A stretch of DNA of 64,000 nt, taken from contig NC_088297.1 of the NCBI RefSeq assembly GCF_032854445.1, positions 3,905,991 through 3,969,990 on the forward strand, given 5' to 3'. Shown piece by piece: positions 1 through 64,000 of this stretch. The stretch is from Liolophura sinensis. Taxonomy: Eukaryota > Mollusca > Polyplacophora > Chitonida > Chitonidae. The position numbers and the translations under genes are program-made. Numbering within the stretch: position 1 is the stretch's first letter; every line of letters begins with the position of its first letter. The notes beneath the pieces were generated by a model that was not told the origin of the DNA, did no database searches, and was given only the letters and a program-made list of their open reading frames with translations.

Positions 1-32
1 ATTAAACCTGTGACAGACGGACAGACAAACAG

Positions 33-422
33 ACTGAAACTAATTCATAATATGTACAATTGAATGTATATGCTGTGTAATAAATATATGTGTACAAAAG
101 TTATTGTAAATTCTGCATGAAGTATCAAAACTGTAGTTGAACACTGCGCTTGTATAATGCAAACACGAAGACAAATTGCACTATTACAACATATCTAAAC
201 TGTGTTCTTTTTTTTTTTTTAACACATAATTTGAAATCTATTTTAGTCTTTATTTTACTATCTCTATTCTCTGTCTACGGAAAACAAGTGCATTCTCACT
301 TGCACAATTCCTGATTGATATTTCACGCATATTAAAAGACATGTGCGTAAAAAAGTGTAATCTGGCACAAATATGTGAAAATGATTCAAGACGGTGCTAT
401 AAAAAAACTTAAGGAAAACAGT
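33..422 (+). repeat. Direct duplication, copy 1
   Basis: About 390 bases that recur almost unchanged at 2689-3070. Shared landmarks are 'actgaaactaat' at the start, a T-run, 'ctctgtctacgg' in the middle and 'cttaag.aaaacag' at the end. Copies differ by scattered substitutions and a few short indels. The ends are not TG...CA and no coding frame is visible, so I do not call these LTRs. Confidence 0.8.
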
Positions 423-1255
423 AAGATCTGTATATAAACAGTAAAAAATTGTATTAAAGCTTAAACAGATGCATCTGCGGCATTAAAGCTGCACCAACTC
501 AATATACAAATACTGGGATTATGTATCCAGTACCAGACACACATCATGTGAAGTACCAGGACCCCATACCACAAAGTGATTCATTATTTTTTGCTTCAGT
601 CAAAACTCAAAACCTTAATATAACAAATAATACCAAATTTATGGTCTCAGGGTATCAAATTTTGGTACCTTTGTCTTCATACCATCAAGTGTCCTGAATC
701 TCAACTTACATGGTCTAAAAGATAAATCTGTATATAACATGTTAAATCCCAGACTGAAGTCAAACTCGGTTTGGGGAATTCCACCCCCCACCCCCCAACC
801 CTCCCACTACCCCTTGTCATTGTACATGTCTATATCAACTACTAGTGACTAATTAATGCACACCTGGCTTTCTGTGTGTCACTAAAAACTTTCTATGGTA
901 TTTTTTTTCAAGAATACTTTGTTTCCATCTACAGATACAGTATAACAGTGTAGTTTACAATACATTTGAAACTACGAAGATTTTTCAAAAAAAAAAAAAA
1001 TTGAAATAATTATTAATTACGTTACACCTGTTTTTGGCTAAGATATGGGCTAATTATAATTTGACTTCATGGAATATCAATTGGAATTCTGGGAAGACTT
1101 AACTTGCCACCTTATATTTTACATGCACACCTAATAATCTTCTACAACACTGCTATGATTAACCCACAATTTTGTAAGGAGATGCTAAATAGATACATCA
1201 AGGAATTTACCTATTTACCTATCTTGTATACAAATGTACATCATACAATTCACTT
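423..1255. other. No gene seen
   Basis: AT-rich intergenic DNA with a C-rich stretch near 781-815 and an A-run near 988. No coding frame with family resemblance is visible on either strand. Confidence 0.6.
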
Positions 1256-1722
1256 TCCACCAATGAAAACATTACAAATATCTCCACAACTGAGAACATC
1301 ACAAATGTCTGCACTCATGAGAGCATAACTACTGTCTCCACCAATGAGAACTCCACAACTGTATTCACCAATGAAAACATCACGAATGTCTCCACCAATG
1401 AGAACATCATAAATGTCTCCACAACTGAGAACTTCAAATGTCTCCACAACTGAGAACTTCAAAGGTCTCCACCACTGAGAACTTCAAAGGTCTCCACCAC
1501 TGAGAAAATCACAAATCTCTCCACCACTGAGAAAATCACAAATCTCTCCACCACTGAGAAAATCACAAATCTCTCCACCACTGACAGCATAACAGTTGCC
1601 TCCACCAATAAGAACTTCACAAATGTCTCCATCCACATCAGTTAAAAAGTCACAAATGTCTGCACCAATAAGAACAGTACAAATATCTTCACCAATAAGA
1701 ATATCACAAATATTTTCGCCAC
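1256..1722 (+). repeat. 27-base minisatellite, about 17 units
   Basis: Tandem units of the form 'tctccaccactgagaa' followed by 'aatcacaaa'. The best-preserved units (1490-1580) have a 27-base period; the flanks are more diverged. The 27-base period keeps a reading frame open, which explains the short frames here; these are not considered genes. Confidence 0.85.
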
Positions 1723-2688
1723 ATTTTGATCCGTGTCAAACTGGCAAAGACTCACAGGTATTTATTGTTTGTTAAACTATTATTAAAATGTCACCAAAAA
1801 TTGATGATATTATCAAAAAGATGAATTTCCAAATTCTTTATCTGAAGATTTTACAAACCAAATATGATTATTTCGTGAAATAAATTCCAAATTAATTATC
1901 CTACAAATAATGTTATCTTAGAGCTGATGAGCTTTTTTAAAAAGCAAATTTATACACGCACGTATTAAATTAGGTCATTTAAACCGTACAGCTGCAGCAT
2001 GCCAGTTCTATAATATCCTATAATCAGGCAGACAACAGAGTTGAGAAGCCGATTTCAAGGGGATTGCATCAGATGATTTGTGCTATCGGTGGAAAGCATT
2101 TAGACGACAGATTGGCTATCGATGGTGTTTTCAGCCAATCACAGGCTTTAATTCCAAAGTACTTAATGATGAAGAAAACATCTTCATATGAAGACAGTAA
2201 GTCATGAATTACGGAGCCAGAGAAACCCTGCGTCGAGTGACCAGACCTTGATTGACAGGTCACCGAACAAGTGACATAACAATGGCTGTTGGGTTGACAC
2301 ACTGACAGACCAGTGACAGGAAAAGAGGGCGTGGCTTTGCATGAAATAGCCAATCAGTCGTCTAAAACGGATAGAGGTCATAATGAAAAGTCTTCATGAT
2401 TATGACGGGGGCGGAGCGAATTATATCTATCCTATACGAGGCAATATGATTGGCCAAAAATAAGATGTCAACTGAGAGAATGGAGGTAGCCTTTTATGGT
2501 TGTCTTACACATGTTAACTTAATATTTCAAAAACTCCTTTTGCCTATATTACGAAAAAACAATTTTCGACAAGAAACAAATAATAAGTCATTTTCAATAA
2601 TGCAAAGACACAAACTTACACTTATGTTTTCCTTTAACCAACTCCTACGCCATACTTAAGCCCTATCCATACGCACTCTAAATTTTGC
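1723..2688. other. No gene seen
   Basis: Unique-looking intergenic sequence. The minus-strand frame at 2069-2353 has no recognisable family, no splice context and no supporting homologue that I know. Confidence 0.5.
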
Positions 2689-3070
2689 AACTGAAACTAA
2701 TTTATAATAGGTACAATTGAATGTATATGCTGTGTAATAAATATATGTGTACAAAAGTTATTGTAAATTCTGCATTAAGTATCAAAACTGTAGTTGAACA
2801 CTGTGCTTGTATAATGTGAAAATTTGTAATCAGAACAAATGAAGACAAATTGCACTATTAAAACATATCTAAACTGTGTTCTTTTTTTTTTTAACACATA
2901 ATTTGAAATCTATTTTAGTCTTTATTTTACTATCTCTATTCTCTGTCTACGGAAAACAAGTAAGTACATTCTCAGTTGCACAATTCCTGATGTGCATAAA
3001 AAAGTGTAATCTGGTACAAATATGTCAAAATGATTCAAGACTGTGCTATGAAAAAACTTAAGAAAAACAG
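2689..3070 (+). repeat. Direct duplication, copy 2
   Basis: Second copy of the block at 33-422, same orientation, about 2.66 kb downstream. It lacks about 25 bases present in copy 1 around 'tgatatttcacgcat', and has an extra 'gaaaatttgtaatcagaac' segment. Confidence 0.8.
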
Positions 3071-3669
3071 AAAATATTGTTAATTCATGACAGTGTATGC
3101 CTCTGACTAGATGAGAAACCTTAGGGTTTGAACCGTGACAAAAAAGTGCTTTTGACAGCTTCTCTTCTTGCAGACTAGAGACAAAGGAAAATCTAAACCA
3201 CAAAAATATCAATCAAAACTGAAGTCCTCAGGTTCATATATATCTATGGTGTTGGAAAATGTATTTCACTGTTAAAAATTATCACTTCATTTTAAATTCT
3301 AATTCATAATTAGGTATGAATATTATTTTTCCATATAAATTATTTATGATATTGTATATCTTGTTACGGTTAAAAAAAAGAGTTCAAAATACTCACGTTT
3401 ATACGTGTACTTGTAAAACCACCGTGTTTAATCTGTAGAGCTACATGTATTTATACAACATGTTAAAGTTCAAAAATACAAAAAAAAAACAACATATAAA
3501 TCACATTTGTGCCACCACAAAAAACAATTGTATCACCACTACTTTAAATATTGAAAATTGCTGTACTATACTAATATAACAGAAATGTGCTTGATACTGA
3601 ATATATTTAATTTTCAACATATATATCTTTTATAACTCATATAACATATATTTGCTCTTTTCATTAATG

Positions 3670-6600
3670 CTATGATGACTGCAGTTCCTGTCCGTTTTCA
3701 AAAATCGCCCTTGAGAATTGACGGAACATCTTATCCAGGAAGGTGGGATTTGTAAAGGGATTCAACCCTTCCAGGAATCCAATATGGCCGCCGTGGGACG
3801 TGACAATAATGGCAACATTGTGACTGTCGTCTGCGTCTTTCAGAGGTATGGCTGCAGGAGAGAGAAAGTAGCGTTGTCACGGTAACATGGAATGTTACTG
3901 AAAGCAAAAGCTTGTCCCAGAAACAAGGCTATCTCCACTTAATCCCCATTGATCTATAGATTCACAGAGTGTTCTCCTGCTTCCGTGTGAACATCAGTGA
4001 AATCACACTATTTCCTTCACTGATAAACATATTTTCACTAGCTACATATCACTTTTGTTATTACATTTTGCTATTACACTGATGGAGACCTTGACCTTCG
4101 TGGACCGCATCACAAGGCCGTGCACTTCTGCACAATATATAGTTCACCAAAAAAGTGGTAGAAATTCTTCATGTGCTTAATTTACATAAATACCTACATT
4201 GCATTAGCATTAAGCACCTTTGTAGAATGTATAATTAATTACAGATAACATTTAAAAGTGTAAAAAGATTTTGTGAGCGCGGACGTGAACGAAACTGCAG
4301 CCCGTATGAATAGAATCAGAAATACGACGAAGATGGCACATTGCTTATTTTTTTCACGGATGCAACAGATAAACTGATACGCGTCTATGTACATGTAGAG
4401 AAAATGTCAGGATATAAATAATAAACAGAATATTGCACAGTGAAGGTTGAATGCCATAAATATGGTTCTCATGAAAGGTAGAAATGATAACCCATTCAAT
4501 GCTTTGCGTCTCATGAGCTATTATTTCCACCTTTCACTCGAACAATATTTATGGTATTTAACTTTCACTGTGTCATATCCTCTATTTATCTTATTTACCA
4601 GCTTTATTTCTAATACTATAATGAATCATCAATCACTGAAAACATTCCACAAAAGCAAAACTAAAAAAAAAAAAAACACAAAAAAACCCATAATAACAAG
4701 AACTGGATTTGAACCAGCAACCTGAATGGTAATGAAACTAAGACACATACTGTGGTATGGAGAGAAGGCATCATCTGCAGCATTGATGCAGATGAGAGGA
4801 ACCTCAATGTGGTGTATCTTGTAATGCAGGTTAGATTCCTTGTAATAGTCGTCACAGGTCTGGTATCCAAACATCTTGGTGGTGAACCGTTCATCAAACT
4901 CCCTTATGGTAGCGCTCTGTAGAAAGAATCAAAACTTCACATCAAACTCGCTGTCGTAGCGCTCTGCACAAACAATGAAAACCCTCAAAACTTCACATAA
5001 TCATTACATAGTTTTGACAACTTTGTCTCGATGATTTTCGTAAAATTAATATACTACGGCAAGGCACTGACAACAATTTAAGTTTCAGCGACGAAATCCT
5101 TTATACTACTGAATGTATTGTTTAAATACAAAGGTTCATTCGTACATCGTAAGTGTCTTTTCTTTCATCATTTAAACTATCAGTTTGAGAATTTACCTGG
5201 TTTCATGTATTAAATTGTTAATCTCTTTGTTAATTTACCAGATATCCTACTTTTCATGTCAATTATCTTTTTATGAATTTACCAGAAATTATGTTTCTGA
5301 TTGAAAGACTATCCCTTCATCTATTTATTAGGTTTACCCACTACTCAATTTATTAATTTATTTGACTGGTGTTCTATGCTGTACTCAAGAATATTTCACT
5401 CGTACAACGGCGGCCAGCATTACAGTGGGAGCAAACCGGGCAGGGGCGCAGTGGAAACCATCCGCAGGTTGCTGGCAGACCTTCCCAAGTATCACCCTAC
5501 TCAAGATCACTGCTATAAGAATATGTTTTGCAAGCAAAACAGATAATAAATTTTTCCATTTAACTCCTTATCTCTTGTAAGGAAAAAAAAATGCAGGCAT
5601 ATGCAAACTAAGAACATGATACAGTTGTCTCCCTTGGATTATTAATGTAAACTCACCTGCAATACATGGTCCATATCAAAATGCTGTTCAAACAGCTCAA
5701 TATTCCTGAAGAAAAAATCAGAGAAAACTTTAATAAATTAATGATTGATGAAACACATGGGTATTTCTACTGACTACACATGCATATCTGAAAGGACATG
5801 AAAATTGCGCTGATATTTTTACATGCCACCCACACACTAAGACTTCCAGCTGTCCACTGACCAGTATCTAGGCCCTCTTGTTTAAAAGTGTATTATAGTC
5901 AGTGAGTGAGTGCTTGGGGTTTAACGTCGTACTTAACAATTTTTCTGTCATATGACGACGAAGGAATCCTTAGAGTGCATGTGATGTGCTTCCTTGTTAC
6001 AGAAGGGATTTCCACCACTCTTTTATCTAGTGCTAATTCACCGAGACGCCTTACCAAAAGCAAGTAAGTCGCCCTGCCCTAGCCATTATACTGATACAGG
6101 TCAACCAGTCATTCCACTATCCCCTTCATGCTGAATACCAAGCGAGGAATTTACAACTTCCTCTTTTAAAGTGTTAGGTGTGACTCAACACAGGATTGAC
6201 CCTGGATCTACAGCTCCTGAAGCAGACGCTCTACCAACTGTGCTATCAGGGCCGGTAAAATAAGTGTAATAGAATCACGCCTTACATTAATTTTAGTCCA
6301 GACTAGAGTGTCATTAGTTTTGTATCTGACCAGGACTGGTATTGAGATTTAAGCCTGGTTTGATGCACTTTTGAACAACCAGCCCCTGACCTTGGGTGGA
6401 AAATAAAACTTCTAGATCTTGGGATTATGAAACGATTATAGACAAGTCAAATTTTCAGTCATTAAACTTCGTATGTTCCTTTCTGTTATTTTAACTGAAA
6501 TCACCCAGGCCATGTGATCACACAGTAATCTCAGACTTAAGTCTAAATTTAGACAGTCAAAATATTGCTTGACAACATAAATCAAAATATCAGGAAAGAA

Positions 6601-9600
6601 CATACCAAGTTAAATGACTGAAATTTTGACTTAAGTCTATGATCGCTTAGTGACCCTAGTTTTAGGCGGAGTTTCCCTTCGTTCTGTTCACGCACTCAAC
6701 TCACAAGGACTATAGGCGTCGTAAGCATCGTGACTTATTTATTTACTTCAATGGCGTTTTACGTCGTACTCAAGTATATTTCACTTATATAACAGCAGCC
6801 AGTATTATAGTGGGAGGAAACCCACGACCATCTGCAGGTTGGTGACAGACCCTTCCAAGTACAGCCGGAGAGGAAGCCAGCATGAGCTAGACTTGAACTC
6901 ACAGCGACCGCATTGGTGGGCATTTTGTGAAATGGACCCTGTACACATGTAGGCCATACATAGATGTATTTGCACACTTTTGGATACTTTTGAGTATTTT
7001 AAACCAAAATTTCATCCATGGCAGATTCTGGGAGTTCTTGTCAGGACTTATATTTTCCAAGATTAATTTCTTAGCCCCTACAAAGGTCTTTCTTTTTTTC
7101 TCACATGAAACAAATTTGGTCAAATACAGTAAATGTCACACACCCACCTTCTGACTGCCGCACACAGGTTTCGTGCTAAGGGCTGGTTGTACAGAAACCT
7201 GTTGATTGGCTGCTCTAAAACTTTGGAGGACTCGAACACATCCCATGGCACAGATGCCACCATTCCTCCCAGAATACCGCATTCTTTGCCTGTTTTGGCC
7301 AGGTAGTTGAACAAGATCATCCTACAACATGAACACCATCTAGTCAATAAAACACTTCAAGCTTCTTGTTTTGTAGCTCAACAGTTCACGATGTCAACGC
7401 AAACTTTCGTTACCTAAGACAGAATCAGCTCCTGGCCCCCCGATCAAAAAGAGATCTTAGACTTCAGTCAAAATTTCAAATCACTTTAAAATTGTTATTT
7501 GTTATGTAACAAGGCCAAAATATTGCTTGATGATGTAAATTCTGGGTAAGTTATTCGAAAAACAAATTTCAGCTAAAATGACGGAAAGGAACCCACTATT
7601 ACAATTCTATGATTGATATTTTGACTCAATTCTAAGATGGCTTCATGATCGGGGGACCTGAAATGCTATATCCACCAGTTTGTATCAGAGTTTTCCTGGC
7701 GTACGTCATATACAGTGTATATTTCTGATAAGCTAACACCTTCATACGTTTCATATTAAAGTAGTACGTATTTGTTAAAAACTGGAGAATCAAAGAGACA
7801 GTTTTTGTCAAGATTATCAATTTTTAAAAAAAAGTATAAAAAAGGTTGTTAAAAAGTATATCAAAAGTCAAGCAGGGGCCTCCATCACTCATTTGGTTGG
7901 TGCGCTAGCGCAGCATAATGACCCAGGGGCCTTCCACCAATGCGGTGGATGTGTGGTTCAAGTCCAGCTCATGCTGGCTTCCTCTCCGGCCGTAGGTAAG
8001 AAGGTTTGCCAGCAACCTGTGGATGGTCGTGGGTTTCCCCTGGGCTCTGCCAGGTTTCCTCCCACCATAATGCTGGCCGCCGTCCTATAAGTATATTACT
8101 GAGTAACACATAACAAATAAGTAATATTCCTGACTATGGCGTAAAACACCAATGAAGTAAACAAATAAAAGTCAAGCCAGGCTTAAATCTTAATAAGTCT
8201 TTCCCTACTATAAAACAACTGGACTTTAGTCCAAAGTTGATACTGGGCTTAACTGCTAAGACCCTTTTGAACACCTGTTCTATGTTGACCTTAGAGATGT
8301 GTTTTAAGGCTGGTTTGGAAGGTAGGATAATTTTAGAAAAAGTTTCAGCATCAAAAGTAAAATTTTTTGACTTTTATTTGCCTCTGAAGATGCAATTTTT
8401 TTGGGGGGGGGAGGGGGAGGGGGAGGGGGAGGGGGGCGTGAAATGTTTGGTCATTAAGTGTATCCAAAAATATGATATTCAGTTTAATGAATGAATGAAT
8501 GAATGATTGAATGAATGATTGAGGTTTAAAGACGCTACAATGGAGATTTTTCCCAAAAAAGTGATTTTCGATATTCCATTCAAATCTTCTGTATTTACTA
8601 AGAACAGATAATTTTTTTTCTTTCGTAAAGCCGATATTTACCTGGGCATTTCTAAAATAATAGTTAAAAATTGATTGCATTAAAGCTGATGGATTTTTCG
8701 TCAAAAATCTCTGGTATTGCCTCTTAAATGCCATCGTGTCAAAACCATGAAGCCATTCTAATCCCATGATGTTGTTTAAGTATACCTACCCGCCCAGTGA
8801 GAATCCGGCAGCAAACAGAGGGGCTTCTGGGAACTGACCCTTGATCCGTTGTACAACCAAAGACATGTCTTCTGTATTAGAAGCACAGTACGTTCTTGGT
8901 GTCTGCAAAGATACAGATTTGGGTAATGGCTATGTCACACAAGTATTCATGACTAACGAAGACAGTGTGTGAGCCAAAGATCACGGGTAATCCTCGTTAA
9001 TGTTGGAATGATTGTATGATCAGCTGTTGGGCATATTGATGAATCTGACGATACTGATTGGCTGACAAAATGATTGACATGACTGACCTTAAGTGTAGCT
9101 CCTCCCATACCTCTGTTGTTGAAAACAACCGTTCTAAAAGCAGAAAAATAAACAGTATTTAGTGGTTTACTTGTAACAAAGCATGATAGTGCTTCTGCAA
9201 TTTGTATGAAATACTACAGCTTAAAGCCACTGTAGTATCTATGCCTCGGATTACAGTGCTACTTCAGTCCTTAGTCAAAATGGGTTAAAATAGTGAAATG
9301 ATACAAAAAATACCCCAGAGGACATAGCTAGCACCATGGTTCAAAAAACTGTGATTAGTTCCACTATTTGACATCAATAAGTAGTCCCTGAAAACAAAGT
9401 CTTCTGCAGTTTCCGTAAAATTTCCCCTTGTGTGACGTGATGATATTCCTTATGTGACGATGAGTCAAGTAGATGTGACGATGGGTAAGGCAGACGTGAT
9501 GATGGGTAAGGCAGATGTGACGATGGGTAAGGCAGTTATGCTGGAATGACGTCACGATGCCAAGTGTTCTTGCATGATGTCACACCAGGCAAAATTGCAA

Positions 9601-12600
9601 ACGACAGAAAAACTTTTATTTCCATGTCATCCACCAAAACTAGCAACAGCGGCTTTAAAACATTGCAATTTTCGTACAATTTACGAAAGCAATTCAGACT
9701 ATCTCGATCCTGATCATTTAACCTTGCTTTTAACGCATATAGGTCTTCACACTCTAGTAGCTCTTTAAGACCAGGGGCCAGTTTCATGAAGCATACTTAG
9801 TGTTAAGTATTCCTTAGCTATGTGCACTTTTTATCTCTACAACATGCGTTGCCATGGTATTTAAAGTCTTACTTAACTAAGGGCGCTTCATATCTCTACA
9901 ACATGCGTTGCCATGGTATTTAAAGTCTTACTTAACTAAGGGCGCTTCATATCTCTACAACATGCGTTGCCATGGTATTTAAAGTCTTACTTAACTAAGG
10001 GCGATTCATATCTCTACAACATGCGTTGCCATGGTAATTAAAGGCTTACTTAACTAAGTGCACATCATATCTCTACAACATGCATTGCCATGGTAATTAA
10101 AGGCTTACTTAACTAAGTGCACTTCATATCTCTACAGCATGCGTTGCCATGGTAATTAAAGGCTTACTTAACTAAGTACACTTCATATCTCTACAACATG
10201 GGTTGTCATGGTAATTAAAGGCTTACTTAACTAAGGACGTTCATAACACTGGCCCCGTTTGTATTATAATACAACCACGAACACCCCAGCAATTTAAATA
10301 TTTATTTATTCATTTGATTGGTGTTTTATGCCGTACTCAAGAATATTTCACTTATACGACAGCAGACAGCATTATGGTGGGAGGAAACCGGGCAGAGCCT
10401 GGGGGGAAACCCACGACCATCCGCAGGTTGCTGCCAGACCTTCCCACTTACGGCTGGAGAGGAAGCCAGCATGAGCAGCAATTTAAAAAAAACTCATCAA
10501 TGATTCTCAAGCTTTATAGCAAACATCAACAAGATTTCACAGCGTGTTGAGACACAAAAGAAGGTCATTTTCTGTCTGCTAACAAAAACCTTGCAGAGTA
10601 AAGAGTGATTCTTGGACTCTCCATGTAACAAAACACCAAGCCTTGCTCTAAACAACAATAAATCAGAGGGTTACAGGTCTATGTTATCACATACAAGTTG
10701 CAATAAGAGATTATATACTACTGTAATTCTCCAACCTTTTCCCATGCTTGCAACGTGTTTATTTAAGCACATTCTAAAAGCATTATTCCGTGTTGACATA
10801 TAAAATTATACTTTTTCTAAAGCCCTGACGCTAGGCAATCCAACCAACGTAATTTTGTCTCAATGTTCATAAACTGCCCTGAAAGAGGCTCTTTCACATA
10901 CGAAAAGGTTGAGGCATTAGGGTATTAAAAGCGTGCGATATTCTGTGTAAAATAAGCCGCAGCTATTGATATTCAATATTGATATCTTTAATTATATAAA
11001 CTGTTTATTAATACAACGGACACACCTGATGAATTTTAGTCTGGCAAACTTATGGAAACTGACTATAATTATAAGTTTGAACTGAAATTTTCAATGCACC
11101 CTAACCATGTGCATGACATGCTCGTTATGAGCATAGAGTTTCATGAGTATTTTGAGTTGTCATGAGCAGATTTCCTATTTCATTCACATTTACATGTACA
11201 CAAACGTACACATATTTCATTCACAAGTACACAAACATATACATATTCACATTTACATGTACACAAATGTACGCATATTTCATTCACAAGTACACAAACA
11301 TATACATATTCACATTTACACAAATGTACACATATTTCATTCACATTCACATGTGCACAAATGTACACATATTTCATTGACAAGTACACAAACATATACG
11401 TATTCACATTTACATGTACACACACGTACACATACTTCATTCACAAGTACACAAACATATACACATTCACATTTACATGTACACAAATGTACACATATTT
11501 CATTCACATTCACATGTGCACAAATGTACACATATTTCATTGACAAGTACACAAACATATATGTATTCACATTTACATGTACACACACGTACACATATTT
11601 CATTCACATGTACACATATTTCATTCACATGTACACAAATTTCATTCACATGTACACAAATTTCATTAACATTTACACAAATGCACACATATTTCATTAA
11701 CATTTACATGTACACAACTGTACACATATTTAATTCACATTTACACAAACGTACATGTTTCATTCACATTTACATGTACACAAACGTACACATATTTTCA
11801 AGATATATCAACAAGGACTAGATATCTTGTATATTTTTTGAATAGTACAAATAACGTCTGGCAGCTTACCTGTAACCCGCAGTGGTGGCCTCATGGACAG
11901 CGCTAAGGATGTAACTCTCTCCACTGGAACCTAAAACACAGGCAAGGTACGGGTCATGAGCTTTACACAAGGTTCATGCAGTATCATGATACTTGATCAC
12001 TTTTGCAGATAAAAAACGATATGTCAACGATGTTTATGGTTTATCCTATTTTTACAAAAAAGATGTTTTCGGATCGGTAACAATGTTCCTCTTTAACCAC
12101 TCCGCCACAACCCCGCTTCCCTTTGTGGTTATAGAGGCAGAGAATCTAACTTTGTGAACCAAATCAAATTTTCCGTATTTACTGAGAAGAGATCAAATTA
12201 CTGAATATCTGTAAATATCAGACTTGTAAAACAGTACAATTTATAGTGTTAAAATAATCCTAAAGTTTGAACAAATTATAATACTTCATAGATGTTAGGA
12301 ACTTTATTACTGATTTTACACAGTAACTCTTTAACAGGCGAGGGCTGGTATTTTGGGAAAGTTATTTTGGGCTGTTCTAAAACAATAGCCAAAATTCAAC
12401 TGGTTTTGTGATATCCATTTTTTGCCAAAAATCTCTGGTTTCTTTAACCTTTCCTGTAGCATTTCACACTGTTGTTTACCTGTCAGACCTGGCAGCAGAA
12501 GAACAGTGGGGCGGACATTGGCTTCCCACCGAGAATTCTCCTCATTGTGAAACCAGTCCAGTTTGATCTCACCGCCATCTGGTGTCGTCAGCATCTCACT

Positions 12601-15600
12601 GCAAACACAAACAAGGGAGACAACTCTTCAGCTAAATCTAAATATTTCCACACATTTTATTTATCACATTAATTTCTTCATTTGACTGGTGTTGTAAGCC
12701 AAACTTAAGATTATTTCGCTTAAATGACAGCGACCAGCATTATGGTGGAAGGAAACCAGAGCAGAGCTTAGTTCCTTCATGTTCATGGCAGGAGCAGGTA
12801 AATTTCACTTATTTACTATATCTGACATACACATCCTGTCTGTATACACTGTGTAAGAATGGGACACAATAACCCCAACCCTCATCCCCCACTCATGGGG
12901 TTCCTGCTTTCATCAATGCTGAAGTCACTATTGCTAAGGTGAACTGAATACGGAAGTTGACCTTGAAACAGCTACCTGTATGGTGAGTACATGTGCACTA
13001 AATGACACTCAGTGTGAAGAGCACCATACAATATCTGTGACAGTGACACAGTTTTGTAGAACCTAGTCACCCAGAGCACTGGCCAGAAAAGTGACAAAAC
13101 CAGGTGAACAGTACACAGTTTTTTCTACAATTTCTTTAACCTGGTAAAATGCATTTGAATATTTTATTCTATGGTTGCCTTTTCTGACCACAATGGAACC
13201 AATGCAGTGACGTCACATAAGGTTTTTGCTATTTAACACACATAAGACTGCTACATTTATGTCTTTCACCTGATAAAGACTTTATTTTAGAGTGGTCTTT
13301 GCCTTTAAGTCTTTCACCTGATATATACTTCATTCTAGTGGTCTTTGCCTTAAAGTCTAAGATTGCTTTGAGATCCCGCTGCCTGTTGAAATACATGAAC
13401 AGTATGTAAGGGTTCTTTGACCCAGGGTCTTTCCTTGACCCAGGGTCAATCATAAACAAATCCCACAACCCCCAGGGGCAACTACGAGAAGCTACTGGCC
13501 CTGTCGAAATGTACCATGCTTGGAGCATGTGGACATAGATGCTGCTCTCCACCCATGCTGGTACATGCAGGTAAAAATTGTTAGATTGTTTGATTAGACT
13601 GCTGACATGTTGACAGACCGAGGTTCATGTTTACACTGAACATGTGTCTAGTAAAGCATACATTAACAGTGTGTGTGCAGTAAAATGCTGTTTACATAAC
13701 ATCTTGTACTATTATACCTACTGTATATCATCTATTATACACACCACAGTGATTCGGTGAAAAAACTTAAACCTTGTTAGGCAACAGCGAACACCAATTC
13801 TATTTTGTGTCTTACATGCGAGCTGACCCTAAAAAATCCAAAAATGGAACAAACTAGAATCCGGATGTCCAAAATACCCCCCACCCCCACCACTACACAC
13901 ACACCCTTTCCATTCCCCCAACATTTCCAAAAATAAAACAAAGAAATCTAAGAATTGCTACGAATCTAGATTGTTTCATGGGTCTTTCACGGTGTATGCT
14001 GATTGCACTACTGGTACATCCCGGCTGTATAGAGAAATGTAAATAGACTTAAGTGCAAGTGCATGTACAAGTTTGGATTATTGGGAAGTTGTATCCTATA
14101 TGTAAGTTTTCATGGAAATAGGTTCAGTACTTTAGGAAGAGTTGCAAGGACAAAATCTATGGAAAAGCACTGTTACGCAGTCCTAAATGGGGGGGTACAA
14201 ATTATGAAAATAACAGACAGACAGACGGACGGACAGACAGACAGGATGATTCCAGTATATGCACCACCCTCCCCCCCTCGCCCACCCCAGCTGAAACTCC
14301 ACAATTTTATTTTCTCCAATCTTGAAGTTTATATACCTAATATCATATATACATGTATAATAATATAATATTTTATATATAACAGGTTATAGCCTCTCTT
14401 TTATTTGTCAGGGCTTTCTGATCATGTGAACAAGTTTTCAACAGGAAAAATTGCCAAAATAGTCATTTCCATAAATCTGATGATTTTCACGTTTTATTTT
14501 TACACCCTCCACGGACACTGAAGAAACATTTATTCTGCACAAAGAAGAACAATTACATGTAAATCTGACGGGGCCTAATTTTCTATTAATAATTTGGATA
14601 TATCTAATATCCCAAGACACATGAGGCTTATAAATAGGCTGGAAGTCCAGCTCCTGCTGGCTTCCTCTCTGGCCGTATGTTGGAAGGTCTGGCAGCAACC
14701 TGCAGATGGTCATGGGTTTCTCCCAGGCCCCGCCCGGGTTTCTACCCACCCTATTGCTTGCCGCCGTCATTGAAGTGAAATATTCTTGCAAACGGCGTAA
14801 AACACCAATCAAAAGATAGGCCGAGGGCACACTCATAGCATGTTACTTGTACATATACACAACATAGATTTTATGTCATACAATAAGCATATACATGTAC
14901 GTACAAGCATATATATACAATAATTTTAACTAATTTGCATAGCAGAAACTTCGTATGTTATATAGTTGTAAATCATTGCTGTTGTAAAAGACACCATTTT
15001 GGGTAGTGGTCTTTGCATGCAAATCGTACACCACATTTGGCAATCCATGTTCTGTGGGCAGCATTTGCAACCCTGTGAACAACTGAGCAAATTTTGAGCT
15101 ATGGTTTTAAAAAAACAGTGAATACATTGTCAGTTTGTAGATTCTTTTCAGTCGATACCGCATTAGAAATGTAAAGATTTACTTATTTGATTGGTGTTTT
15201 ACGCCATAATCAAGAATATTTCACTTATACAACGGCGGACAGTATTATGGTGGGTGGAAACCCATGACCATCTGCAGGCTGCTGGCAGACCTTGGAGGAA
15301 GCCAGCATGAGCTGGACTCACAGCGACCGCATTGGTGAGAGACTCCTGGGTCATTAGACTGCGCTAGTGCGCTAACCAACCGAGCCATGGAGGCCACTAG
15401 AAATGTAAAGAAGCAGAATACTAAAGAATATTATAAAACATTATAGAATATTAAAGAATATTATAGAATATTCAGAGGTTATTTCTAAGTTCATAGTACA
15501 CATTGTGGGATTTATGTTGAGTATATTTTTACAGCCTATGCTGGACAATACTAAATCTCAACTCACTGTTGATAGGTAAATTTGGGGCGTTTCTTCCACA

Positions 15601-18600
15601 AGGCTCTTAGCACTGTCTGAGCCCTAGATTCAAAACACCAGAATGTTGGCCAGAATTTGGAGTTGACAGCTGGGCAGTAGCGCTGCAGGAACTTTCGCAG
15701 TCTGTCATCTCGGCACGCTATGAATGGTTTCTGAAAATGCAAGTAAACACAGATTTATTCCTTCATTATGACGACAGTGTACATCCAAGGGTAAACCGCT
15801 GACCTATCATGGCAAGTTACTGGTCAACTGTTTATTATTACCAAAACCCGATGAACATGAAAAGAAGAAAAATCTGTGTAATCTTCCTGCCCAGAGCTGG
15901 GATTGAACCCACACATCTGAAGCCAGTCCAGCTATCACTTGACTTGGGGTTAAACACTGTACTCAAGAATTTCTCATGCTCAAGACGACAATGGTCATAT
16001 TCACAGAGATGAGGTGGACTACTCGGATAAAACCACCAAACTTAGGCAAGTTACTGAAAAGCTTTATTTATTTCTCTGACTGGTGTTTTACGTCGTACTC
16101 ATGAATATTTCAGTTATGCGACGTTGGGCACATTATGGTTGGAGGAAACTGCGCAGAGCCTGGGTGAAACCCATGGCCATTTGCAGGTTGGTGGCAGACC
16201 TTCACATGTACAGGAGAACTTCGTCTTCAGTTCATTTTTAAACTACACATTTCCTATGGCCCTAGTGATCAAGCCACAAATTAAGTAGCCTGCTGTGGTG
16301 ATAACTGTCTAAACGATTTTGTTGGGGGGTGGGGGGGGGGGGGTTGTGGTGGTGGAAGAGAGTCCGAATTGGGGGTGCTAGGCTCGTTTCTCCGTTCCCG
16401 GTATGCTCATTGATGATGTAATTTTTGAATATTTCTGACAACTGATGGAAAATATGCATAAAATAAAGAAATATAAAATATACCTCAAAAGTGAAAATGT
16501 TTTCCTCATTTTTTTGACATACCCTTCTTAATGTTGCTTAAACCCATACTTTTACAGTACCCTTTCATGTATCCTGTCACAAACTACCTCCCCTTTTCCC
16601 TTCATTTGATTAGTTTGACACCGAACATGTGTATTATCACATTACATATACATGTATAAATAGTTAGCTTACACTGTACAAGTACATGTGTACTTATAAA
16701 TGCATTCTGGTGGGCCTAAAGGCAGAAGGCTTATTTATTTGATTGGTGTGTTACGCCATACTCAAGGATATCTCACTTATGCCACGGTGGCCAGCACTAT
16801 GGTTGCTGGCAAACCTTCCCATATACGATCAGAGAGGAAGCCAGCATGAGCTGAGGTAGAATGCTTAAATGTGTATTCTCTGCCCGTTTTGTGCAGTATA
16901 CCAGTGGTTAGTTCATCTGAGAATGAGTAGACACTAATTGTGAGTACATTCTTTCCCACAACTTAATGGAGTTTCAATGCATACATGTATGTACAGTCCA
17001 TTAGTAAGGAGTCAGTGTCTGATCAGTCCAACACGGCTCAGCTGGCTGGGTCAGGGTGACCTGGAAGGGTTTCCATAAAGCTGTACCTTTGGCTAATTCT
17101 ACGAGTCCTGTTGATTTTTGAAAGATTTTTTTTTTTCCCCTTTATTAGGAAGACAGGATGACATCCTACGGGAAAAATACAAGTTTCACTTCCAAAATTA
17201 ATATTTTATTACATTTATTTGCATTTATTAGGTCATTTACGCTATTTACCTGCCATGACAATGGTCACGCATGAGTACACACTGGTGTGACCAGCTAATC
17301 ACTGCATGGTGCTCAGAAACAGGACACGCCCATATAATGCATTTGCCCAGCAGATATCAACTATTACACTTCAGATAGCCTCAATAAACAATTCTGTAAA
17401 ACAGCTTGGAAGTTGGAGGTCACGTGACCAACCTTTCGTGTTGAAAAAAACTGGCCACCCAATGTTAAAGCATTGGGGTAAAGGTCACTATTTGCCACTT
17501 CACCAGCCACGAGTAAGGTCTGGTTGTACAAAATAGCATCACAAAAGCTCTGCAGAAATACTCAAACTATCAGCAAAGCTGAAAATTATACAAATCCAAC
17601 AGACACAAGATCGCTAACAGCGATTCCAAAAAATGGGTATTTTCCCATGCAATAACATTGGGAGGACCACTTTCTTCATCCACGCCGTTTGTTACTGAAG
17701 AGATTACGTGGACTCCGATAGAATACTTTCTCTAAAAGTTGCAGATTAAGGTTTCTAGATTAATGTGAATCACCATCTTCTTGTTTCACAATTACCATCT
17801 TCTTGTTTCACAATTACCATCTTCTTGTTTCACAATTACCATCTGCTTGTTTCACAATTACCATCTTCTTGTTTCACAATTACCATCTTCTTGTTTTAAA
17901 ATCATTACTAACACAATTTATTTCTTCCTTCTGTCCATTACTAAAATGAAATGTAAAATTAAAATTAAAACTCCCAAACAAGTTGAGAATCGCCCTGTTC
18001 ATTGCTGTAAGCTCTAAAGTGTCTCCTGTAGAATAACTATATGTACAAGTAGATACATGTATCTTAATTTACTGGAGAATTTGTAAAACTCCTTTCCATC
18101 TGTATCAAGACAATCCAGAGCTGTGAACTCATTTTTTCTTTCCTTAATTACATCACAATTATTAGCGTATTATGTGTGCTCATAAAACATATATGAAGTA
18201 CAAACGAATTCCAACGTCACAGAAGAAAACGATGGCTTCTACTGTCATTGGGATCTTCTGTGTAGCTCATCCTTGACTCTCATTTACAGCACCATGCAAT
18301 AACGCTGCAGGCCTTGTGAGAATGTTTGTCTTGGTACCTGCGTTGCCAAACTCGCATACAAGTATCATACCAAAATACTGGTAGCATACTGGTAGTTTTC
18401 CTGAAGGCTTAAATTATACTTCAATAATACCTTACTTAACTGAACATCCCAGCCTTCGTGGTGAGTTTTAAACTACTGATACCATAGTGACAGGGTTTAG
18501 CCAGCAAAGTGAAAAACAGTGTCTTAAAACATCCCTTTTTGAGTCCATTTTTGCCACAGCAGGGTGTCAAGATTTCATTTTCTCCTATCTCTCCCATGTT

Positions 18601-19135
18601 AAAAATGCTGAAAACAGGGTGTCCAAATAGCACCAGTTTTCTATTTCACCCGTCCACATGGACGGGCACCTGGTTAACAATTACACCACTCCTCAACTAA
18701 CAAATGGCAACGTCATTTCCTTAAGCTTTTGAGTAGGTGATGTATGTTTGGGTGTGGTTAGCATCAGTCGAAAAGGCCAAATCCAGGACAGAAAATGCCA
18801 ACGCTGTTCTACACGATTATCTCTTTAATTCGGGTTTTAAATATTAATATGAGGTGAATATATAAATCTATGAAAAAAACCCTCAACGCATGATTAAGTT
18901 GCCGGCCAGTAGGGCAATTCAATTTAGTCGTGAGAACGGACAGTGAGTCAGTACCGGTAACTGGTGCGGCAGAGGTGGTGTCATTTACAATGCTAAAAAG
19001 CGATCAAGAAATCCTTTTACTTACTCTGACAACATAGAGAATGTAATATGCGGCGTAAGTTGCTCCAAATCCGACAAGTATCGACACAGACGGAGACCTT
19101 TTGCAATATTCTACGGCTTCACAGAATACTGTCAT
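3670..19135 (-). CDS. ABHD3: ABHD1/ABHD3-family alpha/beta hydrolase (phospholipase), 10 coding exons
   Basis: Coding exons in transcript order: 19135-19025, 15730-15567, 12598-12480, 11930-11870, 9133-9088, 8902-8790, 7321-7148, 5705-5657, 4916-4751, 3851-3670. All introns are GT-AG, phases agree, and the sum is 1,185 nt, giving 394 residues (human ABHD3 is about 409). Residues about 17-36 form one hydrophobic N-terminal segment, so a single-pass membrane-anchored enzyme is expected. The fold core starts with LLLPGLTG (exons 3-4). The nucleophile elbow GFSLGG puts Ser at about 202. The acid lies in AADDAFSP (Asp 327/328) and the base in SHGGHIGF (His 357). FGYQTCDDYY and REFDERFT are strongly ABHD3-like. 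Vertebrate ABHD3 cleaves phosphatidylcholines with medium-chain or oxidised acyl groups; the substrate here is inferred. A TTTAAT (ATTAAA on this strand) at 3606-3611 could be the poly(A) signal. The introns are full of SINEs and MITEs. ABHD1 versus ABHD3 cannot be separated by eye. Confidence 0.93.
4697..4725 (-). repeat. tRNA-like B-box fragment
   Basis: The reverse strand reads GGTTCAAATCC, a pol III B-box type sequence, in the last intron of the hydrolase gene just past exon 9. Probably a small SINE-head remnant; no tRNA fold is complete. Confidence 0.35.
5349..5493 (-). mobile_element. SINE family A, 5'-truncated copy
   Basis: Tail and body present ('ttgactggtgttctatgctgt', 'atccgcaggttgctggcag'); the tRNA-like head is missing. 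Lies in the intron between exons 8 and 9 side of the hydrolase gene (intron 4917-5656). Confidence 0.8.
5900..6255 (-). mobile_element. SINE family B, near full length
   Basis: Read on the minus strand it starts with a tRNA-like head: A-box TAGCACAGTTGGTAGAGCG and a B-box region around GATCCAGGGTCAATCC. It ends with the domain 'catatgac..aaattgttaagtac' and then (agtg)n seen as 'agtgagtgagtg' on the plus strand. Imperfect target-site-like flanks ('agtgtattatag' and 'agtgtaatag') are visible. Inside intron 5706-7147 of the hydrolase gene. Confidence 0.85.
6735..6918 (-). mobile_element. SINE family A, partial
   Basis: Tail 'ggcgttttacgtcgtactc' through the B-box region 'gaactcacagcgaccg'; the A-box end of the head is missing. 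In the same intron as the family B copy at 5900. Confidence 0.8.
7875..8169 (+). mobile_element. SINE family A, near full length
   Basis: Head begins 'ggggcctccatcactcatttgg' with 'gcgctagcgcagc', B-box 'gtggttcaagtcc', body and tail 'gtaaaacaccaatgaag' ending in an A/T-rich stretch. Inside intron 7322-8789 of the hydrolase gene. Confidence 0.85.
8400..8437 (+). repeat. G-rich simple repeat
   Basis: (GGGGGA)n-like run in a hydrolase-gene intron. Several adjacent G-tracts could allow a G-quadruplex. It generates spurious open frames on both strands. Confidence 0.8.
9400..9772 (+). repeat. Dispersed repeat E, copy 1
   Basis: Similar to 25230-25590 in an ADRM1 intron. Shared blocks include 'atattccttatgtga', 'cacaccargcaaaattg', 'tatctcgatcctgat'-like and 'gtagctctt'. 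It contains four 21-base subrepeats 'cagatgtgacgatgggtaagg' at 9470-9537. Origin unknown; probably an old transposon fragment. Confidence 0.65.
9774..10257. mobile_element. Palindromic MITE-like element D1 with internal 59-base tandem expansion
   Basis: The left end 'ggggccagtttcatgaagc' and the inverted right end 'cataacactggcccc' resemble the ends of elements at 21716-21846 and 44341-44472. The interior is seven units of 59 bases containing 'acatgcgttgccatggta' and 'cttacttaactaag', the first three nearly identical. No protein is encoded. It lies in intron 9134-11869 of the hydrolase gene. Confidence 0.75.
10301..10476 (-). mobile_element. SINE family A, head-truncated
   Basis: Tail '(ttta)n..ttgattggtgttttatgcc' through 'gaggaagccagcatgag'. 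The tRNA-like portion is absent. Intronic in the hydrolase gene. Confidence 0.8.
10740..10930 (+). repeat. Dispersed repeat G, copy 1
   Basis: Resembles 28055-28245 ('gtgtttatntaagca', 'attctaaaa', 'ataaaattata', 'ttttgtctc', 'attagggtat') and partly 29655-29698. Low-complexity flanks make the borders uncertain. Confidence 0.5.
11184..11810 (+). repeat. 63-base minisatellite of alternating tacac/attca blocks
   Basis: The unit contains 'catttacatgtacacaaa', 'gtacacatatttcattc' and 'acaagtacacaaacatata'. The 63-base period is clear from 11187 to 11580, then shorter units follow to 11810. Since 63 is a multiple of three, long frames remain open on both strands (up to 185 codons). Their composition (Tyr/His/Thr/Ile repeats) follows the DNA repeat, so I do not treat them as genes. 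In the hydrolase intron just before exon 4. Confidence 0.9.
12140..12460 (-). repeat. Dispersed repeat I, related to 8500-8720
   Basis: Both stretches share 'ctaaaayaatag', 'aaaaatctctggt' and 'gtatttact.agaa' in the same order. A third short match is near 40978. All are noncoding; borders uncertain. Confidence 0.5.
12676..12768 (-). mobile_element. SINE family A, short 3' fragment
   Basis: About 93 bases of the tail: 'tttgactggtgttgtaagcc', then 'gaccagcattatggtgg'. Diverged, so an old insertion; in intron 12599-15566. Confidence 0.7.
14214..14244 (+). repeat. (GACA/GACG)n microsatellite
   Basis: Simple repeat 'gacagacagacggacggacag' in hydrolase intron 2. Confidence 0.8.
14644..14816 (+). 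mobile_element. SINE family A, head-truncated
   Basis: Starts within the B-box region ('aagtccagctcctgctgg') and ends 'ggcgtaaaacaccaatc'. Followed directly by unique DNA without an A-rich tail. Confidence 0.8.
15182..15395 (-). mobile_element. SINE family A, near full length with an internal deletion
   Basis: Runs from 'cttatttgattggtg' to the head end 'accgagccatggaggcc'. About 30 bases of the central GC-rich part are missing. Lies about 170 bases from hydrolase exon 2. Confidence 0.85.
15880..16020 (-). mobile_element. Old SINE-like fragment
   Basis: A B-box on the minus strand (GGGTTCAATCCC) followed on the plus strand by 'ttggggttaaacactgtact' and 'caagaatttc', i.e. a diverged version of the common 3' domain. 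Belongs to one of the tRNA-SINE families but is too decayed to place. Confidence 0.45.
16062..16212 (-). mobile_element. SINE family A, partial
   Basis: Tail 'gactggtgttttacgtcgtac' to 'tggtggcagacctt'; no head. In hydrolase intron 1. Confidence 0.75.
16731..16856 (-). mobile_element. SINE family A, partial with internal deletion
   Basis: Tail 'gattggtgtgttacgcc' joined directly to 'tgctggcaaacc' and 'ggaagccagcatgagct'; the GC-rich middle is deleted. Hydrolase intron 1. Confidence 0.75.
17774..17902 (+). repeat. 22-base minisatellite, six units
   Basis: Near-perfect units 'ccatcttcttgtttcacaat' plus 'ta'. High identity suggests recent expansion. Hydrolase intron 1. Confidence 0.9.
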
Positions 19136-19875
19136 TTTCTTCCTTCTCTTCGAAAAATAACACCAACACTGACGATAACGGTTTCACTTTTGACCCCAGA
19201 CACCGGACTTAACCATTTTGCCACAAGGGAAGTCAGTACTGAGTCCAGTGTAAAACATTAACCCCTCTGAAATGTGATAAACGGACTTCTGAACCAATTC
19301 TGCAGACTTCATTTCTTATTTGATTTGTGATTTAACGATGTACTCAAGCATTTTTCCACTTTTCGGTACCTTCTGAGTATCTCACATTATTGTAACAATT
19401 ATATTAGTCCCAGTTAGTAAAAATTATTAAAAAATACGTAAAAGGCCTATGTGGAATGGTTACAAATATTGTAGTATTTAAAAAAAAAAGGCAGTGCAAG
19501 GAATTCAAAGAACTGCTTACTTGTTGAAACGATATCATTACATTTATATGTATATTTGCATGAAATATTTTGAAGAAAGGCTCAAAACATGTCAGATAAA
19601 TAAAATGAAAGAGCAAAGTATTGTTAATGTTGTTCCCAAACATTAGCATTTTTCCCCACAATACAAAGTTCTACATGCGAGATATAATTTAGCAAAATTC
19701 CTTAGAAAGTATTAAAAGCTATAATTTTCCTGTCTCTTCATTGGCCCTGAACGTTAACAAAGTTTCGGTTTTTCTTTGAGTTGTAGTTTTTCTTACCCGT
19801 TTTTCCGCCTGACAATCTAGCAGAAATGTGGAATCGCCCAATTGACCCGCTGACCTATGCTATCACCAGTCAAAA
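19136..19875. promoter_or_regulatory. Shared head-to-head promoter region of the ABHD3-like gene and ADRM1
   Basis: The two start codons diverge and are separated by 740 bases, so both promoters must lie here unless undetected upstream noncoding exons exist. No convincing TATA box is placed consistently for either gene. A short SINE-tail fragment ('gatttaacgatgtactcaag', about 19314-19366) sits in the middle. An ATG at 19826, out of frame with the ADRM1 start, would form an overlapping upstream frame if transcription begins before it. Transcription start sites cannot be read from sequence alone. Confidence 0.55.
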
Positions 19876-22800
19876 ATGGCGTCGGGTGCACTGTTTGGAA
19901 ATGCTGGGACCCGTTCCCAAAGCAAGAATCTGGTGGAATTTCGAGCTGGAAAGATGTTCATGAAGGGCAACATGGTCAATCCAGACAAGAGGAAGGGGCA
20001 GATCTACATTTACCAGTCGGACGACTCCCTGATGCACTTTTGCTGGAAAGATCGTGGAAGTGGGACACTGGAAAATGTGGGTACAACAACAACAACATAA
20101 TGTGCAAGTCATGGTTACGATAACCTACCGTAACGCCCAGCTTCTGTCATGTAGACTTCCAAGCGGACAATTTCACTAAAAAATCCGGTTCGAACCCTAC
20201 CTTTTTTGCTATCCACCGATTCCTGAAATGTAATATGTCAAAGTCCGCATGGATAAAGCATCTTTCAACTGTAATACAGCTGTTGAAACTTTCAAATCGG
20301 ACAAGTTAAAAAAACAAAGATTCCAAACATGGCAGATGTTGATTTACCTTGCAGGAGTACCCACCTCCCTTCCTGTGGTTAGAGTACCCACCCACCTTTC
20401 TATAGTTAGAGCACCCACCTACCTTTCTATGGTTGGAGTACCCACCTACCTTCCTATGGTTAGAGTACCCACCTACCTTTCTATGGTTAGAGTACCCACC
20501 AACCTTTCTATGGTTAGAGTACCCACCTACCTTTCTATGGTTAGAGTACCAACCTACCTTTCCATGGTTAGAGTACCCACCTACCTTTCTATGGTTAGAG
20601 TACCCACCTACCTTTCTATGGTTGGAGTACCCACCTACCTTCCTATGGTTAGAGTACTCACCTACCTTTCTATGGTTAGAGTACCCACCCACCTTTCTAT
20701 GGTTAGAGTACCCACCTACCTTTCTGTGGTTAGAGTACCCACCAACCTTTCTATGGTTAGACTTCTCATCTCCTTTTTCATGGTTAGAGTACCATTCTAC
20801 CTACCCCCCCCCCCCCCCACACCCAACCACCCAAATTAACTAACTGACTAACTAACCAACCTTAACAGATATTTCAGTGTTGTGTTCAAATCTTTTTGCA
20901 GGATCTGATCATTTTTCCTGACGACATCGAATTCAAACGTGTGAGTCAGTGTACCACTGGCAGAGTGTACGTCCTCAAGTTCAAGTCTTCAACCAAGAAG
21001 TTCTTCTTTTGGATGCAGGTAATCTCCAGCTTTATAAAAGGATTCATGGAACATGAAATTTTTTTTTGTCTGTAGTGTATTTATTTATTTATTTATGTGA
21101 TTGGTGTTTTACGCCTTACTCAAGAAAATTTCACTTATACGACGGCGGCCAGCATTATGGTGGGTGGAAACCGGGCAGAGCCCCGGGGCAACCCACGACC
21201 ATCCGCAAGTTGATGGCAGACCTTCCCAATTACGGCCCGGAGAGGAAGCCAGCATGAGCTGGACTTGAACTCACAGCAACCACATCGGTGAGAAGCTCAG
21301 GGTCATTACGCTGCGCTAGCGCGCTAACCGACTGAACCACGGAGGCCCCGTCTGTACTGTATATTTAGTGATAACATTAGCTAGTACAAAGTAAGGTTTT
21401 GAGTCTTCATCTCAACATATTCAGGAATGTGACGAAGGAGAATATTCAAAGTAAAGGTGTTCAAACACTACTGGTAATGTATAATGTGTGCTGTATTTGA
21501 CTTCACATTTGCCCTTTAAAATGGATTTATAACAGGCAGATAAAAGGTTGTAAAATATTACTTTTGGTGTTGAACTTTGTGTTGAACCATTTCTCCAGCA
21601 GTATATCATCCTACATTCCAATTTTATCAGTCTACACAGAATATTGCCCTCAGAATTTACTTGAATAAACACCTGGCAAACAGTCTAAAAGGTTGAAGAA
21701 CATCAGTACATTATGCCCAGGGTCCAGTTTCATGACTCTCTCTTAATGTTATGAGCTGGCAACTACAATGTAAGGCCTACAGTATTGGTTGCCGTGGTAC
21801 TTAAGTGAATGTACCGTATTGAGTGCTTTGTGATATGGGGCCCTGGCTTTTATTTTTCACCACTCGGTTATATCTGGTCTGTTGTATTGTTGCAGGAGCC
21901 TAAGACTGACAAGGATGAAGAGTACTGTAAGAAGGTGAATGAGTACCTGAATAACCCCCCTGCGCCAGGCTCTAACCGTGGGGGTGGGGGAGGAAGCGGG
22001 CTGCCCTCAGAGCTGGCAGGTAAGATGGAGTCATCAGGACATGCTTCACCAAAGGTAGAGCTCGAAGTCAGAATCTGTGAATGAGCCATGTGCAGTGTTC
22101 CTGCACAATGCAACATGTCTAAAGTTATATGTGCAAAACTGCACATATAACCGTTTTCAGGAATGATTTTCATTACACATAGCTAGCTCTTCTTACTAAC
22201 AAACAATAAAGGGTTTTGTTCACCATTTGCACTGCTCAGAAATTTAAAATAATTCCATGATAAAACGAATACAGGAAGGAACTTTCAATTTGTTAGGAAC
22301 CTAAGCATTGAGATAAGAGGACAGATGTATGCATGCAGATAGATGTAATGTAAGACCTATTTTTAGAATGTATGAGGTTTATAAGCTCGAAAGGGCCTCC
22401 TTGGCTGAGGTGGTTAGAGTGACGCAGTGACTCATTTCACAAGAAATAATTGTTCACCGCGCTGCCTGCAGGACTGCATGTCTGTTTATTACTCACACAA
22501 CATTACACTACAACAAACGCCTCATTCAGTGCTGTCGTGTTGTTGTCACTGTATTGTAGCATATTTCACCTAAAGTTTGGAATGTAAAAATGCACTTTCA
22601 GAAGCACAAAAAGGCCTTAAAATGATATTTTTGATGCCAATGCTTAAGTCAAAGTCCAGCTCATGCTGGATTTCTCTTCAATCGTACATGATAAGGTCTG
22701 GCAGCAACCTGCAGATGGTCGTGGGTTTTCCCCAGGCTCTGCTCGGTTTCCTCCCACCCTAATGTTTGTTGTCGTCGTATAAGTGAAATATTTTTGAGTA

Positions 22801-25800
22801 CGGCGTAAAACACCAATCAAATAGATAATTTTTTGCTAAGAAATGAATCGAACATTACAAAAATTGACCCTACAAGGTGGGTCAGTCAGAATCAGGCAAA
22901 TTGTTTGGCTTGAAAAATGTCAAACTTTATTTGAAGTAAGGTTCAGAGGTTAATACAGTGTATATGTCTGTTTTTTACGATGTCTATTCCAGGAGACACG
23001 GACCTGCAAAGCATGCTGGGAAATATGAGCCAGCAACAGTTGATGCAACTTTTAGGTACGTACTATGACAACTTTATGACAGATTGCTTCAAGTGAATTC
23101 AGTGACTGGAAAATATACCCATTGAGCCGAAATTGAGCTTGACAAGGCAAAGAACATTTAAATTGTCTGAGCTATAGTCACCTTATCAAGAGTTCGTGTA
23201 CATGGAAGTACTGAGTGTAAAATGTAAGGTATTTATTAAAAATGTCAAGTAATGCTTTTAAGACCACACCATTTTTGTTGTCCTACAAGTCTTTTTTTCC
23301 TTTATTCGATGTTGGAAGAGGGTGTAAAAATGAAACTTGAATGCTTGAATAAAACTGCCGTACATGCCGTACGGCTAGGCATTGCTTGGACTTGTCTCTC
23401 ACTCACCCCTGTCAATCAGAAACAATGCTCTATCTCTTTAAACACCAATCAAATGGATGCAATGAGTAAGTGTAACTGATATGTCATGTACAGGAGGAAT
23501 GGGCATGAGTGGACTTACTGGACTGTCCAGCCTGATGGGAGGACGCCCAGCCAGTGCACAGTCCACTAGCTCAGAACCGTAAGTTTGCACTTGTTCTTGA
23601 TGTCTTGTTCATTTTTGGGGACCACAGTTAGTAGAGCGTCTGCTTCGAGAGCGGTAGATCCAGGGTCAATCCTAGGTCGAGTCACACCTAAGACCTTAAA
23701 AGAGGAAGTTGTAACTTCCTCCCTTGGCATTCAGCATGAAGAGGATAGTGCAACGACTGGTTGACCCGTATCAGTATAATGGCTCGGGCAGGGAGGCTTA
23801 CTTGCCTTCGGTAAGTCGTCTCAGTGAAGCAGCACTAAATAAAAGAGCGGTGGAAATCCGTCCTGCAACAAGGAGGTACATTACATGTACGTGCACCCTA
23901 ATTACTCCTTCGTCGTCATATGACTAAAAAATTGTTAAGTACGATGTTAAACCCCAAGCGCTCACTCACTCACTCATTTTTGGGGATGCCCCATTGGGGA
24001 CCTGTCAGAGGCCCTGCAGCAGGACCTTGGTGCCATTTGATTGACGTCAAATGTTCCTTTACCAGCTCATGAGAATGGCGTTATATTAAAAACAGAATCA
24101 CATTATAATAGAAATTGATACATTGTAACATGGTAGAAATTGTGCCACTATCCATTTTTTTAATGTAGAAATGGCTAGAGATCCTGCTTCACAGTAGCGC
24201 TGCCTCACAGGATTGAAAAAATATGCTGCTGCCTCATCGTTTCATTCTTGCTTCCGACCCTAGCTGGTGAATTATTACTCGGGCCATGTAAGAGAATAAG
24301 GGTCTTGTAAGCTTGACCCCATGTTGCCATTGGGCAGGAATAGGTACCCCCATGAAGATATTTTGTCATGCAACTTACACCTTTATATGCCTACTTCATG
24401 TGGTGTACTCAGCCAACAGGTCATCATTGCTTCTCATTTTCCTAGCTTCAAATCCAGGAGCGACATCTGGAAATCATTAAAGTCCAGGCAGTAAAATTTC
24501 AAGATGTATTTAAGGCCACACCAATTTGTTTTTGTTTATTGGCAAAATGGAGTTTTTTTTATTTTTTGTTCTGTGTCACAGAAGGTTGTAAAGATAAATG
24601 TAAAACTGTCCCAGCAAGTTTTCCTCTTAAAGACATGTTTACTTGATCAGAAAGTTTTGAAAAACACAAAACATTTAGGTCGGATTTTTAATTTGTTTTT
24701 TGTTTCAGTTTTTTTTTAGTTCTCAGTGTTGGCTTGCCCAAAATAATATTGGTGACTTTACCCAATCTTAATGCTTGGTGTGTACATACCAAACTTTTAA
24801 ACAATAAAAAAGTAAAAGCTAAATATCTGAAATCAGTACATATGTTGCCCCACCTGATACTGAGCTTTCTTCAGTCCTCTTAGAGCCCAGTCCTCCCCGG
24901 GAAGTCGTGCCACCACAGCAGGGGACAGCACTCCGACCTCACAGACCCGACCACTGACTGCTGCAGCCTTGCCCACCCAGGCAGGGGGGACAACTGCATC
25001 CACTCCTGCCCCAACGCCGTCCACGGGTGCGGGGAACAGTTCAGCTCGCCAGCAGATTCAGCTTAGTGACCTACAGAACATCCTCTCAAACATGACAGGT
25101 AAGCTGGCAGTGGAGGGCGTTCACATGCTACTCTAGTCTCAAAATAAACCAGGTGAAATTGTAAAAATGATATGAAGGATACTCCGTGAGACAAAGCTAA
25201 TACTGTGATTGAAATTGATTAGCGGACAAAACTGTAGTTACCGTAAAAAGGGATGTCATAATATTCCTTATGTGATGGCGGATCAGGCAGATATGACGTT
25301 GAGTTATACTGAAATGACGTCCTGAGTGTTTGAATGCAAGATGTCATTTATATATATATATATATATATATGTCACCTATCGGTAACATAAACTGTTCTT
25401 GAAGGAAGTCACACCAAGCAAAATTGGAAAGGACTGAAAATTTTTGTTTCCATAATGTGCCCTGAAGCTTTAATACAATGCATTCTTTTAACAAATTAGG
25501 TAAGCCATTGATACTATCTTGATCTGTATCAATTGGTCTTGCTTTGATCAGGTATATGTCTTGACACTGGAGTAGCTCTTCAAATGATACATGGTAAGGT
25601 ACTATAACATGGAGAGTGTGGCATTCAGGAGTATTAAGGTAAATGGGCCAAAATGAAAAATGATAGTTTGAGGCATATTTTATATTTCTTCATAACACCT
25701 CTGTTTTATGCATATTTTCCATTAAATGTCTAGAATATTCAGAAATCTGTACATACTGGGAACATGGGACCAGGGATAACTGTAGTTTAAAGTCATCTAT

Positions 25801-27722
25801 ACACCTTAAGAACGCTGCAAGGCATTTTTGTAAAATTACATATGCAGCCACATCCTAAATGACACATTAAGAAATAAAAGTAAACCATTTGATGTTTCCT
25901 TTAAGGCAAGTTTCAGGTCCTTAGAAAACCTTTCTGATTTGTGACTCATTTCTCATGACGTCTTTTCTCAAAATTGCTGATGCTACAAGATGTTATGTTC
26001 AAATCATAAGCCTTGAACATTGGATTTGGTCAAGGGGCCTTGGTGACAGTAGGCAATCTATAATCCTCATAACACTACAGAGTGTAGTTATGTTAGTTGT
26101 AGACCACAAATTTTCCATCAGTGTGATGTGCATATATGCACATGTCATATGAGGGAAAACTTTGTCACTGAATTGCTAAAGGTCAGTGGTTTAATGTGGG
26201 CACTCTGTTTTCATCTACACAAGAAATCTACCACCATCGTTTAAATGATGAATTCTGGAGCATGGATTATGGCATTTAACAGCACTCAATCAAGTAAATC
26301 CTATGATGTGTTTGGATTTTGATTTTTGCTGGAACATTTTTGATGATGCAGGGTTATGAGGCTATTTTGTTATTGCATACTTCAGTCTGTGGGGATTTTC
26401 AAACTCATGACAATTGCATCGATCATGAAATATGTCATCTGTCATCAAAATGTGTTAGGAAAATGGTGTTAAAGGAAAAGACCTCTAAAATCGAAGTAGA
26501 CATCACTAAATGGAGAGCACTTAAAACTATGCATAAATATACTATCATTTTATTTTTTTTAGGTTCTTTAGAAGAGAGTTAAAAATTCAGATGTTTGAAT
26601 TCTAAAGTGGACTTTAAGAACCATACCTAAACTCTGATGTCCAGGAAGATTTTCCAACTTTAATCACGTCCCTGAATGTTGGAATAACTCCTCTTACCCA
26701 TGACTAAAAGATTACTGAAATAGCGTTCTCAAAAATTCCTTTCTTCTGGTCAACATTAGGAGAAAAAGGTGATGAGATGCCAGAGTTCCTAGATAACGTC
26801 AACATGACTTATAAAGCCCACTACGGCATGGAAATATCTCAGTGCCTTTCAACACTCTTCCAAAAAATCTACAAAAATAAATGAAAGTATTTGTACGCAT
26901 AGTTTTTCATTTGTCTGTATGATAAACCTTTCTTCATATTTTAGCTTTCTTTTACTTTAAGACTCAACTGAATTTGAGTTCAGTTTGTCTTGAAGCATGC
27001 ATACTAAAACAAATTTGACTTGTTTCTCAATTTCAGTACCTGAAGCTCAGAATAAGGATGGTAAGACATTAACATTTTTTATAACGGTAAATCTTAGACC
27101 ATTTCACCGTGTACGGACTTCATGCATACACTTATTATGAGAATGACACTAAATACCATATTTCTTCTAAAATTTAGGACAGCTGGTCTGCTCATTTTAG
27201 CTAATATATATATGTAAATCTAGCACCGGCCCGGATAGCACGGCTGGTAGAGCGTCCGCTTCGGGACCGGTAGATCCAGGATCAATCCTTGATTGAGTCA
27301 CACCTAAGACTTTAAAAGAGGAAGTTGTAACTTCCTCGCTTGGCGTTCAGCATGAATGGGAAGTGCAACGACTGGATTCACCCGTATCAGTATAATGGCT
27401 CCGGCGGGGCGGCTTTCTTGCCTTCGGTAAGTCGTCTCAGTGAAGCAGCACTAAATAAAAGAGCGGTGGAAATCCGTCCTGCAACAAGGAGGCACATTAC
27501 ACGTACATGCACTCTAAGGATTCCTTCGTCGTCATATGACTGAAAAATTGTAGAGTACGACGTTAAACCCCAAGCACTCACTCACTCACTGTAAATCTAG
27601 CAACAGCATTGAGTTTCTTTTTTCTCACGTGGTTAGACCATCTAATGGACAATATACTAATATCTTGACTTTACCAAAAGGCTGGTAACTCAGAATGCTT
27701 CAAAATATTGAATAGGTTGAAG

Positions 27723-27755
<33 letters not shown>

Positions 27756-29851
27756 TTTGATTGGTGTTTTACGCCGTACTCAAGAATATTTTACTTATAC
27801 GACGGCGGCCAGCATTATGGCGGGTGGAAACCAGGCTGAGCCCGGGGGAAACCCACGACCATCCGCAGGTTGCTGGCAGACCTCCCCACGTAGGGAAGAA
27901 CTAGAAATATAATAGAGGGTTTCCAAACAGCCCTTTTGTTTTTTTCTTAGGCTGTTTTGTGTGAGCATGGTGCCCAGATTTCATTCTTTTTTTCATTTTT
28001 TTCTCTATTGGGTTAATTGCTGAAAAGAGGAAGTTCAAAGAGAACTTTTCACGTGTTTGCAAGGTGTTTATATAAGCATATTCTAAAAATGCTGTTCTAT
28101 GTAAAATGATAAAATTATAATTTTTGTGAAACCCTGAAATTTGCCATTACCACTAATGTGGTTTTGTCTCCAAAATCAAATTTAAAATGTTCATAAATTG
28201 AGCTGAATGTTGTTCAACAATAGGTTTAGGAATTAGGGTATTTTTCTAGGTGGTTAACCCATTGGGTGATTGCCAGAAGACCCTCTGTACAGAGCATATG
28301 TCCTGTTACAGCTATCAACCTAGCCCAGGCTCTGAACCCCGAATCCCTGATCCCTATCCTGGCCAACAGTGAAGTCCAGGAGAGACTCCTCCCCTACCTA
28401 CCAGAGGGGGAGGCCCTGCCCAAAACAGAGGAGGAGCTGAGGAACACTGTCCAATCCCCACAGTTCCAACAGGTGAGTGACAGCTGTCCGTTGACAGGCA
28501 TGAAATTTTTTTTTTTTTTTTTTTTTCTTGCAAAAATTTTTGGAGTTTAAAAGCTGGCATGAAGTTCATTCCTTCACTATATGACCTGTGCAGAATTCTT
28601 GCTCTTTTGAGCAGTTGTTAAAGAAACGAACATGGCAATTTCAGCTAGGAGCACACACCACTTGAGATTTGTTTGCATGTTTTCAGATTGTATAGGAAAA
28701 AATATATATATATAGGAGATCTATATCTTTAATGTGTTGTCTTAATTTCCTAATGATACAAAAAAGATGATTTAAGTGTGAATGTAATGAAAATATTTAG
28801 TGTTTTACCAAGAAAATATGCCCTATGGGTGTCTTAAAGCTGTTATTTTGTGTTTTTTTTACAATTCTGTGTTTGTTTGGCAGGCTTTGGGGTCATTCAG
28901 TGCAGCCCTGCAGTCAGGTCAGCTCGGCCCTCTCATGCCACAGTTTGGTTTGGGAGAGGATGTGGCGAACGCTGCGGCACAAGGAGGTGAGTTAATCAGG
29001 CTGTCTACTCAGTAAGTTTGGTGGGGAAGAGCGAAGCCCTTCCGCTTCATCTCAAACCTAGGAATCCATGTTCAAAGTGTATGGTTTTACTGAATTTACT
29101 GTACCTACATGTACATGGTGGCAGTTGATTTTATGTGTGATTTGTGGAGAAAACCAGACTGCCCACAGGATAAAAACAGCTGACCTTTGGCAAGTTTACT
29201 GATGAACTGTCCCATGTGTGATGCAGAGATATGGACCGCTTATTTGTCACCAAGGTCGGCCAAACGGAGAGCAGACAAATACACAAATTCCGTATTCAGT
29301 TGATTTAATTAGTGTTTTATGCCGCATTCAAAAATATTTCACTCCAAAATGAAATTATTTATTTATTTGATTGGTGTTTTACGCCGTACTCAAGAATATT
29401 TCACTTATACGACGGCGGCCAGTATTATGGTGGGAGGAAACCGGGCAGAGCCCGGGGGAAACCCACGACCATCTGCAGGTTGCTGACAGACCTTCTCACT
29501 TACGGCCGGAGAGGAGGCCAGCATGAGCTGGACTTGAACTCAGAGCAACCACATTGATAAGAGGCTCCTGTGTCATTACGCTGCGCTAGCGCGCTAACCG
29601 ACTGAGCCACGGAGGCCCCTAAAATGAAATTAAAACTGTGCTTAAGTTGCACTGAAAGATGCATTTTCATATGTGAAAAGGGTGAGGAATTAGGTTGACT
29701 GAAAATTTCTTGAGTCTGGTATGAAACACTAATCAAATAAATGACTGTTTCAGATCTTGAAGCTTTTGTACGGGCCATGCAGCCTCAAAAGGCAGAAGGG
29801 TCTGAGGAGAAGCCAGCTGAGAAACCCGACGATAAAAAAGAGGAAAAGTAA
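19876..29851 (+). CDS. ADRM1: Proteasomal ubiquitin receptor ADRM1 (Rpn13), 10 coding exons
   Basis: Exons: 19876-20076, 20902-21018, 21896-22019, 22993-23055, 23494-23578, 24875-25098, 27037-27060, 28312-28472, 28884-28986, 29754-29851. GT-AG introns with consistent phases give 1,200 nt, 399 residues (human 407). Residues about 16-126 are the Pru domain, which docks on Rpn2 and binds ubiquitin. The human ubiquitin contacts Leu56, Phe76, Asp79 and Phe98 correspond to Leu52, Phe72, Asp75 and Phe94 here, all kept. A Gly/Ser/Thr-rich linker holds the short conserved helix [13 protein letters not shown]. Residues from about 280 form the helical domain that recruits the deubiquitinase UCH37/UCHL5 ([16 protein letters not shown] is nearly identical to human). 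It ends in a Lys/Glu-rich tail. The exon 1 donor is taken at AAT|GTGGGT because only this keeps the frame and the human-like length. Protein acts in the 26S proteasome cap. Poly(A) signal AATAAA is at 29978-29983. Confidence 0.97.
20353..20795 (+). repeat. 27-base minisatellite in ADRM1 intron 1, about 16 units
   Basis: Unit: 'ggttagagtaccc' followed by 'acctacctttctat'. Units are nearly identical. The 27-base period leaves frames open on both strands (136-196 codons on plus, 128 on minus). These are by-products of the repeat inside an intron. A C-run and '(aactnacc)n' follow at 20797-20860. Confidence 0.9.
21077..21349 (-). mobile_element. SINE family A, full length
   Basis: Complete from '(ttta)n..gtgattggtg' to the head end 'gactgaaccacggaggcccc'. 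Located in ADRM1 intron 2 just after exon 2, antisense to the gene. Confidence 0.9.
21716..21846. mobile_element. Palindromic MITE-like element D2
   Basis: Left end 'cccagggtccagtttcatga' pairs with the right end 'ctttgtgatatggggccctgg'. Inner arms 'ctctcttaatgtta' and 'gtacttaagtgaatgtac' also match inversely. About 130 bases, noncoding, ending 49 bases before ADRM1 exon 3. Same family as 9774-10257 and 44341-44472. Confidence 0.75.
22393..22450 (+). mobile_element. Diverged tRNA-like SINE head
   Basis: 'gggcctccttggctgaggtggttagag' matches the family A head, but the rest does not follow. Truncated insertion in ADRM1 intron 3. Confidence 0.5.
22650..22826 (+). mobile_element. SINE family A, head-truncated
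   Basis: 'aaagtccagctcatgctgga' to 'cggcgtaaaacaccaatc'. ADRM1 intron 3, sense orientation, 167 bases before exon 4. Confidence 0.8.
23617..23977 (+). mobile_element. SINE family B, head slightly truncated
   Basis: 'cacagttagtagagcgtctg', 'gtagatccagggtcaatcc', 'gaggaagttgtaacttcctc' (itself an inverted repeat), then 'cgtcatatgactaaaaaattg' and a (cact)n tail. ADRM1 intron 5. Confidence 0.85.
23990..24140 (+). repeat. Dispersed repeat F, copy 1
   Basis: 'ggggacctgtcagaggcc', 'gcagcaggacc', 'ttgacgtcaaatgttcc' and 'ccagctcatga' recur in the same order at 41816-41985. Noncoding; family unknown. Confidence 0.6.
25230..25590 (+). repeat. Dispersed repeat E, copy 2
   Basis: Partner of 9400-9772, same orientation, interrupted by a (TA)n run at 25351-25372. 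ADRM1 intron 6. Confidence 0.6.
27228..27590 (+). mobile_element. SINE family B, full length, with 12-base target-site duplication
   Basis: Flanked by 'gtaaatctagca' at 27216-27227 and 27591-27602. Head 'cggcccggatagcacggctgg' with 'tagagcgtccgcttcgggac', B-box region, inverted 'gaggaagttgtaacttcctc', the 3' domain and (cact)n. Intact ends and a perfect duplication show a comparatively recent insertion. ADRM1 intron 7. Confidence 0.93.
27725..27893 (-). mobile_element. SINE family A, head-truncated
   Basis: Long (ttta)n run followed by 'gattggtgttttacgccg' and the body to 'cagacctccccacg'. ADRM1 intron 7. Confidence 0.85.
28055..28245 (+). repeat. Dispersed repeat G, copy 2
   Basis: Matches 10740-10930 over several short blocks and ends about 70 bases before ADRM1 exon 8. 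Confidence 0.5.
29299..29345 (-). mobile_element. SINE family A tail fragment
   Basis: 'aattagtgttttatgccgcattc' and 'aaaaatatttcactcc'. Older and more diverged than the full copy that begins 12 bases further on. Confidence 0.65.
29358..29620 (-). mobile_element. SINE family A, full length, with 12-base target-site duplication
   Basis: Flanked by 'aaaatgaaatta' at 29346-29357 and 29621-29632. Complete from the (ttta)n tail to the head 'gactgagccacggaggcccc'. In ADRM1 intron 9, ending about 130 bases before the last exon; young by its intact flanks. Confidence 0.93.
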
Positions 29852-29977
29852 ATGAAGGACGAGACAAAAGAAAGTGATGTCTCTGTTGTCAAATCAGGCC
29901 TTGAAGTGTCGTAATTTTATTAAAGTGCTCTTGCTTACATGAGATGTTTGAGAACCTGTAGAACTGCATACTAATGA

Positions 29978-29983
29978 AATAAA
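29978..29983 (+). terminator. Poly(A) signal of ADRM1
   Basis: AATAAA 126 bases past the stop codon; an alternative ATTAAA lies at 29919-29924. Either would give a short 3' untranslated region. Confidence 0.75.
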
Positions 29984-30039
29984 AGCTCTCAAAGTTTGTT
30001 TGATTAAACTTTACTATAAACAGGAAATTTGTCTTTTAT

Positions 30040-30263
30040 CTTTTTTTTTTTTTTTTTTTTGATTGGTGTTTTACCCCGTACTCAAGAATATTCACTTATA
30101 CGACGGTGGCCAGCATTATGGTGGGAGGAAACCGGGCTGAGCCAGGGGGAAACCCACGACCATCCGCAGGTTGCTGACAGACCTTCCCACATACGGCCGG
30201 AGAGGAAGCCAGCATGAGCTGGACTTGAACTCACAGCGACCGCATTGGTGAGAGACTCCTGTA
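30040..30263 (-). mobile_element. SINE family A, nearly complete
   Basis: Begins with a T-run of about 21 followed by 'gattggtgttttaccccg' and extends to 'gagagactcctg'; the A-box end of the head is missing. About 60 bases past the ADRM1 poly(A) signal. Confidence 0.85.
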
Positions 30264-30656
30264 TTTTGAATTATTAACTTTTCTGTCTGTTGTAAAAGAG
30301 TGTATTAATTTTTCCCAAATTAAAACATGCCTAAGTAAACATAGCCAAGGAAAATCTTTAAGAAAGGCAAGGGGTTTATGGTGAATTTAAATGTCTGTAA
30401 ATAAGAGAAAAAAACAATAATTAACTTAATAAAAATATGACACTTATATTTGATAGTTTCTCTGTTTTGATTTTCTGCTGTACAGAAAGTTGTTACTGTG
30501 TTGGTCGTTTGAGAAACCTAGACCTTGCTGAAACGGGAAGCATAACGACATCCATGTTCTAGTTTGGTAATTGAGATCAATTTTAAGTCAATTCATACCA
30601 TACACTTCAAAAAAAAAAATGTTCAGCTCGTGATAGTTTTCCGTACTAGTCGTTAG

Positions 30657-30778
30657 TGGAAAAGATCTGGCGGCAACCTGCTAATGGCCGTGGGTTTCTT
30701 CCCACAATCATGCTGGCCGCCATTGAAAAAGTGTGAAATAATCCTGAATATCGCGTAAAACTCCAAATAAATAACTCC
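30657..30778 (+). mobile_element. SINE family A 3' half
   Basis: 'agatctggcggcaacctgc', 'catgctggccgcc', 'gaatatcgcgtaaaactcc'. Diverged. Followed immediately by a family C-like stretch to 30945 ('gatgtcttcagcatgg', 'taaacaccagtcaa'). Confidence 0.65.
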
Positions 30779-31059
30779 AAATGCCCCACATGATGGGGGC
30801 ATTGTGTCTGATGTCTTCAGCATGGCGCTGCGATGAGGAGGAACTATAAATATGTGCGGATTTGATCTGGCCTGTGCCATCGTCGTGACAGGACCGAAAT
30901 GTATATTGAAAGCGTAGTTAAACACCAGTCAAACAAACCACAGATCACTAAGTTGGTGTTAGTGACGAAGTGCCTGTCATTCAACCGATAGGTTTTGATC
31001 CTTCTGACGTCGGCAGAAGTCTGAAGCGGAATGCATATCCATTACTCACCATTTCCTAT

Positions 31060-31120
31060 CCGGTTTTTCCTACCATAATGCTGGCCGCGTACGGCGTAAA
31101 ACAGCAATTAACAAAAAAAA
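31060..31120 (+). mobile_element. SINE family A tail fragment
   Basis: 'cctaccataatgctggccgc' joined to 'gtacggcgtaaaacagc'; the intervening part of the tail is deleted. Confidence 0.6.
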
Positions 31121-31264
31121 TACTCACCATTTCAGTGACGCTGAACAAATCTCCATGGCTAAACTAATCAGTGGAGCACATGGATTTTAAGCTCAGTGAT
31201 ATATCACTTTTAGGTGCGTATAGGCCCTATATGGGCCTACCAACCTTTGTGTCATTGTTGTTAT

Positions 31265-31511
31265 GGCGCTAGCGCAGCGTAATGACCCAGGAGTCTCTCA
31301 CCAATGCGGTCGCTGTGAGTTCAAGTCCACCTCATGCTGGCTCCCTGTCCGGCCATGCGTGTGAAGGTCTGCCAGCAACCTGCGGATGGTCGTGGGTTTC
31401 CCCGGGCTCTGTTATACAGAGCTCTGTTAAATTTCCACCCACCATAATGCTGGCCGCCGTCGTATAAGTGAAATATTCTTGAGAACGGCGTAAAACACCA
31501 ATCGAATAAGT
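31265..31511 (+). mobile_element. SINE family A, nearly full length
   Basis: From 'gcgctagcgcagcgtaatg' in the head to 'cgtaaaacaccaatcg'. A small duplication 'ctctgttatacagag' interrupts the GC-rich middle. Confidence 0.85.
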
Positions 31512-32399
31512 ACGAGATTATATGTATATATCAGTAACTGAGACGCAGTGGGAATTACTGCTCGACCCTTTACCCTACTGTCGTCTGATCATTATCTCGC
31601 CCTTTTCATGCCTTTTCTTCGACACCTGCAAATCCCACGCTAATCCGTTTCGGCGTTGTTTCAAGTCGAACAAAATAAATGATCCATCTGAGTTGTATAC
31701 AGTACTGTCTCTAGGGTATATATACCTCCATGACTTGTTCAGTTCCATTCCGATAACAATAAATACGAATACAACAGTAAGTTTGTTTTCAAACAAAAGG
31801 AAACAGCTTGATAGAAGTATCAGAACCAAGAATATACGTCCAAGGAAAACAAAATTAGAACAATTTCAAAGAGCCAGTAATCTTCATGGACAAAGGGTAA
31901 TGGGCAGTGTGCCGTGCGCATGCGTGGTCGTTAAGCCAAAGAAGTCCATGCATTCGGATTAATGGAGTTGAGAATTGAAATCCACTAGGCATTTAGTGTA
32001 CTGGAGAATATTAAGCCTTTGTTTGCAAAATTGGTCTGTAAATTATTTAGTACTCGTAATTGGTAAAATGAACATATAAAAATGGGTAACGGCGTATAGC
32101 CCATTAAAGTGTCTTCATTTGGTATTCCACAGTTTAACGTGTGAAGGTTCGCCCATAATTGTTGGCAAAATGACCACAGTATATACCCAGTAATTTTCTA
32201 GCTTTGAGAATGGCCGCCACTGATATGGAGTGGGAAAGTCAGACAGGATTTTAAACAATGGCATGTATGCACTCGGTTTAATGCAATCCATTAACCTGTC
32301 AGCTGTCATAAAAGTGAGAAAATTCATCGAAACAGACATTCGCATACCAACTGTCAACAGGAATGGACGATTAGGGTCAATAACCGAACGGTCAATAAC
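31512..32399. other. No gene seen
   Basis: Contains a 146-codon plus-strand frame (31522-31962) with no recognisable domain, composition bias or splice context. I see no other structure. Confidence 0.5.
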
Positions 32400-32606
32400 C
32401 GCGTAATGACCCAGGTGCCCCTCACCAATGCGGTCGCGGTGAGTTCCTTCCCCGGCCGTAAGTGGGAAGGTCTACTAGAAACCTGCGGATGGTAGTGGGT
32501 CTCCCCCGAGCTCTACCCGGTTTCCTTCCACCATTATGCTAGCCGCCGTCATATAAGTGAAATATTCTTGAGTACGGCGTATAACACCAAATTAAATATA
32601 TAAATT
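32400..32606 (+). mobile_element. SINE family A, partial
   Basis: Starts in the head at 'gcgtaatgacccagg' and runs to 'cggcgtataacacc'. About 25 bases around the B-box are deleted. Confidence 0.8.
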
Positions 32607-33469
32607 ATTTGATGGAAGTTTAATGCGACACTCAAAAAAAAAATTTCTCTTCTATGATTGCGCTATGGTTTGTGCTTGGAGGAATGTTCATTTTGGCCTA
32701 ATACTTGTGGGCTGGTCGTGAGTGACGTGTGAAAACACAAGTTACTTTGAAAGCTTCTACCAAGAGATACATGTATGTGGTATAGACATACGCAACTGAT
32801 GTATAATTAGACGAGACGATTTTTAAATCCAGTTACCGTTCCACACCGCAAAGATAAACCCACTCAAGCCCCGAAACTGGCTTAAAGCCACGTCGCTAGC
32901 TGGGGTAAGTAAACCGGATTAAATGCACCTAAATAAATACCAGCTTAACTGTGCCAGTGTGAACGGGGTGAAAGATATCCCGTCGTTGGAAGTAGGATTA
33001 GTTCTGGAATGGATAACAGATATACACATACAATCATACATCTTCTGTCAATTTTCTTGAAACGAATATCGGATTGTTGAAAAAGATTTCCAGATACGTC
33101 AATTAAATTTAATACAAAGGAAATGAATTTAAGACATTTGGAATTAATTCAAGAAAGGTGACGTGGTTTATGAATTTCTGGTTGAAGGTTTGGAAGCTGG
33201 TGGTGTTTAAGGCCTTTATCGAAAGGAGCATTGATTTACTTTCTACACATACAGGTGTTAAGAGCGTGGGTTTGTTTCGTGATGAAAACGCGATGCTACT
33301 ATTGGTTTCTTTTTCAACTGTGAACTTGAAGCTGTTCTGGGGTTACCATTGTTTACTAGGGCACACGTGTCAACCATTTCACGGTTCAAACCACGGTCGG
33401 GTCAAACCAAATAATTTTAAAATGGTAGGGTCTATATACGTGTTGCTGAGAGGTTACATAGCAAGGAAT
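32607..33469. other. No gene seen
   Basis: AT-rich intergenic DNA. The 114-codon plus frame at 33158-33502 runs into SINE-derived sequence at its end and resembles no family I know. Confidence 0.5.
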
Positions 33470-33905
33470 ACCGGACTGGTGGGCCCGGTGTCAATGTGGT
33501 GAGTCTGGACGGGATGTCATGTCTGATGTCTTCGGCATGATATATCAGTGGTGGAGGCACTTTGTTATAAAATAAAAATTTATTTATTTATTTATTTGAT
33601 TGGTGTTTTACGCCATACTCAACAATATTTCATGTATTCGACGGCGGCCAGCATTATGGTGGGAGGAAACCAGGCACAGCCCGAGCGAAACCCACGACCA
33701 TCCGCAGGTTGCTGTAGACTGGAGAGGAAGCCAGCATGAGCTGAATTTGAACTCACAGCGACCCCACTGGTGAAAGGCTCCTGGGTCATTACGCTGCTCT
33801 AGCGCGCTAACCAACTGCAACAAGACACAGTATATATATATACACACACCTATAAATGACTCCTTGCCGTCACATGAAAATTGTTAAGTACGATGTAAAA
33901 TACCG
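33470..33905 (+). mobile_element. SINE family C interrupted by a family A copy
   Basis: 33470-33578 carries 'ggtgtcaatgtggtgagtc' and 'gatgtcttcggcatgatat' as in the family C copy at 39806-40080. 33842-33905 carries the expected continuation 'ctccttgccgtcacatga' and 'aaattgttaagtac'. The family A SINE at 33579-33817 lies between the halves, in reverse orientation. Confidence 0.55.
33579..33817 (-). mobile_element. SINE family A, near full length, nested
   Basis: From the (ttta)n tail to 'tagcgcgctaaccaactg' in the head, with about 25 bases deleted around 'ttgctgtagactgg'. Confidence 0.85.
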
Positions 33906-33954
33906 ATATAAAATCTGACGGCTCTATAAAATTCGGCATTTACTGTTTACACCC

Positions 33955-34331
33955 TTACCGGCCCAGATGGCTCAGTTGCTATAGCGTCCGCTTCGGGAGG
34001 GGTAGATCCAGGGTTAATCCTGGGTCTGTTCACACCAAAGACCTTAAAAGAGGAAGGTGTAGCCTCCTCGCATCGCGTTCAGCATTAAGGGGACAGAGCA
34101 ACGACTGGTTGACGGGTATCAGTATAATGGCTCGGGTGGGGCTGCTTAATTGCCTTCGGTAAGTCGCCTCAGTGAAGTAGCACTAGATAAAAGAGTGGCG
34201 GAAATCCGGCAACAAGGAGGCACATTACATGCACTCTAAGGACTCCTTCGTCGTCATATGACTGGAGAATTGTTAAGTACGACGTTAAGACCTAAGCACT
34301 CACCCACTCAATCACTCACTCACTCACTCCA
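33955..34331 (+). mobile_element. SINE family B, full length, with 9-base target-site duplication
   Basis: 'tttacaccc' at 33946-33954 and 34332-34340 flanks the element. Head A-box 'gatggctcagttgctatagcg', B-box 'gtagatccagggttaatcc', 3' domain 'catatgactggagaattgttaag' and a (cact)n tail. Confidence 0.9.
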
Positions 34332-34487
34332 TTTACACCCATGTCGCAAGTGCGGTATAGGAGGAACTTAACAAGCGGACAGTACAAAACAGGTGCAATA
34401 CAACAGAAATGTTCAAAATTAACTTGATAAATTTACAAATAGGTTGGTGAGTGCATTGTTTGGAGCAAATTATGGAAAATACAGTAT

Positions 34488-35812
34488 GTAACAGTTATTA
34501 TCACAGTACGTTACAGTTATTCTCACAGTATGTAGCAGTTATTCTCAGTGTATGAAACAGTTATGCTCACAGTATGTAGCAGTTATTCTCAATGTATGAA
34601 ACAGTTATGCTCACAGTATGTAACAGTTATTCTCACAATATGTAACTTATTCTCACAGTAGTGCAACAGTTTTTCTCACAGTATGGAACAGTTATTCTCA
34701 CAGTATGTACAGTTATTCTCACAGTATGTAGCAGCTGTTTTCATAGTATGTAACAGTTATTATCACAGTATGTTACAGTTATTCTCTCGGTATGAAACAG
34801 TTATTCTCACAGTATGTAGCAGTTATTCTCAGTGTATGAAACAGTTATGCTCACAGTATGTAGCAGTTATTCTCAATGTATGAAACAGTTATGCTCACAG
34901 TATGTAACAGTTATTCTCACAATATGTAACTTATTCTCACAGTAGTGCAACAGTTTTTATCACAGTATGGAACAGTTATTCTCATAGTATGTAGCAGTTA
35001 TTCTCAGTGTACGAAACAGTTATGCTCACAGTATGTAACAGTTATTCTCACAGTGTGTGACAGTTATTCTCACACCGTGTAGCAGTTGTTTTCATAGTAT
35101 GTAACAATTACTCTCATAGTATGTAGCAGCTGTTTTCATAGTTGTTTTGGCAGTATGTAACAATTCTTCTCACAGTATAGAACAGTTATTCTCACAGTAT
35201 GTAGCAGTTATTCTCTGTGTATAAGCAGTTATGCTCACATTATGCTCACACCGTGTAGCAGTTGTTTTCACAGTATGTAACAATTATTCTCACGGTATGT
35301 AGCAGCTATTCTCAAAGTATGTAACAGTCATTTTCACAGGATTCACTCACAGTAACAGTTATACTCACAGTATGTAACAGTTATTCTCACAACATGTAAC
35401 AGTTACTTTTACACTATGAAACAGTTATTCTCACGGCGTGTAGCAGTTACATTCACAGTATGTAACGGTTATTCTCACAGTATGTAAAACTTATTCTCAC
35501 AGTATGTAACAGTTATGCTCACATTATGTAGCTGTTATTCTTATAGTATGAAGCAGTCATTCTCATAGTATGTAGCAGTTATTCCCACTGTATGCAACAG
35601 TTATTCTCGCAGTATGTAACATGTATTCCCACAGTATGCAATGGTTATTCTCACAGTATGTAACAGTTATTCTCGCTGTATGTAACAGTTATTCTCACAG
35701 TATGTATTGGTTGTTCTCAAAACATGTAACAGTTATTCTCACAGTATATAACAGTTATTCTTACAGTATGTATCCGTTATTCTCACAACATGTAACAGTT
35801 GTTCTCACAGAT
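34488..35812 (+). repeat. 22-base minisatellite, about 60 units
   Basis: Unit 'cacagtatgtaacagttatt' plus 'ct', with variants such as 'tgtatgaaacagttatgct' and a few units shortened or lengthened. Some blocks of several units are duplicated (34530-34660 resembles 34800-34960), so it has higher-order structure. Confidence 0.92.
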
Positions 35813-36595
35813 ACACTTTAAAAGTGCTTTTGAACACAAAGCATGACTGTTACACTTCATTCGCTACTACGCTTAACTTTATTAGTTTCCATCTTACCTT
35901 CTCCGCAAGAGGTAGATTTCATTTTGGAGGTTGGGGTAGGGATAGTGACTGGTGGTTGATGTAAAACTGCGAGATATAAATGAGCAAAACAATTACCGTG
36001 AGCTCTCTCTAGCTGCTCGTTAAAGAGAGCAGTGCGTAGGCGTATGATGTCGAGTGATGTCGACATTCTAGATATTCACAACATAATCGCGCTCGTGTTC
36101 TCTCTGATTATACCGAACGCCACAGCCATCCTCACGTACAGTGCTGGCTAATTCCGTTTTGTTTTTCCAGAAATTCCCATCGGCCGTTCCCCCTCAGCTA
36201 CCAATGGCTAAGGACAAAAAAAAGACAATCAATTGCCTTCGTTACTGCTCCTCATGGCTGCATACCGTCTACTGTAGGTATAGTATAGACAGAGAATTGT
36301 ATACACCCGGTATATGTTCTTCATCGTCTTGCTAGAGGCCAGCTCCCCGCTAAAGTGTTTTGTGTCTTTTAAAACTTCATTTCTACGCCGTCAACAATTA
36401 TTGAAGGGTTGGATTAAAACTTGTTCAAAGGGAAAACGATGAAAACTGGTCTAATACGAATAATTTTATTTTCTAAAATTAATCGCACATACAACTGATG
36501 TATATGTTTAAAGGCTACAGACTACAGGCCACAAGCTATTGGGTATATTTCTGTAACCGAACAGCTCTTTTCTGACTTTAAATACACAGACAAAA
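35813..36595. other. No gene seen between two minisatellites
   Basis: The small frames at 35857-36066 (minus) and 36141-36335 (plus) show no recognised motif. A gene exon cannot be excluded, but nothing supports one. Confidence 0.45.
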
Positions 36596-37920
36596 AGTAG
36601 TGTTGATCAACACCACTTTGTATTGTAGATTCCGACCCTACACCAAAAAGTAGTGTAGACCTCTACACCAAAAAGTAGTGTAGACCTCTACACCATAAAG
36701 TAGTGTAGACCTCTACACCAAAAAGTAGTGTAGACCTCTATATCAAAAAGTACTGTAATCCAAGAACCATCACCACTCCGACCCTAATACAAAAAGTAGT
36801 GTAGATCTCGACACCAAAAAGTAGTGTAGACCTCTACACCAAAAAGTAGTGTAGACCTCTACACCAAAAAGTAGTGTAGACCTCTACACCAAAAAAAGTG
36901 TAGACCTCTACACCAAAAAGTAGTATTATCCAGGAACTATAATCACTCCGAACCTACACCAAAAAGTAGTGTAGACCTCTACACCAAAAAGTAGTGTAAT
37001 CCAAGAACCATCACCACTCCGACCCTAATACAAAAAGTAATGTAGACCTCGACACTAAAAAGTAGAGTAGACCTCTACACCAAAAAGTAGTGTAGACCTC
37101 TACACCAAAAAGTAGTGTAGACCTCTACACCAAAAAGTAGTGTAGACCTCTACACCAAAAAGTAGTGTAGACCTCTATATCAAAAAGTACTGTAATCCAA
37201 GAACCATCACCACTCCGACCCTAATACAAAAAGTAGTGTAGACCTCGACACTAAAAAGTAGAGTAGACCTCTACACCAAAAAGTAGTGTAGACCTCTACA
37301 CCAAAAAGTAGTGTAGACCTCTACACCAAAAAGTAGTGTAGACCTCTACACCAAAAAGTAGTGTAGACCTCTAAACCAAAAAGTAGAGTAGACCTCTACA
37401 CCAAAAAGTAGTGTAGACCTCTACACCATAAAGTAGTGTAGACCTCTACACCAAAAAGTAGTGTAGACCTCTATATCAAAAAGAAGTGTAGACCTCTACA
37501 CCAAAAAGTAGTATTATCCAGGAACTATCACCACTCCGACCCTACACCAAAAAGTAGTGTAGACCTCTACACCATAAAGTAGTGTAGACTTCTACGCCAA
37601 AAAGTAGAGTAGACCTCTACACCAAAAAGAAGTGTAGACCTCTACACCAAAAAGTAGTATTATCCAGGAACTATCACCACTCCGACCCTACACCAAAAAG
37701 TAGTGCAGACCTCTACACCAAAAAGTACTGTAATACAAGAACCATCACCACTCCGACCCTAATACAAAAAGTAGTGTAGATCTCGACACCAAAAAGTAGT
37801 GTAGACCTCTACACCAAAAAGAAGTGTAGACCTCTACACCAAAAAGTAGTGTTATCCAGGAACTATCATCACCCCGACCCTAATACAAAAAGTAGTGTAG
37901 ACCTCTACATCAAAAAGTGG
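36596..37920. repeat. 25-base minisatellite with a perfect dyad in each unit
   Basis: Unit 'gtgtagacctctacacc' plus 'aaaaagta'. GTGTAGA and TCTACAC are exact inverted copies separated by CC, so each unit can form a 7-base-pair hairpin. Separator segments 'atccaagaaccatcaccactcc' style recur every few units (e.g. 36756, 36925, 37003, 37195, 37513, 37663, 37733, 37853), producing a higher-order unit of variable length. A related palindrome GTGTTGATCAACAC is at about 36602. Confidence 0.92.
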
Positions 37921-38587
37921 CATCCACATACACACAACAGCGATTGTGCTGTTGTGACGAATTAATGTGCATGGCTGACTTGAGCGATAACACGTTTGAC
38001 GCACAGATGCGTGTATGCACGCCATATCGGAAGGAGACAAGTGGACTTAACGACAGCATCCATTTAGAAATATCATTGATTATGTGATTATCTGCTAGCA
38101 AAGACTAACCTGTAAACTGTTTTCTCGAGGTACCGTATAGACAGACAATGAAGGGGTCGTTTGCACCAAAGCGTGTAGACATGTAAAGTGTTTGGTCTAA
38201 GCAGCTACAGTATGCAAAAACAGCCAAGGAGTTGTCTGCACCGAAGCGGAACAGAACTTTTCACATTACCCGGATGAGATTACAATGCCTTTGCACTTAT
38301 TCTCTGAGTCTTTTGTTACTTTAGGAACATTCAAAAGAGTTTCTGCTGGCGTCTTTTCATTCTTGATCAGGTTTTTTTAAGGATGATCATGTCGCTCGTG
38401 TGATGTAGAAATTTGGTCAATATTTTCTGCTGGTGCGAGTTGCTGTGGACGTTTATCTGCCTTGGACATAAAGTCATTAGTAGGAATGACTTTAAAGACT
38501 GGAACAATGCTCAGTTCTTTGGCTAGTAAAAGTTCTGCCTAAGCACCTAAGAGGCATGGGGAAGCCCTCCAAAGAAATAGCCAAAAC
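37921..38587. other. No gene seen
   Basis: No recognised element or coding exon. Two overlapping minus-strand frames near 37852-38101 are short and featureless. Confidence 0.45.
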
Positions 38588-38855
38588 GTGCCTTTCGCTC
38601 AGTCGGTTAGCGCGCTAGCGCAGCGTAATGACCCAGAAGCCTCTCACCAATGCGGTCGCTGTGAGTTCAAGACCAGCTCATGCTGCCTCCCTCTCCGACC
38701 GTACGTGGGAAGGTCTGCCAGCAACCTGCGGATGGTCGTGGGTTTCCCCCGGGCTCTGCCTGGTTTCCACCCACCATAATGCTGGCCGCCGTCGTATAAG
38801 TGAAATATTCTTGAGTACGGCGTAAAACACCAATCAAAAAAAAAAAAAAAAAAAC
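38588..38855 (+). mobile_element. SINE family A, full length with A-tail
   Basis: Complete tRNA-like head ('ctcagtcggttagcgcgctag', B-box 'gtgagttcaagacc'), body, tail 'cggcgtaaaacaccaatc' and about 19 A residues. The poly(A) instead of (aaat)n is unusual among the copies here. Confidence 0.92.
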
Positions 38856-38875
38856 CTGCCTTTCTAGTCCAGCTC

Positions 38876-39040
38876 ATGCTGACTCCCTCTTCGGCCTTAC
38901 GAGGGAAGGTCTGCAGCAACCTGCGGATGGTCGTGGGTTTCCCCCCGGGCTATGCCCGGTTTCCAACCACCATAATGCTGGCCGCTGTCGTAAATATTCT
39001 TGAGTTCGGCATAAAACATCAATCAAATAAAATAAATGAA
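38876..39040 (+). mobile_element. SINE family A, head-truncated, in tandem with the previous copy
   Basis: Starts at 'gtccagctcatgctgac' about 20 bases after the A-tail of the full copy, same orientation, ending 'caatcaaataaaataaa'. Confidence 0.82.
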
Positions 39041-39202
39041 TCAATAAGTTCTTCTCATAAAGTTGTTGGCTCTGTCTGATCTTGACATTCCCGCCATGAA
39101 CGATTACAAACTGTGTCTAAATCATAATATTGGCAAGGCATCAGCACGTAAATACAATAAAGGTTTCACAAGCTTTCGACTAACCCCTTTTTTTCAAAAC
39201 AT

Positions 39203-39366
39203 ATTTATTTATTTATTTGATTGGTGTTTTACGTCGTACTCAACAATATTTCAGTGATACGACAACGGCCAAAATTATTTTGAGAGGAAACCGGGCAGAG
39301 CCCGGGTGAAACTCACGACCATCCGCAGGTTACTACAAGACCTTGTCACGTTTTGCCGGAGAGGTT
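39203..39366 (-). mobile_element. SINE family A, head-truncated
   Basis: (ttta)n followed by 'gattggtgttttacgtcg' and body to 'ttttgccggagagg'. Confidence 0.82.
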
Positions 39367-39805
39367 TCAAAAAATATAAATAGTGAAATGTTAATATATA
39401 CAAGAGCCAGTCATTGCCAGTGTTTACTCGTGACCACACCATTACATCACAATAACAATTCGAACGTCATTAACGGTTAAGGAAAAAAATTACCTATACA
39501 TGAAGTCTAGAATAACGTCACAATTCACTGTATTGTGGAACAACAAACAGACCAAATGATCAGCAAACAGAATGTTTGTTTACAAGCGTAAAAACAATAT
39601 TTAACCATATCACACATTCTTTAAAGACTATAATCTGCGGTGATCGTGAGATCAGGCTATAATTATTACTAAAGCAATGTATATGTCTAAATTATTACAC
39701 AAAATACGTGCAGAGGAGTATATGTAATCTACCATAAATTTGAGCATATGTATAACAATCGACCTATGCATTCAGGGGCCCTGTCACCATAAGTATGAAG
39801 GAATT

Positions 39806-40080
39806 GTGTTGGTGGCTTAGTAGCGTGGAGCGGAGATCTGGGATCAAACCCGGGTAGGGTCAAACAAAAGATGTTCCTGGCTGCAGCCTCGCTTTAAGTT
39901 AGAGAAGTTAGAGCAAAGAAGAGGGCTGCTTGACCCGGTGTCTTTTCTCTTGTCTTTGGCATGATACTTCAGTGGCTCGCCTTGCCACATGATACATACA
40001 TACATACCGAAAAATTCCTGGTCGTCATATAACTGAAAAATTGTTGAATACGCCGTAAACACGTAAGCAAACATGTAAAT
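39806..40080 (+). mobile_element. SINE family C, probable full copy
   Basis: tRNA-like head 'ggtggcttagtagcgtggag' with B-box-like 'gggatcaaacccgg', a body with 'gcttgacccggtgtcttttc' and 'ctttggcatgatacttcag', then the shared 3' domain 'cgtcatataactgaaaaattg' and 'cgccgtaaacacg'. Related pieces are at 33470-33905, 30775-30945 and 57655-57812. Confidence 0.6.
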
Positions 40081-40504
40081 ACAAACAAGACGATATCCTC
40101 TCCATTTTGTTTCTAATATTCTCGCGATGCAGGTATATGAAAAGCCATTATTTCCTAAAAACATACAGGCATATATGTATACAACATTAAGCTCAACAAT
40201 GTAGAGAACGGTTCAGAATGACGTCTCTGAAAACACTGCGTCGAGCGATAGAAGCAACTGGTGTTGCAAACCAAAAATTGATCACGTATATTTGGACGTC
40301 CGCTGTGGCTTCATCCCATGCACTTTGCGATTATTCTTCAGGAATATTTGAACCTAAAACTCACACGAAGCTAGGGCATGCTAGTGCGTTGGAACTATGG
40401 TAGCGTCCACAAGAAGTACATTTTTCAGGTACTTGCCGACGTTTGTTGGTTTATTCCGAGTGCACCGCTTAACTCCCCTCACCGAAGCTAACAGCCGTCG
40501 TAGA

Positions 40505-40744
40505 TTTATTTGATTTATTTGATTGGTGTTTTACGACGTGCTCAACAATATTTCACTTATACGACAGCGGCCAGCATTATAGTGGGAGGAAACCAGGCAA
40601 AGCCCGGCGGAAACCCACGACCATCCACAGGTTGTGGGAGATCGTCCAACGGACAGCCAGAGAGGAAGCCAGCATGAACTGAACTCGAACTCACAGCGAC
40701 CGCATTGGTGAGAGGCTCCTAGGTCATTGCTCCGCGCTGGAGTG
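40505..40744 (-). mobile_element. SINE family A, near full length
   Basis: From 'tgattggtgttttacgacg' to 'aggtcattgctccgcgctgg' in the head. Followed by a displaced tail scrap 'gccgtcatataagtgaag', so the 5' end is rearranged. Confidence 0.8.
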
Positions 40745-40999
40745 GTAAGCCCCGCCGTCATATAAGTGAAGTCAAATCATTTGTTTACGGTTGTATGCAG
40801 TACGTTTGTTTGGTGACTAGTCACCAGCAGTCTGGCTCAGTCGGGACGAACAGCTTCTCAGGCAATCGGTAGAAAGAGGGTTGCGAAGAACATTGTTTTT
40901 ATCATTCGAGCAAGAACAATATTCTCCCGCCTTTGAGCTTGGAAGCATAATTATTTAAATTTCAGTTATTATTTAATATGTTCTAAAATAATAGCCAAA

Positions 41000-42300
41000 A
41001 TGTTTTAAAGAAAACTAACCTCGTTTTATGACATTTTAGCCGATCAGGACAGCTAGCGCAATTTAATGGAAATTGTTTTCGTTGAAAATAGTGGGGAACC
41101 ACCTGCATTCGGCCTAACTGGTGCCAAATACTGTAGCTTCTTTCTTTTGACTTATCACCTTTCTATATTCAGCTCTTTTAGAAATCAGTTACCCCACACT
41201 ACCAAAATTGTCTTTAGCGAGTGACACGTATCATGGCAAACACCACGCATTTGTATGTTGAACCACCATATAATTGCAAGGCGAATATCAATGGAATACT
41301 TTTTCTAAAATTGCAAAGGTTTATTTCGAGTAGAAGACTTCATCGCTTCATGTGATATTACAAACATTCCAGAACAAACTAAAAGAAACAGACTACGTAG
41401 ATTAACCCTACAGACTTGTTTCAGTTTGAGGAGCAACTTGGTGAGATTTTCGTCACATTTTTTTTTATTACTGTACGAGAGCAAAGCATGACAAGTAAAA
41501 TAATTAAGAAAGAACAATTTAAAATGTCTGAGATTTCCCAGCGGAACATTAACGGCTGGATTATGTCGCACTGGGTTGCGCTTTTGTTTTGCACATCCCT
41601 TTACGCAAGAGACAATAACTGTAGTCCCTAAGGCGTCACGGCTCAGTAGAAGATGTAAGGTACTCGAATACCTGTACAATGTTAGATCTAAGATCTGTTT
41701 CATTCTTCCCAGCTTAGCTTTCAGAAATACATTGTTAATGTGGAAGCTATAGGCTGGGGACATGGCTAACCAATCCCAGAGTTCGCACAATATATACATA
41801 ATGTGATATTTCGAACTTGGGACCTGTCAAACGCCCGACAGCAGGGCCATGACTTCATTTTATTGACATCAAGTGTCCCTCTCCCAGCTCATCATGATGA
41901 CGTCACATTACAGCACGACACATTACAGCACGACATTACAAAAGAGTCTGACACACTGTAACACTGCAGACGTTACGCTACAATCCATTCTTGACGTAAC
42001 AATGACTGGTGGTCCGGGGACCACTTTCACAAAGATGTCGTACTTGTACCATATCGCACATATAGGACAATGGTACGTTAATAGTGACGTACAAAATATC
42101 GTACGACAAATGTACGATAAATAAACGGGATCAAAAAAAAAATGCCGCCCACCATTAGAAAAATAAAGGCAGAAATTTGCAGACATTTCATTTTCCAGAA
42201 TCACATCATTTTGGTAATTGGACAAAATTATCTTCATCAAATGAAATTTGAAGCATATATTGTGTTCTGTTCTAACTCACTGAAACAAAAAGACTTATTC
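41000..42300. other. No supported gene; one dispersed repeat
   Basis: A 164-codon minus-strand frame (41305-41799) has no recognisable domain. Dispersed repeat F copy 2 lies at 41816-41985 ('gggacctgtcaaacgcc', 'cagcagggcc', 'ttgacatcaagtgtcc', 'ccagctcatcatga'). Confidence 0.5.
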
Positions 42301-42309
42301 AGCATGATG

Positions 42310-43170
42310 CTGTTGCACATTTAACGCTTATGTGTTCTGTGTTTTGACGTTCTGATTGGCTTCCTGAAATAACAACCGTCTGTGAGTTTTCCGTCTGTTG
42401 CTGCACATTTAACGCTGTTCCGTGTTTTGACGTTCTGATTGGCTTCCTGAAATAACAACCGTCTGTGAGTTTTCCGTCTGTTGCTGCACATTTAACGCTG
42501 TTCCGTGTTTTGACGTTCTGATTGGCTTCCTGAAATAACAACCGTCTGTGAGTTTTACGTCTGTTGCTGCACATTTAACGCTTATGTGTTCCGTGTTTTG
42601 ACGTTCTGATTGGCTTCCTGAAATAACAAACGTCTGTGAGTTTCCGTCTGTTGGTGCACATTTAACACTTATGTGTTCCGTGTTTTGACGTTCTGATTGG
42701 CTTCCTGAAATAACAACTGTCTGTGAGTTTCCGTCTGTTGGTGCACATTTAACGCTTATGTGTTCTGTGTTTTGACGTTCTGATTGGCTTCCTGAAATAA
42801 CAACCGTCTGTGAGTTTTCCGTCTGTTGGTGCACATTTAACGCTTATGTGTTCTGTGTTTTGACGTTCTGATTGCTTTCCTGAAATAACAACCGTCTGTG
42901 AGTTTTCCGTCTGTTGTTGCACATTTAACGCTTATGTGTTCTGTGTTTTGACGTTCTGATTGCTTTCCTGAAATAACAACCGTCTGTGAGTTTTCCGTTT
43001 GTTGGTGAGCATTTAACGCTTATGTGTTCTGTGTTTTGACGTTTTGATTGCTTTCCTGAAATAACAACTGTCTGTGAGTTTTCCGTTTGTTGGTGAGCAT
43101 TTAACGCTTATGTGTTCTGTGTTTTGACGTTTTGATTGGCTTCCTGAGATAATCACCATCTGTAAGTTTT
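42310..43170 (-). repeat. 83-88 base minisatellite, ten units
   Basis: Unit on the plus strand: 'gcacatttaacgct', optional 'tatgt', 'gttttgacgttctgattgg', 'cttcctgaaataacaaccg', 'tctgtgagttttccgtctg'. Units without 'tatgt' are 83 bases, those with it 88. The first units are nearly identical; those after about 43010 diverge. Minus-strand frames remain open through many units but encode only repeat peptide. Confidence 0.92.
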
Positions 43171-44340
43171 TCGTTTGCTGAATTTCCGTTCTGCCTCCTT
43201 GACACAACACAAGCTTCTACAGGTTCCACCCTTTGACGTTAAATCTGGCTCCCCTCACACAAATAATCACCGGAAAGTGTCCCGTATGTTCATGATCCGT
43301 TTGACTTCAGTGTTCTGAGCGTTGCCGTTCCGTCCTGTCAACCAGAAAAAAAACAAATGTTTACAGGTATTTCTTCTGTTGAAGTCCCCTTTCGCTTCCT
43401 TGACAAAACAAACGCCTAAAAGGAATCCATTTTTTTTCATCCCTTTTGGCTTCCTTAAATCCGTTTGGCTCTCATTACACAGCAGTCAACCACCTGTAAG
43501 TTGTCTGTGTTCTGTATTTCCGTTCGCCTTCCTGACATAACAATCGTTTGCAAGTTTTTCGTCTGTCGACGTTCCGGTTTGCATCGACGAAAAAAAAAAT
43601 CCATTCCACCAACACGTCTTAGCAAATTTTAAAACGTGTTATTTATGTTGGTTTTCCGTTCGGCTCCCTGACACAACAAATTATTGCATTCTTCTATCTG
43701 TTGGCATTCCGTTCAGTTTGCCTGTCCAACACAACTGTCTAAACGTGTTTTGTTAGCTGACGTTTTGTTCGTCCTCTTAACACAACAACTACGTGTTTTG
43801 TCTGTTGACGTATCGTTTGCCCTATTCGACTCAACAACTGTTTTTGCGTATTTTGTCTGCTGACGTACCGTTCGCTCTCTTCGAAATAACCACTTTCCAT
43901 ATTTGTTTTATCTGATGACATTTTCTTAAACCTCTCCAACACAACACCTGTCCATACATGTTTTATCAGTTCACCTTTTGTTCGACTCCTAAGACACAAC
44001 ATCTGTCTGTTGACGTTTTGTTCTGTTTCTGTTTTTGACACAACAACTACCTAAAGGTATTCCATTTGTTGGCGATGCGTTCAACAATCCCGACAACAAC
44101 AACTGAATATAGAATCATCATTTTAGCGTTTCGTTGACACAGGAAACGTTCCGTGTGACCTCTCCGACACAACAACGGGCAGCAGAATCAGTGTTTTGGC
44201 TTTTTGATGACACGCGGGGCGCCAAGGGGCCTGTCATGTGTTGACCTAAACGATACAACAAATGACTATGCATGCGTGTCCAGTACGCTGGCATTTTTGT
44301 GACACCGATAACGTATATACGTGTCTGCAGTGTTGACGTT
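43171..44340 (-). repeat. Diverged extension of the 83-88 base array
   Basis: About 15 degenerate units recognisable by 'ttgacgttccgttcg', a pyrimidine-rich stretch, 'acacaacaac' and 'gtctgttgacg'. The spacing is shorter and irregular (about 60-85 bases). Identity falls with distance from the homogeneous array, as expected for older edge units. The frame at 43739-44041 is built from these. Confidence 0.7.
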
Positions 44341-44472
44341 CTGGGCCCGGTTTCACGAAGCACTCTTACCGTTACGTTCACTTAACTACCACGGCAGCCA
44401 GTGCTGTAGGCATTACGTCGTCATGGTAGTTGCGAGTTCGTAATGTTGAGAGATTTTGCGAAACTGGGCCCT
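44341..44472. mobile_element. Palindromic MITE-like element D3, overlapping the receptor stop codon
   Basis: Ends 'gggcccggtttcacgaagc' and, inverted, GGGCCCAGTTTCGC. Inner arms also pair: 'ctcttaccgttacg' with CTCTCAACATTACG, and 'aactaccacg' with AACTACCATG. About 130 bases without coding capacity of its own. Its right half supplies the last 19 codons and the stop codon of the receptor gene. Confidence 0.8.
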
Positions 44473-45483
44473 GTTCTGTAATTCTGACACTGTCTGTATT
44501 TGCTCCGTTTGTTGATGTTCCGTTCTGCGCTTTTTACACAACAACCGTCTATACGTATTCCGTATGTTGACGTTCATGACGCCGTAGATAATCCAGTTTA
44601 TCCAGCTGTTGGTGTAGGCGAGGTAGAGACAGGCAATGTGAATAGCAGGGGCCCAGTTATTGTGCACATCTCCCAGGGTGGTCACAGTGTAAGGTAACAT
44701 CAAGAGGACGAGCAGAATGAAAACGGTAAGGAGGGTATAAGCTGCAGTGATATCGTGACGACTGTATTTACTAACGATGTATTCGGCGGAGGGATTCGGG
44801 AATACCCTCTTCAGCTTCTGTCGCACTGTGAACATTTTGTAGAAAATCATGGAGTAGAAGATCAAGACAAGTACTGCAGGGACAAACACAGTGACCAGCA
44901 TTTGCATTAGAATGTACATCAGGCCGCCAGATCGCAGATAACTGCAGAGGTGCAGGATGACGTCGTATCCCATATCGCCGAACCCGAGAAACGGGGCGAT
45001 GTTCATCGGCACCGGGATCAGGAATAAAATCGCGACGCAGAGACATGTGTTCCTTCTAGACAACCATAAATTGTACTTCGGCGGATGACAGATTTTCACG
45101 AAACGGTTGAAGGCGATAAATGCTAAGCTCCAGAGTGACAATCCATAGCAGTAGCAAACCGTAAAAGCGTTCACTTTACAGAATGTTTCGCCGACTGGAT
45201 ATCGGCCGTAAATGTAGTCGAACAAGGAAAAGGGCAGCACGTAACCTTGGATCGTAATATCCGCCAGAGCAAGCGTTACCAAAAACACATTGCAGCGCGT
45301 CCGAAGTTTCTTTTCGGTGAAGACGGCGACGATGAGAAGACCATTGCCGAAAATGCCGAGCAGAATGTAGCATAGAGAAACAACGATGAGTAAGACGGTG
45401 ACAAATCCGGGAAAGCTGTGGTACGATCTGTGAAGCACATCTGAGTCCAAGCTACCAGCTGTTTGCGACTCATTCTCATTCAT
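44413..45483 (-). CDS. Rhodopsin-class (class A) GPCR, melatonin-receptor-like, single exon
   Basis: 356 residues with seven hydrophobic segments (about 26-55, 63-90, 102-130, 146-168, 185-215, 248-272, 280-303). A glycosylation sequon NES is at residues 4-6. Family marks: GNGLL with Asn48 (helix 1), LALAD with Asp75 (helix 2), Cys102 and Cys180 as the probable extracellular disulphide, KKRR after helix 8. The helix 3 motif is NRF (126-128) rather than DRY and is followed by ICHPPKY, reminiscent of the melatonin receptors' NRY and ICHSLKY. Helix 6 lacks the CWxP tryptophan (LMLPY). Helix 7 has NWIIY instead of NPxxY. Ligand unknown; it may belong to a lophotrochozoan receptor expansion. No intron; ATG has A at -3. 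The tail after residue about 304 is repeat-related and the final 19 residues come from element D3. No nearby gene indicates its role. Confidence 0.9.
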   Translation of the reverse strand: MNENESQTAGSLDSDVLHRSYHSFPGFVTVLLIVVSLCYILLGIFGNGLLIVAVFTEKKLRTRCNVFLVTLALADITIQGYVLPFSLFDYIYGRYPVGETFCKVNAFTVCYCYGLSLWSLAFIAFNRFVKICHPPKYNLWLSRRNTCLCVAILFLIPVPMNIAPFLGFGDMGYDVILHLCSYLRSGGLMYILMQMLVTVFVPAVLVLIFYSMIFYKMFTVRQKLKRVFPNPSAEYIVSKYSRHDITAAYTLLTVFILLVLLMLPYTVTTLGDVHNNWAPAIHIACLYLAYTNSWINWIIYGVMNVNIRNTYRRLLCKKRRTEHQQTEQIQTVSELQNRAQFRKISQHYELATTMTT

Positions 45484-46499
45484 TATTCTGCGGTTTGTGA
45501 ATTATACACATTACCAGGTGACAATATATAGAGAATCGACTTTGATGAATTTGCGCTGGGAATGTAAGCAACACACAGCTCCCTAACTTCATGGAGAGCC
45601 TTCCTTGGAGAAGGCGTAGGTTTAAATATAATCCCACAATATATCAGACGTAAGCCCTATACATATCAATAACCCTAGTAAAGGTTTGCCCCTTTTGCGC
45701 ATGCGTTAAGAAAGGGTGCAGAGTTCGCTTAAGAGGATGTGGCCTTGTGTCAAGGCATGTTTGTGATATTCCCTGGGATGAGGTATATTCGTGTATTAGG
45801 TCTACCTGTACAGGACCAAATATTTCATACTGTGTGTGTTTTTAGCATATCCCATAATAATTAAGCTCACTCTTATTCTATCTGTGTTCTTAACAAGGCC
45901 CTTACACTGCGCACTCTAGGTCACGCCTACGTGTGGCTGTTTAGTACAGGTAAACGACTGTGCTATACGACATCAGTGACGTCATGCAGACAAGTCAGGT
46001 ATTAAATTCGAATTAGGTTTCCAGAACACTGAATTACCGAGTCAAATATATATGCCTTGAAGGTCAAAAAGAATGACACTAATTGTCACAGGCCTCGTAA
46101 ATAAATGCTTTTGTATACGAGTACACTATGTAACAGCAATTCTTACCATATACATACACCCCTCAGGCTTTCATTTCTCCTACGCCATTGCAACAAGATG
46201 GTGCAAATCAGTATTGCTATACTGCACTTACACAGTGTAGTTCTCGCTTGCCTGAACACTTGTCGTGATAAAATGCGGTATACGGTGTTTTACGAGACAA
46301 AGGCTGATAAACATCGATAGGAACCCATGTAGATGTAACAAATACGACGGGATTGTAGGCTTGAGGGTTAATGGTCTTGTAATCATGGGGTTGGTGGATC
46401 GTTGTCTTCCCTCAGGGTACGCGAGACGAGCCATTAGAAATGCGTCGTGCAGATTGCAACAGACAGTAGGAAATTAATTAGGAATTAAGACCAAATTTT
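45484..46499. other. Upstream region of the receptor gene; no further gene seen
   Basis: A TATATA-like stretch on the minus strand lies near 45522-45528, only about 40 bases before the ATG, which is too close for a confident TATA assignment. Otherwise nothing recognisable. Confidence 0.4.
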
Positions 46500-47200
46500 C
46501 ACGTCGGTAATCCGTGTTTTGGGTTTATATTGCATGTAACGGACATAGTCCCAGAAATTAAAACGGATGAACGTAGTGACCCAAGAGTCTCTCACAAATG
46601 CGGTCGCTGTGAGTTCAAGTCCAGCTCACGCTGGCTTCCTCTCCGGCCGTAAGTGTGAAGGTCTGACAGCAACCTGCGGATGGTAGGGGGTTTCTCCCGG
46701 GCTCTGCCCGGTCTCCACCCACCATAATGCTGGCCGCCGTCGTATAAGTGAAATATTCTTGAGTAAGGTGTAAAACACCAATCAAGTAAATAAATAAATA
46801 AAACGGATGAAAAAGGAGGAAACTCCGAAAATCTGTACAATCTTCATTTTGGTAATCAATGCTTCGAGTCCATATTGTATATTGGACACTACAGAAATAA
46901 CAAAACAGAATGGGAAACTAAATCCCACGATCGCAGACAAAAACTTCATTTTGGTAATCAACATTTCGGGTCCGTACATTGTATATATAACGGACACTGT
47001 ACCAGAAATTGGAACAGTTAAAAAGAGAAGGAAACTAACTCCAAATAACAATATCTTCATTTTGGAAATTAATATATCCGCTCACATTGTACATAACGGC
47101 CATGAGAGACTGACCGATATTAAAACAGAGCAATGAACTAATTCAAGAACAGACAAAATCTGCGTTTTTGTAATCACTACTTCGTGTTTATAATAATTGT
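46500..47200 (+). repeat. Diverged tandem units of about 100 bases
   Basis: Five landmarks 'ttcattttggtaatca' or variants, at about 46505, 46849, 46948, 47054 and 47163, each followed by 'cgggtccatattgtatat'-like sequence, 'ccagaaattaaaaca' and 'aggaggaaact'. A SINE interrupts the series at 46571-46798. Confidence 0.75.
46571..46798 (+). mobile_element. SINE family A with 12-base target-site duplication
   Basis: Flanked by 'taaaacggatga' at 46559-46570 and 46799-46810. The first 40 bases of the head are missing ('acgtagtgacccaagag' is the first recognisable part), yet the duplication is intact, so it integrated 5'-truncated. The rest runs to 'caagtaaataaataaa'. Confidence 0.92.
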
Positions 47201-47236
47201 ATAAAATAAATATTGCGGCAGAGATCAAAACGGTCT

Positions 47237-47338
47237 AGCGGTCGCTGTGATTTCAAGTGCAGCTCATGCTGGCTTCCTCTCCGGCCGTAAGTGGGAAGGT
47301 CTGCAAGCAAGCTGCGGATGGTCGTGGGTTTTCCCCAC
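47237..47338 (+). mobile_element. SINE family A, truncated at both ends
   Basis: 'gcggtcgctgtgatttcaag' to 'gatggtcgtgggttttccc'. Interrupts the boundary between the 100-base and 43-base arrays. Confidence 0.8.
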
Positions 47339-47402
47339 TTTTGCGTCAGTAGGCCTATTTCGTGTCGATATTACAAAATAACGACATACAACGATAATGT
47401 CA

Positions 47403-47908
47403 GATGTAGCAGAAATTAAGACAGTTCAAAAGAAGAGAAAACTAAGTTGTAGCAGAAATTAAGACAGTTCAAAAGAGGAGGAAACCAAGTTGTACCAGAA
47501 ATTAAGACAGTTTAAAAAAGGAGGAAACTAAGTTGTAGCAGAAATTAAGACAGTTAAAAAAGGAGGAAACTAAGTTGTAGCAGAAATTAAGACAGTTCAA
47601 AAGAGGAGAAAACCAAGTTGAAGCAGAAATTAAGACAGTTAAGAAGAGGAGCAAACTAAGTTGTAGCAGAAATTAAGACAGTTAAAAAAGGAGGAAACCA
47701 AGTTGTAGCAGAAATTAAGACAGTTAAAAAAGGAGGAAACCAAGTTGTAGCAGAAATTAAGACAGTTCAAAAGATGTGAAAACCAAGTTGAAGCAGAAAT
47801 TAAGACAGTTAAGGAGAGGAGCAAACTAAGTTGTAGCAGAAAGTAAGACAGTTCAAAAGAGGAGGAAACCAAGTTGTAGCAGAAATTAAGACAGTTCAAA
47901 AGAGGTCA
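47403..47908 (+). repeat. 42-43 base minisatellite, twelve units
   Basis: Unit 'gttgtagcagaaattaagac' then 'agttcaaaagaggaggaaac' with 'aa' or 'ta'. Near-identical units. The unit resembles the 'gtaccagaaattggaacag..aaggaaactaac' segment of the adjacent 100-base repeat (46999-47046). Confidence 0.92.
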
Positions 47909-49080
47909 ACCATGATGCACGTTCCAAATACATAACCGCAAGGCCAATTCCCAGTACGACGTATAACACAAACCACCTAAGAACTAAGAAAGTACACAAA
48001 GTATTAAACTAGGACAGAATATTGCAAAGAGAAGAAGTCAATTGTTTCAATGATGTTGGAAAGAGAGAGTGAAATCAGTATTCAAATCGTGTACCATGCT
48101 AGAATATAAGCTGTGGATACCAAAACATGTATCTAAGTCGCGCTTTGATTGCAAATATTATCGAATTTTCGTACTTTTGTTTATCCAACATATACAGCAT
48201 GCATGCGATGATTGTATTTACCCAAAGCAACGTAGCAAACAATCAAAAATTAATCAGTCTGAACAAACAGAGTTCATTATAATGAACTCTGATTAATCAG
48301 ATAGATTATGGTATATAGTACAGTATACTATATTAATTAGTGCCGTGGTAAAACTGGGGGGTGGGGGGGGGGCTTCTACACTTCAAGGCCATGTTTTCCT
48401 CAAACAATGAATTATTCGCACCATTTATAGCCGTAAAAGTGACGGTGTATTTATTCACCATAAGTATAATTAGAAAACATGTTAACAGAAAATAAAGCAT
48501 GGCGGGAATAAAGTCACAAAGGGTTTGATCTAATTACAAGTATGTAAGATGACGCTGGTTGTAGGTGAATTATAAGTAAATAATAGCAGAGTAAACGATT
48601 TACATATTTAAGAAAAACGCAAAAATGCCAAAAGAAATGCTGTGGTGCAGGGCTATAAGACCTGAATTTTTGAAAATAAGTCAGAATTGTTTCATCAAGT
48701 GATCTTTTGGACTTAAAAAGAGAAAGTGAGTCAATAGATTTGAGAGAAATCGGTAGCCTGTTCCATTCCCGGTGGGGTCACATGTTACGGCAGTTCAGGG
48801 GTATTTTATAGGGGTGATATATATATTTATGAGCGATTAATAAAGAAAACTGAAGGATAGAGAATTTTACTTGTAAAATATTCAGAGATCCGAAGAGAGG
48901 GTCTTTGTCCTCGGGTCGATTAGATAGGGTTAGGCATAAATGAATACTATTTGAAATAGTTGATACTTAAATATACATTAACTGCATTAATTTCGCTTTA
49001 ACCAGACAAATTCGCTGACACACGTACATAACTCGCTCAGTCCAAGCCGTGTTCTCTTTGGTACTATTTTGTAATACGTC
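47909..49080. other. No gene seen
   Basis: AT-rich DNA with a G-run near 48356-48372 and a perfect 24-base palindrome at 48268-48291 (CAGAGTTCATT-AT and its complement). No coding exon recognised. Confidence 0.5.
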
Positions 49081-49083
49081 AGT

Positions 49084-49086
<3 letters not shown>

Positions 49087-49117
<31 letters not shown>

Positions 49118-49118
49118 C
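49087..49118 (+). repeat. Poly(T) run preceding a SINE
   Basis: About 32 T residues immediately before the head of the full-length family A copy. It could be the A-tail of an element on the minus strand. Confidence 0.8.
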
Positions 49119-49123
49119 TTGTG

Positions 49124-49383
49124 GGGGCCTCCGTGGCTCAGTCGGTTTGCGCGCTAGCGCAGCGTAATGACCCAGGAGTCTCTCACCAATGCGGTCGCTG
49201 TGAGTTCAAGTCCAGCTCATGCTGGCTTCCTCTCCGGCCGTACGTGGCAACCTTCGGATGGTCGTGGGTTTCCCCCCGGCTCTGCCCGGTTTCCTCCCAC
49301 CATAATGCTGGCCGCCGTCGTATAAGTGAAATATTCTTGTGTACGGCGTAAAACACCGATCAAATAAATAAATAATAAATAAG
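49124..49383 (+). mobile_element. SINE family A, full-length reference copy
   Basis: Best model of the family. tRNA-like head: A-box TGGCTCAGTCGGTTTGCGCG and B-box GAGTTCAAGTCC about 50 bases on, consistent with RNA polymerase III transcription. A GC-rich body follows ('ccggccgtacgtgg', 'ctctgcccggtttcc', 'cataatgctggccgccg'), then the 3' domain 'cgtataagtgaaatattc' and 'tacggcgtaaaacacc', and an (aaat)n tail. No coding capacity; mobilisation must come from a LINE. Confidence 0.93.
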
Positions 49384-49536
49384 TTTTTTTCTGTATAGTT
49401 TTGCTGGCAAAGCCAAGAAGCAGTTCACAAGTCCTGTAGTTTAACACCCGAAAAAGGTGGATTTTTACACACCTTAAAACACTCCAACCACATTGTTTGG
49501 AAAACATGTAGTTTCACCAATGTAACTGGCCATTCA

Positions 49537-49612
49537 CCAAAATGCTGGCCATGGTCGTACAAGTGAAGTACTCTTGAGTACGGCGTAAAACACCAATTAA
49601 ATAAATAACTAA
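49537..49612 (+). mobile_element. SINE family A 3' fragment
   Basis: 'accaaaatgctggccatgg' to 'ggcgtaaaacaccaatt' plus (aaat)n; only the last 75 bases. Confidence 0.75.
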
Positions 49613-49651
49613 ATTGGCCCTGCATTCAGGTCAAGAGAACCACGAAATTTC

Positions 49652-49990
49652 GAGTCCGAACTCTTTTGTCCCGAAAGGTAAAAATGTCCTCCGCTTTGCA
49701 CGTGACTTGTCAAAAACTATTAGGCAACTTTTTATGACATTAATTTACCGACACCTTTGTCGCCGTGTTCCAGAGGTACAAATGACACCTCTTTGTTTAA
49801 AGGACTTTTCAAGTTCACAAATGTTCAACTGCTCAGTTTGAATTCTGCTCAGCTCTCCATTCTTCATCTAACACTTTTTCTTTCTTTCTAACGCTCCCGG
49901 TATACACGTAGTAAATATAATAAAAAATAGTGGTACGGTAGGACATTTCTACCTTTGGTGATAAAAGAGTTCGAACTCAACAACAAGAAA
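49652..49990. mobile_element. Element with inverted ends, copy 1
   Basis: Left end 'gtccgaactcttttgtccc' with 'aaaggtaaaaatgtcct', and right end 'gataaaagagttcgaactc' with 'aggacatttctacc' in inverse orientation. Related to 51507-51783. Noncoding, so probably a nonautonomous DNA transposon. Confidence 0.6.
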
Positions 49991-51506
49991 GGCACTGGTG
50001 CCGGTTTAAATCTATGCGATTCAACACATAGATTTACGCAGTTCTAATGTACAGTTATGTTTAAAGGGACAAACCGTCGATGCCCAAACTCTTGGGCCAT
50101 TATTTTTGACATCATTTACATAAAGTTGACACTTCCAGATGTCTACTGACATATATCTGACTTTGAGCGAACAATCGCATGTTCAGTTTCCCTTCGACTA
50201 TCAACTCACTGGAATCGCTATGTTTAGATTTTAGATTGACTGATTTTTTAAGTCAGTTACCTTTCCTTGTTGTCTAGACGACGATAGAAGTTCAGCGAAC
50301 TTGCAATGCCAGACAGATTGTGTTGTATGTGTGCGGCCAACCATGTACCTTCAGTTCTGCCGTACAGATCACGAATGTCTTATACAACATTTTCGATACA
50401 GAGGAAGATCGTTGGTTTACTAGACTTATAATCCGCTCTTAATCCATCCTATTGTTTACATGTGCGATCCACGAGCGAATGTTGCATTGTGGGAGTCTTT
50501 GGGCTTCCTTATTTGCATGTTATCTCTTCGGACGGACAGTTTAGACCAGTGACGGATTTCTCCTTGTGATTCTCTTAATTGACATTTTCGGAAAATATAG
50601 ACCCAGAAGATTTAGTCAGGAGTCAAATGCAATTCATTTTTTTATTTAGCTGAACCAACTGAAAATTTCAGAATTTCTTTCGGCGGTATTTCCCTAAAGT
50701 TTATGGCCCTAACAGCAACCATTGACAAATTCAGAAATACTTTGGAGATGTCCCCCAATACTAGTCGGTCCGTCTGTCACAAAAGAGTTTCCGAGTGTAT
50801 TTTCAAAAGGGTTCGTCGTATTGAAACTGAAAACTGAAACTGAAACTGAATACTGAAACTGAAACTTTGTTACAGGATTTCACCATGACAAGTTATACAG
50901 GTCAAAATGGAGATTTGCGCTTTTAAAATACTTTTTAATGAATTTATGGCCATATTTTATGACATGAGAACGCACAGTTTGTTATTCTGAACTGTAACAT
51001 GGTACATGGCATCATCGAGATAACACACAGATTATGCTCGGGTTTTGGGCAATTTCGTTTATTTTCTACAAAATTACAGCCGTTTTTGTTCTAATGTGAA
51101 CTTTGTCAATGCTGTTGTTTTGACGGCTCCAACGTAGGGAACATGTACGGCGAGAGTAATGCTTTTATCAGAATGCGTGTTTGTTTGGGTGGGCTCATGA
51201 AGACTTCTAACAATGGTTCTAACACATCTGCCAAATTGCGCACTACACAGAGAATAGAGACATCGACTGCATATATCAGACTGTATATGCAGTGAATTTT
51301 TTCACGCGACCCAACACTGTTGTCGACTAGTAACGTGACAGCGTTCAGCAGGGTTGTTCCCATTGGTTCTCGACATGTTGACCCGGTAGTTCCGTAAAGT
51401 GGACTCTTCCATGGAGCGATTGACATTAGAGAAAGAAAATGAACCGCTAATTTCTTTACCAGTTTACAAGTAATTAGGAAAACAAAACTGGAGTTTGTGT
51501 TCGAAC
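49991..51506. other. Unassigned DNA between two related elements
   Basis: Contains a 'ctgaaa' microsatellite at 50822-50870 and a 106-codon minus-strand frame (51106-51426) with no recognised domain. Whether this is the body of a larger element bounded by the two copies is not resolved. Confidence 0.4.
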
Positions 51507-51783
51507 TCTTTTATCGCTGATGGTAAAATAAATATCCTACTGTATTATGTGATCTGTCAAAACTGTTGTGTGTTAGCCAAATATTTCTGATCACATTTAC
51601 TACAACATAGGGTTCTGAAAGTTTCAGGAAAAAATAATTACGAATAGACAAATGATTCAGGAAAGTGAGGAACTGAAAGTTTGTTAACTTGCGAAGATCC
51701 TAAAAGAAAGGGGTGTCATCTGTGCCTCTGGAGCACAGTGTGACATTTTACGTTTTAGGACAAAAGTGTCCGAACTCGAATCT
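51507..51783. mobile_element. Element with inverted ends, copy 2
   Basis: Left 'gttcgaactcttttatcgc' with 'gatctgtcaaaactg' matches the left end of copy 1. The right end, read inversely (GAGTTCGGACACTTTTGTCC, then CTCCAGAGGCACAGATGACACC), matches 49655-49800 of copy 1. Confidence 0.6.
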
Positions 51784-52199
51784 CTGCTATTCCAAAACAC
51801 AAACCGAATAAATGATAACATGCAGTCTCGCGACAAAGAAGGAAGCAAGGCAACTATTATCTATCACCCCATTACATCAACACCGTTGTCTGTTTTTTTG
51901 ATAAACTTTATTTCTTTATGACAAGGTTATTAACCATCCCCTCTGTACGGAGGCTACCATGGTGACAAATATTGTGAGTTCACTTTCAGTAGCAACAGCA
52001 AATTGGAGGTGGTAAACTACGTGGACATTTGATATGCTATATAGAAGAGTGCAAGCTAAGAGTGGTACTGACAAATTTACCCTCCAAAAGACGCATTAAT
52101 GTCGCGCAGAAGGCCGATGTACAGCAGAATCGCTGCAGCGTCGTCATTGCTTTCACAACAGAATAAAAGAGATAATCTAGTCACTCAACCCCACGTGAC

Positions 52200-53008
52200 A
52201 GTTGCTGTCCAATTAAAACTGGTGTATTGTGTCTGAAGAGGGATAAATATAGGTGGTTATGTGAAGACTTGATATGCAAATGCCTGCAAATCTACAAATG
52301 TGAACTTGACCTTCAGACTATCCTTAACCCCAAACCACACCTGAGAGCACAAATATTCTCCTTACTAAAAGAATACATCAAATCGACGGGTTACGAAAGC
52401 CGAATCTGATAAAACATAATTGACCAACAACGGCGATACCTTGATTCTGAGGGCCGTTTCTGCTCTAGTCAACAGTACGTCACCTTCTCTGATTAAAAAC
52501 GGTGCATTTTCCGCAATTACCAAACACATATACTAACAACGGCGATACCTTGATTTTGAGGGCCGTTTATTCCACAGATACATAATTCCTCCCTACAACT
52601 TTATCCCCAACTATATCGGCGGTACCTTGATCTTGAGGGCCGATAAAACGTCCATGAAACCAATCTGCAAAAACATAGCACACGAAAACAATGTAACCAC
52701 AAAAGTTGATAACTGTAGTAATTAATAATATTTCTCCATTAACTAATCTGCCCTCTTATTTGTTGTTATTTATCTATTCTTATTAGTTGATATTTATTTT
52801 CTATTTATTTACAAATGTGTATATATCATACGAGGGCAGACCCTCTACCAATTTCTGATTGGTAGCTATACCACTAATTTGCTCCTAAGTATCTGTTTTA
52901 TCAAATATCTTCTTGCTTAAGATATACATTATCTCATAAACAAAACCCCTTCGCAAATCAAAAATACAACTATCTTGTATATTTGTTTTCTCTATTTGTT
53001 TTCACAGG

Positions 53009-53049
<41 letters not shown>
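52200..53049 (+). mobile_element. Probable retroelement 3' block ending in poly(A)
   Basis: A 60-codon frame (52227-52409) ends in YIKSTGYESRI and is followed by about 600 noncoding bases with several strong hairpins (52429-52458, 52537-52566, 52614-52644, 52832-52865), then about 38 A residues at 53010-53049. A coding tail, a structured 3' region and poly(A) together suggest a 5'-truncated non-LTR element or retrocopy. The frame is too short for me to assign a family. Confidence 0.45.
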
Positions 53050-53053
53050 AAGG

Positions 53054-53620
53054 ATGAAAATCTTTATTATCGGCAGCAGTTACGTTCATAGGCTGGAGAA
53101 TAGTATCCTTCGAAATTCGATCCCAAACTCTAGAATCGACTTTGGAACAGGCCAGGACATTCGGTTTTTTGGCATTGGGGGAGCTAGAGTTGGGACACTT
53201 AGATGCTCTGGAAGATTGGAAAGTCTCCTTTAGGAGACAAAACCTGACCTAATTATCCTCCACATTGGGGGAAACGATGCGGACTCTCACAAATCAGCAG
53301 CAGCAATTTGCGCTGATATTTTAGACTATGTTGGTGCACTTAAATCGAAATTCCAAATTCCAAGGATCTACATCAGCCAGCTTCTTTACCGTCAGGTAAC
53401 TCGGCGAATTTCGGTCCACATTTATAATACAAAAATCCATGAAATTAACAAGAAGCTGACAAACAACCAATTGGCCACCTTCTGGAGACACCGGGGACTG
53501 ATCCGACCACAAAAGCAAATTCTAACCAACGACGGAGTGCACCTAAACACTCTAGGCCAGGAACTGTTCTACCGGCCTATGAAACGTGCTGTCTGCGCCG
53601 CCATGGGAGGCCACAAATAA
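53054..53620 (+). pseudogene. SGNH/GDSL-type hydrolase frame with one in-frame stop, probably retroelement-borne
   Basis: 188 codons from ATG to TAA with a single TAG at codon 60 (53231-53233). SGNH marks are present in order: IIGSSYVHRL near the N-terminus (nucleophile Ser in GSS), GIGGARVG (block II Gly), LHIGGNDAD (block III GxND) and NDGVHLN (block V DxxH). It starts five bases after a 38-base poly(A) run and no host-like intron is visible. SGNH hydrolases are known as accessory domains in CR1-like LINE ORF1 proteins and in Ngaro/DIRS-type tyrosine-recombinase retroelements; which applies is not visible. Except for the stop, the frame is well kept, so inactivation is recent or the stop is a sequence error. 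Function in such elements is not established; esterase activity is the family expectation. Confidence 0.65.
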
Positions 53621-54312
53621 AAATTGGAAATAGAGAAGGAAATCAATTAAAGAAGAAGACAGGGAAAACAATAAGAAGACCCATGGGACCAAAGAAACTT
53701 AACAACCAGGAAACGAAGACCAGAAACATGAAAGACATCATGACAATAGGACTATCTCTTGCTTCAACTAAGTGGATGAGGCCTGACATCCTTACTCCTC
53801 ATTTATACTTGTCGCACCTGTTACAGGCACAGGTTTCCAGTACGCTGGTTTTTCCTGGACGGCGTCCGGTATAAGTGGCGGGAGCTCCTTAACTCCACGC
53901 CACAGAGGAGGAAGCAAGAGAACAAAACTGTTAACCAATAAATAAATGCACTACTGTTGTTTTCTCTCTGTGTAAATTTCTGTATAGGCAACTCATTGTA
54001 ATTCTTTAATGCAGATCTATGTATTTCTAATGTAAAGATAACGTTAATCTCTGTAAATTGCTTACTATTTATCCCCTTTCTGTTAAATGACCATGGCAGC
54101 ATTTGAACCTATACAATAAGCTATAACATGCTACCACAAAGAGGTTAATCCCACTAATTGACTCATGTACATATGTAAATAGTATACCAACGCACTGCTG
54201 TTATGTAACCAAAATATTCATGTGTTAAAAAAATAAATAAATAAAACACTGATTTGATGGGCCACGATATCCGCCAGGAAAGTGGCCCTAAAACCAGTAA
54301 ATAAAAAAAAAA
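53621..54312 (+). mobile_element. 3' region of the SGNH-bearing element
   Basis: No coding domain after the hydrolase. It ends with a hairpin GGGCCAC ... GTGGCCC at 54259-54288, then 'taaaaccagtaaat' and about 11 A residues, a plausible retroelement 3' terminus. Confidence 0.45.
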
Positions 54313-55329
54313 AGACTTGATATATTTACACTATAAATTAATAGTAAGGAAAATCAATGGGTTCGTGAAACATGAAGATGGTCATTGCCTTGAAACAAAT
54401 CTCTTTTGTACTTACAGTTTGGGTATAATTACATTGTTTTGTCAGCCCTCAACACTGCCAATTACACGCAAGTGTATTCAGTAATTGCATCTTTACTTCG
54501 TCGGGAATATGATTTATTATTTTGGCCTAATAATCAAAACATCCGTCGTCACACAACGGAAAAGTCTTTGAAGAATGTACAAATGACTCAGACACTATAG
54601 AGATCATGCTGAATCAAGGCCAGTTCCCTAATGATCGGTAATCATGTCAAATCATGTGAAATGACAGATAAAGATATGTTCTTAGCCTGGGTCATATAAA
54701 AAAGCCCTACTTACATATATAAGTTCACCGTGCTGTCAATCATAAACACTCAACAGTTACATATACGAGACTACAGCACGGAGAGTAAAACCATTCGAGC
54801 GACGACAGTGTGACAATTAACTGATAAATGGTCACACGTGACAGGTGAAATACGTTCATCTGTCAACCTACTCGTATCAGGCCCTTTTCCAATGCCACAA
54901 GACTTGTAGAGACACACCCAAATATCCGCGTATATTCTTAAGTGTTAAATCCCCGAGGGGTCTCTGGGTTGAACTTGAGGCGGGAGGGGGTGGGGGGAGA
55001 TTAGTTTGTAATGGCGTTTCCCCATCCAAGTCGAATGATGCACGCCAATAACAAAACGTTGAATAAATTGTTTTCTCAAGTAAACTGCCAATTGAGGCTG
55101 TTTGACATAAATGTCCAGTACTCAAGAAAACTAAGCCTTTACACAGCTATCGTAAAGAACACCGATGGTATAAGGATACACGCGTGGACAGTAAAGAGGG
55201 GGAATATTAACACATTGAGTCCACAGAAAATGCTAGGCTTTGACCCTTGACAAATTACGCATGTTCAAGCAACGATAGATAACATTTCAAGACATGCTTG
55301 GGTACACCGTTAAGTACACATTTTAAGTG
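54313..55329. other. No gene seen
   Basis: Frames here are short and show no family resemblance. A G-rich stretch is at 54977-55000. Confidence 0.45.
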
Positions 55330-56112
55330 TTAGGATCTGTAGCAGCGAATGAGAAAATTGGCAACAGCCTGAAAAACTTTATTGTAATTTCTGACCGGTT
55401 TTAAAACCGTGTCGTCTGACGGGTTCCCAACACCAGCACGAGTTAATTCTGCGTAAAATACGCGCCTGGCGTCAATATGACGTCTAAAACGAAAAAGAAC
55501 ATGCGCAACAGTATCTTCTACAAAACATTCCTCACAATGACCCGTGTCATGGAGATTGAATTTATGCAAATAGCTGTTTGTTTTAATGTGACCAGACAAG
55601 AGTCTAAATACGAGTATTTCGCCACAGCGACAGTCGAGAGAGAGATTGTAGCTTACAGAGATTTGAGGGTTGTGAGAATAAAAGAATCTTCCTGTAACAG
55701 AGTTATCCCATTCATTTTGCCATACTGGTATAAATTTCGCTTTGACATAACTAATAGCTTCTTGTACAGACAACGGGATGGTCTGGGATATATTGGGTAG
55801 ATCAAGGGCCTTTTTGGCCATTTTGTCGGTCAACTCATTTCCGTCAACACCAATGTGGGCCGGCACCCATTCAAACGCCACAGATACACCTTGGTAGCCC
55901 AATATAGTACAGATATACAGTATTTCATACACACGCGCTGCCAACTTTTTCCAAATAAAGTTACCAAGTGCCCGTAAAGAACTTAAGGAGTCTGTGAAAA
56001 TAACAGCCCTAATCGGTCTTTACTCGAGTAGATAGTTAAGAGCACACAAGATTGCGGTATTGAACTTGAGGCACTGAGCCTGGCGTTGTATAGTTCCAAA
56101 TAGTTGTCTCTG
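55330..56112 (-). mobile_element. Non-LTR retrotransposon (LINE) fragment: RNase H domain and C-terminus
   Basis: Read on the minus strand, AVIFTDSLSSLRAL carries an RNase H catalytic Asp, and WVPAHIGVDGNELTDKMAKKA carries the His and the last Asp of the domain. The 205-odd residues from about 55944 to the stop at 55330 are uninterrupted. They end with a Cys/His region (HCEEC ... TVAHVLF) typical of the C-terminus of I/Nimb/Tad-type elements. Upstream, FNTAILCALNYLLE continues the domain in frame after one stop (TAA near 56024-56029). Earlier sequence is broken by stops, and reverse transcriptase is absent: a 5'-truncated, partly decayed copy. Such enzymes, where intact, could mobilise SINEs; a link to the SINEs here is not shown. 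Confidence 0.85.
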
Positions 56113-56261
56113 GTTCGAATGGTGTAATCACGAGACTTACAAGGCGTAACGTTTTCAGAAATGTGGCAGTCGTCGAAAAAGTGTATTTTACGCATGATTT
56201 CTTCAAGTAAAATCCGGATGCCTCGGTTGTTCCGCGTGCTAGCGTATAACGCATTGACTCT

Positions 56262-56424
56262 CACGTATGCGGTCGCTGTGAGTTCTAGTATAGCTCATGA
56301 TGGCTTCCTCTACGGTTATGCTTGGGGAAGGTTTGCAAACAACCTCAAGACTTGCTTTTCCTGTTAATTCTGGCCACCGTTGTATTCGTGAAATATTCTT
56401 GAGTACAGCGTAAAACACCAGTCA
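56262..56424 (+). mobile_element. SINE family A, diverged, head-truncated
   Basis: 'atgcggtcgctgtgagttc' to 'acagcgtaaaacaccagtc' with a deletion in the GC-rich body. It abuts the 5' end of the LINE fragment. Confidence 0.78.
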
Positions 56425-56433
56425 TAAGTAATT

Positions 56434-56762
56434 ATAGCTGTACATTGCACACATATCGTGAGAAGCATAAACCCCATGGTTCCTCAACCGCTCCTGATAG
56501 TTGTACATTACACACATGTCGTGAGAAGCATAAACCCCATGGATCCTCAACCGCTCCTGATAGTTGTACATTACACACATATCGTGAGAAGTATAAACCC
56601 CATGGATCCTCAACCGCTCCTGATAGTTGTACATTACACACATATCGTGAGAAGCATAAACCCCATGGTTCCTCAACCGCTCCTGATAGTTGCACATTAC
56701 ACTCATATCGTGAGAAGCATAAACCCCATGGTTCCTCAAGCGCTCCTGATAGTTGTATATGG
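56434..56762 (+). repeat. 63-base minisatellite, five units
   Basis: Unit 'cgtgagaagcataaacccca', 'tggttcctcaaccgctcctg', 'atagttgtacattacacac' and 'atat'. Units differ at only a few positions. The period is a multiple of three, so four reading frames on the two strands stay open; not genes. Confidence 0.92.
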
Positions 56763-57160
56763 TAAGCCCTCCATGGATGCATGATCGGGGTTTAACTCCA
56801 CATTGGCAATATATTAGCTATACCGTGATAAGCCCTCAATGAATAAATGCATGTTTGGGGTTCGACGCCAAACTGGCAATATTTCAGTCATATCGTGGTG
56901 AGTCCTCAATGAATGAATGAATGATTGAGATTTAACGCCACACTAGCAATATTTCAGTCGTACGAGCCTTCAATCAATGAAAGATTGAGGTTTAACGCCA
57001 CAATCGCCATATTTCAGTCATACGAGCCTTCAATGAATGAATGATCGAGGTTTAACGCCACAATCGCCATATTTCAGTCATACGAGCCTTCAATGAATGA
57101 ATGATCGAGGTTTAACGCCTTATTTGCAGTATTTCAATCATGTCGTGGTCTTGAATGAAT
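56763..57160 (+). repeat. About six tandem units of roughly 60 bases with SINE-tail resemblance
   Basis: Units share 'aatgaatgaatgat', 'gaggtttaacgccacaatcg' and 'ccatatttcagtcatacgag'. 'gtttaacgcc..ca..atatttcagtcatacg' resembles the reverse of the common SINE 3' domain, so this may be an amplified SINE tail. Confidence 0.75.
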
Positions 57161-59560
57161 GCTCCTTCCATGGCCACTAAGCACTGGTGTCTACCTGTGA
57201 GAAAATAGTAATAAAAATCTAGACATCGGTTGACCGTCAAAATCTGAATTACTTCATTATGTCAGAAACTCGGAGGGGTACCTAGCAACGCCAAGGGGAC
57301 GTCACTCGCAGCCTCACCACCACCTTCTGCCCTCTCGCCAAATATGGCCGCCTGGCAGAGGAAATATAATTTACACCCTAAAATGCACAGAAGAACGGAA
57401 GTGGTAATAGAGTCTGTCCGCTGCAGGATATGGGGATACATGTATATACCGCCCCACGTGAGTGTTGCTGCCCAATGAAAATGGAGGTATTTTCCGAATA
57501 ATAAGTTAAACACGTCTAAAAAAACTGTTTATTTTTGGCAGAGTTTCTACGCAAGCTTTGTAGATACATGTACGAATGGCGTCAAAAATTGTTCAAATTA
57601 TTCAACAGTTTTGGGGGAAACAATACCCACTAATACAAATTGTAATGAGATTCTAATCTCAGCAGTGAGGAGCAAAGAAACAGGACTGGTTGGTCCGGTG
57701 TCAGTATATTATGACTGGGTGGGGCATATCTGTTTCTTCGGATTCATTGTCAGAACCTAACGAATCCTTGTCGTCATATGACGGAAAACAGTACGACGTA
57801 AAAATCCAAATCGTACATACAGCAAGCCTCTTTATACTAAAATGAACAGATGCAGAGCGTATGCACTTAATGCAGAGCGTATGCACTTAGTGCAGAGAGC
57901 AGAAGATTAACAATGTACCAGAACACCTGTCACCAAACACACCTTCTCATGGCCAACTTCGTCACTCAGATTAGAATCTCGTTAACTTGTCATGTTTGTA
58001 TCATTATACAGCTGGTGACATGTGTAAACACTGCATGCGCGCACACACACGTACACATACCCGCAGCCGAATCCACAAAGTCAAAATGTAAAAACTCTGT
58101 ACGATGCTTAGTTTTTGATACAGGAATTGGAAATTTGGGCACCAAGGGCACAAAAGCTTAATTTCTAAAACCCACGTACCCATTAAGTTTGACTTAAGTC
58201 AGAAATAGCTTTGTGGAATTGACCCAGGACTGCATATAGTGAATGACATATAGCTTAACAAACAACCTTGTCTATGCATTTAAGGCTGCAGTATGACTGT
58301 TACACACTGCAGATGAACGCCTACCTGGACAATCGCATAACATATTCAGTGGGATACATACTATATATATGTATGCTTGGGAGTTTTCAATCACATGAGC
58401 GACGAGGAGTCATTAGTTGTGTGTGCATACAATTTGTCTTCTTCTGGCAGAGCGAGTTTAAGTATTATACCCACGACACCAGACATGACACCCCACCCAG
58501 TCACCTTACACTGACACCAGGCCAACCAGCACTTTAAACTAGGAGTCGGCAAAAATCAGGGTTTCGACCATTTAGCTCCGTGTTATTTCTCACCGCCTGC
58601 TTTTTGCGAGGAAGTCGGGTGTTCCAAACTATGAATACTTGACATTCAGGTATTCTCTTTATCTGAAATATGCACAGCATGATTCTATCCAACATCTGAA
58701 ACAATCTGATTGATGATTGATGAATGCTGATGATAGGTCCGCGTGAGGACATTGATAATGAGGCTCAGCCTAAACAGAACCTAGGGTCCGTCATATATAT
58801 GGGCACCAAAGGCCAAGCTTGTCAAGAGGTGACAGTGATTTCAATGGACTCATGCGCCTCAGGGAGTACGATATTCCCCGGAAGCCAGACGTATCGTGAC
58901 GATATGGCCTCAGACACCTATTAATTTTCCAAAAGCAACAATGGTAAGGTTCAGTGCTGAAACTGTACTTAGTGCTGTTTTGGACTACTATCTGTGACGT
59001 CATCAGTCCATGATGTCCGTTCTCGCTGTAGTGGTATGTCAGACGCTAATATAGGATTAGCGTGCAGTTGTCAGTCTACCGTTGATCTTCTAATTTGTAT
59101 CTAAATACAACGACCAATCATAACATGGTGCCATAAGTAAGCGATTTCAGCTCAAGGCATTTCTGCAAGCTGTTCTTAAACTGTTTTCTCTCTACGATCA
59201 GCCGACTCTGGACGGAACTGTTCAATGGACTTTCCCTCCGCGCGTGACATGTTTTGCTGACATTCTACTGATTTACTCTGATCTGCGTGAACTTTCTATG
59301 ACAAACTAACTTCCCTTATAACAAACTGTCTCCCAGGAACTGTCTGCGTTCTTGCTTTAAACTGAATACACTTTGTATGCTTTGAAATCGACGTTTTTCT
59401 AAAGCCGAAACTCAGTTATGCAATGTTGCATACCGGTAAGCGGATCATTCTACGTCGTATATTCTGAAGGTGATTTTAATGTACTGCTGCTCTATAAACT
59501 CTCCCCCTACTCACTACTGGACAATAACTAAGCTGTTCTTAGGAAATAAGTACATTTACT
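57161..59560. other. No gene seen; small repeats only
   Basis: A family C SINE fragment is at 57655-57812 ('ggtccggtgtcagtatatt', 'cgtcatatgacggaaaac'), with three 19-20 base units 'gcagagcgtatgcactta' at 57852-57895. No exon of a recognisable gene is visible. Confidence 0.5.
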
Positions 59561-59572
59561 TTATCTACAAGA

Positions 59573-60115
59573 GTGGACTTCAAGTTATGAATTCCAACAT
59601 ATCAACAGTTGTCCTGGCTACGCTCAGTGAAACGGAAAGACCGAGTCTCCTGTCAAAATGGCGAAGGAACTGATCAGAAAAAGCCAACTCTGCCAAATCG
59701 GACCATTGTCTAGCACTGTTAGATTATCGTAATACACCAACATAAACCACGAAATCTTCTACTGCTCAACGCCTTTTCAACAGGAGAACGAAAACCGTAT
59801 TACCGATATCGAGACAGCTTCTACAACCGATAGTTCTTGAAAATGTTAAAGAACAGAAGATCCGTAAACGTGTTAGACAGGCAAAATACTACAACCGTTC
59901 TACAAGAAATTTACCTCTCCTACGAGGAGATCGTGCCAGGATACAGCCCATACGGCTACACGAGAAAGTGTGGTAAACAAACAGGTAAACATCCGATCAT
60001 AAGAGGTTACCCATGATGACGGAAATGTTGTAAGTCGAAATCGACGCCACCTGCGAAAATCACTGACCAACCTGGAATCTGTGCGAGAAGATGTAACACC
60101 GAATGAGCTTGAGAG
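59573..60115 (+). pseudogene. Ty3/gypsy retrotransposon integrase C-terminal relic
   Basis: The plus frame reads the end of an integrase core (PGYAQ, a stop, NGKTESPVKMAKEL, whose Glu would be the last residue of the DDE triad). It continues with LALLDYRNTP, AQRLFNRRTKTVLP, QAKYYNRSTRNLPLLRGD and, after a stop and frame change, RNRRHLRKSL. These match the order found at the end of Ty3/gypsy pol polyproteins. At least three stops and one frameshift make it non-functional. No LTR or upstream reverse transcriptase is seen; the satellite begins directly after it. Confidence 0.85.
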
Positions 60116-60169
60116 AAGTGGAAATACTTCAAAACAAGTCAATCCCACACCATGTGTCCGGACTTCAAG

Positions 60170-63100
60170 CCCACCAGGAGTGGACGTGTGACGTCAAGCC
60201 CATGCATTGATTATGACAAGGAGTGGACGTGTGTTTAGACGTCAAGCCCACTGACCGTGACCAGGAGTGGACGTGTGTTTAGACATCAAGCCTATTGACC
60301 GTGACTAGGAGTGGACGTGTGATTAGACGTCAAGCCCACTGACAGTGACAAGGAGTGGACGTGTGTCCAGACGTCAAGCCCATTGACCGTAACCAGGAGT
60401 GGACGTGGGTCCAGACGTCAAGCCCACTGTCCGTGACCAGGAGTGGACGTGTGTCCAGACGTCAATCCCACTGACTGTGACCAGGAGTGGACTCGTGTTC
60501 AGACGTCAAGCCCATTGACCGTGACCAGGAGTGGACGTGTGTCCAGACGTCAAGACCATTGACCGTAACCTGGAGTGGACGTGTGTCCAGACGTCAAGCC
60601 CATTGACCGTAACCAAAAGTGGAAGTGTGTCCAGACGTCAAGCCCATTGGCCGTAACCAGGAGTGGACGTGTGTCCAGACGTCAAGCCCATTGACCGTGA
60701 CCAGGAGTGGACGTGTGTCCAGACGTCAAGCCCACTGACCGTGACCAGGAGTGGACGTGTGTCCAGACGTCAAGCCCATTGACCGTGACCAGGAGTGGAC
60801 GTGTGTTCAGACGTCAAGCCCATTGACCGTGACGAGGAGTGGACGTGTGATTAGACGTCAAGCCCATTGACCGTAACCAGGAGTGGACGTGTGTTCAGAC
60901 GTCAAGCCCATTGACCGTGACCAGGAGTGGACGTGGGTCTAGACGTCAAGCCCATTGACCGTGACCAGGAGTGGACGTGTGTTCAGACGTCAAGCCCATT
61001 GACCGTAACCAGGAGTGGACGTGTGTTCAGACGTCAAGCCCATTGACCGTGACCAGGAGTGGACGTGTGTCTAGACGTCAAGCCCATTGACCGTAACCAG
61101 GAGTGGACGTGTGTCTAGACGTCAAGCACATTGACTGTGACCAGGAGTGGACGTGTGTCCAGACGTCAAGCCCATTGGCCGTGACCAGGAGTGGACGTGT
61201 GTCCAGACGTCAAGCCCATTGACCGTGACCAGGAGTGGACGTGTGTCCAGACGTCAAGCCCATTGACAGTGACCAGGAGTGGACGTGTGATTAGACGTCA
61301 AGCCCATTGACCGTGACGAGGAGTGGACGTGTGTCCAGACGTCAAGACCATTGACCGTGACCAAGAGTGGACGTGTGTCTAGACGTCAAGCCCACTGTCC
61401 GTGACCAGGAGTGGACGTGTGTTCAGACGTCAAGACCATTGACCGTGACCAAGAGTGGACGTTTATGTAGACGTCAAGCCCATTGACCGTGACCAGGAGT
61501 GGACGTGTGATTAGTCGTCAAGACCACTGACCGTGACCAAGAGTGGACGTGTGTCTAGACGTCAAGCCCACTGTCCGTGACCAGGAGTGGACGTGTGTCT
61601 AGACGTCAAGCCCATTGACCGTGACCAGGAGTGGACGTGTGATTAGACGTCAAGACCACTGACCGTGACCAGGAGTGGACGTGTGTCTAGACGTCAAGCC
61701 CACTGTCCGTGACCAGGAGTGGACGTGGGTCTAGACGTCAAGCCCATTGACCGTGACCAGGAGTGGACGTGTGATTAGACGTCAAGCCCATTGACCGTGA
61801 CCAGGAGTGGACGTGTGATTAGTCGTCAAGACCACTGACCGTGACCAAGAGTGGACGTGTGTCTAGACGTCAAGCCCACTGTCCGTGACCAGGAGTGGAC
61901 GTGTGTCTAGACGTCAAGCCCATTGACCGTGACCAGGAGTGGACGTGTGATTAGACGTCAAGACCACTGACCGTGACCAGGAGTGGACGTGTGTCTAGAC
62001 GTCAAGCCCACTGTCCGTGACCAGGAGTGGACGTGGGTCTAGACGTCAAGCCCATTGACCGTGACCAGGAGTGGACGTGTGATTAGACGTCAAGACCACT
62101 GACCGTGACCAGGAGTGGACGTGTGTCTAGACGTCAAGCCCATTGACTGTGACGAGGAGTGGACGTGTGATTAGACGTCAAGACCATTGACCGTGACCAA
62201 GAGTGGACGTGTGTCTAGACGTCAAGCCCATTGACCGTGACCAGGAGTGGACGTGTGCCTAGACGTCAAGACCATTGACCGTGACCAAGAGTGGACGTGT
62301 GTCTAGACGCCAAGCCCATTGACCGTAATCAGGAGTGGACGTGTGTCTAGACGTCAAGCCCATTGACCGTGACCAGGAGTGGACGTGTGTTTAGACATCA
62401 AGCCCATTGACAGTGACCAGGAGTGGACGTGTGTCCAGACGTCAAGCCCATTGACCGTGACCAGGAGTGGACGTGTGTCTAGACGTCGAGCCCATTGACC
62501 GTGACCAGGAGTGGACATGTGTCCAGACGTCGAGCCCATTGACCGTGACCAGGAGTGGACGTGTGTCCAGACGTCAAGCCCATTGACCGTGACCAGGAGT
62601 GGACGTGTGTCTAGACGTCAAGCCCATTGACCGTGACCAAGAGTGGACGTGTGTCTAGACGTCAAGCCCACTGTCCGTGACCAGGAGTGGACGTGGGTCT
62701 AGACGTCAAGCCCATTGACCGTGACCAGGAGTGGACGTGTGATTAGACGTCAAGACCACTGACCGTGACCAGGAGTGGACGTGTGTCTAGACGTCAAGCC
62801 CATTGACTGTGACGAGGAGTGGACGTGTGATTAGACGTCAAGACCATTGACCGTGACCAAGAGTGGACGTGTGTCTAGACGTCAAGCCCATTGACCGTGA
62901 CCAAGAGTGGACGTGTGTCTCGACGTCAAGCCCATTGACCGTGACCAAGAGTGGACGTGTGTCTAGACGCCAAGCCCATTGACCGTAACCAGGAGTGGAC
63001 GTGTGTCTAGACGTCAAGCCCATTGACCGTGACCAGGAGTGGACGTGTGTTTAGACATCAAGCCCATTGACCGTAACCAGGAGTGGACGTGTGTCTAGAC

Positions 63101-63937
63101 ATCAAGCCCATTGACAGTGACCAGGAGTGGACGTGTGTCTAGACGTCAAGCCCATTGACCGTGACCAGGAGTGGACGTGTGTCTAGACGTCGAGCCCATT
63201 GACCGTGACCAGGAGTGGACATGTGTCCAGACGTCGAGCCCATTGACCGTGACCAGGAGTGGACGTGTGTCCAGACGTCAAGCCCATTGACCGTGACCAG
63301 GAGTGGACGTGTGTCTAGACGTCAAGACCATTGACCGTGACCAAGAGTGGACGTGTGTCTAGACGTCAAGCCCACTGTCCGTGACCAGGAGTGGACGTGT
63401 GTCTAGACGTCAAGCCCATTGACCGTGACCAGGAGTGGACGTGTGATTAGACGTCAAGACCACTGACCGTGACCAGGAGTGGACGTGTGTCTAGACGTCA
63501 AGCCCACTGTCCGTGACCAGGAGTGGACGTGGGTCTAGACGTCAAGCCCATTGACCGTGACCAGGAGTGGACGTGTGATTAGACGTCAAGACCACTGACC
63601 GTGACCAGGAGTGGACGTGTGTCTAGACGTCAAGCCCATTGACTGTGACGAGGAGTGGACGTGTGATTAGACGTCAAGACCATTGACCGTGACCAAGAGT
63701 GGACGTGTGTCTAGACGTCAAGCCCATTGACCGTGACCAAGAGTGGACGTGTGTCTCGACGTCAAGCCCATTGACCGTGACCAAGAGTGGACGTGTGTCT
63801 AGACGTCAAGCCCATTGGCCGTGACCAGGAGTGGACGTGTGTTCAGACGTCAACACCATTGACCGTGACAAAGAGTGGACGTGTTTCTAGATGTCAAGCC
63901 CATTGACCGTGACCAGGAGTGGACGTGTGTCTAGAAC
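60170..63937 (+). repeat. 44-base satellite array, about 86 units
   Basis: Unit 'gaccaggagtggacgtgtgt' then 'ccagacgtcaagcccattga' and 'ccgt'. The first step is 43 bases (60178 to 60221), later steps 44. Variants ('gattagacgtcaagaccactg', 'gggtctagac', 'gacgagg') recur in fixed orders, giving higher-order repeats: 'gggt' variants are spaced 308, 660 and 836 bases, i.e. 7, 15 and 19 units. The period is not a multiple of three, so no long frame exists. Each unit holds GACGTC, a half-CRE-like sequence, without evidence of function. The array ends at about 63937, before the window edge. Confidence 0.95.
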
Positions 63938-64000
63938 TACCCAACATTTGATGGACTCCGTAAAGTGAACATTGTCATTTAACGGACTACTGAACTATAG

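Follow-up and report, generated by a model that had tools for sequence, protein, structure and literature searches.

A receptor tail in the chiton Liolophura sinensis that may have been rebuilt from an out-of-frame helix-8 repeat and a palindromic element

The coding end of a class A G-protein-coupled receptor (GPCR) gene in the chiton Liolophura sinensis is closely bound up with repeated DNA. In the 64-kb stretch that we analysed (64,000 nucleotides, hereafter the window), profile comparison shows the receptor's helix-8 codons to be a member of a tandem array downstream of the gene, and alignments support derivation of the last residues, 338-356, and the stop codon from a dispersed repeat. 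On balance we favour, as the best explanation of the locus as a whole, an array that would derive from the gene, a second unit read out of frame, a stop supplied by a mobile element, and a tail that can be replaced.

The receptor and its stop codon lie as follows:

44413-45483, minus strand: class A GPCR, single-exon open reading frame (ORF) of 356 residues (7tm_1 and PDB matches)
44413-44415, minus strand: TAA stop codon, inside the palindromic element (ORF coordinates)

The receptor matches the Pfam 7tm_1 profile over its full length (E 9.4e-34, residues 46-300, profile positions 1-260 of 260), and its seven-transmembrane domain is thus intact. The top solved structures are the melatonin receptors MT2 (E 5.2e-31) and MT1 (8.5e-31), a likeness that is a ranking of PDB structures (best 60 of 633) in a set without a tree and without invertebrate receptors. 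The MT1 and MT2 alignments are continuous through helix 8 and end at residues 316-318, and residues 319-356, queried alone against the PDB at E up to 1, matched 0 chains. An AlphaFold2 model from the single sequence was too poor for use (mean pLDDT 54.3, pTM 0.30), and a search for relatives of the receptor in viral_contigs found none. On the minus strand, N337 is encoded by 44475-44473, R338 by 44472-44470 and the TAA by 44415-44413, so that the C-terminus reads ...SELQN-RAQFRKISQHYELATTMTT-stop. A previous sequence-only reading had placed the ORF, the element and the stop at these same codons, and all three are where it put them.

The element that closes the frame has two relatives in the window:

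44343-44473, minus strand: palindromic MITE-like element, 131 bp, coding residues 338-356 and the stop (arms, fold and copy B)
21718-21843, plus strand: copy B of the element, dispersed, some 23 kb away from the gene (alignment)
9774-10257, plus strand: copy A, a longer relative that resembles the element at its termini and contains seven 59-bp repeats (Tandem Repeats Finder and alignment)

The palindrome that the sequence-only reading described is real. Its arms are identical at 35 of 48 positions, and an equally good palindrome appeared in 0 of 1000 mononucleotide shuffles; its fold has z-scores of -2.90 as DNA and -4.94 as RNA, and in neither case did any of 200 dinucleotide shuffles fold as well. 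The terminal pattern is found at 44343-44359 (plus strand, no mismatches) and 44455-44471 (minus strand, one mismatch). With three mismatches allowed, the pattern turns up 9 times in the window, where chance would give 5.08, and so the best matches alone are meaningful. Aligned end to end, the element and copy B are identical at 97 of 125 positions (0 of 500 mononucleotide shuffles as good), and the part that encodes the receptor, 44413-44472, agrees with copy B at 41 of 54. This end-to-end match supports the earlier claim, at the level of DNA, that a dispersed repeat gave rise to residues 338-356 and the stop. The further claim of two more family members held in full for copy B, although the palindrome of copy B is not significant (137 of 1000 shuffles equal it), and for copy A only in one 47-column segment at the end, which is all that it has in common with the element (0 of 500 shuffles). 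Similarity to copy B also puts the limits of the element at 44343-44473, against 44341-44472 as first proposed.

The same six bases, GTTCTG, stand on both sides of the element as a candidate target duplication. Such a flank repeat arises by chance in 1.7% of cases (3454 of 200000 random position pairs in the surrounding array), so that a target-site duplication is likely, though weakly marked and short of proof. A search of viral_contigs with the element-end pattern gave 0 matches. Copy A is of some interest in its own right, with seven 59-bp tandem repeats set between ends that resemble those of the element, and oyster Helentron-type elements carrying tandem arrays (PMC7492417) are a possible comparison.

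Downstream of the gene, at 42.3-44.1 kb, lies a degenerate tandem array that the sequence-only reading did not notice. It has the following parts, together with a unit inside the gene:

about 44520-44571, minus strand: helix-8 codons (about residues 305-321), also an array unit (hidden Markov model, HMM)
43335-44071, minus strand: proximal array, old, 10 degenerate units with a mean pairwise identity of 61% (unit HMM)
42314-43174, minus strand: distal array, young, 88-bp higher-order unit, 9.9 copies, 94% matches (Tandem Repeats Finder)

An HMM made from 8 downstream units of the proximal part, with the receptor excluded, scored the helix-8 codons at 24.2 bits (E 2.1e-6), its top non-training match in the 64-kb window; among 5000 dinucleotide shuffles of 44473-44583, none exceeded 11.2 bits. 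The seeds had been chosen by a short anchor motif after the resemblance was noticed, a choice for which the shuffles make no correction. At E up to 10, the HMM made 28 matches in the window, and a single one, at E 7.8, fell outside the array. A refined HMM, which includes the helix-8 unit, gave the helix-8 codons 38.2 bits. Direct alignment to the array is consistent with this: unit 1, as a 61-base query, scored 40, against a maximum of 23 for the other coding sequence taken in 86 slices of 50 bases. The similarity to the array starts near 44586-44580 in the coding sequence.

Tandem Repeats Finder returned no row over the proximal array, 43335-44071. In the distal array, 10 helix-8-like units at 42351-43181 have a mean pairwise identity of 93%. 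Distant units, read in the receptor frame, still encode helix-8-like peptides such as NRRKTHRRLLF. We had considered an in-frame 54-bp array repeating helix 8, and dropped this idea because neighbouring unit starts are spaced by 55, 53, 55, 55, 48 and 57 bases and because 8 of 22 aligned units carry a stop in the helix-8 frame. A separate minisatellite at 60214-63935 (44-bp unit, 84.6 copies, 91% matches) gave no match to the unit HMM.

Two further stretches, one on each side of the element, may belong to the same array:

44473-44519, minus strand: probable second array unit with indels, frame-shifted, about residues 322-337 (EHQQTEQIQTVSELQN) (array alignment)
44312-44342, minus strand: far flank of the element, possible third unit, weak (alignment to the helix-8 unit)

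The DNA of 44473-44519 scored 32 against the array, compared with 25 for the best match elsewhere in the window; 0 of 500 mononucleotide shuffles (maximum 29) and 6 of 1000 dinucleotide shuffles (maximum 36) were as good. The unit HMM gave this stretch 6.8 bits (E 0.46). At the protein level, the tail peptide HQQTEQIQTV...SELQN matches HQQTENSQTV...SERQN in an array frame, with 0 of 2000 shuffles as good. Residues 322-337 are thus probably a frame-shifted second array unit. The far flank scored 28 against the helix-8 unit, and 2 of 1000 dinucleotide shuffles were as good against the receptor units and 8 of 1000 against the array and receptor units together. Because the best match elsewhere in the window scored 27 and the unit HMM found no match at 44312-44342 at E up to 1, it is no more than probable that the far flank is a further array unit, and that the element sits between two of them.

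Helix 8 is an array unit in its own right, and both residues 322-337 and the far flank bear a weak resemblance to one; by the time of the element's insertion, therefore, the receptor frame had probably already departed from its ancestral tail. The sequence-only reading had proposed that the element replaced an older C-terminus; this is probably right in part, in that the present end does derive from the element, while the tail that it cut short was probably already in array sequence. Joining the flanks on the assumption that GTTCTG was duplicated gives a 360-residue protein in which the stretch that follows, NVNTADTYIR, returns to the helix-8 frame, and four joins without the duplication give 361, 368, 410 or 411 residues. 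Whatever its length and frame, a tail that predated the insertion would have continued into this far flank.

It is also conceivable, though unlikely, that the element alone interrupted the gene and replaced its C-terminus, and that residues 319-337 are ancestral tail and not array. The element origin of residues 338-356 and of the stop is real under this account as well. Furthermore, the likeness of residues 317-337 to the kappa-opioid tail is closer than expected by chance (equalled by 54 of 5000 shuffles), and some PDB alignments, to opioid and histamine H2 receptors, pass residue 318 and reach 340-347, so that part of the tail might be ancestral. However, these same residues 317-337 fit the array frame better (score 45, against 31 for kappa-opioid; 0 of 2000 shuffles), and the helix 8 that precedes them is itself an array unit. 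The failure of residues 319-356 to match any PDB chain also speaks against an ancestral tail.

Another unlikely account would have the last coding exon end at or near helix 8, with the true tail in a downstream exon, the array and the element intronic or intergenic, and residues 338-356 never translated. The minus strand from 44500 to 42001 contains no AATAAA or ATTAAA, though variants such as CATAAA, GATAAA and AATACA occur, and a downstream exon or a 3' end farther away could thus be accommodated; inspection also finds a weak GT donor-like site within the LLC codons. Against this, the frame is open over 356 codons without a splice, and the melatonin-receptor alignment reaches residue 316. 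Less probable again is that this is a degenerating or unexpressed gene copy with a biologically meaningless tail, given an unbroken ORF and a seven-transmembrane domain that spans the whole Pfam model undamaged.

The favoured explanation takes the array to be derived from the gene, and, as in a gene-derived minisatellite, the array unit has its homologue in a coding stretch of the neighbouring gene. Aligned to helix 8 of MT1 and MT2, residues 304-316 obtain scores of 34 and 33, which none of 7804 open mononucleotide shuffles (from 20000 made; maxima 22 and 21, respectively) reaches. Against kappa-opioid helix 8 the resemblance is weak, with a score of 9, which 32 of the 7804 shuffles reach, and the best array 13-mer scores 13. 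The match to MT1 and MT2 suggests that helix 8 was most likely inherited with the receptor and that the array grew out of the gene. The units alone cannot root this history, since the receptor unit is no nearer the array consensus than others are (0.69 to a consensus built without it, with 3 of the other 21 units lower). That an older minisatellite beside the gene donated helix 8 to the receptor, as membership of the helix-8 codons in an array left unrooted by its own units would allow, is very improbable, because the resemblance of the helix-8 residues to melatonin receptors greatly exceeds chance (0 of 7804 shuffles) and elsewhere in the window no unit falls below E 7.8.

The history that we propose would begin with a tandem duplication of the end of the receptor gene, from helix 8 on, in units of about 55 bp. 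Since 55 cannot be divided by three, the following unit would be read in another frame, and a copy of the helix-8 codons would thereby have become an unrelated hydrophilic tail. The array would then have decayed, while its far end would have re-expanded as an 88-bp unit. A MITE-like element would then have inserted, supplying a new stop. The receptor would have retained its seven-transmembrane domain and helix 8 with C316, which we take to be a candidate palmitoylation site, and the 35-odd residues beyond may form a loosely constrained, replaceable tail. Most likely, the working part of the receptor ends with helix 8 and its C316, and residues past about 320 are a tolerated, changing tail.

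In class A receptors the C-terminal tail evolves rapidly and governs desensitisation and trafficking. A minisatellite seeded by helix 8, a new tail read out of frame, and a transposon landing in the array and rewriting the tail once more might together amount to a regulatory tail renewed by the turnover of repeats and not by point mutation, a broader proposal that we put forward only tentatively and consider rather doubtful. The locus would nevertheless present a readable route to remaking a tail, through an out-of-frame duplication of helix 8 followed by a transposon stop. Should the transcript be confirmed, relatives that possess or lack the array and the element would make a natural series for testing how much of a tail the receptor requires. 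We also considered the element as the bringer of an arrestin motif, here defined as TxTT. The element-derived tail has one such motif, but shuffled elements yield one as well in 117 of the 1263 cases where the frame is usable, and a gain of arrestin binding therefore cannot be claimed.

The window also contains several features at a distance from the receptor. Exons of the proteasome ubiquitin receptor Rpn13/ADRM1 occupy 19846-28550 on the plus strand (Pru, E 1.9e-14; RPN13_C, E 3.9e-14), and within this interval a 27-bp minisatellite of 16.3 copies, at 20355-20793 on the plus strand, is open in more than one frame. A 26-residue peptide, or close variants of it, is common to ORFs at 38543-38779 (plus), 49019-49351 (plus), 29500-29784 (minus) and others, as a dispersed SINE-like repeat. 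An RNase H-like fragment at 55330-56019 on the minus strand (E 0.00013, under the Pfam cut-off) and a GDSL-lipase-like fragment at 53234-53620 on the plus strand (E 2.2e-07, just under the cut-off of its best model) are perhaps retroelement remnants.

Several known systems resemble parts of this locus. MT1 and MT2 are the best structural match to the receptor, helix 8 included, whereas the receptor extends further, over residues 319-356. The short element shares with animal non-autonomous palindromic MITEs a size of about 131 bp, terminal inverted repeats (inverted ends GGGCCC-GTTTC) and dispersed copies in the window, B whole and A at one end. MITEs have a target-site duplication of fixed length, and by inspection none is clear at copies A and B. 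Squid rhodopsin has a repeat tail, and both this tail and the zinc-finger array of Prdm9 are like the present case in having tandem repeats within or ending a coding sequence. The Prdm9 array is a coding minisatellite (PMC3890296); unlike these two, the array here has a period of about 55 bp and is out of frame, with most of its units beyond the stop. In the open-access literature, the titles and abstract openings among the matches listed described no transposon-derived GPCR tails, and no gene-derived minisatellites or repeat tails of such a kind. A transposon that supplies an exon or a stop of a host gene is represented by an exonised mouse L1 (PMC2176070). As with that L1, a mobile element provides the end of a host's transcript or protein; in contrast to it, the element here lies directly in frame, where splicing is unneeded, after codons that are probably derived from the array.
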